The notes under the pieces: model-generated | What the model was told of the DNA's origin: nothing | The model's database searches: none | What the model saw: the letters and a program-made list of their open reading frames with translations, nothing else | Position numbers and translations under genes: made by a program | NCBI GenBank assembly: GCA_037893245.1 | Contig: JBAIAA010000518.1 | Location: 434,001-498,000, forward strand | Direction of reading: 5' to 3' | From: Crossaster papposus | Lineage: Eukaryota > Echinodermata > Asteroidea > Velatida > Solasteridae | DNA: 64,000 bases | Shown here: piece by piece, positions 1-64,000 of the stretch | Numbering within the stretch: position 1 is the first letter of the stretch | How the letters are laid out: each line of letters starts with the position of its first letter

Positions 1-228
1 GGCTACGTGGTAACCAATACAAATTAGTTGGAGTCCTACCATTGTGGATTGGTTAAATTAACCAACATTGCGTTGGTTAGCGTTATAACCATTATGGATT
101 GCTTAAAAAGGTAACCAATATCAGATTGGTTATTTTAACCAATATTTTGGTTATCCACATATCTACCAACTGGATTGGTTGAAATCGACCAACATATTGG
201 TTATTTTCAACCAACTGTTTTTAGAGTG
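1..228. mobile_element. Partial CACTA-like short element with TTGGTT/AACCAA repeats
   Basis: Many alternating TTGGTT and AACCAA blocks, ending TTTTTAGAGTG before TATAT. The right end resembles the complete copy at 24098-24339; the left end is cut by the window. Confidence 0.5.
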
Positions 229-434
229 TATATCGTTCACAGTTTGTAAAATGAAATGAAAAATCATATTTAAATTAAACTTGTTTATGTACCTTTTAGT
301 AAAAAAAGAACAGCGTCAAAAAGTATTTCAAGAAAACCACTTGCTATACACGTTGAAGCTCCTATTCGATGTGCCGGGAAGTACGGTTTCTCGTAAAGTC
401 TCGTATGTTCTCGAGGTCAACTTGAACGCTCTTA

Positions 435-560
435 GGCCGTGTTCGAATTGCTGGCTTTGGCTGTGACTTCGGCCGTTGCTGTGCTGTTGCTATGAGCGGT
501 CATTGTCCGCCGTTAGCAACAGCCAAAGTCACAGCCAAAGCCAAAAATTTGAACATGGAC
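435..560. mobile_element. Harbinger-like MITE
   Basis: Imperfect terminal inverted repeats of about 48 bp (GGCCGTGTTCGAATT... against GTCCATGTTCAAATT...) flanked by TTA at 432-434 and 561-563, the usual Harbinger target duplication. Confidence 0.6.
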
Positions 561-848
561 TTATTGTCTAAGAGAGCAAGTTTTACTGCACCACACAATA
601 TTGGACATGACTTTTGTATACTTTCTTCGAACGTCCAAACCAACATTCAGAAATGTATTTATGTGTAAATTTGAAAGTAGAGGAGATATGCGAGGAAGCC
701 GACATCACCGGGTCAGGAACGCTCAACTTCGAAGGTAAACTAGGCCGTGTTCGAATTACGTAGCTATCGGATTGAAATTACACACGTGCCGACAGTAGCG
801 GATGTTACCGCTTCTCATAGACTCGTGGCTATTTGAAGGGGACTAATG

Positions 849-1191
849 CTGCGTTCCAATCGCGTCGTGTTTATCGTGTTCACCGTGAATTTCTCCATGT
901 TCACGAGTAGGTTGCATTCCAAACGCTACTCACCAAGATGCACGCGCACAGTCGAGTTAGTCGTGCGGTAATTAATGACATTCGTTATCGCGCAAGAACT
1001 TGTACGTGAACCAACACGCATGCGCGAGTATTTCATTCCTTTATGAATTATGAAGTCGTGAACATGGACAAAAAAATCCACCTCGAGTATATAGTTCACC
1101 AATGGTGAACACGAGTTACCAGGCGATTAGAACGCCATTATACGACTCGAGAACTCGTGAACACGATAAACACGACGCGATTGGAACGCAG
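849..1191. mobile_element. MITE with perfect 35-bp terminal inverted repeats
   Basis: The left end starts CTGCGTTCCAATCGCGTCGT at 849; its exact reverse complement is at 1157-1191. No coding capacity. Family not assigned. Confidence 0.75.
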
Positions 1192-2204
1192 CCATAACTT
1201 GAAAGTCCTGAAATCTCAGAAAATGGCATGTTTTGGATTGTTTACTGAGTCTAATTCAAACATCTGGTTGAAAGGGAACCAGCATAATGCCTTACCGTTC
1301 CCGAGAAACGACAACACAAACATGGTGGTTTACATCGGACACGACGCCAGTACGTTTTTCCTGTCATGTATTCAATGTTTATGTGTACGATACATGTTGT
1401 TCGTGTCGCATAAATTACACACAGCGCCAATGCACAAATGTGGTTTCTTACACGTCCGCATTGGTGAGCTATCCCTACGGCTTGAATCACGACTACACCC
1501 AACCAGGCACGACAGTTAGGTCGCAAAAGTTATGCGCAAGAATAGCGTGACAAAAACGCCCAGTTTATAGTTAAAGGAAGGTTGTGTGGATGTTCATATT
1601 CTACTTTTAAATGCTCTTTCCGATTAACATCATTTCGTTTAAAACGCGTTTTGTTGCCCAATTAGGCGCTTTCTGGACATAGTACCCCTTTAATGTTGCC
1701 AGTTATTAGCCCAATATATTGATGACGTTACGCACTATTTTACCGTACAGAGTATGTACACGACAGGTTTTGAAATTTATTCGAAGTATAAAGGTTACCG
1801 CATTTCTGAGAAAATGAATTCTATTTTTTTCCTTTGCAGAGTTTGCCCTGTTGTTCGAGACGTAAAATGGGACAGCATCATTGACTCAACGTTTCTTAGT
1901 TTAAAGGGTGTATTTCTTCCAAAAATAAATTATTAAATGAATAAAGAACTACTTTAATTTGTAACTGTACATTAAAAAAAAAAAAAGCAAGGGATTTATT
2001 TAGGGATTTATGGATGTTATACTATTTTATTCTATTTTAATTCGGGTGGAGTTCTTGTCAACTTTAGGTGCACGGTCAGATTGTCTGTTGTAGTATATGT
2101 TGGAGTGATTTTGTAATGGCATTTCAAGGTAGTATACACCATTGATAATTGCTTAAATTATCATGGATTGGTGGATTTAGGGGGTTGTATTTTATAGTAA
2201 ATTT

Positions 2205-3140
2205 CGTTCAAAGGTAGGATACACACCATTGGTAATTGCTTGAATTATCATGAAAGGGTAGATTTGGGGGGGTTGAATTTTATAGTAAATATTGTTTAAC
2301 TGACCTGTCCGAAGTTTTAAAATCATGGATGCCGAGAAATTATACATTTTTAAAAATATAATTATACATTTTCGGAACAAATATAGAATATCTAGCGCAA
2401 TAATGTTGCTGAATGCTGACAACCATTATTTACTTTCAAAAAAGTAAGATATTTCTTAATAATTTGGTAGTAAAACATATCTGCAAATTTGTGTATCCTA
2501 CACTGTTAGAAAAGTAGTGTTACCCCAACACCGAAAAACAGTGTTCACTTCATTTGAACACTACTTTTCGGTATTCAAAACGGTGTTCACTTGATTGAAC
2601 ACCGTTTTCTGCTTTCAAAATGGTGTCCACCCAATTGAACACTATTTGTCGGTGTTCACTTGATTGAACACCATTTTTTGGTGTTCAAAAATGGTGTCCA
2701 CTAAATTCAACACTATCTTTCGGTGTTCATTCTGCACCGAATATTGGCGTTGGATCAATACTGTTTCTCGGTGTCGAGTAAGGATGTACACCGCCCAAGG
2801 GTGTTGAATAAACCCTAGTTTTCAGTGTCCAGGTGAGCTACACCGTTGTTCGGTGTTCACTTGACACTGATGATCATGTGTTCAAGCTACACTATTTAAC
2901 GGTGTTCAAAAATGGACACTGTCCAGCGGTGATCACTCAACACCGATTATCGGTGTTCAGGGCCAACACCGAAAATTGGTGATGGCAACTAATGAACCCT
3001 GAAAAACGGTGTTCAGTGAACACTGTTTTTCGGTGTTGATATAACACCCCTTTTCTAACAGTGTACCTTTAACAGACCTATCCGAAGTTTGACATTCATG
3101 GATGCATAGAAAAAAAGCAAGAAAAACGGCGTTCGTTTTC
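2205..3140. repeat. Dispersed repeat copy, split by a CACTA-like insertion
   Basis: Contains aggtaggatacaca, the block ttaactgacctgtccgaag and tctagcgcaata, shared with 6560-6710, 41570-41880 and 61005-61325. Family unknown; no open frame. Confidence 0.5.
2501..3063. mobile_element. CACTA-like element with internal short tandem repeats
   Basis: Ends CACTGTTAGAAAAG and CTTTTCTAACAGTG, flanked by TA on both sides. The interior is a run of diverged 25-35-bp units built on CGGTGTTCA and TTGAACAC. It sits inside a copy of a dispersed repeat (2205-2500 and 3064-3140). Confidence 0.65.
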
Positions 3141-3730
3141 AAAAGATTAGTTTTTTACAAGACGTATTTAGGGATTTTGATATTCGTACCGGATTTTTTT
3201 AGGGTGGTTTAGTAGTGTTCTGGGTAAAACGGTTGGTGTAATGAGATGAATATTTATATCGTTCCAGATGTTATTTTTTGCTGTTTTGGTGAAAATAATA
3301 ATAATAAAGGTATTCATGTGTCATAATTATGTGTTTGTGTAGGCGTGTTTACTTCATTAACAGCACTGCTTACAAATAGGTTTTCCTTTTAGAACATGTT
3401 TCATTAAATTCACCAACGTAACACTCGCATTCAGTTTCATCCGAGAAAATAATCTACATGTTTTTACCAAACTAATTTAGTTTTCAAATTGTTGTTGCTC
3501 TTGGTAATATCTGTCATCACAGACCAGACACCAACTCATTTTTATACATAGTATAATTTATTGATATGAGACGAGTTCGATTTCTGAATGCTGCCTTTTC
3601 GTAATATCGTATAAGCAGCAATAGAGGGCGCCACGTCAACAGCCTGGAGCGGAGTTCGGATGGGCGCCTAGTTCGGCTAGACTTAACCATTATTCAATCG
3701 AGTTGTCACTCGAACGCTGTGTGGTTTGAC

Positions 3731-4045
3731 CACTGACCTCTACACATGGACAGATCATCACTGTTTCACACTTGAAGTCGGCGCGAACTGGAAGTGCAAC
3801 ATGGCGGGCCCACGACGTCACTCTGTGAGCCAATGAAATGTCCAGGTGTAAGGTTCAGTGGGTACGGTACGTATGACGTAATGTTTATAAATACAAAATG
3901 AATAGAGTAAATCCACTGACCGCTACACCTGGACATTTCATTGGCTCACAGAAGTGACGTCTTGGGTCCGCCATGTTGCACTTCCAGTTCGCGCCGACTT
4001 CAAGTGTGAAACAATGATGATCTGTCTATGTGTTGAGGTCAGTGA
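3731..4045. mobile_element. Palindromic MITE (131-bp arms)
   Basis: Arms 3731-3861 and 3913-4045 are reverse complements with few changes (CACTGACCTCTACACATGG... at both ends), with a loop of about 50 bp. Confidence 0.75.
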
Positions 4046-4263
4046 GATTGGGGGAGGATTGAAGTGGTTGAAGAGGGGATTGGTGGGGGAGGGGAGGGGT
4101 GAGGAGGGGTTGAGGAGGGGAGTGGTCTAGTAGGGGGGATGTGTGAGTGTGTGGGGTAGGAGAGTGACGAGTGGTTGTGGGTTTACGGAGGGAAAAGAAG
4201 GGACCCCTTCTGTAGTACATGTACATACACCCCTTATAATATGGAAATGAACGGGGATATTAC

Positions 4264-4468
4264 CCAGTTTGCGCCGGGATTATTTGAACATCACCGATCC
4301 GATCCGAGGCGGGTTCAAGCCGATGGTACCGGGAAGCACACCCACGCATTTCCGGCCTTGCTCGCGGCTGACATACATTTATGAACTTGAAATTGGCGTG
4401 TTTATGCGTCATCCGTTTTGAATTTAGAAAAAACTTTGCGTTTATATACGTCATCCGGCGCGAACTGG
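4264..4468. mobile_element. piggyBac-like MITE, copy 1
   Basis: Ends CCAGTTTGCGCCGG and CCGGCGCGAACTGG next to TTAC and TTAA. The same family recurs at 43517-43759 and 62839-63082 with TTAA flanks, the piggyBac target. Length about 205 bp, non-coding. Confidence 0.6.
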
Positions 4469-5584
4469 TTAAATCAAAGAAGTGGAGATGGGCAGGTCAC
4501 CCAGCAAGGAGGTATGACAACCGGTGGACATGCAGAACAACTTTGGACGCTAGAAAACCAAACCAGAAAAGAGGGAGACAAAACAGAAGATGGAGGGACG
4601 AGCTTTATGCCAACCATTAGCATGTAAGCTATGAAAACTCAACATTACAAAATAACTGACAATTCTAGTCTTGTCTCTAAGTTGGTACATTACAGATATC
4701 CCAAACTGGTTCCCGATATTTCCAAAATAGAGCATAAAGTCTCAGAAGCAGAGTTCACAATGCCAGTTTCGTGCCTGATACTACTCGAGGCTGCAGGTCA
4801 AAGTTTAGGAAAATCTTCAAATAATAATCACTGAATATAAGTAATTCATTTGTTTAATCCATTCTTCGAGTTAATTTTCAAAGTCTAATTTTTAACTTGG
4901 GTAAATCAGATACGTTATGAGACTACGAAAGGAAACCAATGAAAGTAGCGGAAACTATTAAACGTAGCCTGTTGGGGAAAGCCAACAGAAATAAACTTCC
5001 CAAAGTCCTCTATGGGGTACTTTTTGTCATCTAACCAAGAGTGTTTGTTTACTAACCCTAACGGCATATACCCCTGTTGTAGCTTCCTTGCAAAACAAAG
5101 TAACCAATCTTGCAAAGTGAGCCGACTTGAACATGTTTATGGGGAAGTTTTCGAAGGTATCAAATAAAGTTGATCTGATGACGTGTCTAAGTCGATAGCT
5201 TTCACTTTGGAAATCACGCAATATTCCTACTGGTCGGGTCGGGTGTACAGTGAACATGTACAGTATACATACGGGCAACTCGTTCACATGCGGACAAGAA
5301 AAATCGTTATACAAAACCCATAATGTGTAGATCTTTAATTCCATTTCGATGGAAAATTGAAATGGGTGATCTTATCCAAAGAACATTGCAAGCTATCTGC
5401 ACGGATTTCTTGGCCATTTTGTGCTTGAATAAGTTAAGAAGAATACACGAGAAAGGGTGAATTCGTAATTATGAAGCGCCGAGTGAATTCGTAAATTACG
5501 AATCCACACAGTTGCGAGTGTATTCTCTGACTTAAACCATTGCTATGACGTCACTAAAAGTGTGGATTCGTATCTACAAATCGG

Positions 5585-6562
5585 GGGTTAAGTCGTATTT
5601 TTTGTCCAATGGGAAAAACTTATCTCTGGCTATGACTAAAGTAAAGGGTTAGGAATGTTTTTTGTTGAGGGAAACCAGTATGTTTTCACTCTGTTCAGGC
5701 CCAATGGATTTTAGTTTTTTTGGTTAGGCCTACTTTTCATGTTTGTACGTAATTCGTGGTTTTTTTTTAAAGAGGCTTGATAGTCGTGTTATAGGCCGTT
5801 TTGTATTTTTAAGAGCCGAGTTCTGAAGTTTGTGGTATCAATTGCAGGTTTTGGTTTTTTTTGCTAAAAGTAATTTTGTTCACGTGTGTACATAATTTAA
5901 GTTGTTTTGAATTCTAAATTGATATTCTGGTTTGTTCCACTTAATTGAATCTAAGTTGGGTTTCCACTTGCAGTTTCCTTGGAGTAAACTTTCCATTCCT
6001 TCATAATTTTGAGGGGGTTAATTTCAAATCAATGAATTTCTTGTGGTTTATCAAGGGTCATGTAGGGTCAAACGAGGTGTGTCCTTGCTGTATAAATACT
6101 ACTGCCAGCAGGCCTGGGGTATTGCGACACTGGGGCAGTATTTGGTTGGGGTGACTAGTGCAACATTCGTTGAATGTAAACCGATTATTATTGAGGTTGG
6201 TTCATGGAATGTAGGTTGTTATTTCCTGCGTACGGATTTCCCTGTATATGTTTCCTTGTTACATGCTTCTAGTTACAGGCTTCTAGCAAGACGTGCCTCG
6301 ATCGCGCGCCACGCTGGCGGTGTGTAGGCCAATCACCTCAAGTAACCTCCCTGCTTAGTTAAAACCTAGACCCGCCCCTAGTTAAGTCGTATTTTCTGCC
6401 AATGGGGAAACAGATCTCTGGCTATGACTAGTATGTTTTCACTTCGTTCAGGACCAATGGAATTTAGTTTGTTGTTGTTGTTACTTTTTATGTTTATAGC
6501 TAATTCGTGGTGTTTTTAAAGAGGCTTGACAGTCTTGTTATAGGCCGTTAATTTCTTTTTAG
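5585..6562. repeat. Local direct duplication
   Basis: Blocks 5585-5805 and 6382-6562 share gttaagtcgtattttt, tctctggctatgacta, and ttataggccgtt in order, with about 580 bp between. No gene seen in either. Confidence 0.55.
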
Positions 6563-6710
6563 AAAATTAAATTGTTGAGAACAATTACAGAATATCTAAC
6601 GCAATCATTTTGCTGGATGCCTACAATCCTTATTTACTTTCAAATAAGCAAGATATTTTTGAATAATTTGGTAGTAAAATGTTTCGATATCTCAAAAAGG
6701 TGTATCCTAC
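6560..6710. repeat. Dispersed repeat copy, partial
   Basis: Contains agaatatctaacgcaat, gctggatgcctacaat and gtgtatcctac, the right half of the repeat at 41570-41880. Confidence 0.45.
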
Positions 6711-7496
6711 CTTTATATATACCATTTTGGATAATAGGCCTATACACTTTAGTTATATTTAAGATATAAATAAGGTTAAAACTGCTGCAAACTGCTTACT
6801 GGCTGGAATAACCTGAAATATCAAATAAGTTAAGAGGGCCTAATATTTCGATCTAAACAAGATCTTCAGAGACAAATGGCTGTGTACAAGAAACAAACAT
6901 CACAGGGCAACATACAGCATGATGCTGGTTAGCGGGAGAAACATAAAAGAAAAAGCACAGAGTCCTGTGGAACAATCAACAAAAGGAGGATTAGGCACTG
7001 GGAGCCAGTCTAGTTGACGGGGCGTGATACAGCCGCGCAAGCGCACTTATGTCGACCTGTTGTGGCGAATTCTCAACCTTCTGTCTGTCTATAAATGCGG
7101 AAGTACAATATAAAAGCTCTGCAAATCGGTACGCAGCCCGTCACGATTCATCTTCTTCCCTCATGCAGGCTAATTGATAAACAAACTGTTGACTTGTTTC
7201 TTCTGAATAATCTATCTGATTTGGATGAAGTCTACTCACCGAGTCTGGTACTGGTACTGGTAGCCCAGCCGTACGAGAAGCTGACCGCAAACTTCATCAA
7301 ATAATTCAGTAAGCATTTCTTTTTCACCGTGGCATTGCATTTCACTCCCAAAAAGATTTGTTATCCAAATTTAGTCTAAGTAGCATGGACATGAACTGGC
7401 GATAGTTATGGTAATACTATTACTACTATAGGCCTAAATGTTAAAAGGCGGTATTTTGGGTCGGTCCAAACATGATGCTGAACGTTTACATACAAT

Positions 7497-7849
7497 CAGG
7501 CCCGTACGCAGGATTTTTCAATTGGGGGGGGGGGGGGGGGGTGCGAATTTGTACTGATGGGACCAAAAATGGAACCGAATTTTTTTCGTGCGCCAGTACC
7601 GTTATTTCTTCATCAAAATACCATTATTTATTTATTTACCCCGGAAAATGTGGACCTTTTGGTAATTTGGGGGGTGAATTTGTACTGATGGAACCAAAAA
7701 GGAGACCAAAGTTTTTTGTGTGCCAGTACAGTTATTTCTACATCAAAATACCATTATTTACCCCGGAAAATGTGGACCTTTTGGTAATTTGGGGGGGTAC
7801 GTACGCACTACTATAGGCACCCGTCGCACCCCCCTTGCGTACGGGCCTG
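7497..7849. mobile_element. MITE with CAGGCCCGTACGC ends and CAAT duplication
   Basis: Terminal inverted repeats CAGGCCCGTACGCA...TGCGTACGGGCCTG, target duplication CAAT at 7493-7496 and 7850-7853. An internal block around cccggaaaatgtggacc is present twice. The homologous site upstream of NLR-C lacks it. Confidence 0.7.
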
Positions 7850-8343
7850 CAATGTACATAAACGTGCGCAATGGTATGAGGGTAGTAGTACGAGTCATAT
7901 AAACGCACGTTCCATGTCTCAACTGCTTGTGATCCCGTTTCTATACAAGCACAATGAGTAAACATTAGGAAACACAGCCTTACCTAAGTATAATTGATTT
8001 GTATCCCTGTAAATATCCTTTATGTACCGTCGTCTGTCAACATTGTGTTTGTATCGTTGTGTCAACGTTGTTGTATTTCTATGCAGGGAAACCCGTTTTT
8101 AAACTGTTTTAGAAACCTGGGTACAGAAATTTAATAAATACACTATTTCAAACAATCATTTTAAACACAAGTTTTGCGCACGCGCTGCATCGAAGGTCAA
8201 ACTTTATTCTCCTTGACCTCGTGCCAAGTTGTATTCGTTTGCTCTCTTTGTCTTAGCATGAACTGTACGTTTATTTATATACCGGTGTTATAGAAAATAA
8301 TGGGTAATCCAACTTGGATTATCCAAGGCCGTATATATATCTA

Positions 8344-8989
8344 CCAGGGCCCAATTCCATAAAAGCATTCTAACTTAGTATATTACTAGGTTTTAGCAAG
8401 ATTCCAAATGCCTAGTTGGTTGCTTGCTAGCAATCAACTAAATCGCATTCCATAACACCATTCTATGAAACATTCTTACTAGTTGCTTGCTTGCAGCTTG
8501 CTAGAATGGTGTGGGGTTTGCATAATCGCCAAAGTACATGGTCAGTTTGAGTTAACATTAGAGAAAGAGTTCAAATCAGGTCATGCTGTGGGTTGTATTG
8601 TCAATGCATTTCTCTGTACCCTATTTAGGGTATGTACATTTGTGTCGGCCTGAAGCACATGTTTCAGAAATGGCTAATTCAGAGATAGAGAGTGTTTCAA
8701 ATCAAAAAAGAGGAAAGAAGCCTTATAATTACTCGACTCAGGAAAATCTGTCCTTGACTCTGCGCATAAGGATGTCAATACAAATTCCCAAAAGATGAAA
8801 GATTGAAAGTGACTTAGAATGGTGCTAAGGATTTAGACATACCCCAAACCTATTCTAATTTTAGCAAGCAACTAGGAACCTTGCTAAGCGTATAATGGTT
8901 TTATGGAATATATTTAGCAAGTAACTAGAGATAGAAAGGAAGTTAGCAACCAACTAGGCTTAGAATGCTTTTATGGAATTGGCTCCTGG
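8344..8989. mobile_element. MITE with CCAGGGCCCAATTCC ends
   Basis: Ends CCAGGGCCCAATTCCATAA and TTATGGAATTGGCTCCTGG, about 28 bp of inverted repeat. An interior frame at 8583-8798 may be a remnant of a transposon protein (KRGKKPYNYST) but is too short to name. Confidence 0.65.
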
Positions 8990-9198
8990 ACTCTGGTACT
9001 AAAGGCGCTGTGTTATTATTATCTATGCTTATTGGGCCAACGAACCATTCCAAATGCCGTTAGTCCAGTCAATTTACGTTAAGACATAGAACTAATTGCA
9101 ATATAAATCATTCAAGTGTCAAAGATATACAAACAACATGTGAAAAATCTAATGTTCTATATTGAGCAGAAGGTTGCTTTTCCAAGCACTTTTTGACA

Positions 9199-9433
9199 GG
9201 GTTGTAGTCGATCGAGTCCCTGCAAGTCCGTTCATAAGTCCTTTCGTGAAGCCAGTCACAAGTCCCTTCATAAAGGCAGTCGCAAGTAACTGGATGAACA
9301 ATGACAAAGGAATGCTTTTGTCAAAGCTGATTTGAATAGCTTGTGATATGAATTGGAACTGAAGGACTTGTGATGGACTTGCAGGGACTTACAGGGACTT
9401 GCAAGGACTTGTGATGAACTCGACTACATCCCT
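9199..9433. mobile_element. Palindromic element with GGACTTG repeats
   Basis: Starts gggttgtagtcgatcgag and ends gaactcgactacatccc. The interior is made of GGACTTG / CAAGTCC blocks. Confidence 0.5.
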
Positions 9434-10394
9434 GCTTTTTGAATATGAACATTCGGGACTTTTTGTTCTCGAACAATTCGCCTGGTGACTTGTTTCAATA
9501 GACATTCCTGTGCATGCCAGCTAATGTTTATGATTCAAGGTCAAATGCGAGTGCAGCAGACGACAGCTGCATCGGAACCTTAGGCCATTACAAAAAAACT
9601 GGGTTCGGTCCGTAAAAGGCTACATCCTTATTGCCATACTGAACAAAAAAAGGCCCGAATGCAGTCGAAGTCGGGGTTTGGGAAACGGCCCTAAATAATA
9701 AAATAGATTTCAATGTTTAAAAACACTTCTCTCTTCTTTTTCTCTCTCGTTCTTTTACATAAATATACAGTACGTTATGTAAAGTAATACAAATCTTAAC
9801 CCGTTTGCAACTCTACAATTGACGGAAAAATTGTAGTTTTCAAGACATAACTGTATTCACGGTTAATTATTCGCCTCTGACAGGGTGGACGACTTTCACC
9901 CAACAGTGCGCAAATTCATAGAGGAAAAACTGTATTATTTTGCAAAAAGGATGTAGAAAGTTCAAGTTTGGTCCTCGATATTAAAAACAAGTGGACAATT
10001 AAATTCACTGAAATTTTCAGTGAAAGAACAGAAAGATTAACCCGGCCCGTTTTTAAGAGCGTTAATTTCTCAGGGAACAAACACACGAATCCCGGATTAG
10101 GGATGTATCCCCAAATTGGGCTCAAGCTTATGTGCATGGACACCTCAGTTTAACTTGAAATTATTGTACAAATTATTGGTAGGACATAGAAAAGTCGTCT
10201 GATTGTGGTGTCTGGTTTCGCGGTGCATCGCATGCGTGTTCTGCTGCGGCTGTTGTTGTATGATAATACATAGTAGCATGAAGGGAATACAATTCACCTT
10301 TCCACTCATTGGAGGGCATTAGATGTTTAGTATGTCAAATAGTGATACTTCCCGGCTGCGACAATGTTAACATAAATTATATTGCAATTACTTC

Positions 10395-10620
10395 TAGGTC
10401 AGGCCCTATTTTGATGTAAATTGACCGGACTACATCTCAGCTCCCTGGGGAGTATATAGCTTTTGCTGCCGTTTCGGCGCAAAACAGCTAATAACAAAAC
10501 ATCTCTGCCCTGACGTCACAGGTACCCATTACATCTGGGTGGAGAGGAGTAATAAGCGACAAAGTGCCCTGCCCAAGGGCACACGAACTAAAGTCCCAGT
10601 TGTAAAGTTCGAGGTTAAAA
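10395..10620 (-). mobile_element. SINE-like fragment, minus strand
   Basis: The reverse complement carries tgcccttgggcagggcac and ctccacccagatgtaatggg followed by tacctg, a block also seen in the SINE at 13950-14188. No tRNA head recognised. Confidence 0.45.
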
Positions 10621-10733
10621 ATAGTATTTTCTTTCACCTTAAAGTTGTTGCAAACAAGAAACTACGTGTACCTATGTACCTATAGCGTTGGGCTGACAGT
10701 ATTGATCATGAAAAAGCTAGATCACAAATTATA

Positions 10734-10923
10734 GGGCCTTTTCGAATCCCTGGCTTCGTCTTCGTCTTTGGCTTAGTGTGATTTTAAGCTCCAGCCATAC
10801 TCTGGTGCCTGTTTGTGCTTCAAAAACATTCAGTCTGTTGACATGAACCCAAACGTTCAATTATTTTCGGAAATCTGAGGCGAATCCCAAGGCGAAGACA
10901 AAGCAATGGTTTTGAAAAAACCC
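10734..10923. mobile_element. Short inverted-repeat element
   Basis: Imperfect ends of about 40 bp (GGGCCTTTTCGAATCC against GGGTTTTTTCAAAACC), flanked by ATA on both sides. Confidence 0.4.
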
Positions 10924-11070
10924 ATAGTACACTGCGACCGGCCTATATACGTTTAGGATTTGTCCGTAAAATATAACGTTAAATGTTACGGTTGCTCAGA
11001 GCAAATATAAATACACATTTCACCATTAGGCCACAGATAATCTGGATGCTTGGTCAGTTTTACGGCGCAC

Positions 11071-11078
11071 TTTATAGA
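11071..11078 (+). promoter_or_regulatory. Possible TATA box of NLR-A
   Basis: TTTATAGA lies about 100 bp before the ATG in a block conserved with NLR-C (50669-50676) but absent from NLR-B. An initiator cannot be fixed without 5' transcript data. Confidence 0.3.
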
Positions 11079-11178
11079 TGGTACTGTCCTATGCTCCGCT
11101 AAGAAATGGTGTCTTATCTTAATTAATTCGTTCAGGCTCCTCGGTGTACTGCAGTACTTGGACCTGATTACTACCAAG

Positions 11179-11399
11179 ATGCCGAAAAAGACCGTCCAGC
11201 AGTTGGATGCCTACATTAAGGCAACAGCCGTCGTGTACGACCACTCCAACACCAAACTCATCAACAGGAAGACTAAAGTCAAACCAAGCAAGAAACAGGC
11301 TTTCCTGTCTGTACTGCATTACAGGAAATCGACTTCTGGTGATCAATGTAGAAAACATTGGATTAAAAGACAATCGAGTTGCAAGCCTGAAAGTCGAAG
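11179..11399 (+). CDS. NLR-A exon 1: basic N-terminal segment
   Basis: Encodes 73 residues starting MPKKTVQQLDAY, rich in Lys/Arg, ending in phase 2 at GAAG|GTAAAA. I recognise no domain. Reading the same bases in the next frame gives a tempting alternative (MPTLRQQ...), but only the MPKK frame splices into the Ubl frame of exon 2. The start context caagATGc has A at -3. Relative to B and C a small deletion shortens the region near residue 58. Confidence 0.75.
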
Positions 11400-14300
11400 G
11401 TAAAACGAAAGCAGTTATTGTAACTAAATTTCGAAGAATTTGTTCAATCTTTGCTCTTTAATGAGACCCATGTTATTGTGGCAGTGGACGTTACTTTGAG
11501 AACATAATCAAAATGAACTCTTCTATATTGTAAAATAACGCGTTTCTAAAACTACACAGGATTGTCCCTCATTTTCACAGTGATACCAAAGACGTAAAGC
11601 AGACACTGCAGGTATTTGTCCGGACTCCTCTTTTACATACACCCAAGACACTTTGTTTCCAACTTCATCCCGAGACGACAGTCTCATTTCTAAAAGAAGA
11701 AATAGCCAAGAAGATCGGTGTCGAGGCACGATATCAGCAATTGTACACCAGGAGAGACTTCCAGGTAGGTATATAATTTATAAACCGGATACTTCGATCC
11801 ATTTGAAATATCAAAACCTAGATTTGTTCATCGTAGGAGTTGCAAATGTTGATGTAAAATGCAATATCTCACATGTTCATGTTTGATTAATAATCTGTCG
11901 GTGTTTATGGAACTCCCTCACACACAATAAAGCTCAATTAATCCCCCACCTAAAGAGTTAAACGAAGGTTTTACTTCTCCAAATGGTTCAATTACCGATG
12001 CACAACTAAAACCCAACACGTTTCGTAATTTACTCTCTAATATATTCACTTTGTCAGCTCTGTGACTTACTCACGCTCGAGGAGAATGGTGTCAGCAAGG
12101 ATGAAGTCATCTCACTCCGTCTATCAATAGATGACCAGAATGAAGATAATGTACCAACAGGTAAATGACAAAGTTTGGAAATAGAATATTCAAGTGAATA
12201 AACTACCTGCTTGTAATATTTTCGGTATTTATTTCAGCTGTTAAGAACAAGAGTCTCTTGTTGGTGTAGGTGTATAGTCCAGGCAAAATACATAATTTTG
12301 TTTTGTTGACCTCAAACAAATTGCAACAAATTGTTTTTCACCACAGTGCACTTCTAAAAGGTTCCTAGAATGACATACTAAAAATCCACAAAAATCCAAG
12401 TGGTGGAAATATGTCTAATTTGCATAAATCGTTAATCCCTGCCATGTAATATTTTTTATTCCCATATTTGGGTATATATTTTATTTTTATTTTTTGAAAA
12501 GTTTATTTTGGTGATTCTACTTACATATCATTACTTGAATAACATTTGCTAAAGCATATAAGTGACTGAATAATTATGAGAACACAGTAATTATCCAAAA
12601 TGACAACTTTGTGACCCTATAAATGTGCGCACATTACACTGTCTCCAGATATCATCATGTAGTCAGTATTGGTGAGCTTCAAATTCACCAAGTTGCTTAC
12701 TGGCACAGTTATCATATTAAAAACTTATGGAAAATCATATGGACAATGATAACATTGTGATATTTAGCCCAGCAAACAAAAACTTGGAAAAAATGATGTG
12801 TCCCTAAATTGGGCTAACAAGTAGGTGAAGGGTTGCCTAAGGTGAGAGACTTGAACAAGTTCAAGGAAACCCCCCAAATTTAAGATTGTTGTTGCTTACA
12901 ATAATCATATCTACGTTAAAATGTATTTTGGTGATTTCCTTGAACTTGTTCAAGTATTCCATGTTAGGCAACCCTTTAACTACTTTTTAGCCCAATTTAT
13001 AGACACACCATTTTCCCCATTTTTTGTTTTCTGGGCTAAATATCACAATGTTATTATTGTTCATATGATTTTTCATAAGGTTTTAATATGATAACTGTGC
13101 CAGTAAGCAACTTGGTGAATTTGAAGCTCACCAATACTGACTACATGATGATATCTGGAGACAGTGTAATGTGCGCACATTTATAGGGTCACAAAGTTGT
13201 CATTTTGGATAATTACTGTGTTCTCATAATTATTCAGTCACTTATATGCTTTAGCAAAAGTATTCAAGTAATGATATGTAAGTAGAATCACCAAAATAAA
13301 CTTTTCAAAAAATTAAAATAAAATATATACCCAAATATGGGAATAAAAAATATTACATGGCAGGGATTAACGATTTATGCAAATTAGACATATTTCCACC
13401 ACTTGGATTTTTGTGGATTTTTAGTATGTCATTCTAGGAACCTTTTAGAAGTGCACTGTGGTGAAAAACAATTTGTTGCAATTTGTTTGAGGTCAAAACT
13501 TATTTTTCCTGGACTAGTAGGAGATATCCTAATTGCTGCGTTGGTAACCTTTACAACACTGGACACTTTTAAGAATGTTTCGATGAATTCACACATTCTT
13601 TTGGCAGACAAAGTCAACCTTGATGAAAAGTACCTTAAGGACTTGTCCTCGAATATTGAATCATCGTGGAAGGAATTGGCCAAACACCTAGGATACGAAG
13701 AAGCAGAAATTGCAGACATCCAAACCACCAACAAAAGCAGCACTGAAGCGAGCCGTCACATGCTGCTCACTTGGTGGGAAAAGACGACAGATCGCGACGA
13801 AGCAGCTCAGAAGCTGAGACGAGCAATGGAGGCCGTCGGGTTGACTGAATTGGCTCAAGATGTACCAGGTGAGCTAGAAGTAAAGACTAAATGTGACCTG
13901 TTCCAACGAAACCCGGACCCGGTGTTCGACTCATGTACGATGGTGCTTGGGTTCGAACTCGACCAGGAACATGGTGTTTGTGCCCTTGACTACAACTACA
14001 ATTGCCTCTCTCCACCCAGGAGTATAAATGGGTACCTGTGAGGGTCGAGGCCGATTGAGCGCCTATAAACGGCTGCCGCGTGGTCCAGGGCCTGATGAAC
14101 GGGGTAATAATTGTAAAGCGCTTTGAGATCGTTGATACGATGTAAAGCGCTATATAAGCACGAACATTATTATTATTATTATTATTATAAAGTCGACTTT
14201 TTAGTTTTTCAGATTTTGCTTTTTTCAAATTCTCTAGGTTCTAAGCTTTAAAATGATGTATCATTTACATATGTACCCCCACCCTATCTTCCCTGGTGTC

Positions 14301-17300
14301 TGGATTTAGTGATAAAACCCTGACAACCTAATTATGAGATAAACAGCTTTGAAGTTCAGAAAAGCGTATTATTTCTATACACAAATGTTTCACAAAATTG
14401 ACAAAAAAACACACTTCTGGTAGACGGATTTTGTTCTAATTTGAGGAGATTGTAGATTAATAGTGAGTGACTTAGGAAAACCTAAAACCTCAAAATGGTA
14501 AAATCCATCCCGAAATGACTTCAGGAGTACATTGTGACAAAACATGTTGTGCGACTTTGTCCGGGTTTCGTTGGAACAGGTCACAAATTTAAAACAGACT
14601 CCGTAATCCCAAGAGTCATGATACAAAAGACCTCAATACTTATTTAACAACAACCAAACTTTACAAATACATAGTTTACATGTATTTTAAACCACAGGAA
14701 TTAAATTAGTTTTAAAAACTAATTTAAACAGTAACATGACATTTGTTGTTATTGCCTCAGTAACGAGCGAATCGAGAGACGAAGCAGCTGGACCCGAGCC
14801 AGAAAGGCGTCAAGATGAAGGAGGAAAAGTGGGGAGCAAACAAAACGAAAACAATCCACCGAAAAAGGACGTTTGTGATCAAGAAAAACCTGTTATCTGG
14901 TAAAATATGATTAAACGCTGCAATTTATAATGCACATTGTGTTTAAATAATTTAACTACATGTAATAGCCGAAAAGCTAATCAAATTTTGTTTTGTAGAT
15001 CATGCATAGACTGCCTTAACAAAACCTTAATAAAACGGTGTATACAGAATGTTTACAACTACAGTTGGTGGTCTTCATTCCTTTATATTACAAGAGCTCT
15101 AACATAAACACTCCACTCTGACAGTTTCAGATACGCGGCTCAGAAGCTGCAAGTCTTTGTCCGATGTCACCTCTCACACAAACCACAAACACTTTGTCTC
15201 CAACTGAATCCAAAGACATCCGTCTCGACCTTAAAGGAGATAATACACGAGAAACTTGAAGTCCAGCCTCAACAACAGCGACTGTACATCCGGAGGAACT
15301 TTCGTAACTTTGAGGTAAATTAAAAACGGCTCAATGCTATAAAGTGCCCATCAACCTTCCATTGAATTCATATAAATGCATTAAGTGACAACTTCTTCTG
15401 ATTCCGAATTGCACCAGTTGTGTACAAATCGTGCTGCTTCTGATGTCGGCGTAGTTGAAGAAACGATACTCAAATGGTTATTAGAAGGGAAATGAAAAAA
15501 CGGAAGACTACCTAATTATTTACCGCCACAATGTCGCTTTTCGAACTTTACATTTCAAAGAGAATGTGTTATATCGGAATCTTAAATATGTTTGTTGCAG
15601 CTGTGTAACTTGCTGACACTTCACGACTGTGGAATTCATCAGGATGAGAACGTCTCACTCCGTCTGTCTACTGATGGCCTACTGGGCGGTGGACTGAAAG
15701 GTAAAATGGGTATGCTTGTGGCAACATTTACCTTTCAAATCGGGCTTAATTGAACAAAAGTTGCAAATCTTGAACAACCCTTTGGATTTTATAAACATAA
15801 CCACATTTCAAAACATTCTACCTTGTTGGTGGTGAGATCTGATAGACGAGGAGCTGTCCCTTATTATCTTGCTTTTCAGTGGCACCCCTCATTGGTCATT
15901 TCCCAACCCGGTCCTCGACTGGGTCCTCATAAAACTGCATGTTCTGCTGGTCACCTGCATGCATTATGTTGGCCCGTGTGCAATGTTCACAATCGAAAAA
16001 CAGACGTTGAATAAAATAAAAAAAAATAAAAAACCACTGTTAATGAGATTTGGATTAGTCGGGGCCAATTTTAGACATAAAACAGTGAATTTATGAGCGC
16101 AAGCAATGTGTCTATCAAAGCTTGTTACCAACCCAATTGCTTCCTTGTTGCAATGCTGGCACTTTATGTGTGCTAACGTTAGCCTGTGCTATTTTTTGGC
16201 ATAACGCTTGTTTTTTAGATGTCTATCATGAATACTACTAATGCACACACAATTAACATTTCAAGTCGCGTAGCAAATTCTTCTTGTATTCTGCGAGAAA
16301 CAATATTTACAGAAAGTCTGTGCAAGGTCTATGCGTTAATGTACGTACACGTACATACACACAGTGCAGTGGGTGTACCCCTTGGGCAGTTTTTACACGC
16401 TTGGTGGCGCTGCATTCAAGATTGTCGCGGAATGTGAAACAACTTAATTGGAAAGCTCTTAACTGTAAATGCAATTCTGCAAAATTATCCATTCAATTTG
16501 AAAACCTATTTTCGTGTTTCCCCACCTCAGAGCATGTACTTGTATGAGCTTGCACCTGCTTGCACCCGTATTGGGACTGATATTTTAGTGTTACGTCTGG
16601 AGGAACTCCGATAAAAACGTTGCTTTTTATAACCAAAGTACATACAAGATGAGTAAAAAAGAAGTTCCCTCAACTTAACAAAAAAAATTAAAATATTTTA
16701 GAACTAGTGTGGTGCATGGAAAGTGCATCTAATTGTTAGTCTACGTTGAAAATAATGAAAGTTTTGAAATCACATTTTCAAATTACTTGTGATTGAATAT
16801 ATAATACCTGGTAAACGTAGCTTTCCTCGGAAGTGCATTATTATTGCACATAACTTTAGAACCAGAGGAGTAAATTCAGTAATTCAAAAATATGTATAGA
16901 GCCAAAAACATTGTCTATCTGTTTGTTTATTTCTCTATAACTGTGTGTACATTACTATTTTAGTCTGGATTTTTGTTTTTAATATTCGTCTAGACTAGAG
17001 GGAAGTTGTTTTAATGTATAATGTTTAAAGTTCACTATCTTTCAATCCGAAAAGAATACAACTAAATTGCATACCGGTACTGATAACTGTATTTCACGGA
17101 CTAATTACGCACTGATAACTGTTATACTGACTCATTACATACTGATAACTGTGTTATACTGACGGAATGATTTGTTTTGCAGACGAACACTCTGTTGATG
17201 ACCAGCTCTTGCGCGACTTGGCTTCCAAAACTGAATCGTCCTGGGAAAAAATGGCAGAGTTCCTGGGAATTTTAGAAGCAGAAATCAAGCAATTCCAAAC

Positions 17301-20300
17301 CACTTATGAAGACAACAAAGAAAGGAGCCTGCAGATGCTAAACTCTTGGTGGAGAAAGCAAACAAATCACGAGGAAGGATTTCAGAGATTGAGAGATGCG
17401 TTAAATTCAATCGGGCACGCTGAGCTGGCCTTAATGGTACTGTCAGAAGAGCAACAGCGGACGAAACAGGACGAACCTGAACCAGTGGTTCAAGAGGGAG
17501 AAACTAAAGGGAAAACTAAATCATCTGAGGACCAAACACCAATTAAGAAGGAACTTGCTCATCGAGACAAACAGCCAGAGGTTGAAGTTGGAAGTGCCAC
17601 AGAACAAAGCACGCAGAGAGGTAATACATCAAAGGACTCTTATTCTGGAACCCTTTTGCGCACAATTAAATCTCAAAATATACTCTTTTTCGGGTTCCTA
17701 CATTATCGACACACACGAAGGTTACACATTTAGTGAAAACGTCATTACATGTCTTGTCGGGCATCAACAAAATTCACCGTCAATTTGTGAAGTAATTATT
17801 AGTCCGTAGGTCTGCAATTTTGGGTACACTCGTTTAAATTTTCAGGGTAACACCTTAATACATTAACGAGTTCAAAACCACATAAGGCCATTTTTCTGAC
17901 CTTTTTTATGGGCAGAGCCATGACATTAAAAAGTGGGCGGCTTCACGGACAACAACTATATTCCAATAATGTTGCTTTTCTGTTCACAGCTAAGCTGCAA
18001 CCCAAGCCAAAGTTACACCTGAAAGCAAGACAACATGTACTAAACACAGCAATGCAATTATGAATTATTCATAGCCCAATTAGTATTTGTTTTTACCGAT
18101 GTGTGATCTAGATGCCACTGCACCACAAAATGAAGGCAAACAAGAGGCTAACGACAATGCCGCGTCACCTGCGACGGTTGGAGATCATGTGACATCTCAG
18201 CAAGGAGAGCAAGAAATCACAGAGATGATGACGGTGCTATCTGTGCAAGAGAACAGAAACTTAAATCCGGAAAAAGTGACGAAGACACCACTCGAGATGT
18301 CTCCATCTGGGGCGCATCTGTTAACAGACGTCAGCTCACAACACGAGTCGGCAGCTTCCGTTGAACAGTTGGGACTTCAGGAGGGGCAGATTGGCGATCA
18401 ACACAGACTCATGTCGTCAAAAAGGGAAATGCCAGAGAGGCTGCGGCAGGATGTCAAAGTTGAGGGGAGTAATAACTACACCGTTTTGGGAGATGTCATT
18501 ACCTATGTTCAGAATGTTGGTCACGTAAACGAATCAGGTAAATATCACAAAATAATTTCAAAGTGAATTTCAAACAAGCAATTGATAAAAGCAAAAGCGG
18601 TAACTTCGTTAAGAAGGCTGGACCTAAGATACAGAAAGTAATTCGTGTATGTATTTAAGGACAAAAAACGGATTTCTTCCAGTTCTAACAAAGGCTTAAT
18701 AATGTTGGGCTATTAATGGAAATGAAAGATAGCCGTCTTTTAAATGAGAAGCTCGATTACCAATTCGACTAAAAGTTTGGTTCTCTTACCTATCGTGATG
18801 CTTATGGTATTTGCTATTCCCTCAGAATACACAGCATTGTCCCATAGAAATGTCATAATTATATGCATAATTCTGAGCTTGCACTATACAGAAATACTTT
18901 GTATTCAAACGTGAATGCTTTTAGTTCTCATTGAGCCGGTATTTCTTCTGTTTGTGGAGAATTTGCTTGTTTGTTTTTCTGCAGCTATTGAAACAACAAA
19001 TTTGTTTTACTGTCGAGGATTCACGGTGTTCTCTTGTTTTCAGAGTTTCCAGAGTTGCCAATTGAAACGGAAGTCACAAGTGAGGGGACGACAAACGACT
19101 ATATGACTGAAATGTTCTGGCTAACCATGAAAGCTTTACATCAAGCGAAGGGAAAGGATTATATCCTCCATCAAGTCTCAGCTTTCGTAAATTCATGTGA
19201 TGGCGAGCTTGAGCATGTAAAGTATGGGTCTGTAACATTTGTTGTTCGTATCAAGAGTCGGGAGGGTCTGAACAAACTCTGGAGCATGTACACAACTGGA
19301 GACCTCGCCAAGAAGCTGACGGAGATTCTCATCACGGATGAACTGACAACAGAAGATAAGAGTAACTTGGCTATTCAGGCGACTATACTGGAAAGCGACT
19401 ACGAACAGGCTTGCAGATTGTTTGACAAGTTGGAAAAAGACCAACAGAAAGGTAGATTATTATATGAACTCTATTTCACTAAAAATTTAAGTCCTTTTCC
19501 AAGTTTTGCCAAACATTAACCCTATCCTTGTCGGTTAAATACTTTATTTACAGGTGAAGAGGACTCGGGACACATGGAAGAAGTACAACACACACAACCT
19601 GCAGAAAGCAGCACAGCAACGACTGTCGGCAGCTCTGACCCGACTGGGCACGCTGCTGATAGATGTGAAGAAAAACTGAAGACATTGTATATGACCACAG
19701 GTAGATATTCACAAATGGTTAAATGGGTGGACGGTGACACCAAGAAGGTGTTAATGCCGAAGCTAACGCTGGTTAAAGCTGACGATCAGACAGAGAACAG
19801 GGTAATATCATACGAAGATATGTTTATCGCGAAAACACGGGAGGGCGATTCAATTAATCTGGCCATTCTAAATGGGCCAGATGATGAACAAAAGTCCATT
19901 CTTTTGGAAAGCATTGCATATGATTGGGCAACTGGCTCCAATCCCACACTCAGTAACTTCAAACTTGTTACTGTCCCGCAAATGGAAGCCATTGAACAAG
20001 AGTCTGACCTTATTGACTCGATCTATGCTCAACTGTTGGGTCAAGACACAGATATTGACAGAGGCGACTTGGAGTCATTTATTGACACCAACCCTCAAAA
20101 AGTGCTTGTCCTATGGGATGGATTTGATAAGTCAATCAGCAACCTTGATGAGAACAAAGTTAATTTGGTTCTCAAATTCCTCAATCGGATCACAGCGAAG
20201 GGAATACGGGTACTTGTAACCACTCGTCACTCTCACAAATTCCTGAGCAGCAAAATGATCCAGGAACCTGTCACTATTGTGACAGCTTCAGAGGTCACTG

Positions 20301-23020
20301 AGGTCGAGATTGAAGCGCACTTGAAAGAAATTAACTCGGAGGAACCTGGTCTGGCTGAGAATCTCATTGACAGAATCAAATGCTCAGAGGTTCTCTCCGA
20401 CTGGGCCAAGAGCTTACAGCTGATTCCCTTATTGTGTTCATTGTCGAAACAATCGCCACTATCTGACACACAATCACGCCTATACAGTCAGGTCATGAAA
20501 TACATGTTTACACAACATACATATATGTCGCAAGGAGAAATATCCGACGTACTTATTGTCCTTGGTAAGTCTGCATTAAAGGGTCTGGTTTCCTCTCAGC
20601 AAAGGTTGGCATTTTGGGAAAAAGAGTTTGAGAAAGGGGCCCTCGAGAAGGCCTTAGGTGCAGGTCTCCTTACTCTTCGACGGGTGCCTATTGGTCAAAA
20701 ATCGGTCAGCGACTGCATACAATTTAGTCACAAATCAACACAAGCATACTGTGCTGCTAAATACTGCCAGAGTTTACCAGACAAAGAGTTTCAGAAGGTT
20801 CTTGATCAGATTGACAACCCGTGTGATTTTCAGTATTTGTTGCGCTTCTGCTGTGGCGACAATGAGCAATGCTGCAAACATATATTGCGTATGCTGCACA
20901 AGAAGTCTACCATAAGTAAGGAAGAGAGGGAATTGGCGTTACATTGTTACTTTGAAAGTCAGGCCACACGTGTGATATCAGAAGATGTCATCAAGTCATT
21001 CTTGAGTAGGTATTTGTGGATAGGTTTCACAAACCAGGACATGTTAAAGTCGCTCATGTGGTTGCTGCAGCACGTTGCCGAGCAGACAGAGCTCTCGGAA
21101 TACATCGATGAAATACGGCATGTTACCTTCAATAGATGTGATCTGTCAAGGTTGAGTGGAGTCGTAGCTTCGCGTTTGGCCACAATGAAAAACCTTTCTT
21201 CACTCCGCTTGTATGGATGCAAACTAACAGGTAATCAACTTGATCCCATTTTAGCATCACTTCAGAAGGCGGTTAACTTCACTGAACTTGATCTTTCTAA
21301 TATCGACATAGGCGGCACTGCAAACGTGTGGGCTGCCCAATTGCGATGTTTAAAAAACCTGAAGTCACTATGTCTTTGTAAATGTAACCTAAAAACGGAA
21401 GATATGGAAAGTATTACATCTTCTGCAAGTGAGATGACCAACTTAAAAAAACTTAAAATTTCAGACAACAAGGAGTTGGGTGGTTATGTGGGGAAATGGG
21501 CGGCTGGTTTGCAAACCATGGTTCACCTGAAATCAATCGATTTATCTTCATGTAACATAAATGCACAAGATATACCACATATTGCATCATCGGCTAGAGC
21601 GGTCCTAAACCTGACCAATCTTGACCTTTCAGGCAATGTGGGTTTGGGTGGGAAAGCAGAAACCTGGGCGGCTAGTTTGCAGACGATGATTCACCTGAAA
21701 CAACTCAGATTATCTTCATGTGGCGTCAATGAGGAAGATATACCACACATTGCATCATCAGTTGGTGCGATGCCAAACATGGCCAATCTTCACCTTACAA
21801 AAAATGTGGTCTTAGGTGGTAAAGCAGGAACGTGGGCGGATAGTTTGCAGACGATGACTCGCCTGAAATCACTCGATTTGTCTTCATGTAACATAAATGC
21901 ACAGGATGTACCACACGTTTCATCATCAGTTGGAGCGATGCCAAACTTGGCCGGTCTTGACCTTTCATGTAATAGCAAATTGGGTGGTAAAGCAAAAACG
22001 TGGGCGGCTAGTTTGCAGTCGATGATTCACATAAGGAAGCTTGATATGAATGAGTGTGACTTTCACAGTCGCGATGTAAAATACATCGCTAGATCAGTGA
22101 GTCGCATGGAGAATCTGGTGGATTGTGATTTTAGTAGTCACTCGGTGCGGTTCCGTGTATGGACATGGCGTGAAGGCATCAAACTAAGAATTGAGAGGGG
22201 TATTTTACAGTCATTCAGTAGGCCTAATAGGACAGATTTATTTAGTTCCATCCTGACCAGCGATAATATGGTGGATATTTTACAGTCATTCAGTAATCGG
22301 AGAGATTTATTTAGTTTGAACCTTGATAACATTGATGGCCTAAGTGGTTCCACAGATTCGTGGGCCCCACCCTTACAAAACCTAACGCACTTGGAGGAAA
22401 TCGAAATAACAAGATGCGCATTAAAAAGCACTGATATTGAACCCATTGCTGCAGCAGTAAGTCAAATGTCAAACATAAAATCCCTCAACCTCGAGGAAAA
22501 TAGTTCTTTGAGTGGCTCTGCAAAATCATGGGCTCCCAGTCTGAAACAGATAAAGCATGTAAGAAGCCTGGAATTGGGCGAATGTGCACTGACAGAGGAA
22601 GATAAGAAACACATATCTGAGGCATGGAAAGGTGGTGTTGGTTTCAGGCCTGATCCGTATTATGGGAGAAAAATGGATCGTCCTTTAATAAGACCAATGA
22701 GTGCGAGTGCGAGTGCGGGCATGTGGGTTGGTAAACACCGCCAATCTCGCACTCGCACGCATGCGAGTGCAAGTGCAAGTGAGAGTTTTGAATACGAGTC
22801 ACATGAATCGACCACTGGACCAATTCTTAAATCATCTGGATCGAGTCGGGCCAAAAACACCAGTAAGGTCGAGAGCCACGAGTCATCTAGTTCGAGACAG
22901 AGACTACACAAATCCGAAATCACGGCCGAGTCACTTGAATCGACTCCTGGGCCAATTCATAAGTCACCCCAAGTCACGAGCGAGGTCACAAGACGAGGCA
23001 CAAAGTGTCACATTATGTGA
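11179..23020 (+). CDS. NLR-A: Ubl-Death-Ubl-Death-TRADD-N-NACHT-LRR receptor with CaaX tail (11 exons)
   Basis: Exons: 11179-11399, 11581-11764, 12058-12160, 13608-13868, 14761-14899, 15125-15314, 15601-15700, 17183-17620, 18112-18537, 19044-19451, 19554-23020. They join to 5937 nt, an open frame of 1978 codons plus stop, with GT/AG at every junction. Approximate protein map: basic N-terminus 1-73; Ubl1 80-160; Death1 170-256; linker 257-302; Ubl2 306-386; Death2 400-485; Ser/Glu/Gln-rich linker 486-690; TRADD-N-like 700-823; NACHT 900-1200; LRRs 1350-1720; tail to 1978 ending CHIM. Known: Death and NACHT-LRR proteins are innate immune or cell-death receptors. Inferred: an intracellular sensor that recruits death-fold adaptors. 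ATG 11179 is the first in-frame ATG and homology with the paralogs starts just before it. Transcript evidence would be needed to exclude two shorter genes in this span, but phases and paralog conservation favour one. Confidence 0.8.
11581..11764 (+). CDS. NLR-A exon 2: ubiquitin-like domain 1, first part
   Basis: Phase 2 to 0. Encodes LQVFVRT, the hydrophobic beta strand 1 like MQIFVKT of ubiquitin, then a second strand, a helix (VSFLKEEIAKKIG) matching the ubiquitin helix, and YQQLYTRRDFQ at the place of ubiquitin QQRLIFAGKQ. Acceptor tttcacag|T is used here; an in-frame acceptor 21 nt upstream also exists in A and C but not in B. Confidence 0.8.
12058..12160 (+). CDS. NLR-A exon 3: ubiquitin-like domain 1, second part
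   Basis: Phase 0 to 1. Encodes LCDLLTLEENGVSKDEVISLRLS, which corresponds to ubiquitin TLSDYNIQKESTLHLVLRL. No diglycine follows, so conjugation in the manner of ubiquitin is not expected; a protein-interaction fold is more likely. Confidence 0.8.
12275..13516. mobile_element. 1.24-kb foldback element in NLR-A intron 3
   Basis: Two near-perfect inverted arms, 12275-12869 and 12935-13516, around a 65-bp loop. Ends TAGTCCAGG...CCTGGACTA suggest a TA target. NLR-B and NLR-C lack it at the same site, so it inserted after duplication or in this allele. No transposase frame. It lies just before the Death1 exon. Confidence 0.85.
13608..13868 (+). CDS. NLR-A exon 4: Death domain 1
   Basis: A symmetric phase 1-1 exon encoding 87 residues. 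Typical Death-domain features are seen: SSWKELAKHLGY (helix 2 W..LA..LG), the TWWEKT helix with paired tryptophans, and LRRAMEAVGLTELA at the end. Death domains bind other Death domains (MyD88, FADD, TRADD, RIPK1 type). Acceptor tttggcag|AC, donor CCAG|GTGAG. Confidence 0.88.
13893..14584. mobile_element. Inverted-repeat transposon in NLR-A intron 4, carrying a SINE
   Basis: Ends are exact 26-bp inverted repeats starting GTGACCTGTTCCAACGAAAC; target duplication AAAT at 13889-13892 and 14585-14588. NLR-B and C show the empty site. A SINE-like tail lies inside. Confidence 0.8.
13950..14188 (+). mobile_element. SINE with AAAGCGCT tail and (ATT)n
   Basis: Contains cctctctccacccagg, aaatgggtacctg, gtaaagcgctttgag and gtaaagcgctatataag, then (ATT)n at 14165-14188. 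This 3' end is common in SINEs of marine invertebrates and some fish. The 5' limit is uncertain. Confidence 0.6.
14761..14899 (+). CDS. NLR-A exon 5: charged linker
   Basis: Phase 1 to 2. Encodes about 46 polar residues (VTSESRDEAAGPEPERRQD...). No domain is seen. The end TG|GTAAAA requires the exon 6 acceptor at ctgacag|TTTCAG; the next AG downstream would create a stop codon, which fixes the junction. Confidence 0.7.
15125..15314 (+). CDS. NLR-A exon 6: ubiquitin-like domain 2, first part
   Basis: Phase 2 to 0. Encodes FRYAAQKLQVFVRC, then LCLQLNP and STLKEIIHEKLEVQPQQQR, closely matching ubiquitin strand 1, the helix and the PPDQQR loop. The same intron position and phase as exon 2 show that the Ubl-Death module was duplicated inside the gene. 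Confidence 0.82.
15601..15700 (+). CDS. NLR-A exon 7: ubiquitin-like domain 2, second part
   Basis: Phase 0 to 1. Encodes LCNLLTLHDCGIHQDE then VSLRLSTDGLLGGGLK. The last strand SLRLS corresponds to ubiquitin HLVLRL. A GGG run follows about seven residues later, which recalls but does not match the ubiquitin C-terminus. Confidence 0.8.
15701..17182 (+). other. NLR-A intron 7
   Basis: 1.48 kb between the Ubl2 and Death2 exons. No gene, clear repeat or RNA found. Its 3' part (ctttcaatccgaaaag) has a counterpart in the NLR-C intron that lacks Death2. Confidence 0.6.
17183..17620 (+). CDS. NLR-A exon 8: Death domain 2 and one linker repeat
   Basis: Symmetric 1-1 exon. The Death domain shows SSWEKMAEFLG, NSWWRKQT and LRDALNSIGHAELA. 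It is followed by a polar linker with a single copy of the 36-aa unit (VVQEGETKGKTK...HRDKQPEVEVG) that is amplified in NLR-B. Acceptor ttttgcag|AC. Confidence 0.85.
18112..18537 (+). CDS. NLR-A exon 9: low-complexity linker
   Basis: Symmetric 1-1 exon, 142 residues rich in Glu, Gln, Ser. No known domain. Its last 20 residues (VLGDVITYVQNVGHVNES) may be a diverged, shortened version of the RHIM-like end of exon 9 in B and C. Acceptor gatctag|AT. Confidence 0.65.
19044..19451 (+). CDS. NLR-A exon 10: TRADD-N-like domain
   Basis: Symmetric 1-1 exon, 136 residues. A beta strand (VKYGSVTFVVRIKS) leads to LNKLWSMYTTGDLAKKLTEI, a strand (LAIQATILES) and a helix (YEQACRLFDKL). The order and key positions resemble the TRADD N-terminal domain (strand QLIVQLRF, FLRAYREGALRAALQ, strand QLELRAG, final helix). 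TRADD-N binds TRAF proteins in TRADD and is known from NLR-like proteins. This is a motif-level judgement, not a search result. Confidence 0.6.
19554..23020 (+). CDS. NLR-A exon 11: NACHT, LRRs and Ser-rich CaaX tail
   Basis: Large last exon as in many NLRs. The Walker A position reads GPDDEQKS (19874-19897): lysine and serine are kept but the second glycine is Gln. Walker B reads LVLWDGFDKS (near 20105-20134), with Lys where NACHT has Glu. The arginine-finger-like strand is LVTTRHS, and the winged-helix/HD2 motif is FSHKSTQAYCAAKY. Four 56-aa double LRR units start at 21476, 21644, 21812 and 21980, exactly 168 nt apart; diverged LRRs flank them. Residues about 1850-1978 are Ser/Glu/His-rich and include an Ala-Ser run from a GAGTGC microsatellite near 22700. 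The protein ends GTKCHIM. Confidence 0.9.
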
Positions 23021-23070
23021 TCTGTCAGGTTTTATTGTAGACGAGTTTGTACAAGTTGTTCCTTTAAATT

Positions 23071-23076
23071 AATAAA
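23071..23076 (+). terminator. Polyadenylation signal of NLR-A
   Basis: AATAAA 51 bp after the stop, followed by the GT-rich gtgtgtgcatatttg, the normal downstream element. The block is conserved in all three genes. Confidence 0.8.
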
Positions 23077-23945
23077 GTTTCATTTAAAGACCAGTGTGTG
23101 CATATTTGTATTTCCCTCATCTTGACTGGTTAATAGTTTAGGCATAACGAATATTCAAGAGTAACCTATATATATATAGTTACTACATGTATTATTCTTT
23201 TACTCAGTTAAGAGAGCGTAACGGCGGGTGGTTGATTGTATATGCGTTAACACTAGAACGTGCCTATTGTTGGTTAATACAAACTGTCACAGTACCCATG
23301 GATGCCCACAGTGTTTTGTTTTATCATGAAAATTAATGACAATAGGTTTGTCGATTTAATATTAAACTTTGGCATTCTTTAACCTTTCATAACAATAATT
23401 GTTAATTATACAATTCGAACTAATCAAACTAAAAATACACTTCATTGTGTTAAATATAGTGATTTCATATTGTGTACAGTGAACAAACGTGTTTTGTTTT
23501 TTAAATTTAAGCTGTTAAGGTTGTATACATGTGGGGATTTAAACGGCTTCCTTTGCGGATGTTAATTAGCATAAAATATGTATGTGAATATATTTCAATA
23601 TTGGCCCTGTTAGTTTAATATGTGTTGGCTACGATGTTATAATCGTAAATTACATGGTCACTATAGAAAATCGATAATAAGTTAAAATTCATACGAGAAG
23701 TTTGAATTCTGTATTTAATAGTTTATTTGCATAATCTAAATCGAAGCTAAATCTGTACAACAGTTTTTTTGAGAATGATGCAAACTTACCTAGTCAGCTT
23801 CCCTTGTGGTTTATTTGTTAAATATAATTCTCATGAGTTAAATTTACTAAATTATTTTCTTAGAACTGTTTTGTAATATACGCCTTACCATTTTCCACTG
23901 AACTCACGAGAGTGAAAAAGCAATATATTATTCCTTTTGTTTTAA

Positions 23946-23995
23946 CCAGTTTGTGCCGGGATTATTTTGACATTGACCGAGCCCAGGCACGAAAT
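23946..23995. mobile_element. piggyBac-like MITE, truncated left end
   Basis: TTAA then CCAGTTTGTGCCGGGATTA, same family as 43517-43759; the rest is missing. Confidence 0.5.
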
Positions 23996-24097
23996 TTGTT
24001 TGTATTGGCCCTCCCTAAGCCGGTCCGTTATCACGCAGTGAAGGACCGGGTCCTCACATTGTTGATGTGATTTACATATAAAATACCATTCATTGTA

Positions 24098-24339
24098 CAC
24101 CCTAACAAAAAATGGATTGGTTGAAATAACCAGCGGATTGGTTGATATGTGTCCAACCAATGATATTGGTCAATTTGAACCATAATAGTGGTCAAAATAA
24201 CCAATAATGTTGGTCATTGTAACGAAAGTATTGGTCAAAATAACCAATATTTTGGTTCAAATTGACCAATATATTGGTTGGACACCTACATGTATCTACC
24301 AAACAATTGGTTAATTTTAACCAATCCGTTGTTAGGGTG
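24098..24339. mobile_element. CACTA-like element with TTGGTT/AACCAA interior
   Basis: Ends CACCCTAACAAAAAATGG and CCGTTGTTAGGGTG flanked by TA. The interior alternates TTGGTT and AACCAA. Complete relative of the copy at 1-228. Confidence 0.65.
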
Positions 24340-25405
24340 TATATAGTTGTTAGTGGTTACTGAGGCTACCTGCTGAATACGGTCGGTCTGAATTGTATTA
24401 TAAGTCAACTTGCAGTTTGCACACATTGACGTCAGTCTTTTAGTCATTCCGTTTAGTGTGCAAACTGCGCATGTCAAGTAGGCTATACCTATGGCTTCCC
24501 TTCATAAGTTTGTCATCAACACAATGCTTACATTAGACATGTTATTACTAATGAAACCAGATTTGTTTTTCCAAAACATTTACAGTTGTGCTATTGCAAT
24601 ATCTATGTTTTCACTTCAGAACAAGTCAGATTTGGTTAAGTTACTGTCAGGATTTGTTATAAACATTGTTATAATATTGAAGAGAAACTACGATTATTAA
24701 GTTTACTGTTGTGTGTCAGGATATAAAGTTATGCTTTGTTAGATGCAAATGACCCTAACAAATAATGTGTAAATATGTGTTTATGTATCGTACATTTTTG
24801 CTATCTTTATATGTATTGAATACGATATTGGATTATAAACTATTTTCATGAGAGAAGTTTGTATATTTTGTTTAACGCTGTTTATTTTATACTAGTGCAA
24901 GTTCCAGCTTGTCAAAAGAATGCGAGTAAATTGCATCTTTGTTCAAAAGTTATCAATGAAATGATGTGTGGTAAGGGATTAAAACGAGGCAGAAAACATA
25001 AGTCACGTGCTTTTAAAATTGTTCTTTGGTATGACAGTGAATGCGCACAAGGTTTGCCCACGTCTGTACAGGCAAACAAATCCAAATCATTCAATGCAAA
25101 AGTGGAAATGTGTTTAACTCAAATTTGAAGCGCGAAAACTCAACCTGATGAAACCAATTCGCGTTTGTATTTGCTTTCGGGTCGTGTTTGAACCGGTGTT
25201 AACCTCAGCCTCGACGCATAACTGCAGGAGAAGGACGCCATTGTATTCTGTTCTCCAAAGCTGAAATTGAAGTGTTTTTTCCCTCTAAATTCTTCTGCTA
25301 AATGTGTAATACATTGCAATAGTGGGAGTATACTAGCTGTAATATGTGGATTTATAATTGAAGATATATAATAAAAGCTGATATATATTAAGGGAATAAA
25401 TATGT

Positions 25406-25548
25406 GGTTGGCCGGCTTTAAACGTACGTACGCATGTACGTTTAAAACCGGCTGGCCTGGACGTGTTAATGCCCGAGCCGAAGCCGAGGGCATTAACACG
25501 TCCAGGCCAATGGGCCGGTTTTAAACGTAGGATTAATACCGGCCAACC
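25406..25548. repeat. Nested palindrome with a perfect 21-bp hairpin
   Basis: Inner arms 25454-25474 and 25488-25508 are exact reverse complements with a 13-nt loop; outer GGTTGGCCGG...CCGGCCAACC closes at 25406 and 25548. Probably the core of a MITE; a structured RNA is possible if transcribed. Confidence 0.7.
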
Positions 25549-26445
25549 ATTATATTTATCCCATTCATAAATACCTTTCGGTAAAATACGTCAAAACTAA
25601 GTTGAAAAGCATACGTTTCTAACGATTTTGTTGACTGAGAATTATACTTCCTAAATTGTCGTATTTTTATAAAAAACGCCCCTCAAGCTTTAATATGGCA
25701 TGTTCTTCGCTAGCGTGATGGGTCCGGGAGGTAAACAGACTCCTAATATGGACATAAGCGCGCGCGTTCCGCGTACTGTGCGATGTTACAGGGAACGCAA
25801 GCTGCCGGTACAGAGTGAAATAAGGACTCCAAAATGTTGCGCATGCCTTGAGAGGTTTCAACCAATAAAAATGTAAAGCGACCAGGTTTCATGTGACATT
25901 GAAATAGTGTTTAATACCCGGCCCCAGTGTTTTATTATCCGTTTAAAACCGGCCACGTGATGGGATCTCGACCAATAGGAATGGGTAAACTCAGTCTCGG
26001 ATATTTAGGAATATATTAAAAGCCCTGTACAACGAAACGACTAGGTACCCTTTGTCAATGTAGACGGCCTACGTGCGTTCAGACAATTAAATCGATGTTC
26101 CAAAAGTCCACAACTGAAGTGTTTATCGCATTTGTGTGAATGTTTGCAAAGTCAGATGCCTCTGGCTAGATAAAACCAAATAAATGTAGGATTCGAGTAT
26201 TCCGTTTTGGCTTCGGCAGAGTTTGTTCGAAGCCTCTGACTAAGGGGGAATATGGATTAGTCCAGGTTTTGTTCTAATTCATCTGCATTACATCGTTATA
26301 AACCGAAGCAAACATTTCAAGTATTGCTATTAACAATTTATTCTGAAGTCAGAGACACAAAGGAGACAAAACCAAAGCCGGAGATAATCTGTGGTTTGAG
26401 AAAACCCTGAACGATAAACCCACGATCTGGTATCTCGCCTCGTCG

Positions 26446-26451
26446 TATATA
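26446..26451 (+). promoter_or_regulatory. Possible TATA box of NLR-B
   Basis: TATATA about 170 bp upstream of the ATG in a 5' flank not shared with A or C. Weak, since the region is AT-rich. Confidence 0.22.
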
Positions 26452-26618
26452 GTTGATACAACCCCAGCCTAGTTTAGTCTGTGGTCAGGGTTCATTTAGG
26501 GCGTATTCAGTAGGCATTTGTGGTGGTTCATGAACAACTTCTCGTTGGTTTTTCTTTCAATCTGTGTGAGTCTTCATGTTCCCCCTTTCTTCATCGTCAA
26601 ACTGATAAATATACCAAG

Positions 26619-26851
26619 ATGCCACAAAAGACCGTTCAGCAGTTGGATGCCTACATTAAGGCAACAGCCGTCGTGTACGACCACTCCAACACCAAACTCA
26701 TCAACAGGAAGACTAAAGTCAAACCAAGGAAGAAACAGGCTTTCCTGTCTGTACTGCATTACAGGAAAACGAATTCTGATCAATGTACACAAAGGAGACC
26801 ATCAAAACGATGGATTCGAAGACAATCGAGTTGCAAGCCTGAAAGTGGAAG
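26619..26851 (+). CDS. NLR-B exon 1: basic N-terminal segment
   Basis: 77 codons plus 2 nt, starting MPQKTVQQLDAY. Homology to A and C begins only at the ccaag just before the ATG, so the leader is different. Donor GAAG|GTAAAA. Confidence 0.75.
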
Positions 26852-29800
26852 GTAAAACAAATCAGTTATTGTAACTCAATTTTGAAGAATATGTTAAATC
26901 TTTTACTCTTTCATGAGACCCATATTAATGTGGCTAAGAAGGTCAGCGTAACGGGGTCGTGTTCATTTTTATTATTTTGTGTGAGAAAGTGCCTTGAAAA
27001 TTGGCGCTGTTTAATCTTTTTTAAACTCGTTTTTGAAAAGTTACTCTGAAGATGATTTCGGAGACCATTATTTCAGAGAGAAAAGGTGGATCTTTCCAAT
27101 GACATATTTTTTGGAAATGATCACCGAGTGCGAAATAGTGAAATCTGTTGTTTATTCCCGGGAAGTTTGTGATCGGAGTCGCCCAAGGAGTGGCCATCTT
27201 GCTTTTAGCACGTGACATTAACTTGTGTTTGGTCGATAAAAATATAAACTACATCACCGTAAAGACAACGAAATTATCGTTCGACTCGTACCAAGAGTAG
27301 GAAAGTTCGTTTGTGCTTTGCTTCAAATTTTGGATATTTTTTTTAGACACAAAAAACAAGTACAGATTTTCATGATTTTCGGGCCACTAAATCGTTAAAA
27401 AAAATAACATGAGGAGTTAATGGAAAACTAAGTAAGGAGTACTTTGTGAAAGGGTGGAATTTTAGGAGTTTTTATAACAAGTTTGTTTGTTATGTTTTTC
27501 GTGACGCTTTTGACGTCGGGAGGTTTTGTTGTCGGGTGCCATCGGCAAGATGATTAAAATATGGCGGCGGTGCAGTGTCACAATGATGGGTAGCTGCAAG
27601 TGTATTCCTTTCACCATGCAGTTGTATGCATGAATGAAGCAATAATACAGCTATTACTTTTCGGTGGTTTGCTTTATTGGGGAAATTTACATCATTTATT
27701 AATGCAATTCTTCCAAAAAAATACTACAACATATTTCAACAGTTTCCCAATGTGGCTGTCAGTGTCGCTATGGTTGTAGAAACACAATGAATTATTAAGC
27801 CATCATCATTCATGATCATCGGCATCAATCTTTTTTTTCTTTTTTTTGAAGCATGTAATTATTTTGTACTATATGACAGCACATTAATTTTTCTTCTTGA
27901 TAATATTAAACACTGTTACAACAGATAAACATGGGCCATTATGAGTATAATCCTTGTTTGATCCTTGTTTGATCTCTTAATTACAATGTCTATTTAAATA
28001 CAAATGTTTTTATGTGTTGCTATTGCCTAAAACACGTTTTGAACGTAGTTTTTCACTGCACATCATTATATAAATTAAGTCCTATCTTTCATTGCACTTG
28101 CACGTCAAAGTTTTTTATTATACCTTGTCTGAAAATACATCTCTGCATGAAGCCCCCCCCCCCCCCCCTCTGTTATAAGTCCTTTGTCCTGTCTGTCCTT
28201 TTGTCTGTCCATAGGTTAGGGCACAAAAGCATTATTGCTTCACCCAAACCTAAATGTTGTCCTTAAGTTGTGTAATAAGTATTTATTATAATGTTATACT
28301 ACTATTTAACCTGTAATGCTGTAATTCAAATTATTGTAAACACATTGTGTATTTCCTTGACCAAGGACAGCGTTGAAATAAATGTACTACTGCTACTAAC
28401 ATGTACACATTACCACATGTTAAAGAACTACCATAAAGGGGACCTAACAATACTAATTTATGGAAATATGATTTCATCTAAATAAACTTTAAAATGTTTT
28501 CCAGACCTTTCAATTTTTTTTAGCCAGGCTGCTTTGGAGGTGTTATTTTTATTGTAACACCCCGCACCATACCTGCGGAATAATTACGACTGGATATCCC
28601 CCCTTAATGGACTATAACTTTACCAGAATCAAAATTAACTCTCCTATTGTAGAATAATGCGTTTCAAAAACTACACATCATTTTCCCTCATTTTCACAGT
28701 GATACCAAAGACGTAAAGCAGACACTGCAGGTATTTGTCAGGACTCTTCCCTTACATACACCTAAGAAACTTTGCTTCCAACTTCATCCCGAGACGACAG
28801 TCTCATTCCTAAAAGAAGAAATAGACAAGAAGATCGGTGTCGAGGCACGATATCAGCAATTGTACACCAAGAGAGACTTCCAGGTAGGTATATAATTTAT
28901 AAACCGGATACTTCGATCCATTTGAAATATCAAAACCTAGATTTGTTCATCATGGGAGTTACAAATGTTGATGTAAAATTCAATATCTCACATGTTCATG
29001 TTTGGTTAATATTCTGTTGGTGTTTTTGAAACTCCCGCACACACAAGAAAGCTCAATTAATCCCCCACCTAAAGGGTTAAACGAATTTACTTCTCTAGAT
29101 GTTTTAATTAACGATGCACAACTAAAACTCAACACATTTCTTAATTTACTCTTTAACATTATTCACTTTGTCAGCTCTGTGACTTACTCACGCTCGAGGA
29201 GAATGGTGTCAGCAAGGATGAAGTCATCTCACTCCGTCTATCATCAGATGACCAGAATAAAGATAATGTACCAACAGGTAAATGACAACGTTTGGAAATA
29301 GAATATTCAAGTGAATAAACTACCTGCTTGTAATATTTTCAGACTTTATTTCAGCTATTAAGAACAAGAGTCTCTTGTTGGTGTAGGTGTAGGACTTATC
29401 TTAATTGCTGCGTTGGTAACCTATACAACACTGGACACTTTTAAAAATGTTTCACTGAAGTCACACATTCTTTTGGCAGACAAAGTCAACCTTGATGAAA
29501 AGTACCTGAAGGACTTGTCCTCGAATATTGAATCATCGTGGAGGGAATTGGCCAAACACCTAGGATACGAAGAAGCCGAAATTGCAGACATCCAAACCAC
29601 CATCGAAGGCAGCACTGAAGCGAGCTGTCACATGCTGCTCACTTGGTGGGAAAAGACGACAGATCGCGACGAAGCAGCTCAGAAGCTGAGACGAGCATTA
29701 GAGGCCATCGGGTTGACCGAATTGGCTCAAGATGTACCAGGTGAGCTAGAAGTGAAGACTAAATTTAAAACAGACCCCGTAATCCCAAGAGTCATGATAC

Positions 29801-32800
29801 AAAAGACTATACTTATTTAACAACAACCAAACTTTACAAATACATAGTTTACATGTATTTTAAACCACAGGAATGAAATTAGTTTAAAAAAATAATTTAA
29901 ACAGTAACATGACATTTGTTGTTATTGCCTCAGTAACGAGCGAATCGAGAGACGAAGCAGCTGGACCCGAGCCAGAAAGGCGTCAAGATGCAGGAGAAAA
30001 AGAGAAGAGCAAACAAAACGAAAATAATTCACTGAAAAAGGACGTTTGTGATCAAGAAAAACCTGTTATCTGGTAAAATATGATTAAACGCTGCTATTTA
30101 TAATGCACATTGTGTTTGAATAATTTAACTACAAGTAATAGCCGAAAAGCTAATCAAATTTTGTTTTGTAGATCATGCATAGACTGCCTTAACAAAACCT
30201 TAATAAAACGGTGTATACAGAATGTTTACAACTACAGTTGGTGGTCTTCATTCCTTTATATTACAAGAGCTCTAACATAAACACTCCACTCTGACAGTTT
30301 CAGACACGTGGCCCAGAAGCTGCAAGTCTTCGTCCGATGTCACCTCTCACACAAACCACAAACACTTTGTCTCCAACTGAATCCAGAGACATCTGTCTCG
30401 ACCTTAAAGGAGATAATACACGAGAAACTTGAAGTGCAGCCTCAACAACAGCGACTGTACATCCGGAGGAACTTTCGTAACTTTGAGGTAAAAATGGCTC
30501 CTCATATTTTATGTATAACTATAGGTACCAATTGACATGTCCAATTAAAGGCAATCCCAATTGTGCGTTTTAGTGACAATATATTCTGTTTAAAACCTAC
30601 ATGGGTGTGCTCAAATATGGCTGCTTCTGATGTCGGTGTAATGGTGTTTTAAACACTTAAGTTCAGGAAATTATCCATGGTTAAGTCAATCTCGCTATAC
30701 AAATAAAGACCACAAAACAAATGACCTTATCCTTTTTATTTTGCCAGCTACTCAACTTGCTGACACTTCACGACTGTGGAATTCATCAGGATGAGAACAT
30801 CTCACTCCGTCTGTCTACTGATGGCCTACTGGGCGGTGGACCAAAAGGTGAATGCTAACAAGGAACATCGGATAATATTTCAAGATGGGACTAACCCTGC
30901 AATTTTAGCCTGACAAATTAACTTTGAATCCGCATCCGCCTCTCTAAATTGATTGTGTCAGCGTTATATTTTGTTTGTTAGCATTGTGAATACTAGCAGT
31001 GGTACACACACGTATATTGATACAGAGAGTAGATTAATGTGCGTACCACCTTCTTCTAAATATCTGCACAAACAATTTAATCAGAAGGCATTTGATAACA
31101 TTTTGTGTTTTTTTCTATAACAAAACACTCATGTCTAACATGCATTCATTATTTGCCCCTCAATCTGAAAAGGCAGTACCCATTACATTATGCTGACGGA
31201 AAAGCTGTATTTGTTTTCTTTCTAGACAAACACCCTGTTGATGATCAATTATTTCGGGACTTGGCTTTGAAAACTGAATCATACTGGGAAAACCTGGCCA
31301 AATCTTTGGGAAATGAAGCAGAAATCAAACGGATCCAAACCACCTCCCAGGACAACAAAGAAAGGAGCCTGCAGATGCTAAACTTTTGGTGGAATAAGCA
31401 AACAAATCAAGAGGAAGGATTTCAGAGATTGAGAGATGCATTAAATGCAGTCGGGCACGCTGAACTGGCCTTAACGGTGTCGTCATATGAGCAACAGTGG
31501 AAAGAACAGAAGGAACATGATCGTCGACACCAACCTCAACCATCAGTACAAGTCGCAGGACCTAAAGAACAGAGAGGGCAGAAAGGGGCTACGCCATCTG
31601 ATGAACAAAGACCGAGACGGGTGGATGGTGATCGAGAAAAATCAAATCCAAGTGTACATGTGGAAGCTTCTCAAGAACAGAGACAGCAGAAAGGGACTAC
31701 ATCAACTGAGAACCAGAGATTAGAAGAGAGAGAAGTTAGTTCTCGAGACAAACGTAAGACTATGGTACAATTGGGAGGGGCTAAGAAACGAAGCAAGCAA
31801 AAAGGAACTACCCTATCTGATGACCAGAGACCGAGACAGTTGGTTGGTGATCGAGACAGACCTGCATCGGTACAAGTGGGAGGTACTCAAGCACAGAAAG
31901 GGGCTACGTCATCCAAGGAAAAGAGATCGACAAAGGAGGAAGTTAGTCACCGACATACATCTCACCCAGAGGTTCAAGAAGAAAGAGCTAAAGAACAGAA
32001 AAAGCAGAAAGATGTTACATCACTAGAGTATCAGGCGTCTAGACAGGAGAATGTCGCTCATCAAAACAAACCTCAAACAGAGGTACAAGAGGGAGAGACT
32101 AAAGAACAGAGCGAGCAGAAGGTGATTATAGCATCAGAGGGAAACAGACCAGCGCAAGAAGAAGTTGCCCATCAAGAAAAACGTACAACAGAGGAACGAG
32201 TGGTTAAAGAACGGAGCAAACAAATAGCTGCAACATCATCTGATGGCCAGATACCGGAACAGAAGGAAGTTACTCATGAAGCCATCCGCCAACTATCGGT
32301 ACAAGTTGGAAGGCCTAAAGAAAAGAGCACACAGAAAGGGACTGAGTCATCTGAGAAACGGATACCGAAACCAGAGAACGTCGGGCATCCAGATAATCCT
32401 GAATTACCCATACAAATGGAAGTGACCGAGACACAAAACAGACCAGGTAAATAATAACACAGACTCCACAATTTCGTTCTTTCTTCCGCTTATATTTAAT
32501 TCAAATTATGTAAGAAGGGGAATGTTTGCGAGCTAGTTTAGGGGGTTGACCAATGAGGACTGCACACTCATGCAATAACGTTCTTTCCCAATTTCACCTA
32601 AAACATTTGAAATGCTCGCGAAATTTGGGTGCACTGACTGTTTTGGATCATCAGTGAACAATAAGTTAATCTAATAACCAAACTTGTCGACGAATCGTCG
32701 TCTGTCGTCTTATATTTTATATAAAAATTGTAGTTTTCGCCAACCGTAAATTTGCGACAGTGACAGTACTGTTTCAACACATATTTGTCTCAAAATATAT

Positions 32801-35800
32801 ATATTTAAAACAAATCTTGTTTAACAATAAGGCTAAATCCTTTTTTAATTCATTTTTGAATACAATTGTTGTTTTAAAGACCCATTACCGGGAAAATTAA
32901 TTTCGAAATTTGGTGTCCAATCTCATGAATATTCAGTTCACCGAGAGAGTTAAGCTAAGGTCACAAATCAGAGCAGCGACCGACCGATCAGTAGCCTGCT
33001 CGGTCGCTGCTGGAATTTAGGCATCGCCCAGCGATTTTTGGAGAAGTCGAGCAGGCTGTAGAGCCCCAGCGATGCCTGGGCGGTGACCTGTCGATTTCCC
33101 GTCGGTCGCCGGTCGATTTTAGGTCAAAACTGGGCGAAATCGGAGCTTTTTCGCGCGGTGTCCCGGCAGTGACCGACCGGTGACCCTCCGATTGCCGGGC
33201 GGTCTTCCACCAGCCACCGGCTGATTTTAAAGAAATTGCCCGGCGGCCGGCCGGTAATCGACGGGGCATCGGGGGGTGTCTCGTAGGCGTACTGGCGGCG
33301 GCCCACCAGGCTCTGCCGAAAATTTCTCACGGGCAACCTGGGATGTGACTTCCCCGGACTGGTCATCATCAAAACCGCTTTTGCTTTGTCATTGCCATTG
33401 TCATTGTAATTGTCAGCCATTATCGGCTAGACGTCGCGGTGAATGGAGCTGGCGCTGCTGGACGCCGACCGATTTTGAACTCGCCTCCCAGTGACCGATT
33501 GATCTCCCAGCGGCGACCGGGCGGCGACCGCTCGGCAGCCTCTGACCTAGCGGCTTCGATTTTTGACTTAAATCGCTCAGCGGCGAACGCTCGATTAGGT
33601 CGGGCAGCGACCGCCCAGGCACCGAGCGTATTTTGGGCAGCGAGTGAAAGTGAGCAGGCGCCGCCCAAATTTTAACTCCGCGCTAAAACTTCAGCGGCGA
33701 CCGAGCGATGCCCTAAAAACGAGCGGTGTCTGGGCGGCCGCCGCTCGGTGGCCGGGCAGAATTGGTTAAAAACTCGCCGCTCGGCCGCCTAGCAGGTTAC
33801 TTTTGGGTAATGTAACCATAGCTTTACGCATACATAGAAAATAAAGAAAAGCACTTTTGCGAAGGCTGCGAACTGACTGATACTGACATGAATATTCATC
33901 AATGGTGGACAGCCAGGTTTTGTGATCTGTTTATTGAAATAGACATAACTTGGAAATGGATTATGCAAATTTCGTTAAATTAAAAGTCAAAAAGATCCCC
34001 GTTTAAAATATTATAGAATATTGGAGTGAGCCAAATATTTGTATAATATTGTTCAAATAAGCCATTTGCGTGTTAAATTTAAATAACATCTGGTATACTG
34101 ACTTGCTTTAAATGCTTGGTACGTTTTAACTCTGAATTCTCCAGACTAAAGACACTATTTCTATATCACATGAATCGGGACAAGCTCTTGCATATGCACG
34201 TAGTTACGTAAGAGACGTTCAGCACCAATACGTTGTTTACAATAGGTGAGAATAGCACAAAGACACCAGACCATTTTGTGATATAGCAACAGTGTCTTTA
34301 GTCTGGAGAATTCAAAGTTAAAACGTACCAAGGATTTGAAGCAATTCAGTGTACCAGATGTTACTTAAATTTAACACACAAATGGCTTATTCGGTCACTT
34401 TCTGTATTTTTTTGTTTTCGCGCATTTCCATTTTTTTTTTTTTTTTTACCACAGCGTTTGGGGCGATTTTCTTTATTCTTGGCCAGGAACGACAAAAGTA
34501 TAAGGAAACCGTGCTCGAAAGCCTGCCGACCCTAACTTGAAAAAGTGACACACAAAATAAAATTAATTGTATTTAAAAATAAATGTATAAATAAATATAT
34601 GATGAATTTAGCAGGAAGAAATCATAAATATAATTATTTACATATTCATATTAACAGAAATGGTATTACGGAGCAATCATTTATAAACAGGACATTAAAC
34701 AAGGAATACTCTCCCACAATTACATGTAATGTCTAAGTCCTTTACTTTTTATCCCAAAAGGCAGCAAACACACTGACGAACTGAACGAGTTTGTATCTTC
34801 CGAGGAGCAGAGACAAAAGCAGCAAGGAGCAGAGGGAACGGATCCAAACATTCAAACGAAGGAGACGATGCAATCATCAGAAGGTCCTGGATTAAAGACA
34901 GTGGTCAGAAATGTGGCATCACAAGACCAACATCTAATGCCGGGTCCGAGCTCAGTTCAAGACATCGTACCTGGTGGACTCCAACTGGAAACATCGCCCC
35001 TGTCACCTGCTGTACCTGCGCAACCCGTTTCAGTGGGTTCCGTGAGTACAAGTGGCGATTACTGTCCTGTCTTAGTTGGCACGTTTAACCAACCAACTTT
35101 CATCGTAAACTTTCAAAGTTTGAAAGTGACAGAAAATAGTTCAGGTAAGACATGTTCCATAACTCTCCAACTTTATATAATTCGTTTTTTTGTGACGGTT
35201 AGCATCACACACACTAAAAACTGCTGCACCAGATTGATACTGAATCTGAATCTATATTTGCTCTACACTTTCAGGGTAAAAAATGACACTTTTCTCGGAT
35301 AAGTGTAGAAATTTCTTTAGAACTGTTGTCCAACTTAGTTTTACCTTTCAAAGCTTGAATCTGACATAAAGCAGTCCAGGTATACACATATTCCAATAAC
35401 CACTCTGTCTCCCACCTGCATCCTGTACTCTCGTATTTTATTGTCTCGCCTTTATAGGATTCCCCAGTTATTTCAACCGAACAACCATAGGCTCAATTCA
35501 AAAATTTCAAATTCCAAAAGTTACCATGAAATCAGTTACATAGTTGCAATCACGGCAGCTGCCCTGACACTGTTCCCGACGTCTATAAATTACTCCGTTT
35601 CGTATGAAGTAGGATCAAGAAAACATAAACCCTTTGTCAGCATGTACAGTGTATATGAGCACAAGGCAGGTTTTGTTGAATATATTTGTCATAAAACACC
35701 AGTCCCAAATCCATAAAAAAAAAAAATTACAACAACCCAAAGCAATTGTTATAATTATCAACAGACAGACAATGATATTTGGGTTTTTAAAGTTTTTTTA

Positions 35801-38800
35801 AGTTTAAGTTTTTTAAAGTTTTTTTAAGAAGAACCAAAACAGCAAACTGTCAAACAACAAAACAACTGAGAATGAACGTAAAGCGATAACATAAAATTAA
35901 GAATAGAAAATAAACAACAAAACGAATACAATTTTAGAAAGGATTTATTTACAATGAGCTTGATATTGTACAATTTACGTTCTTTCCGAAAGCGTCAAGT
36001 GATTTGGCGCAAAATGTATAGATGAACCATAAACTTGTAATTGTCCATTCATGCAGTTACCAGTTTTATGACGCCATGCTAAGTTGTTTAGCGGCTTCGT
36101 GACTTATCGTTATTGGCGTTTTAAGAGCCACATTCGTTACCTTACACTGCACGTTCATAATAACATAATAGCAGAAAACATCTTCCAGTATTCATTTTAT
36201 TTCAGTAACTGTTGTAACATCCCTTTTTTTCAGGGCTTCCACACTTGCCGATAACAACAGACATCACGAGGCAGGATAGCGAGGACAGCCCCATGGCTAA
36301 TATTCACTTGATTGCCATGAATGACTTATATAACAAAGGAGGAGCGCAACATTTGATTGATCAGGTGTCCGCTTTCCTACGAACAAAATATGACGTGCAG
36401 CTTGTACAAGTAAACTCTGGATCTGTGATATTTGTTGTTCGTATCACGAGTCGGGAGAGTCTGAACAAACTCTGGAGTATGTACACCACTGGAAACCTCG
36501 CCAAGGAACTGACGGAGATTCTCATCACGGATGAACTAACAACAGAAGATAAGAGTGACTTGGCTATTCAGGCGACTATACTGGAAAGCGACTACGAACA
36601 GGCTTGCAGATTCTTTGACAAATTGGAAAAAGACCAACAAAAAGGTAGATAATATATAAATTTTATAACACTAAACATTTTTAGTCCTTTCCAAGTTTTG
36701 CCAAACATTAACGTTACCCTTGTTGGTTAAAGGAAAACTTCACCCATAGTTTATAATTGCATAATGTTAAAGAGTGTCAATTGCCATTGTGACTTGATTT
36801 TTATTTTATTTGTATCGGTTTCGGTAAACATATAAAACGGAGATTTTCTCGCACTGCGCTTACCGTCACGCGAGCCGCCATTTTGTTCTGGTTTATCGGT
36901 ACATCCGAGATATTGTGACGTAGTGTCTGCACCATCAGTACGCGAAGCCCGATCGATAGCGGCCCTGCATGCGCACGGAATGCAATTGTACCCTTTTTGT
37001 GTACGGCATAGTGTATACATAATGTGGAGGACCCGATGCCATAATTACTAGCTCACAGATTTTCTAACGATAGTTTGTGGCGCGTCAAGTCGATATTCTG
37101 CACAGAAATGCAAAACATGTACTCGCAATAGTCGGGCGCCGTACAACATACGTCTGCATAATGTAGTTGGCCGCGTCAAGGTGGGATACCAGTGCGAACA
37201 ACAGGCAATAAAGCGATGTGCATTGAGGTGCAGACACAACGTCATAATGTCTCGGGCGAAGCGGGAAATTTGAACAATATGGCCGCGCCCTTGTACTCCT
37301 GAATGGCAAAAAAATCGTGAATATAATAGGCGCGTGTGTCGTTCTCGATAACAAATCAAAACAAATTCTCTGCGGAGTCAGTATGTTACCATATATTCTT
37401 TTAGACTATGTAAAATCTGAATGAGCCTGGAATTTTATCTTTAAATACTTTATTTACAGGTGAAGAGAACATGGGAGGCATGGACAAAGTACAACACACA
37501 CAACCTGCAGGAAGCAGCACAACAAGGACTGTCGGCAGCTCTCACCCGGCTGAGAACGCTGCTGATAGATGTAAAGAAAAACTGAAGACATTGTATATGA
37601 CCACAGGTAGATATTCACAAATGGTTAAATGGGTAGACGGTGACACAAAGAAGGTTCTAATGCCAAAGATAACTTTAGATAAAGCCGGCGATAAGAAAGA
37701 CAATAGGGTAATAAAGTATCATGATATTTTCCACGTAAAAACACGAGAGGGCGATCCGATTAATCTGGCCGTTTTAGCTGGACCAGATGACGAGCAAAAG
37801 TCCATTCTTTTGGAAAGCATCGCATATGATTGGGCAACTGGCTCCAATCCCACACTCAGTAACTTCCAACTTGTTACTGTCCCGCAAATAGAAGTCATTG
37901 AACAAGAGTCTGACCTTATTGACTCGATCTATGCTCAACTGTTGGGTCAAGACACAGATATTGACAGAGGTGACTTGGAGTCATTTATTGACACCAACCC
38001 TCAAAAAGTGCTTGTCCTATGGGATGGATTTGATAAGTCAATCAGCAACCTTGATGAGAACAAAGTTAACTTGGTTCTCAAATTCCTCAATCGGATGGCA
38101 ACGAAGGGAATACGGGTACTTGTAACCACTCGTCACTCTCACAAATTCCTGAGCAGCAAAATGATCCAGGAACCTGTAACTATTGTGACAGCTTCAGAGG
38201 TCACTGAGGTCGAGATTGCAGCGCACTTGAAAGAAATTAACTCGGAGGAACCTGGTCTGGCTGAGAATCTCATTGACAGAATCAAATGCTCAGAGGTTCT
38301 CTCCGACTGGGCCAAGAGCTTACAGCTGATTCCCTTATTGTGTTCATTGTCGAAACAATCGCCACTATCTGACACACAATCACGCCTATACAGTCAGGTA
38401 ATGAAATACAAGTTTACACAACATACAGATATGTCGCAAGGAGAAATATCCGACGTACTTATTGTCCTTGGTAAGTCTGCATTAAAGGGTCTGGTTTCCT
38501 CTCAGCAAAGGTTGGCATTTTGGGAAGAAGAGTTTGGGGAAGGGGCTCTCGAGAAGGCCTTAGATGCAGGTCTCCTTATTCGTCGACGAGTGCCTATTGG
38601 TCTAAAATCGGTCAGCGACTGCATACAATTTAGTCACAAATCAACACAAGCATACTGTGCTGCTAAATACTGCCAGAGTTTATCAGACAAAGAGTTTCAG
38701 AAGGTTCTTGATCAGATTGACAACCCGTGTGATTTTCTGTATTTGTTGCGCTTCTGCTGCGGCGACAATGAGCAATGCTGCAAACATATATTGCGTATGC

Positions 38801-40563
38801 TGCACAAGAAGTCTACCAAAAGTAAGGAAGAGAAGGAATTGGCGTTACATTGCTACTTTGAAAGTCAGGCCACACGTGTGATATCAGAAGATGTTGTCAA
38901 GTCATTCTTAAGTTGGTGGATGTCGATAGAATACACAAGCCAGGACTCGTTGAAGTCGCTCATGTGGTTGCTGCAGCACGTTGCCGAGCAGACAGAGCTC
39001 TCGGGATACATCGATGGAATACAGAGGGTTACCTTCAAGAGATGTGATCTGTCAAGATTGAGTGGGGTCGTAGCTTCGCGTTTGGTCACAATGAAAAACC
39101 TGTCTTCAGTGAACTTGGATCAATGCAAACTAACAGGTAATCAACTTGATCACATTTTATCACCACTTCAGACGGCGGGTAACTTAGATACACTGCGTCT
39201 TACTGATATCGACTTAGGCGGCACTGCAAACGTTTGGGCTGCCCAATTGCGATGTTTAAAAAACATGAAGTCGCTAGTATTTAGTAATTGTAACTTACAA
39301 ACGGAAGATATGGTAAGTATTACATCCTCTGGAAGTGAGATGACCAACTTAAGAAGCCTTGGTATTTTTGTAAACAAGGAGTTGGGTGGTAAGGCAGGAA
39401 CGTGGGCGGCTAGCTTGCAGACGATGATTCACCTGAAATCACTCGATTTATCTGCATGTGACATAAATGAACAAGATATACCACACATTGCATCATCAGT
39501 TGGAGCGATGCCAAACTTGGCCAATCTTAAACTTTCACGTAATAGAACATTGGGTGGTAATGCACAAACGTGGGGGGCTAGTTTGCAGTCGATGATTCAC
39601 ATAAGGCAGCTTGATATGAGTGACTGTGGCTTTCACAGTCGTGATGTAAAATACATCGCTAGATCAGTGAGTCGCATGGAGAATCTGGTGGATTGTGATT
39701 TTACTAGTCACTCGGTGCGGTTCCGTGTAATGACATGGCGTGAAGGCATCAAACTGAGAATTGAGAGGGTCTCACCTACCAGCGATAGTATGATGGGTAT
39801 TTTACATTCATTCAGTAGGCCTAATCGGAGAGATTTATTTAGTTCCATCCTTACCAGCGATAATATGGTGGATATTTTACAGTCATTCAGTAATCGGAGA
39901 GATTTATTTAGTTTGATCATTGATAACATTGATGGCCTAAGTGGTTCCACAGATTCGTGGGCCCCACCCTTACAAAACCTAACGCACTTGGAGGAGATCG
40001 AAATAACAAGATGCGCATTGCAGAGCACTGACATGAAACACATTGCTGCAGCAGTAAGTCAAATGCCAAACATGAAATCTCTCTCCCTCGAGGATAATCG
40101 TTCTTTGAGTGGCTCTGCAAAATCATGGGCTCCCGGTCTGAAACAGATGAAGCATGTAAGAAGGCTGGAATTGGGCGGATGTGCACTGACAGCGGAAGAT
40201 GAGAAACACATATCTGATGTTGGTTTCATGCCTGATCGGTATTCTTCACAGCATATGATGAACATGCATACAAGGAGACACATGGATCCGAGTGAGAGTG
40301 AGAGTGACAGTGTCTGTGAGAGTTTTAAATACAAGTCACATAAAACGATCACTGGGCCAATTCATAAATCACGGATAGGTCATGTCAATGTCGAGCCATT
40401 CATACGGTCATTGCGAGAAATAGAGTCACTAACACATCTATCAAAGACCCTTGAGAGTGAGAGTTTGAAATACGAGTCACATGAATCGACCACTGGACCA
40501 AGTCATAAATCACCTGGATCGAGTCGGGCCAAAGACACCAGTAAGGTCGAGAGCCATGAGTAA
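26619..40563 (+). CDS. NLR-B: paralog with long coding-repeat linker and truncated tail (11 exons)
   Basis: Exons: 26619-26851, 28700-28883, 29175-29277, 29480-29740, 29934-30072, 30298-30487, 30748-30847, 31226-32446, 34761-35144, 36234-36644, 37460-40563. The joined length is 6330 nt, 2109 residues, with the same exon phases as NLR-A. The domain order matches NLR-A, but exon 8 carries about eight 36-aa linker repeats, exon 9 encodes a RHIM-like motif, only two of the 56-aa LRR units remain, and the frame ends about 50 residues before the CaaX box of its paralogs. The region upstream of the ATG is unlike that of A and C, so regulation probably differs. The family role is innate immune receptor; no ligand can be read from sequence. 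Confidence 0.8.
26935..28625. other. About 1.7-kb insertion in NLR-B intron 1
   Basis: Intron 1 is 181 bp in A and 190 bp in C, but 1848 bp here. The extra DNA starts after catattaatgtggc and ends before aaaattaactctcc. It has a poly-C run at about 28149-28166 and no clear terminal repeats or coding frame. Family unknown. Confidence 0.55.
28700..28883 (+). CDS. NLR-B exon 2: ubiquitin-like domain 1, first part
   Basis: Same length (184 nt) and phase as in NLR-A. Encodes LQVFVRTLPLHTPKKL and FLKEEIDKKIGVEARYQQ. The intron before it is about 1.85 kb against 181 bp in A because of an insertion. Confidence 0.8.
29175..29277 (+). CDS. NLR-B exon 3: ubiquitin-like domain 1, second part
   Basis: 103 nt, phase 0-1, encoding LCDLLTLEENGVSKDE and the last strand SLRLSSDD. 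Confidence 0.8.
29480..29740 (+). CDS. NLR-B exon 4: Death domain 1
   Basis: 261 nt, phase 1-1, very close to A and C. Helix motif SSWRELAKHLGY and the paired Trp helix TWWEKT are present. It marks the uninterrupted form of the preceding intron, which in A carries a foldback element. Confidence 0.88.
29934..30072 (+). CDS. NLR-B exon 5: charged linker
   Basis: 139 nt, phase 1-2, encoding VTSESRDEAAGPEPERRQD and a Lys/Glu-rich run. No domain. Confidence 0.7.
30298..30487 (+). CDS. NLR-B exon 6: ubiquitin-like domain 2, first part
   Basis: 190 nt, phase 2-0, encoding FRHVAQKLQVFVRC and STLKEIIHEKLEVQPQQQR. Confidence 0.82.
30748..30847 (+). CDS. NLR-B exon 7: ubiquitin-like domain 2, second part
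   Basis: 100 nt, phase 0-1, encoding LLNLLTLHDCGIHQDE and SLRLSTDGLLGGGPK. GGG is followed by Pro-Lys. Confidence 0.8.
31226..32446 (+). CDS. NLR-B exon 8: Death domain 2 and about eight 36-aa linker repeats
   Basis: 1221 nt, phase 1-1. Death motifs ESYWENLAKSLGN, NFWWNKQT, LRDALNAVGHAELA are followed from about 31530 by tandem, diverged units of 34-38 residues with the core VQVGG-x-KEQ-x-x-QKGTTSS-x-x-QRP and then a charged HRDK-like end. NLR-A has one unit and NLR-C none, so the array expanded here in frame. Units look disordered and hydrophilic. Confidence 0.82.
32980..33805. mobile_element. GC-rich degenerate-repeat element in NLR-B intron 8
   Basis: A strongly GC-rich block in an AT-rich intron, made of short diverged units such as GGCGACCG and CGGTCGC, framed by GTAGCCTGCT and AGCAGGTTAC. 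Frames within it are composition artefacts. Its build resembles the CACTA-like repeats at 2501-3063. Confidence 0.5.
34055..34395. mobile_element. Palindromic MITE in NLR-B intron 8
   Basis: Arms about 34055-34171 and 34276-34395 are reverse complements (taagccatttg... and caaatggctta), both holding the CTGGAGAATTC block. Loop about 100 bp. Confidence 0.7.
34761..35144 (+). CDS. NLR-B exon 9: linker ending in a RHIM-like motif
   Basis: 384 nt, phase 1-1. Starts with a fragment of the 64-aa unit seen in C (SSEEQRQKQQGAEGTD...), then a Pro/Ser/Gln-rich stretch, then VLVGTFNQPTF (35069-35101). This fits the RHIM core pattern V-x-V-G-x-x-N-x-x-x-aromatic/aliphatic. Acceptor atcccaaaag|GC is fixed by frame. 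Confidence 0.72.
36234..36644 (+). CDS. NLR-B exon 10: TRADD-N-like domain
   Basis: 411 nt, phase 1-1. Encodes GSVIFVVRITSRESLNKLW, MYTTGNLAKELTEI, LAIQATILES and YEQACRFFDKL. Acceptor ttttttttcag|GG. Confidence 0.62.
36733..37443. mobile_element. 0.7-kb insertion in NLR-B intron 10
   Basis: Intron 10 is about 100 bp in A and C but 815 bp here. The insertion is bounded by TTAA on both sides at the site ggttaaatacttt of the paralogs, which suggests a TTAA-targeting element. Terminal repeats are weak. Confidence 0.5.
37460..40563 (+). CDS. NLR-B exon 11: NACHT, LRRs, shortened tail
   Basis: P-loop position GPDDEQKS (37780-37803); Walker B WDGFDKS. Two 56-aa LRR units start at 39382 and 39550, against four in A and C. 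The block around ILQSFS-x-x-x-RRDLFS is present twice, as in A. The stop at 40561-40563 replaces a Ser codon of the paralogs; a second in-frame stop follows at 40570, and the paralogous CHIM codons still exist in frame at 40699-40710 but are untranslated. Confidence 0.88.
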
Positions 40564-40763
40564 TCTAGTTGAAGACAGAGATTAACAAAATCCGAAGTCA
40601 CGGCCGAGTCACTTGAATCGACTCCTGAGCCAATTCATAAGTCACCTGGTTCAAGTCACCCCCAAGTCACGAGTGAGGTCACAAGACGAGGCACAAAGTG
40701 TCACATTATGTGATCTGTCAGTTGTTATTGTAGACGAGTTTTTACAAGTTGTTTCTTTAAATT

Positions 40764-40769
40764 AATAAA
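40764..40769 (+). terminator. Polyadenylation signal of NLR-B
   Basis: AATAAA about 200 bp after the early stop of NLR-B, in the same conserved context as A and C, with a GT-rich block after it. Confidence 0.8.
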
Positions 40770-41569
40770 GTTTCATTTAAAGACCAGTGTGTGTATATTG
40801 GTATTTCCCTCATCTTGACTGGTTAATAGTTTAGGCCTAGTGAATATTCAATATATATGTATATATATATATATAGTTACTACATGTATTATTATTTTAC
40901 TCAGTTAAGAGAGCGTAACGGCGGGTGGTTGATTGTACGTGCGTTTACACTGAAACGTGCCTATTGTTGGTTAATACAAACTGTCACAGTACCCATCGAT
41001 GCCCACAGTGTTTTGTTTTATCATGAAAATTAATGACAATAGGTTTGTCGATTCAATATTCAACTTTGGCATTTTGTAACCTTTCATAACAATTGTTGAT
41101 TATACAATTCAAACTAATCAAACTAAAAATACACTTCATTGTGTTAAATATAGTGATTTCATATTGTGTACAGTGAACAAAAGTTTTTTAATTTTATTTA
41201 AGCTGTTAAGGTTGTATACATGTGGGGATTTAAAGGACTTCCTTTGATGCTAATTACCATAAAATATGTATGTGAATATATTTCAATATTGGCCCTGCTA
41301 CTTATATTTTATTGGTTACGATGTTATATTAATCGTAAAGTACATGATCACTATAGGAAATCGATAACAAGTTAAAATTCATACTAGATGTTAGAATTCT
41401 GTATTTAATAGTTTATTTTCATAAGCTAGATCGATTGCAAATTCTATATATCCGTATACACAAGTTATTTGGAGGAAGTTGTACGGGGAGAGGTGAAAAC
41501 AAGGTAAACCATGTGACTTAAAGTCAGGTGGTGGGCGTTTGGGAACGTGTTCTTTGAAGTTAAAGATAG

Positions 41570-41880
41570 GATACACCATCGGTGATTGCTTGAATTATAT
41601 CATGAATGTGTGGATGTTGGGGGTTGTATTTTATAGTAATTATCGTTTAACTTACCTGTCCGAAGATTTACAATCATGGATGCCGAGGAAAGCAAAACAA
41701 AAGGCTTTCGTTTTCAACCGGTGTCAGGTAGTGGTTCTCATGTTTTGGTGTTTTTTTCGCGCCGGCGATCGTTTTTATATAAAATTAAAACTCAGTTTTT
41801 CGTAATAATTACAGGATATTTAGCGCAATCCGTTTGCTGGATGCCTACAATTATTATTTACTTTCAAATAAGTAAGTGAC
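41570..41880. repeat. Dispersed repeat copy
   Basis: Shares ataggatacaccatcgg, ttaacttacctgtccgaag and tagcgcaatc with 2205-3140, 6560-6710 and 61005-61325. Confidence 0.5.
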
Positions 41881-42189
41881 AAGTTGCCCTAGCCCTAGCC
41901 CTAGCCCTACAAAATAGGCTGTAATAGTTATTTTGCCGCAACTGTCTTTATAATCCTGTCGCTATTACAAAAGACAGCTAATAACAGCCCTATTTGTAGG
42001 GCTAAGGATTACCAACCAGTACGGCTAAACATTTTTCGGGGTCACTCATCCTAGTCTTCCACCTTGTTATCCTCCGAAGGGTCGTCAAAGGTTCTCGTGG
42101 GCCTCGGGAGAATCACTGGCGGTCGATTTCAGCATCAAAACTGCCCCCGAAAACAGCCGCGTTTGTCAATGTCAGTCAGTTTCCCTGTA

Positions 42190-42677
42190 GGGTGCACCAG
42201 CCTAATTCAAGCCCCATTGAAAACAGTGTAAAATCAACAATGTTCACGACCAAGTTTCATGCACACCGACATCACTGGGGTTTCTCAAACAACAATCAGA
42301 TTATTGTCTTGGTCTTTATCTTTCCATTTCTTTTCAATTTATAGTAGGTTAGCCGATTACATTTTTTAATATTCACACCAAAAGAAACTGACCTTCCGAA
42401 AAGTGATACTTCCCGAGCCTGCAAGCAGCCATTTTACAAATGGCATCCCTCCACATTCTAGGGCAATTAGGACCCATTTTTCAACCGTAATTTTGTCAAG
42501 TCTGCCTTTAGATTGAAGCTCAGAAACCAGGGAGTTGATCCCATGCTATATTTACACAATCCCATCATTTCTTTCACCAAACGGCATCCTTTTTCAAAAG
42601 AAATTGTGGGGGAGGAGGGGGGGGCACATTTCATGCTAATGAGTTGGCGGAGAAATTCTCCCGACGGTAGTGCACCC
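42190..42677. mobile_element. TGCAC-ended MITE, copy 1
   Basis: Ends GGGTGCACC and GTGCACCC; the interior (taattcaagccccattgaa, gtgatacttccc, gtcatgctaatga-like) matches 46858-47348. The NLR-C flank lacks it. Confidence 0.6.
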
Positions 42678-43240
42678 TCAATGTTTTTCTAAAGCCCGCG
42701 TGTTTGGCGGTCAGGGGGCAAATGAAGACTATTGCGCGCATGCTCAGGAGGCGGGTCATACCAATTGTATATAAAAAAGGGTGCTTCCCACATTACTGTG
42801 ATTACCGTTCTGACTACATTTATATTAGTATTGTTGTATTATTGTTTTCTTTTAAACAACTAAGGTTAATAATCAAGACATTGCAGTGGTTGGTGATTTT
42901 GACGGTTTGTTATATCTAATAACTGTTCTCCTTGGGGGGCCAATGTATTATTATGCTGTATCCAGGCATACTGTATAAATCAATTGAAGATATTAATTAT
43001 ATACTTGAAATAACAAAAAATACCGTTAAGAAAATGGATGATCCTTTTTATTTGTAGTTACTACCAAGCCAATAAATTCTCAGTATTTTGTAATCTGCAA
43101 AACATTTATCCCCACAATGTCGCTTCCGAAGGTTCGTAAAATCGGGCGTGATCCCTGGCCACACGGAATTCTGGTGTTTATTACATCTGACTAGCGCCCT
43201 CGAACATAGATACTGACAATTTGGGAGACCGCCAACATAG

Positions 43241-43313
43241 GGCAAGACAGCTCAGTTGGTAGCTAGCGCCGGTCCGGTATTCCGGAGGTCGCAGGTTCAA
43301 GTCCCGCCTTGCC
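43241..43313 (+). tRNA. tRNA-like sequence (possibly pseudo or SINE head), copy 1
   Basis: A-box-like AGCTCAGTTGGTAG and B-box GGTTCAAGTCC, with GGCAAG/CTTGCC acceptor pairing. The D loop is enlarged and the anticodon stem CCGGT/TCCGG has a mismatch; a GGT anticodon (Thr) would fit the loop. More likely a degenerate gene or SINE-derived piece. Confidence 0.4.
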
Positions 43314-43516
43314 AATTTCTTTGTTCACTTTGACATTGATGCAAACTTACCTAATCAGTTTTGATTGTGGTTTATTTGTGTAATTTTTTATTCTCACGAG
43401 TTAAATTTACTAAATTATTTTCTTAAAACTATTTTCTAATACACGCCTTACCATTTTCCACTGAACTCACTGTAGTAAAAAAGCAATAATACGATATATT
43501 TTCTTTTTCTTTTGAA

Positions 43517-43759
43517 CCAGTTCGCGCTGGGATTATTTGACATTGACCGAGCCCAGACGCGATTTTTTTTCTCACGAAATTCGATCCGAGGCAGGTTCAG
43601 GCCGATATCAGTGGGAAGCACTCCCGGCCTCGCTTGCTGCGCGAATCGGTCGCTGACAAATATTTCCGGCCTTTCTCGTGACGTGTTTATCCGTCACCCG
43701 TTTTGAATTCTGGAAAAACTTTGCGTGTATATATATACCTGTCCTTCGACGCAAACTGG
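43517..43759. mobile_element. piggyBac-like MITE, copy in NLR-B 3' flank
   Basis: Ends CCAGTTCGCGCTGGG and CGACGCAAACTGG, right flank TTAA, left flank TGAA (changed). Carried in the duplicated block. Confidence 0.6.
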
Positions 43760-43971
43760 TTAAATTGTCTAGAAAAACAAAATGGCTGGCCTATTCTAAT
43801 GTACACGAATTGTACAAAAAACAACCGAAACGTCCCATTTTTAGTACGGTACCTTCCGATCAGGAAAACTAGTTTGGATGGACGGGAAATCTTTCTAGAT
43901 GAAAAACGATACAAGTTCAGCCGATTCGATCCAGTCCTTCCAGCAGATTCCAGGGACCTTTTTTTTTTACC

Positions 43972-44131
43972 GTGAGGCCCAAACATATGAAAACCCTTTA
44001 TGTTCTAAAAAACAAACGTAAAAAGTACAATAAGTTTTTCTTTCACGTATTTAAAAAGTAATAATTGGGCATATTTTTTTCTTTTTACGTTTTTAATTCT
44101 AACAAAAGGTTTTCATGTCTTTGGGCTTCAC
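43972..44131. mobile_element. Short MITE with GTGAGGCCCAAA ends, copy 1
   Basis: Inverted ends of about 24 bp (GTGAGGCCCAAACATATGAA against GTGAAGCCCAAAGACATGAA). Confidence 0.6.
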
Positions 44132-44168
44132 AGTTTAGCGAGTTGTCACCGTTGACTTGGAGTTGAAC

Positions 44169-44414
44169 TGGGCCCAATTTCTTGGCGCTGCTAACCACAG
44201 AATACCGCGCTTACAATCGCCATTTTGTGCTAACCGCGCTAGCAGAAAAATGATGTGCTCACCCTGTAAGCACAGGATCCGTAGATACGAGACGTACGCA
44301 TGCTCAGAAGCTAAAATTCCTTGCTAACGTGTGAGATACGCTTACGGAAATTTGTGCTACAGTAAGCAGTGATTTTCACGTTAACCGTAAGCAGAGCCGA
44401 GAAATTGGGCCCTG
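44169..44414. mobile_element. MITE with GGGCCCAATTTC ends, copy 1
   Basis: Ends GGGCCCAATTTCTTGGC and GCCGAGAAATTGGGCCC; related at the very ends to the element at 8344-8989. Confidence 0.65.
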
Positions 44415-45085
44415 TTCACACGTTATGCCACACCGTCTCGACGGGCTTCGCTTCACAGGCGGACACAAGCTATCAAAATAAAAACAGAAATCAAGGATGT
44501 CAAATTAACTGCAATCGTCCCCCGATTTCTTCATTTTTACTATTAACCCTCGCTAGTACTAGTCCAAACCCATCAAACCCCAACTGAAGGTTTTGCTAGA
44601 TTTTGGCAGGTTTGCTACCAAACATTAGCATCATGTTGTTGGACATTGTTCGACTCAGTAGGCCTACAACAGGCCCAGGGATCGGAGACCCTTTCGAATT
44701 CTGTGAGGTTCAGGGCAGAAAGGCATCAAGACTTGTAAGGAGCTTGGGGTAATGCACAGGCATTCATTCGTGGGTGAGCTCACCCATGATCACGGCACAG
44801 TTCCTGGTCAACGGTAAGTTTGATGTGTACACCTGTGTCATATGTGTCCCCAATTAAAACACACAACCAATGGCGAGTCACGACAGCCCTGAACACTGAA
44901 CAATGCATAGCCCCTTCTGTATCAACTCAAACAAAATTTAAAACAGTTGGAATTTGGCAGGTTTTATAGTACGTTCAGTACCAATAATTACTGAACGTGT
45001 ATGCAGTGGTTGAAGTTTGGTATGTTTTCTAGTGCGAGAGCCGAGGGGATTATAAAGGGTCTAAATATGTGCTGGCTAGTTTTAA

Positions 45086-45260
45086 CCAGTTCGCACCAGG
45101 ATTATTTTGACATTGACCTGAAATTAGTTCATTATTTCTCATGAACCTCAATTCGTGACGGGTTCAGGCCGGAATCTGTGGGTAGCACACCCTGATATTT
45201 CAGGCCCCGCTTGCTGTGAGCTGGTCGCTGACCGCTATCTCTGTTTTGTTTCACAATTTA
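45086..45260. mobile_element. piggyBac-like MITE, partial
   Basis: TTAA then CCAGTTCGCACCAGGATTA; the interior gacgggttcaggccg matches the family; the right end is lost. Confidence 0.5.
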
Positions 45261-45279
45261 ACCAAACAAAGCAATTTTC

Positions 45280-45515
45280 AGGTGAATTAGAGGATCATGT
45301 TTGCACCTTTTGAAAATAATTATAATTATGGTGCAAATTTGAACCCTAAAAAAGTGAATATAGTTAAACCTATAAGGTGCACATTTGAACCTGAACATGG
45401 GGTGCAAACTTGCACCCCCTTTTTGGGGTGCAAATAATGAACCCTAAAAGGTGCTCGTGCTGTTGCATAAGGTGGATATTTGAACCTTTATTTTTTGGTG
45501 TGTTGTTTAGTGCGC
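45280..45515. repeat. GGTGCAAA / TTTGAACC repeat block
   Basis: Several diverged units built on GGTGCAAATTTGAACC. Looks like the repeat core of a CACTA-like element of the same build as 2501-3063; its ends were not identified. Confidence 0.4.
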
Positions 45516-46857
45516 AAAGTAAACAATAACCCCCACCGTAAACCACAATTCCAGGTACGGGCCTCACGAAGCCAGCCTTTTGTTGAAATCCACGGTGCGC
45601 TGTTTTGTATACTATCTGTTCTTTTCTTTCCTATTTTTACATTAAAGTGAAAACAGCCAAACAAAAAGCTTTTCGCAGTGATAAAATGCAGAGTTTTGGG
45701 CCTCCGCTGGGTGACGTGTTTGTATACCTTCACGGCTTATGCAACCAAGGCCCATTCCATTCGCGCGCCAAATCTACCCATTGTGGACCATAACAACTGA
45801 ACTAGCTTTGAACTCCGCGCTGTGCCGGAGGCGATGTCGATTTTTGTTCTCTTCCCCTTACTATTCATCATAAGCAGCATGCAGCGTATCCAGGCGGTTT
45901 TTTGGGGGCAGGATAAAGGGTTGTTTTTTTGTTTTTTTTATTTCCGAGTAAAGAAAGTATGCCAGGGCAACTTATCTGTTAGAACATAATGTATAGTATT
46001 AGTAATTAATAGTCTTGCTCCAAGACTGTTTTTTTTTTTTCTTCTTCTTCTTCATTTGTTTCCAGGGCATGCCGTCTGTCTATGTTGTTCGATCAGCAAT
46101 ACTCCGAAAACGAGCCTATTTTAAGGGGGCCCCTAGATTTTACACGCGATCTGTTCAGAACCCAGTCTTGTCGCAAAGCTCGAAAAGTATATACCCAGCA
46201 AGACAAGGGACCGAGGGACTCCCCCTATAGTCCCCCAAATCTATACACTCTCTAGAATATTGTTACCTAACGCACCCCTCCCTCCTAAAAACCTAAACCT
46301 AATTCATGGGAAGGGGGGGGGGGGAGAGGGGGGAGGGGCGAGGGAGGGGCGAAGGGGTGTTCTCTCCGTCCTAAATCTTCAAATGTAAAAAAGACCAGTA
46401 AATATATACTATTCATGATGTTTATCGGAAAAGTAGTCATGGTTCCAGCTAGGAAGTGTTCGTCTTTTGCGGACGTGTAAACAAAAACACATTTTGTGCA
46501 TCGGTGTTGGGCGCAACTTATAGGAAACACATAACGTACGTGTATCGTACATTGAATGAAAACGACAGACGTTTGCGTACACCGGCCAGTTTCAGATGTA
46601 AGCAACCGGGGTTTTTTCCCCTGTCTTTTCTCGGGAACGGTAAGACATTGGGTTGGTTTGACGTATGCACGTGGTCATTATGGCTGATTGGTTGCTGTTG
46701 ATCGTTTTGACGATGCTCTTTCGTTTGCAGCTTAAAGTTGGGTATATCTGTCAGCGACCGGCTCGCAAATCAAAATCGATGGCGTAGAGACTGGGAGCGA
46801 GTCTATTGACAAGGCGATACAGCCGCGCAATCGCACCATGTTGATTTGTTGTACAGT

Positions 46858-47348
46858 TGCACTGCACTAATTCAAGCCCCATTGAAAACAGTATAAAATC
46901 AACAAAGTTCAGGGCCAAATAACATGCAAGCCGACATCTTAGGGGTTTCTCAAACAAATTATCGTCTGATCCTTCGTCTTTCCATTCATTTTGAATTTTA
47001 GGTGCGGAAGCCAATTACATGTTTAAATAAAGTCACACCCAAACAAACTCGATCACCTCCCGAAAAGTGATACTTCCCAAACCTGTTTGCAGCCATTTTA
47101 CAAAATGGCATCCCTCCACTTTCTCTGGCAAAAAAATTAGGACACATTTTTCAAGCGTAATTGTATCAAGTTTGCCCTTAAATGAAAGGCCCAAACCCAG
47201 GGAGTTAACCCTCGGCTATATTTGTACAATCCCACTTCTTTTTTAAAGCCAAACCGTCTTTTTTTTCCAAAAGAAGTTGTGGGTTCACTTGTCATGCTAA
47301 TGAGAGTCGAGCTCGCGCAGAAATTCTCATTCCAAATAGTGCAGTGCA
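46858..47348. mobile_element. TGCAC-ended MITE, copy 2
   Basis: Perfect 12-bp ends TGCACTGCACTA and TAGTGCAGTGCA. Inserted in the region homologous to 6990-7340, which has the empty site. Confidence 0.65.
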
Positions 47349-48149
47349 CCCGTCCGTAACCAACCGTCTATAATGCGGAAATGAAGCTGTAAATCGCTAC
47401 ACAGCAGCCATGATTTTGTGATTTTGCGACTGTTTAGTTCTAATTAATTCCTTCTGCCTCCCTCGTGCGACAGGCTAACTGAACAAAACAACCGGTTGAC
47501 TAGTTTCTTCTCAATTAGGAATAATCATTAAAATCAGATAGATTATATTCTATCTCTGATTTGAATGAAGTCAACTTACCGAGAACGGAGGTGGAATTTA
47601 CCTAAGCCGTGAGCTGACCGTTAACTTAGTCTGAGAGATACATAACACTACACTGTACACAGGTAAATATAATGTATACCATCAGCAGACATTTCAGTTT
47701 AAATTTATTTTTGAATTTTGCTCTTATAAAAGGAATTATAATTCAAAATTAGTCCGAGTAACTTGGACCAAAACCTGATTTGGCAATAAGTAGGCCCAAA
47801 CATGCCAAATGTTAAAAAGGCGATACTTTGATCCGGTCTATGCCGTACATGTACAAATTAAAAGTGTATTTGTTTAGAAACATGCGCATTCTTATACTTC
47901 ACTCGTATAAACGTACATTCCATCTCAACCGAATTCGTATCCCATTTGTATGTTTCACAAGCACAATGACTCATTGAATGAGTAAACATGAGGCCCTATT
48001 TGAACACAAATTGTAAACAAAATTGTTGCGGCTCGATCAGGATCAAAGGTCAAAGTTTATTCCCATTGACCAATTTGCGTTTGCTCTCTCTGTCTTGGCA
48101 TGAACTGTACGTTTTTTATGTACCGGTGTTGTAGGAAATGCTTAGTATT

Positions 48150-48633
48150 CCAAGGCCAAGGCCAAGGCATTGACCCTGAAAGATAAGGCTAAGACACTCG
48201 AGCCTTTAGGGCAAGGCACTCGAACCTTAAGGCCAAGACACTCGAGCCGTAAGGCCAAGACACTCGAGCCTTTAGGGCAAGACACGCGAGCCTTAAGGCC
48301 AAGACACTCGAGCCTTTAGGGCAAGGCACTCGAACCTTAAGGCCAAGACACTCGAGCCTTTTAGAGCAAGACACTCGAGCCTTATAATTAATTCCAAGGT
48401 ACTCGAACCTTAAGGCCAAGACACTCGAACCTTAAGGCCAATGTATTTAAGCCTTAAGGCCAAGACACTCATTCATTTAGGCCAAGACACTCAAGCCGAT
48501 AAGGCCAAGACACTCAAGCCTTACTGCCAAGAAGCCAATTAAGGCCAAGACACTCGAACCTTAAGGCCAAGACACTCAAACATTAAGGCTAAGACAATCA
48601 AGCCTTAAAGGCCAAGACTCTCAAACCTTAAGG
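48150..48633. repeat. 22-bp minisatellite
   Basis: About 20 diverged units of AAGGCCAAGACACTCGAGCC plus two bases. Frames read through it are repeat artefacts, not genes. Confidence 0.8.
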
Positions 48634-48638
48634 TACCA

Positions 48639-48845
48639 GTGTTGCGGTACTCGTACTACTACTCTGTACTTGTACTCGATTACTACCCTTCGAGTACCGT
48701 TTCGGAGTACTCGTACTCGAATGCGAAAATTCATGTACTCGAACTGACGTACAAGTACTCGGGCAGGCAATGTACTCGTACTTGACATGTCAAAATTGCA
48801 CTCGATCATCAAGGTACTCGTACCCGAATAGCAATACTCGATACC
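48639..48845. repeat. GTACTCGTACT low-complexity tract
   Basis: Irregular GTACTCG / CGAGTAC runs directly after the minisatellite. Confidence 0.6.
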
Positions 48846-48924
48846 AAATCGTATAACCTGTTCTATCTCCAACACCAACGTGTTGCTTAACAAAAGATCA
48901 CTCGACTAACTAGAGCTCCTGCGT

Positions 48925-50255
48925 TTTAGACCGTCAATTACCGTTGTACGCAAGCCTAGCCAATCAGCACTTGTGAGTGTTCATGAGGTCAGCGGTGCTT
49001 GCGTCCCATCCAATGAACTATCGGGACTGTACCTTAGCTTGTTGTTATTCGTCATAAGGCCTGGCATACAACCTACATGATTATTCAATTTTGTTGTAAT
49101 ATACACGCCCTCCTCCCGCTGGCGACTGACAAGCCAGATGTGTACAATGGCGCTTACAATGACGCCCGGCCCGCTTCTATTGTTACATACATTAGTGAGG
49201 ATCAAACCACTTTAAACACAGGAAACACATAGGCCTGGTAATTACTTACACCAAGTATAGAGTATAGAAACCAAGCTTTCAGAGGGGATGTTTGTCCCTG
49301 ATGGTTATTCGTGCCGTCCACGCAAAAACCCCAAAATACCATTTCCACCCCAGGGAGAGAAAAGGGGTATATTAACTCCCACATCAGAACCCATAAACGT
49401 GCACCCCACCCCCAAACATACCGTAAAATGGGGCAACTTTGTCATGCTGGGTAACTTTGGCCACTACATGCCAATAATCTTTTGTTGGTGGTTTTATTTA
49501 TATTTTGGGTCGGCGGGGGGGGGGGGGGGGATATTTTAGCTTTATTCATACTAGCGTGGTGGCCAAAGTTACCCCAATTCTACATTAAAACAAAACCAAC
49601 CTATTTTAATTTGTAGAGTTTTCTTGTGTCCAAACTGATTTTTGTTACGGTTAAAAACTATTTTGTTGGCTCAAACCCAACTCTATTGTAAAACATAACA
49701 CGGAAAATGTAACATTGATTATTGTTCAATATGCAGAAATATATTGTAAATTGTCTGAAAATGTTGCCCAAGGCTTCCCTTGTTACGGTACAAACACACT
49801 TACTGTAATAACTAAGGTACAAGGGGCACCATTGAGAAACACCTCAAGTGCTTGGTTATTATTAAATGGCTTAGGCAAACAGCAGGCGTTCGTGTTTCCT
49901 GCATTTGAAATGGTTTGATCCTGACAACCCGCATGTTGAAATTACAATGTACCATTGAAATTCCCGCTGTGTCACGTATCACATTGTACCTTGTAATAAT
50001 GGAAGCGAGGAGTCATTGCAAACGCCATTGTACACATCTGGCGTTTCAGTCAACAGCAAGAGAAGGACGTGTATACTAATGTTAGAACAATCATGTAGAT
50101 CGTATACCAGGCTTTATATTATAAATAACAACAAGCTAAGGTACAGTCCCGATAGTTCATTGGATGGGACGCAGGCACCGATGACCTCATGAACACTCGC
50201 AAGTGCTGATTGGCTTGTCTTGCGTACAACGGTAATTGACGGTCTCGCACGAACT
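48925..50255. mobile_element. Large inverted repeat upstream of NLR-C
   Basis: Arms about 48925-49330 and 49790-50255 are reverse complements (ends gaccgtcaattaccgttgta and tacaacggtaattgacggtc). The loop of about 460 bp has a poly-G run near 49517. No coding frame. It ends about 520 bp before the NLR-C ATG. Confidence 0.7.
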
Positions 50256-50668
50256 CTACTTGGGCGGTTGGTGCAAGGCACGAGGGGGCCTTTTCCAACC
50301 CCTGCTTCGGTCCGTATACGAGTCCATCCTGTAATTTGCAAACATGCACGAATGGATCCAGCTATGCACCGAATCCCGGAGTTTAGGAAACGACCCTTCT
50401 AGGGCCGTTTTCCAAACCCACCTTATGCTATATCGTGGATCCATCACCATTGCTATACACAATAGCTCTTGTATCGGTCTCCTTAAGAATGCAGTGTAGA
50501 TCTAGAGCCAACCAGGTGGTGTTGACAAAAGTTGTTCACATGCACGTGGTATATTGCGAGCGGCCTTTTAGAGTTTGTTCGTAAAACAAAACGTAACATG
50601 TAACGGTTACTCAGAGCGAAGAAGTAGGCCGCAGAGAATCTGGATGCTTGGTCAGTTTTACCGCCCAC

Positions 50669-50676
50669 TTTATAGA
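50669..50676 (+). promoter_or_regulatory. Possible TATA box of NLR-C
   Basis: TTTATAGA at the same distance from the ATG as in NLR-A, within about 200 bp of conserved 5' flank. Confidence 0.3.
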
Positions 50677-50776
50677 TGGTACTGTCCTATGCTCCGCTAA
50701 GAAATGGCACATTATCTTAATTAATTCGTTCAGGCTCTTCGGTGTACTGCAGTACTTGGACCTGATTACTAGCAAG

Positions 50777-51012
50777 ATGCCGAAAAAGACCGTCCAGCAG
50801 TTAGATGCCTACGTTAAGGCAACAGTCGTCGTGTACGACCACTCCAACACCAAACTCATCAACAGGAAGACTAAAGTCAAACCAAGCAAGAAACAGGCTT
50901 TCCTGTCTGTACTGCATTACAGGAAAACGACTTATGGTGATCAATGTACAGAAAGGAGACCATCAAAACGATGGATTCGAAGACAATCGAGTTGCATGCC
51001 TGAAAGTCGGAG
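50777..51012 (+). CDS. NLR-C exon 1: basic N-terminal segment
   Basis: 78 codons plus 2 nt, starting MPKKTVQQLDAYVKAT, Lys/Arg-rich. The upstream 200 bp match the NLR-A promoter region. Confidence 0.75.
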
Positions 51013-54000
51013 GTAAAAAACAAATCAGATTAGGCCTATTGTAACTCAATTTCGAAGAAATGGTTCAATCTTTTAATCTTTCATGGGACCCATATTAATG
51101 TGGCAGTGGACGCTACTTTGAGAACATAATCAAAATGAACTCTTCTATATTGTATAATAACGCGTTTCTAAAACTACACAGGATTGTCCCTCATTTTCAC
51201 AGTGATACCAAAGGCGTAAAGCAGACACTGCAGGTTTTTGTCAGGACTCCTCTCTTACATACACCCAAGACACTGTGTTTCCAACTTCATCCCGAGACGA
51301 CAGTCTCATTCCTCAAAGAAGAAATAGCCAAGAAGATCGGTGTCGAGGCACGATATCAGCAATTGTACACCAAAAGAGACCAGGTAGGTATATAATTTAT
51401 AAACCGGACACTTCGTTCTATCTAAAATGTCAAAACCTAGATTTGTTCATCGTAGCAGTTACGAATGTTGATGTAAAATGCAAAAGCTCACATGCTCATG
51501 TTTGATTAATAATCTGTTGGTGTTTTTAAAACTTCCACACACACAAGAAGAAAGCTCAATAAATCCCCCACCTAAAGGGTTAAACGAATTTACTTTTCTA
51601 GATGTATCAATTAGCGATGCACAACTAAAATCCCACACGTTTCGTAATTTACTCTCTAACATTATTCACTTGGTCAGCTCTGTGACTTACTCACGCTCGA
51701 GGAGAATGGTGTCAGCAAGGATGAAGTCATCTCACTCCGTCTATCATCAGATGACCAAAATGAAGATAATGTACCAACAGGTAAATGACAAAGTTTGGGA
51801 ATATAATATATTTAAGTGAATAAACTACCTGCATCATATTTTCTGACTGATAAGTAAGCTATTAAGAACAAGAATATATTTTTGGTGTAGGAGATATCTT
51901 TATCGCCACGTTGGTAACCTACACAACACTGGACATTTAAAAAAATGTTTCACTGAAGTCACACATTATTTTGGCAGACAAAGTCAACCTTGATGAAAGG
52001 TACCTCAAGGACTTGTCCTCGAATATTGAATCATCGTGGAGGGAATTGGCCAAACACCTAGGATACGAAGAAGCCGAAATTGCAGACATCCAAACCACCA
52101 ACGAAGGCAGCGCTGAAGCGAGCCGTCACATGCTACTCGCTTGGTGGAAAAAGACGACAGATCGCGACGAAGCAGCTCAAAAGCTGAGACGAGCATTAGA
52201 GGCCATCGGGTTGACTGAATTGGCTCAAGATGTACCAGGTGAGCTAGGAGTGAAGACTACATTTAAAACAGACTCCGTAATCCCAAGAGTCATGATACAA
52301 AAGACTTGAATACTCATTTAACAACAACCAAACTTTACAAATACATAGTTTACGTGTATTTTAAACAACAGGAATGGTTTTAAAAACTAATTTAAACAGT
52401 AACATGATATTTGTTGTTATTGCCTCAGTAACGAACGAATCGAGAGACGAAGCAGCTGGATCCGAGCCAGAAAGGCGTCAAGATGCAGGAGAAAAAGAGG
52501 AGAGCAAACAAAAGGAAAACAATCCACCGAAAAAGGACGTTTGTGATCAAGAAAAACCTGTTATCTGGTAAAATATGATTAAACGCTGCAATTTATAATG
52601 CACATTGTGTTTGAATAATTTAATTACATGTAATAGCCGAAAAGCTAAATCAGATTTGGTTTTGTAGATCATGCATAGACTGCCTTAAAAAAACTACAAC
52701 TACAGTTGGTGGTCTTCATTCCTTTATATTACAATATCTCTAACATAAACACTCCACTCTGACAGTTTCAGATACGTGGCCCAGAAGCTGCAAGTCTTTG
52801 TCCGATGTCACCTCTCACACAAGCCACAAACAGTTTGTCTCCAACTGAATCCAGAGACATCCGTCTCGACCTTAAAGGAGATAATACACGAGAAACTTGA
52901 AGTCCAGCCTCAACAACAGCGACTGTACATCCGAAGAGGCTTCAGAAACTTTGAGGTAACAATAGCCTCAGGTTTTACAAAGATAGAACATGCGTGATGT
53001 ATAAATTTCGGTTAATAATACATGAGTCGTGTATATCAAAATGTTGCTTGTGATGTCGCTACACTGTTTTTTTGCAGTTGTATGTTACAGGTCATTGACT
53101 TGGCAAGCATAATTTGTAAACAGTGCAGTGCTTTTTGAGGGTTTAGCAAAGCAAGGGTTAAAGTTCAAGCAACCATGCATAAACGATAGTTGGTTTTAGC
53201 CCGACCGGTTTCGTCTAACAATATAAAGGCACCGTTTGGTGGTTGGGGCTACAAAACACCAAACTGTCGTTTTGTTCCAAAGATCGGGTAATTACATCGG
53301 TATCTTAAAAACTATTTTACCAGCTGTGTAACTTGCTGACACTTCACGACTGTGGAATTCATCAGGATGAGAATATCTCACTCCGTCTGTCTACTGATGG
53401 TCTACTGGGCGGTGGACTGAAAGGTAAATAATTTCGTATTGGAACATAATTACCTTTCAAGATGGGGGAAAGCCTGCTGACGTAATACCATCACAACTTT
53501 CCTTTAGATGTCACATCGTCCCGTATAACTGTCTTCATGACACTAAAATACATATGAGCATCTTTTGCTGGAAGGTGAACGTTTTAGAACATAACCGATA
53601 CTGAATTACACTTTTTGTCGGTCTCATGAGTAGCGAGTATTTATTGTGCTGCATCCTGTAGTCCTTAGAAGGAACGAGGTTGAATAATTTGATTTTTCTG
53701 AAACAGAAATACATACAATGTATAATCTTTCAATCCGAAAGTTACATTAGTACGGAATACTACCAATAGTCTAAATGAATGTGCTGCATAGCCGTCACTT
53801 AATTCGATGTAGTTTTTCTCACACAGAACTCAACATTGTACTGTAAGGTCTGAAGGAAATCAGATTAATAATTTGGGACATTTTGCTTCACGTATTGGTC
53901 AATATTGGTGGCCCTAAGAATTGGTGCGCATGTCGTGTAATACGAGACCAAAAAAGACGCATCTGTAAAACCATACTGGGCAATTAAACAACATTTTAGT

Positions 54001-57000
54001 TTTTAAAAAGACCACTGTCACACTGTTAATAGTGCACATCGGCGAAGCATTAACTACAGGATGAGTCAAAAAGAAAGTGACCCGGAATACAAAAAATCTT
54101 AAAAATCAAATCAAATTTGATACACCAATCAAGCATGTCAATAATCTCTCACTCATTTAGAACAAAACAAAGAATTACCAAGTGTCTTCACCCTGAGTAA
54201 CATGTAATGTCTAGGTCCTTTACTTTTCATCTCAAAAGGCAGCAAACAGACTGACAAAAAGAAGAAAAAGACTGAATCTTCTGAGGAGCAGAGACAAAAG
54301 CAGCAAGGGGCAGAGGGAACGGATCAAAACATTCAAACGAAGAAGACGATGCAATCATCAGAAGGTCCTGGATTGAAGGGGTCAACGCACCAGGAACCAG
54401 GCCGCGGGCAAGTGGGTGCTACATCAAGCAATTTTTCAGAGACACAAGAAAGAAAAAAAGGTACTGCATCTTCTGAGGAGGAGAGACAAAAGCAGCAAGG
54501 GGAAGAGGGAATGGATCCACACATTCAAACGAAGGAGACAATGCAATCATCAAAGGATCCTGGATTGAAGGGGTCCGCCCACCAGAAACCAGGCCACTGG
54601 CAAGTGGATGCTATACCAAGCAATATTTCAGAGACACAAGAAAGAAACAAAGGGACTTCATCTTCTGAGGAGCAGAGACAAAAGCAACAAGAAGCAGAGG
54701 GAACGGATCCAAACATTCAAACGAAGAAGACGATGCAATCATCAGAATGTCCTGGGATGAAGGTGTCAACGCACCAGAAAACAGGCCAATGGCAAGTGGG
54801 TGCTACACCAAGCAATCCTTCAGAGATACAAGAGACAGTGGTCAGAGATGTGGTATCACAAGACCAACATATAATGCCGGGTCCGAGCTCAGTTCAAGAC
54901 ATCATACCTGCTGGTAGACACCAACTGGAAACATCACCACTGTCACATGCTGCACTAGCACGTGGACCTGCGCAACCCGTTTCAGTGGGTTCCGTGAGTA
55001 CAAGTGGCGATCACTGTCCTGTCTTAGTTGGCACGTTTAACCAACCAACTTTCAACGTAAACTTTCAAAGTTTGAAAGTGACAGAAAATAGTTCAGGTAC
55101 GACATGTTCCATAACTCTCGAACTTTATATATATAATTCGGTCTTTTGTGACTGTGTTAGCATCACGCACACTAAAGACTGCTGCATCAGATTGATACTG
55201 AATCTGAATCTACATTTGCTCTACCCTTTCAGGGAAAAAAATGACACTTTTCTCGGATAAGTGTAGAAATTTCCTTGGAGCCGTTTTTCAACTTAGTTTT
55301 ACCTTTCAAAGCTTGATTCTGACATAAAGCAGTCCAGGTATACACAATATTCCAATAACCACTTTGTCTCCCACCTGCATCCTGTACTCTAGTATTTTAT
55401 TGTCTCGCTTGTATGGGATTCTCCAGTTATTTCAACCGAACAACGCTATAGGCTCAATTCAAAAATTTCAAATTCCAAAAGTTACCATGAAATCAGTTAC
55501 ATAGTTGCAATCACGGCAGCTGACCAGACACTTCCCGACGTCTATAAATTACTCCGTTTCGTATGAAGTAGGATCAAGAAAATATAAACCCTTTGTCAGC
55601 ATGTACAGTGTATATGTCATAAAACACCAGTCCCAAATCCATCATTTTTTTGTAATTTACAACAACCAAAAGCAATTGTTATAATTATCAACAGACAGAC
55701 AATGATATTTGGGTTTTTCAAAAGTTTTTTTAAGAAGAACCAAAACAGCAAACTGTCAAACAACAAAACAACTGGGAATGAACGTAAAGCGATAGATTAA
55801 AATTAAGAATAAAAAATAAACAACAAAACGAATACAATTTTTAAAAGGATTTGTGTACAATGAGCTTGATATTGTACAATTTACGTTCTTTCCGAAAGCG
55901 TCAAGTGATTTGGCGCAAAATGTAGATGAACCATAAACTTGTAATTGTCCATTCATGCAGTTACTAGTTTTATGACGTCATGCTAAGTTTGGTTTTGCAG
56001 CTTCGTGACTTATCGTTATTAACGTTTTAAGAGCCACATTATTTCGTTACCTTACACTGCACGTTCATAATAACATACTAGCAGAAAACATCTTCCAGTA
56101 TTCATTTTATTCCAGTAACTGTTGTAACATCCCTTTTTTTCAGGGCTTCCACACTTGCCGATAACAACAGACATCATGAGGCAGGGTAGCAAGGACAGTC
56201 CCATGACTAATATTCTCTCGATTGCCATGAATGACTCATATAACAAAGGAGGAGCGCAACATTTGATTGATCAGGTGTCTGCTTTCCTACTAAGAAAATG
56301 TGGCGTGCATCTCGAACAAGTAAACTCTGGATCTGTGATATTTGTTGTTCGTATCACGAGTCGGGAGGGTCTAAACAAACTCTGGAGTATGTACACCACT
56401 GGAGACCTCGCCAAGAAACTGACGGAGATTCTCATCACGGATGAACTGACAACAGAAGATAAGAGTGACTTGGCTATTCAGGCGACTATACTGGAAAGCG
56501 ACTACGAACAGGCTTGCAGATTCTTTGAAGAGTTGGAAAAAGACCAACAGAAAGGTAGATGATATAATGAACTCTATATCACTAAACATTTAAGTCCTTT
56601 TCCAAGTTTTCCCAAACATTAACGCTACCCTTGTCGGTTAATATTTTATTTACAGGTGAAGAGGACTCAGGAGACATGGAAGAAGTACAACACACACAAC
56701 CTGCAGGAAGCAGCACAACAATGACTGTCGGCAGCTCTGACCCGGCTGAGCACGCTGCTGATAGATGTAAAGAAAAACTGAAGACATTGTATATGACCAC
56801 AGGTAGATATTCACAAATGGTTAAATGGGTGGACGGTGACACCAAGAAGATTCTAATGCCAAAACTAACGTTAGTTAAGGCCGGTGGTAAGAAAGACAAA
56901 AGGGTAATATCGTATGATGATATGTTACACATAAAAACACGAAAGGGCGTTCCGATTAATTTGCATATTCTGGATGGACAAGATGCCGAGCAAACGTCTA

Positions 57001-60000
57001 TTCTTTTGGAAAGCATTGCATATGATTGGGCAACTGGCTCCAATCCCACACTCAGTAACTTCAACCTTGTTACTGCCCCGCAAATGGAAGCCATTGAACA
57101 AGAGTCTGACCTTATTGACTCGATCTATGCTCAACTGTTGGGTCAAGACCCAGATATCGACAGAGGTGATTTGGAGTCATTTATTGACACCAACCCTCAA
57201 AAAGTGCTTGTCCTATGGGATGGATTTGATAAGTCAATCAGCAACCTTGATGAGAACAAAGTTAATTTGGTTCTCAAATTCCTCAATCGGATGGCAGCGA
57301 AGGGGATACGGGTACTTGTAACCACTCGTCACTCTCACAAATTCCTGAGCAGCAAAATGATCCAGGAACCTGTCACTATTGTGACAGCTTCAGAGGTCAC
57401 TGAGGTCGAGATTGAAGCGCACTTGAAAGAAATTAACTCAGAGGAACCTGGTCTGGCTGAGAATCTCATTGACAGAATCAAATCCTCAGAGGTTCTCTCC
57501 GACTGGGCCAAGAGCTTGCAGCTGATTCCCTTATTGTGTTTATTGTCGAAACAATCACCACTATACGACACACAATCACGCCTATACAATCAGGTAATGA
57601 AATACATATTTACACAACATACAGATATGTCGCAAGGAGAAATATCCGACGTACTGATTTCCATTGGTAGGACTGCATTGGTGGGTCTGGTTTCTCCTCA
57701 GCAAAGGTTGACATTTCAGGAAGAAGAGTTTGAGAAAGGGGCTCTCGAAAAAGCCTTAGATGCAGGTCTCCTTATTCGTCGACGAGTGCCTATTGGTAAA
57801 AAATCGGTCAGCGACTGCATACAATTTAGTCACAAATCAACACAAGCATACTGTGCTGCTAAATACTGCCAGAGTTTACCAGACAAAGAGTTTCAGGAGG
57901 TTCTTGATCAGATTGGCAACCCGTGTGATTTGCAGTATTTGTTGCGCTTCTGCTGCGGCGACAATGAGCAATGCTGCAAACATATATTGCGTATGCTGCA
58001 CGAGACAGAGGAGGAATTGGCGTTACATTGCTACTTTGAAAGTCAGGCCACACGTGTGATATCAGAAGATGTTGTCGAGTCATTCTTGAGTGGGTGGATG
58101 TCGATAGATTACACAAGCCAGGACTCGTTGAAGTCGTTCATGTGGTTGCTGCAGCACGTTGCCGAGCAGACGGAGCTCTCGGAATACCTCGATAAAATAA
58201 AGCGTGTTGATTTCAAGACATGTGATCTGTCAAGGTTGAGTGGGGTCGTAGCTTCGCTTTTGGTCACAATGAAAAATCTGTCTTCAGTGAGCTTAAAACG
58301 ATGCAAACTAACAGGTAATCAACTTGATCCCATTTTAGCATCACTTCAGAAGGCGGATAACTTGACTAAACTTGATCTTTCTAATATCGACATAGGCGGC
58401 ACTGCAAACATGTGGGCTGCCCAATTGCGATGTTTAAAAAACATGAAGTCACTATGTCTTTGTAAATGTAACCTAAAAACGGAAGATATGAAAAGTATTA
58501 CATCTTATGGAAGTGAAATGACCAACTTAAAAAACCTTGATATTTCAGACAACACGGAGTTGGGTGGTTATGTGGGGAAATGGGCGGCTGGTTTGCAAAC
58601 CATGGTTCACCTGCAATCACTCAAGTTGGGTTCATGTAACATAAATGCACAGGATGTACCACACGTTGCATCATCAGTTGGGGCGATGCCAAACTTGGCC
58701 GATCTTGACCTTTCAGGCAATGAGGGTTTGGGTGGAAAAGCTGAAACGTGGGCGGCTAGTTTACACATAATGATTCACCTCGAAAAACTCAGATTATCTT
58801 CATGTGGCGTCAATGAGCAAGATATACCACATATTGCATCATCAGTTGGAGCGATGCCAAACATGGCCAATCTTGACCTTTCAAAACATGTGGTCTTGGG
58901 TGGTAAAGCAGGAACATGGGCGGCTAGTTTGAAGACGATGATTCACCTGAAATCACTCGATTTATCTGAATGTGGCATAAATGAACAAGATATACCACAC
59001 ATTGCATCATCAGTTGGAGCGATGCCAAACTTGGCTAATCTTACCCTTTCGCATAATATGAAATTGGGTGGTAACGCAGAAACGTGGGCGGCTAGTTTGC
59101 AGTCGATGATTCACATAAGGAAGCTTGATATGAGTAAATGTGACATTCACAGTCGTGATGTAAAATACATTGCTAGATCAGTGAGTCGCATGGGGAATCT
59201 GGTGGATTGTGATTTTGATAGTCACTCAGTGTGGTTCCGTGTACGGACATGGCGTAAAGGCATCCAATTGAGCATTCAGTGGGTCTCACTTACCAGCGAT
59301 AATATGGTGGATATTTTACAGTCGTTCAGTAATCGGAGAGATTTATTTAGTTTGACCCTTAATAAAATTGATGGCCTAAGTGGTTCCACGGATTCGTGGG
59401 CCCCACCATTACAAAACCTAACGCACTTGGAGGAGATCGAAATAACAAGCTGCTCATTGAAGAGCACTGATATTGAACCCATTGCTGCAGCAGTAAGTCA
59501 AATGCCAAACATGGAATCTCTCAACCTCAGGGATAATCATTCTTTGAGTGGCTCTGCAAAATCATGGGCTCCCAGTCTGAAACAGATAAAGCATGTAAGA
59601 AGCCTGGAATTGGGCGGATATGCACTGACAGCGGAAGATCAGAAACACATATCTGAGGCAAGGAAAGGTGAGGTTGATTTCAGGCGTGATCGTCGGGGTA
59701 TGATACACATGGATCGGAGTACGAGTACGAGTGAGAGTGAGAGTGAGAGTTTTAAATACGAGTCACATAAAACAATCACTGGGCTAATTCATAAATCACG
59801 GAAAGGTCATGTTGATTCCGAGCCATCCTTAAGGTCATTGCGAGAAATGAAGTCACTAACACACCTACCAAAGACCCTTGAGAGTGGGAGTTTGAACTAT
59901 TACGAGTTAGGCTATATACATGAATCGACCACTGGACCAATTCATAAATCATCTGGATCGAGTCGGGCCAAAGACACCAGTAAGGTCGAGAGCCACGAGT

Positions 60001-60152
60001 CATCTAGTTGGAGACAGAGACTACACAAATCCGAAATCACGGCCGAGTCACTTGAATCGACTTCTGATCCAATTCATAAGTCACCTGGTTCAAGTCACCC
60101 CCAAGTCACGAGCGAGGTCACAAGACGAGGCACAAAGTGTCACATTATGTGA
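50777..60152 (+). CDS. NLR-C: paralog lacking the second Death exon, CaaX tail present (10 exons)
   Basis: Exons: 50777-51012, 51203-51383, 51678-51780, 51978-52238, 52429-52567, 52766-52955, 53324-53423, 54239-55096, 56144-56554, 56656-60152. The joined length is 5976 nt, 1991 residues. It has Ubl1, Death1, linker, Ubl2, a linker with three 64-aa repeats, a RHIM-like motif, a TRADD-N-like domain, NACHT, four 56-aa LRR units and a tail ending CHIM. No exon matching Death2 is seen between 53424 and 54238; exon 7 joins exon 9 in phase 1 without breaking frame. The NACHT P-loop has lost its lysine. The 5' flank resembles that of NLR-A and the 3' flank that of NLR-B. Confidence 0.8.
51203..51383 (+). 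CDS. NLR-C exon 2: ubiquitin-like domain 1, first part
   Basis: 181 nt, one codon (Phe) shorter than in A and B at its end (KRDQ rather than RDFQ), otherwise the same Ubl strand-helix pattern. Confidence 0.8.
51678..51780 (+). CDS. NLR-C exon 3: ubiquitin-like domain 1, second part
   Basis: 103 nt, phase 0-1, encoding LCDLLTLEENGVSKDE and SLRLSSDDQNED. Confidence 0.8.
51978..52238 (+). CDS. NLR-C exon 4: Death domain 1
   Basis: 261 nt, phase 1-1. Motifs SSWRELAKHLGY, AWWKKT, LRRALEAIGLTELA. This is the only Death domain of NLR-C. Confidence 0.88.
52429..52567 (+). CDS. NLR-C exon 5: charged linker
   Basis: 139 nt, phase 1-2, VTNESRDEAAGSEPERRQD followed by a Glu/Lys-rich run. Confidence 0.7.
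52766..52955 (+). CDS. NLR-C exon 6: ubiquitin-like domain 2, first part
   Basis: 190 nt, phase 2-0, FRYVAQKLQVFVRC and STLKEIIHEKLEVQPQQQR. Confidence 0.82.
53324..53423 (+). CDS. NLR-C exon 7: ubiquitin-like domain 2, second part
   Basis: 100 nt, phase 0-1, LCNLLTLHDCGIHQDE and SLRLSTDGLLGGGLK. Splices to exon 9 because the Death2 exon is missing. Confidence 0.8.
54239..55096 (+). CDS. NLR-C exon 9: three 64-aa repeats and RHIM-like motif
   Basis: 858 nt, phase 1-1. Repeat units begin at 54277, 54469 and 54661, exactly 192 nt apart; each opens SSEEQRQKQQ and holds IQTK-x-TMQSS and HQKPG. The exon ends with the RHIM-like VLVGTFNQPTF (55021-55053), identical to that in NLR-B. Acceptor ctcaaaag|GC. 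Confidence 0.78.
56144..56554 (+). CDS. NLR-C exon 10: TRADD-N-like domain
   Basis: 411 nt, phase 1-1. GSVIFVVRITSREGLNKLW, MYTTGDLAKKLTEI, LAIQATILES, YEQACRFFEEL. Confidence 0.62.
56656..60152 (+). CDS. NLR-C exon 11: NACHT, LRRs and CaaX tail
   Basis: The Walker A position reads GQDAEQTS (56976-56999): both the second glycine and the catalytic lysine are changed. Walker B is WDGFDKS. Four 56-aa LRR units start at 58560, 58728, 58896 and 59064. The ILQSFS/RRDLFS block is present once. The tail is Ser/Glu-rich with a GAGAGT microsatellite coding SESESES near 59730 and ends GTKCHIM. Confidence 0.9.
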
Positions 60153-60201
60153 TCTGTAAGTTTTTATTGTTACAAGTTTTTTTAACTTGTTCCCTTAAAT
60201 T

Positions 60202-60207
60202 AATAAA
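60202..60207 (+). terminator. Polyadenylation signal of NLR-C
   Basis: AATAAA 50 bp after the stop, same conserved context, GT-rich block after it. Confidence 0.8.
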
Positions 60208-61004
60208 GTTTCATTTAAAGACCAGTGTGTGCATAATTTTATTTCCCTCATCTTGACTGGTTAATAGTTTAGGCCTAATGAATATTCAAGATAACCTATA
60301 CATATGGTAACTTTTATTCTTTGTCTCAGTTAAGAGAGCGTAACGGCGGGTGGTTGATTGTATGTGCGTTAACACTGGAACGTGCCTATTGTTGGTTAAT
60401 ACAAACTGTCACAGTACCCATTGATGCCCACACTGTTTTGTTTCATCATGAAAATTAATGACAATAGGTTCGTCGATTTAATATTCAACTTTGTCATTCT
60501 GTAACCTTTCATAGCAATAATTGTTGATTATACAATTCGAACTAATAAAACTAAAAATACACTTCATTGTGTTAAATATAGTGATTTCATATTGTGTACA
60601 GTGAACAAACGTGTTTTTTATATTTTATTTAAGCTGTTAAGGTTGTATACGTGTGGGGATTTAAAGGACTTCCTTTGCGGATGCTAATTACCATAAAATA
60701 TGTATGTGAATATATTTCAATATTGGACCTGCTACTTTGATTGTATTGGTTACGATGTTATATTAATCGTAAAGTACATGGTCACTATAGGAAATCGATA
60801 ACAAGTTCAAATTCATACGAGATGTTTGAATTCTGTATTAAATAGTTTATTTTCATAAGCAACATCGATTGCAAAATCTATATATCTGAATACAAAAGTT
60901 ATTTGGAGGAAGTTGTACGGGGAGAGGTAAAAAAAGAGGTAAATCATGTGTCTTAAAGTCACATGGTGGGCGTTTGGGAACGTGTTCTTTGAAGTTAAAG
61001 ATAG

Positions 61005-61325
61005 GATACACCATCGGTGATTGCTTGAATTATATCATGAATGGGTGGATTTTGGGTGTTGTATTTTATAGTAATTATCGTTTAACTTACCTGTCCGAAG
61101 TTTTACAATCATGAGAAATGCCGAGAAAAGCAAATCAAAAGGCGTTCGTTTTCAACCGGCGTCAGGTAGTGGTTCTTATGTTTTATTTTTTTTATTTCGC
61201 GCCGGCGATCTTACCTTTATTTTTTATAGAAAACTCAGTTTTTCGTAATAATTACAGGATATCTAGCGCAATCTGTTTGCTGGATGTCTACAATCATTAT
61301 TTACTTTCAAATAAGTAAGATATTT
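61005..61325. repeat. Dispersed repeat copy
   Basis: Duplicate of 41570-41880. Confidence 0.5.
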
Positions 61326-61449
61326 CATAATATAATTCGGAAGTTACAAGTTACCCTAGCCCTACAAAATAGGCTGTAATAGTTATTTTGCCTAGTGACA
61401 GTCTTATCTTGTCGCTGTTACAGCTAATTAGGGTACAACCCTATTTGTA

Positions 61450-61829
61450 AAGCCAGTTTGATATTCCCGCTAGCGCTGCGCGTGTGCACATGGAGATTTT
61501 ACGATTTTTTCTTTTGAGATAAACATTTCAGCGATTGCGTGCAAAAGCATAGCGGGGTACCAGCGAATTTAAAGAGATCGTCGTGTTCTAAAGTTACTAA
61601 GTAACATTTTTTTGTTTACGTTTAGTGTTTTCAGGTGTTTTGTGTGGCCAAACTTTTGTTCGAACAAAGTTCCCATCGTCTTTTCGATTTTACAAGAAAA
61701 TGCACAAAATGCGGATTCGGTTACCACGTCCCCCATAGCCTTGTGTGCATTTGTCTGCCGTGTTTTATCCCAAGAGAAAAATTGTTGAATCTTGTTGTGC
61801 ACATGCGCAGTTGGAATGTCGAAGTTGCT
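61450..61829. mobile_element. hAT-like insertion with 8-bp target duplication
   Basis: TATTTGTA at 61442-61449 and 61830-61837; the NLR-B flank has one copy at the empty site. Ends AGCCAGTTTGATATTCC and GGAATGTCGAAGTTGCT are imperfect inverted repeats. 380 bp, non-coding. Confidence 0.7.
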
Positions 61830-62564
61830 TATTTGTAGGGCTAAGGTTTACCAATCAGTACGGCTAAACATTTTTCGGGGTCACTCATCCTAGTCTTCCA
61901 CCTTGTTATCCTCCGAAGGGTCGTCAAAGGTTCTCGTGGGCCTCGGGAGAATCACTGGCGGTCGATTTCAGCACCAAAACTGCGCCCGAAAACAGCCGCG
62001 TTTGTCAATGTCAGTCAGTTTCCCTGTTTTACTGGAAGTTCTTGTCGATGTCATGTTTGTCGATGTTTCGAAAGCGCGCGAGTTTGGGGGTCAAGGGGCA
62101 AATGAGGACTATTGCGCGCATGCTCAGGAGGCGGGTCATACCAATTGTATAACAAAAGGGGTGCTTCCCACATTACTGTGATTACCGTTCTGACTACATT
62201 TATATTAGTATTGTTGTATTATATATTGTTTTCTTTCAAACATCTAAGGTTAAAGATCAAGACATTGCAGTGGTAGGGGGATTTGATTGTGTTTGTTTTA
62301 TTTTACCAGTTATCTAAGAACTGTACATTATGTTTATCCTGGCAAACTGTATAAATCAATTGAAGATATTCTTGAAATAAAAAAAATACTGTTAAGAAAA
62401 TTGATGATTCTTTTTATTTGTAGTTTCTACCAAGCCAATAAATTCTCAGTATTTTGTAATCAGAAAAACTTTTATCCCCACAATGTCGCTTCCCTAGTTC
62501 GTAACAATCGGGCGTGATCCCTAGCCACACGGAACAAAGATACTGACAATTTGGGAGACCGCCA

Positions 62565-62634
62565 ACAAGATAGCTCAGTTGGTAGAGCGCCGGTCCGGTA
62601 TTCCAGAGGTCGCAGGTTCAAGTCCCGCCTTGCC
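62565..62634 (+). tRNA. tRNA-like sequence, copy 2 (degenerate)
   Basis: Duplicate of the 43241 copy with a normal-length D loop (AGCTCAGTTGGTAGAGC) and B-box GGTTCAAGTCC, but the first acceptor bases no longer pair. Likely non-functional. Confidence 0.35.
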
Positions 62635-62838
62635 GATTTCTTTGTTCACTTTGAGATTGATGCAAACTTACCTAATCAGTTTTGCTTGTGGTTTATTCGT
62701 GTATTTTAATTCTCACGAGTTAAATTTACTAAATTATTTTCTTAAAACAATTTTCTAATACACGCCTTACCATTTTCCACTGAACTCACTATAGTGGAAA
62801 AGCAATAATACATTATATTTTCTTCTTCTTCTTTTTAA

Positions 62839-63082
62839 CCAGTTCGCGCTGGGATTATTTGACATTGACCGAGCCCAGGCGCGATTTTTTTTCTTCACGA
62901 AATTCGATCCGAGGCGGGTTCAGGTTGATATCAGTGAGAAGCACTCCCGGCCTCGCTCGCTGCGCGAATCGGTTGCTGACAAATATTTCCGGCCTTTCTC
63001 GTGACGTGTTTATCCGTCACCCGTTTTGAATTCTGGTAAAACTTTGCGTGTATATATATACCTGTCCTTCGACGCAAACTGG
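62839..63082. mobile_element. piggyBac-like MITE, copy in NLR-C 3' flank
   Basis: Ends as in the 43517 copy, with TTAA on both sides (62835-62838, 63083-63086). Confidence 0.65.
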
Positions 63083-63298
63083 TTAAATTATCTAGAAAAA
63101 CAAAATGGCTGGCCTATTCTAATGTACACGAATTGTACAAAAAAAACAACCGAAACGTCCCATTTTTAGTACGGTACCTTCCGATCAGGAAAACTTGTTT
63201 GGATGGACGGGGAATCTTTCTAGATGAAAAACGATACAAGTTCAGTCGATTCGGTCCAGTATTTGTCATTCCAGCAGATTCCAGGGCCTTTTATAACC

Positions 63299-63445
63299 GT
63301 GAGGCCCAAACATATGAAAACCCTTTATGTTCTAAACAAAAACGTGAAAAGTACAATAAGTTTTCCTTTCACGATAATGGGGCCCATTTTTTTACTTTTT
63401 ACGTTTTTAATTCTAACAAAAGGTTTCCATGTCTTTGGGCCTCGC
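63299..63445. mobile_element. Short MITE with GTGAGGCCCAAA ends, copy 2
   Basis: Duplicate of 43972-44131 in the NLR-C flank. Confidence 0.6.
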
Positions 63446-63483
63446 AGTTCAGCGAGTTGTCACCGTTGACTTGGAGTTGGACT

Positions 63484-63728
63484 TGGCCCAATTTCTTGGC
63501 TCTGCTAACCACAGAATACCGCGCTTACAATCACCATTTTGTGCTAACCGCGCTAGCAGAAAAAAAATTAGGTACTCACCCTGTAAGCACAGAGTCCTTA
63601 GTTACGGGATGTACGCATGCTCAGAAGCCAAAATTCCTTGCTATCGCGTGAAATACGCTTACGGAATTTTGTGCTACAGTAAGCAGGTTTTTTACGTTAA
63701 CCGTAAGCAGAGCCAAGAAATTGGGCCC
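63484..63728. mobile_element. MITE with GGCCCAATTTC ends, copy 2
   Basis: Duplicate of 44169-44414 in the NLR-C flank. Confidence 0.65.
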
Positions 63729-64000
63729 TGTTCACCCGTTATGCCACACTGTCTCGACGGGCTTCGCTTCACAGCCAGACACAAGCTATCAAAATAAAAA
63801 CAGAAATCAAGGATGTCAAATTAACTGCAATTGTCCCCTGATTTCTTCATTTTTACTATTAACCCTCGCTAGTACTAGTCCAAACCCATCATCAAACCCC
63901 AACTTCAGGTTTTGCTAGGTTTGGGCAGGTTTGCTACCAAACATTAGCATCATGTTGTAGGACTTTGTTCGACTCGGTACAAAAGGCCCAGGGATCGGAG

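Follow-up and report, generated by a model that had tools for sequence, protein, structure and literature searches.

Systems that pair a sensor class with a switch-competent class are known from the paired NLRs of plants, whose sensors have dispensable P-loops, and from NAIP-NLRC4; the head domains of both differ from those of the sea-star proteins described here, in which pairing is proposed. Precursors of the FAU/FUBI and ubiquitin type carry more protein beyond the GG of their ubiquitin-like domain (Ubl), as do the sea-star chains, for which processing would be a prediction. We know of no NACHT in OASL (7sbi), an immune protein that likewise has two tandem Ubls. According to the available sections of Kaur, Iyer, Burroughs and Aravind (2021, PMC8195603), TRADD-N has expanded to 18-23 copies in echinoderms and, in animals more widely, this TRADD-N clade occurs joined to Death-like domains, LRRs and polyubiquitin; the Gly-Ser motif defined there occurs in the sea-star TRADD-N analysed here. 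The same sections describe bacterial iSTAND and iSTAND2, comparable in being conserved immune proteins with eroded nucleotide motifs, however these are bacterial and lie within other gene systems. Neither a Ubl-Death-Ubl-Death-TRADD-N-NACHT-LRR chain nor a TRADD-N-linked NACHT lacking its P-loop was found in those sections, and the full architecture was not found in the available text of the open-licence literature, including PMC8195603 and PMC13133943. A search of the open-licence literature for degenerate P-loops gave mainly papers on plants.

The window analysed, a 64,000-nucleotide stretch of the Crossaster papposus genome, contains three tandem genes, A, B and C (Table 1), with the general module order cap-Ubl1-Death1-Ubl2-Death2-TRADD-N-NACHT-LRR, C being without Death2. 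The encoded proteins resemble the NLR family in their NACHT and C-terminal LRRs, both over Pfam cut-offs in A, and in an LRR part that evolves faster than the NACHT; however, they differ in the loss of Walker A and of the Walker B acid, and in a head with Ubls followed by TRADD-N. The first-pass annotation had joined Ubl-Death-Ubl-Death-TRADD-N-NACHT-LRR-CHIM in gene A by frame-consistent splicing, which was borne out: all introns are GT-AG, every phase is compatible and the reading frame across the 11 exons has no internal stop. At the exon 5/6 acceptor of A, splicing at the AG nearest exon 6 would bring in an in-frame stop, which is avoided with another AG, six bases further upstream, that leaves the frame open; this choice was derived by hand, and B and C carry identical bases there. 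The matching order claimed for B and C holds for B (11 exons, 2109 aa) and fails for C, which has 10 exons and lacks the Death2 exon, tblastn in the gene C gap returning only a chance match (E 6.5) with queries that recover the exon of B at 1e-41 and 1e-59. The prenylation motif, CHIM, ends A and C, however B stops ahead of any CaaX at an in-frame TAA (40561-40563), the DNA 3′ of which still resembles the tail of A. The observation as a whole is therefore partly confirmed, with corrections on Death2 of C and CaaX of B. Since CHIM is absent from B and homologues lack Cys at that position (0/33 among the C-termini compared), CaaX was rejected as a family feature.

Table 1. Features of genes A, B and C, in positions of the window
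Gene	Feature	Position	Strand	Basis
A	Whole gene; 11 exons; predicted 1978 aa	11179-23020	+	frame-consistent splicing
A	Exon 1: 46-aa conserved N-terminal cap (MPKKTVQQLDAYIKATAVVYDHSNTKLI...) and linker	11179-11399	+	splice model; cap in many homologues
A	Exon 2: Ubl1, first part	11581-11764	+	Pfam ubiquitin
A	Exon 3: Ubl1, end, without GG tail	12058-12160	+	Pfam ubiquitin
A	Exon 4: Death1, phase 1-1 exon	13608-13868	+	Pfam Death
A	Exon 5: linker	14761-14899	+	dN/dS above 1, few sites
A	Exon 6: Ubl2, first part	15125-15314	+	Pfam ubiquitin
A	Exon 7: Ubl2, end; GLLGGG tail 15676-15693	15601-15700	+	sequence comparison
A	Exon 8: Death2 and linker	17183-17620	+	Pfam Death
A	Exon 9: linker	18112-18537	+	splice model
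A	Exon 10: TRADD-N; Gly-Ser motif YGSV 19223-19234	19044-19451	+	
A	Exon 11: NACHT, LRR, low-complexity tail, CHIM 23006-23017, stop	19554-23020	+	Pfam
A	Degenerate Walker A, GPDDEQKS	19874-19897	+	
A	Altered Walker B, DGFDK, acid lost	20117-20131	+	
B	Whole gene; 11 exons; predicted 2109 aa	26619-40563	+	frame-consistent splicing
B	Exons 1-3: cap and Ubl1	26619-26851, 28700-28883, 29175-29277	+	
B	Exon 4: Death1	29480-29740	+	
B	Exons 5-7: linker and Ubl2; GLLGGG 30823-30840	29934-30072, 30298-30487, 30748-30847	+	
B	Exon 8: Death2 and long linker	31226-32446	+	Pfam Death 34.2 bits
B	Exon 9: linker; conserved 34-residue motif 35027-35128	34761-35144	+	
B	Exon 10: TRADD-N	36234-36644	+	
B	Exon 11: NACHT-LRR; Walker A GPDDEQKS 37780-37803; TAA precedes any CaaX	37460-40563	+	
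C	Whole gene; 10 exons; predicted 1991 aa	50777-60152	+	frame-consistent splicing
C	Exons 1-3: cap and Ubl1	50777-51012, 51203-51383, 51678-51780	+	
C	Exon 4: Death1	51978-52238	+	
C	Exons 5-7: linker and Ubl2; GLLGGG 53399-53416	52429-52567, 52766-52955, 53324-53423	+	
C	Exon 8: linker with motif 54979-55080; no preceding Death2 exon	54239-55096	+	
C	Exon 9: TRADD-N	56144-56554	+	
C	Exon 10: NACHT-LRR; Walker A GQDAEQTS 56976-56999 (Lys also gone); CHIM 60138-60149	56656-60152	+	

In Patiria miniata, an independent annotation places cap-Ubl-Death-TRADD-N-NACHT-LRR in one chain, with a single Ubl and a single Death (LOC119725958 isoform X2, 1710 aa, a predicted protein), lending support to a one-transcript model for A. 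An artefact joining separate mRNAs is unlikely given the phase consistency in three copies and homologue P0001. A search of relatives for the same order, proposed with the original annotation, found these modules again in other sea stars, in predicted proteins; together with the three paralogues and the dN/dS values below, this makes the architecture more than chance. The closest relatives of the three proteins are from sea stars, so a lancelet origin was rejected, and judged by sequence matches the family is so far found in sea stars only. None of the seven flanking ORFs checked matched a Pfam family.

For Ubl, Death and TRADD-N, both sequence and fold tests agree with the domain assigned. 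The head of A matches Pfam Death (71.3 bits, cut-off 22.6) and ubiquitin (47.5 bits, cut-off 25.4), each in two stretches, and exon 11 matches NACHT (PF05729, 35.8 bits, cut-off 26.7) as well as LRR_4, LRR_1, LRR_6 and other LRR families over cut-off. Both the ubiquitin sequence family and the beta-grasp fold are supported for the Ubls, and an alpha-beta fold is supported by the fold test for TRADD-N, seven of eight members of which match Pfam TRADD-like_N at E≤1 (best E 0.0042; A at 13.1 bits against a cut-off of 23.7). Foldseek alone gave no significant TRADD-N match, and a PDB sequence search with TRADD-N gave one chance-level match only. The Gly-Ser motif, in the beta2-beta3 turn, is invariant in 11 sequences (G61, S62), with Lys-Ser at this site in homologue P0023. 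The exon 1 cap found no match in a Pfam search, and the cap and first Ubl of homologue P0028 have no confident structure in the model.

Of particular relevance to function is the NACHT, in which the Walker A consensus GxxxxGK[S/T] is replaced by GPDDEQKS in A and B and GQDAEQTS in C, and the Walker B acid following DGxD is lost (DGFDK in all three); on these motifs, A, B and C are not classed as active STAND NTPases. Matches to this motif-less class numbered 36, of which 30 were fetched and six, all partial, were left out. Among the own-genome copies fetched, all 28 whose P-loop could be read (A, B and C among them) lack both Walker A and the Walker B acid. A stop interrupts the NACHT in two of 28 copies, and all 18 distant NACHTs sampled are intact. 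Lysine is retained in most copies, suggesting that weak nucleotide binding may remain. The motif-less state is common to Patiria and Acanthaster, forming one clade with support of 100/100, and the altered P-loop GPDDEQKS is identical in Patiria. TRADD-N lies close upstream of the NACHT in 28/30 copies (fetched loci, 1.5-kb flank); at locus L035 of this class it is absent across about 7 kb, and at L017 the nearest TRADD-N is about 2.5 kb upstream, with a NACHT fragment as well as a Death-like stretch in between. As read from these loci, TRADD-N and ATP-motif loss go together in the P-loop-less branch. TRADD-N also accompanies an intact P-loop in another NACHT clade (P0012-P0014). Gain of TRADD-N and loss of the P-loop fall on one branch as a single event, and their association is therefore not repeated evidence of cause.

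Purifying selection acts on the Ubls and the NACHT, with dN/dS among A, B and C of 0.12-0.40 and 0.35-0.55, respectively, and pooled values of 0.49 for the NACHT and 0.27 for the span from P-loop to Walker B. Values nearer 1 were obtained for TRADD-N (0.58-0.69), which is less constrained, the LRR part (0.67-0.91) and exon 1 (0.60-0.89).

The motif-less class occupies about 30 loci in the assembly as a tandem expansion, with long open frames in many copies and some matches that are fragments. P-loop-intact genes on the same contigs have a common Ubl-Death head, up to 92% alike over 3.9 kb including introns, and the NACHTs of head-sharing motif-less and intact genes are 42% alike. The Ubl2 exons are 90-100% alike and intron 6 about 43-57% alike in 21/24 comparisons with A, a contrast suggesting exon-only homogenisation by mRNA-templated conversion; this was rejected because other introns are shared, between exons 2 and 6, and between exons 2 and 8 for B versus L040. 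With introns also shared, ordinary DNA recombination is enough, and since head sharing can arise by such recombination in an array, it is no proof of co-assembly.

The reading favoured here, with the chances for and against it about even, is that A, B and C belong to an NLR-like intracellular receptor family with a constant head and a variable NACHT-LRR, in which the P-loop-less members are co-receptors or sensors assembling with P-loop-intact sisters. The LRR part would be the sensing part and the NACHT an assembly surface without hydrolysis, the sensor joining its intact sisters through the common Ubl-Death head. TRADD-N may dock a TRAF-type (MATH-domain) ubiquitin ligase, such that signalling would proceed by recruitment and not by the protein's own ATP-driven opening.

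The single-chain signalling platform of the first-pass annotation is partly supported; in its self-sufficient form, with the protein's own Death, LRR and scaffold contacts oligomerising and recruiting partners without a sister receptor, it is rather unlikely. Every domain is within one predicted chain, and homologue P0023 (Ubl-Death-Ubl-Death-Death-TRADD-N-Death-Death, without a NACHT match) indicates that head and TRADD-N are possible without a NACHT; however, it is not obvious how a chain that has no ATP switch could turn itself on unaided, and the NACHT is still under selection. The close similarity of the heads of motif-less and intact genes, together with the lost catalytic motifs, would also suit decoys or dampers that take up the shared head or ligand and so limit the intact sisters, a role that appears quite unlikely, as TRADD-N in most copies and the number of loci suggest an added output and not inhibition alone.

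The tail of the last Ubl raises another possibility. GLxGG, a ubiquitin-like ending internal to the chain, closes the last Ubl in 31/31 proteins, is absent from 16/17 upstream Ubls and supplies four of the 15 most conserved columns (96 columns, 20 non-redundant last Ubls). The P0028 model places this tail in a joint of low confidence (residues 302-311, pLDDT below 50) with confidently folded domains on either side. These features are consistent with a ubiquitin-like modifier precursor, in which a protease cut after GLxGG would free a GG-ended head or Ubl to be conjugated or to act as a signal, however these Ubls have not kept ubiquitin's Ile44 surface, their tail, as read from alignments, exceeds that of ubiquitin by up to two residues, and a Gly-rich hinge could be kept for flexibility, leaving this reading distinctly improbable. 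A similarly low probability is given to the extended proposal of a two-class sea-star network on the constant Ubl-Death head, in which a large set of P-loop-less TRADD-N sensors would signal via switch-competent sisters that have the same head, and a GLxGG cut on activation would release a GG-ended Ubl-Death modifier. That the dead P-loops are pseudogene marks of a decaying array, as the interrupted NACHTs, the fragments and the early stop of B might suggest, is extremely improbable in view of the pooled dN/dS values, the P-loop identical in Patiria and the many long open frames.

A conserved and expanded animal NLR-like branch without ATP-binding motifs tests whether every NLR member needs ATP, and the placing of a Ubl that has a tail of the ubiquitin type within an immune-receptor-like protein is directly testable.

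Genes A, B and C, the three tandem NLR-like genes of the window, carry degenerate P-loops in their NACHT domains, GPDDEQKS in A and B and GQDAEQTS in C, and a Walker B of DGFDK. Homologue searches returned near matches from sea stars (Patiria, Acanthaster, and Asterias) and remoter matches from sea cucumber, brittle star, coral, and fish. Across 56 aligned NACHT domains (53 retrieved plus A, B and C; the P-loop site falls outside P0051 and P0054), GK[S/T] is kept in 48 and the P-loop is degenerate in six: A, B, C, P0001 from Patiria, and P0002 and P0003 from Acanthaster. TRADD-N is present in all six of these proteins. A tree of 27 NACHTs, from which P0026 was omitted as part of its domain is missing, places the six on one side of a single branch with 100/100 support, so that motif loss and TRADD-N gain are to be counted as one event rather than a repeated correlation. 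Homologues P0012 to P0014 combine TRADD-N with an intact P-loop and fall in a separate NACHT clade.

The NACHT of A was searched against the 1.02-Gb assembly of its own genome, in which the window is G000:C518:434001-498000, and 102 of 373 candidates were scored. Among these, 36 rows share 78-100% identity with A and lie on contigs C518 and C632, with one on C7, and the remaining 66 rows fall at or below 46%. Of the former, P-loop-less ("dead") class, 30 of the 36 loci were read, and the P-loop, covered in 28 of these, is degenerate in every one, A, B and C included. In 28 of the 30, the 1.5 kb upstream of NACHT contains a TRADD-N exon; for L017 the nearest TRADD-N is approximately 2.5 kb upstream, with a fragment of NACHT and a Death-like segment in between, and its membership of that gene is therefore unsure, and for L035, in which NACHT is cut short, no TRADD-N was found in about 7 kb. 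All 18 sampled distant-class NACHTs (L001-L008, L039, L040, and L065-L072) have intact P-loops, and TRADD-N was not found in these stretches, which span the full Death2-NACHT gap for L039, L040, and L065 and a flank of roughly 0.5-1.5 kb for the other 15. The NACHTs of L010 and L011 are identical between C518 and C632, raising the possibility that both haplotypes are represented in the assembly and that locus counts are doubled.

Pooled dN/dS among 28 dead NACHTs is 0.49 (378 pairs), with 0.27 from P-loop to Walker B and 0.60 beyond Walker B, and a stop codon interrupts NACHT in two of the 28 copies. These values indicate that the domain is maintained although its switch is lost. Between A, B and C, dN/dS is 0.12-0.40 for the Ubls, 0.40-0.57 for Death1 and 0.35-0.55 for NACHT, and looser parts reach 0.58-0.69 (TRADD-N), 0.60-0.89 (exon 1) and 0.67-0.91 (HD2-LRR). 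Two short linkers exceed 1 in 6/6 comparisons, two of these because dS is zero.

The N-terminal heads are common to dead and intact genes. Intact gene L039 lies within an array of dead genes on C632, and intact L040 (C518) is separated by ~38 kb from L036, a dead copy, and by about 440 kb from the main array; relative to A, both are 91-98% identical in Ubl2, 90-93% in Death1, and 70% in Death2, and 42% in NACHT. L040 also aligns with gene B across 3904 columns, exons 2-8 and introns included, at 92.3% identity, and L065 (C164), with an intact P-loop, is 98% identical to A in Ubl2 and 40% in NACHT. Heads thus pass between the two classes or stay similar through exchange, and both classes may use one interface and act together. 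Ubl2-type exons are widespread, with at least 56 at ≥90% identity (150 matches scored of 199 candidates). Ubl exons ~57-62% like Ubl2 occur on C146, C594, and C745, contigs absent among the NACHT matches listed, and perhaps belong to a separate Ubl gene branch.

The first half of TRADD-N in A matches Patiria proteins P0012 and P0013 at 28/62 and 29/62 residues, respectively, higher than neighbours B and C (18/61 and 19/61), whereas other exons of A are close to B and C; this patchwork points to module exchange in A. A conserved ~33-residue motif, VSVDxxxVxGxNxPxFLGPVxxPTxxFxQNV, precedes TRADD-N or NACHT; it occurs in homologues P0001-P0004, P0007, P0012, P0013, P0015, P0025, P0028, P0030, and P0033, and is doubled in P0004. 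A Pfam search with the B linker holding it returned no family, and the motif may be a beta-rich element used in assembly. TRADD-N stands at the start of P0018 (Acanthaster, named SAMD9-like), and P0015 (Patiria) carries a reverse-transcriptase domain (PF00078) along with its Death and TRADD-N domains. Intron 3 of A holds a long foldback whose arms measure 236 nt (100% complementarity) and 251 nt (96%); the corresponding introns of B and C are short.

Positions of features in the window
Feature	Gene	Position
VSVDxxxVxGxNxPxFLGPV-type motif	B	35027-35128
VSVDxxxVxGxNxPxFLGPV-type motif	C	54979-55080
Linker and TRADD-N exons, putative module exchange	A	18112-19451
Long foldback element, intron 3	A	12306-13496
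Predicted tRNA-Thr, anticodon GGT	downstream of C	62563-62636

The proposed mechanism is supported in its predicted anatomy, folds, lost motifs, selection, and head sharing; the LRR part would sense, dead receptors would work through partner receptors, and TRAF would be recruited. Counting against it are the single origin of the dead branch, the TRADD-N found beside intact P-loops in other proteins, and the two dead-class loci with no clear TRADD-N. Echinoderm TRADD-N expansions of 18-23 copies, a TRADD-N clade fused to polyubiquitin and to LRRs, and the Gly-Ser motif of TRADD-N have been described (Kaur et al. 2021, PMC8195603); in the sections and passages of that paper covered here, neither the domain chain of A nor a P-loop-less NACHT with TRADD-N was found. 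Different echinoderm NACHT combinations (Ig-NACHT) are reported in PMC13133943, in which the word "ubiquitin" does not occur. The A/B/C branch is a new version of an NLR-like receptor that is real, expanded, and constrained.
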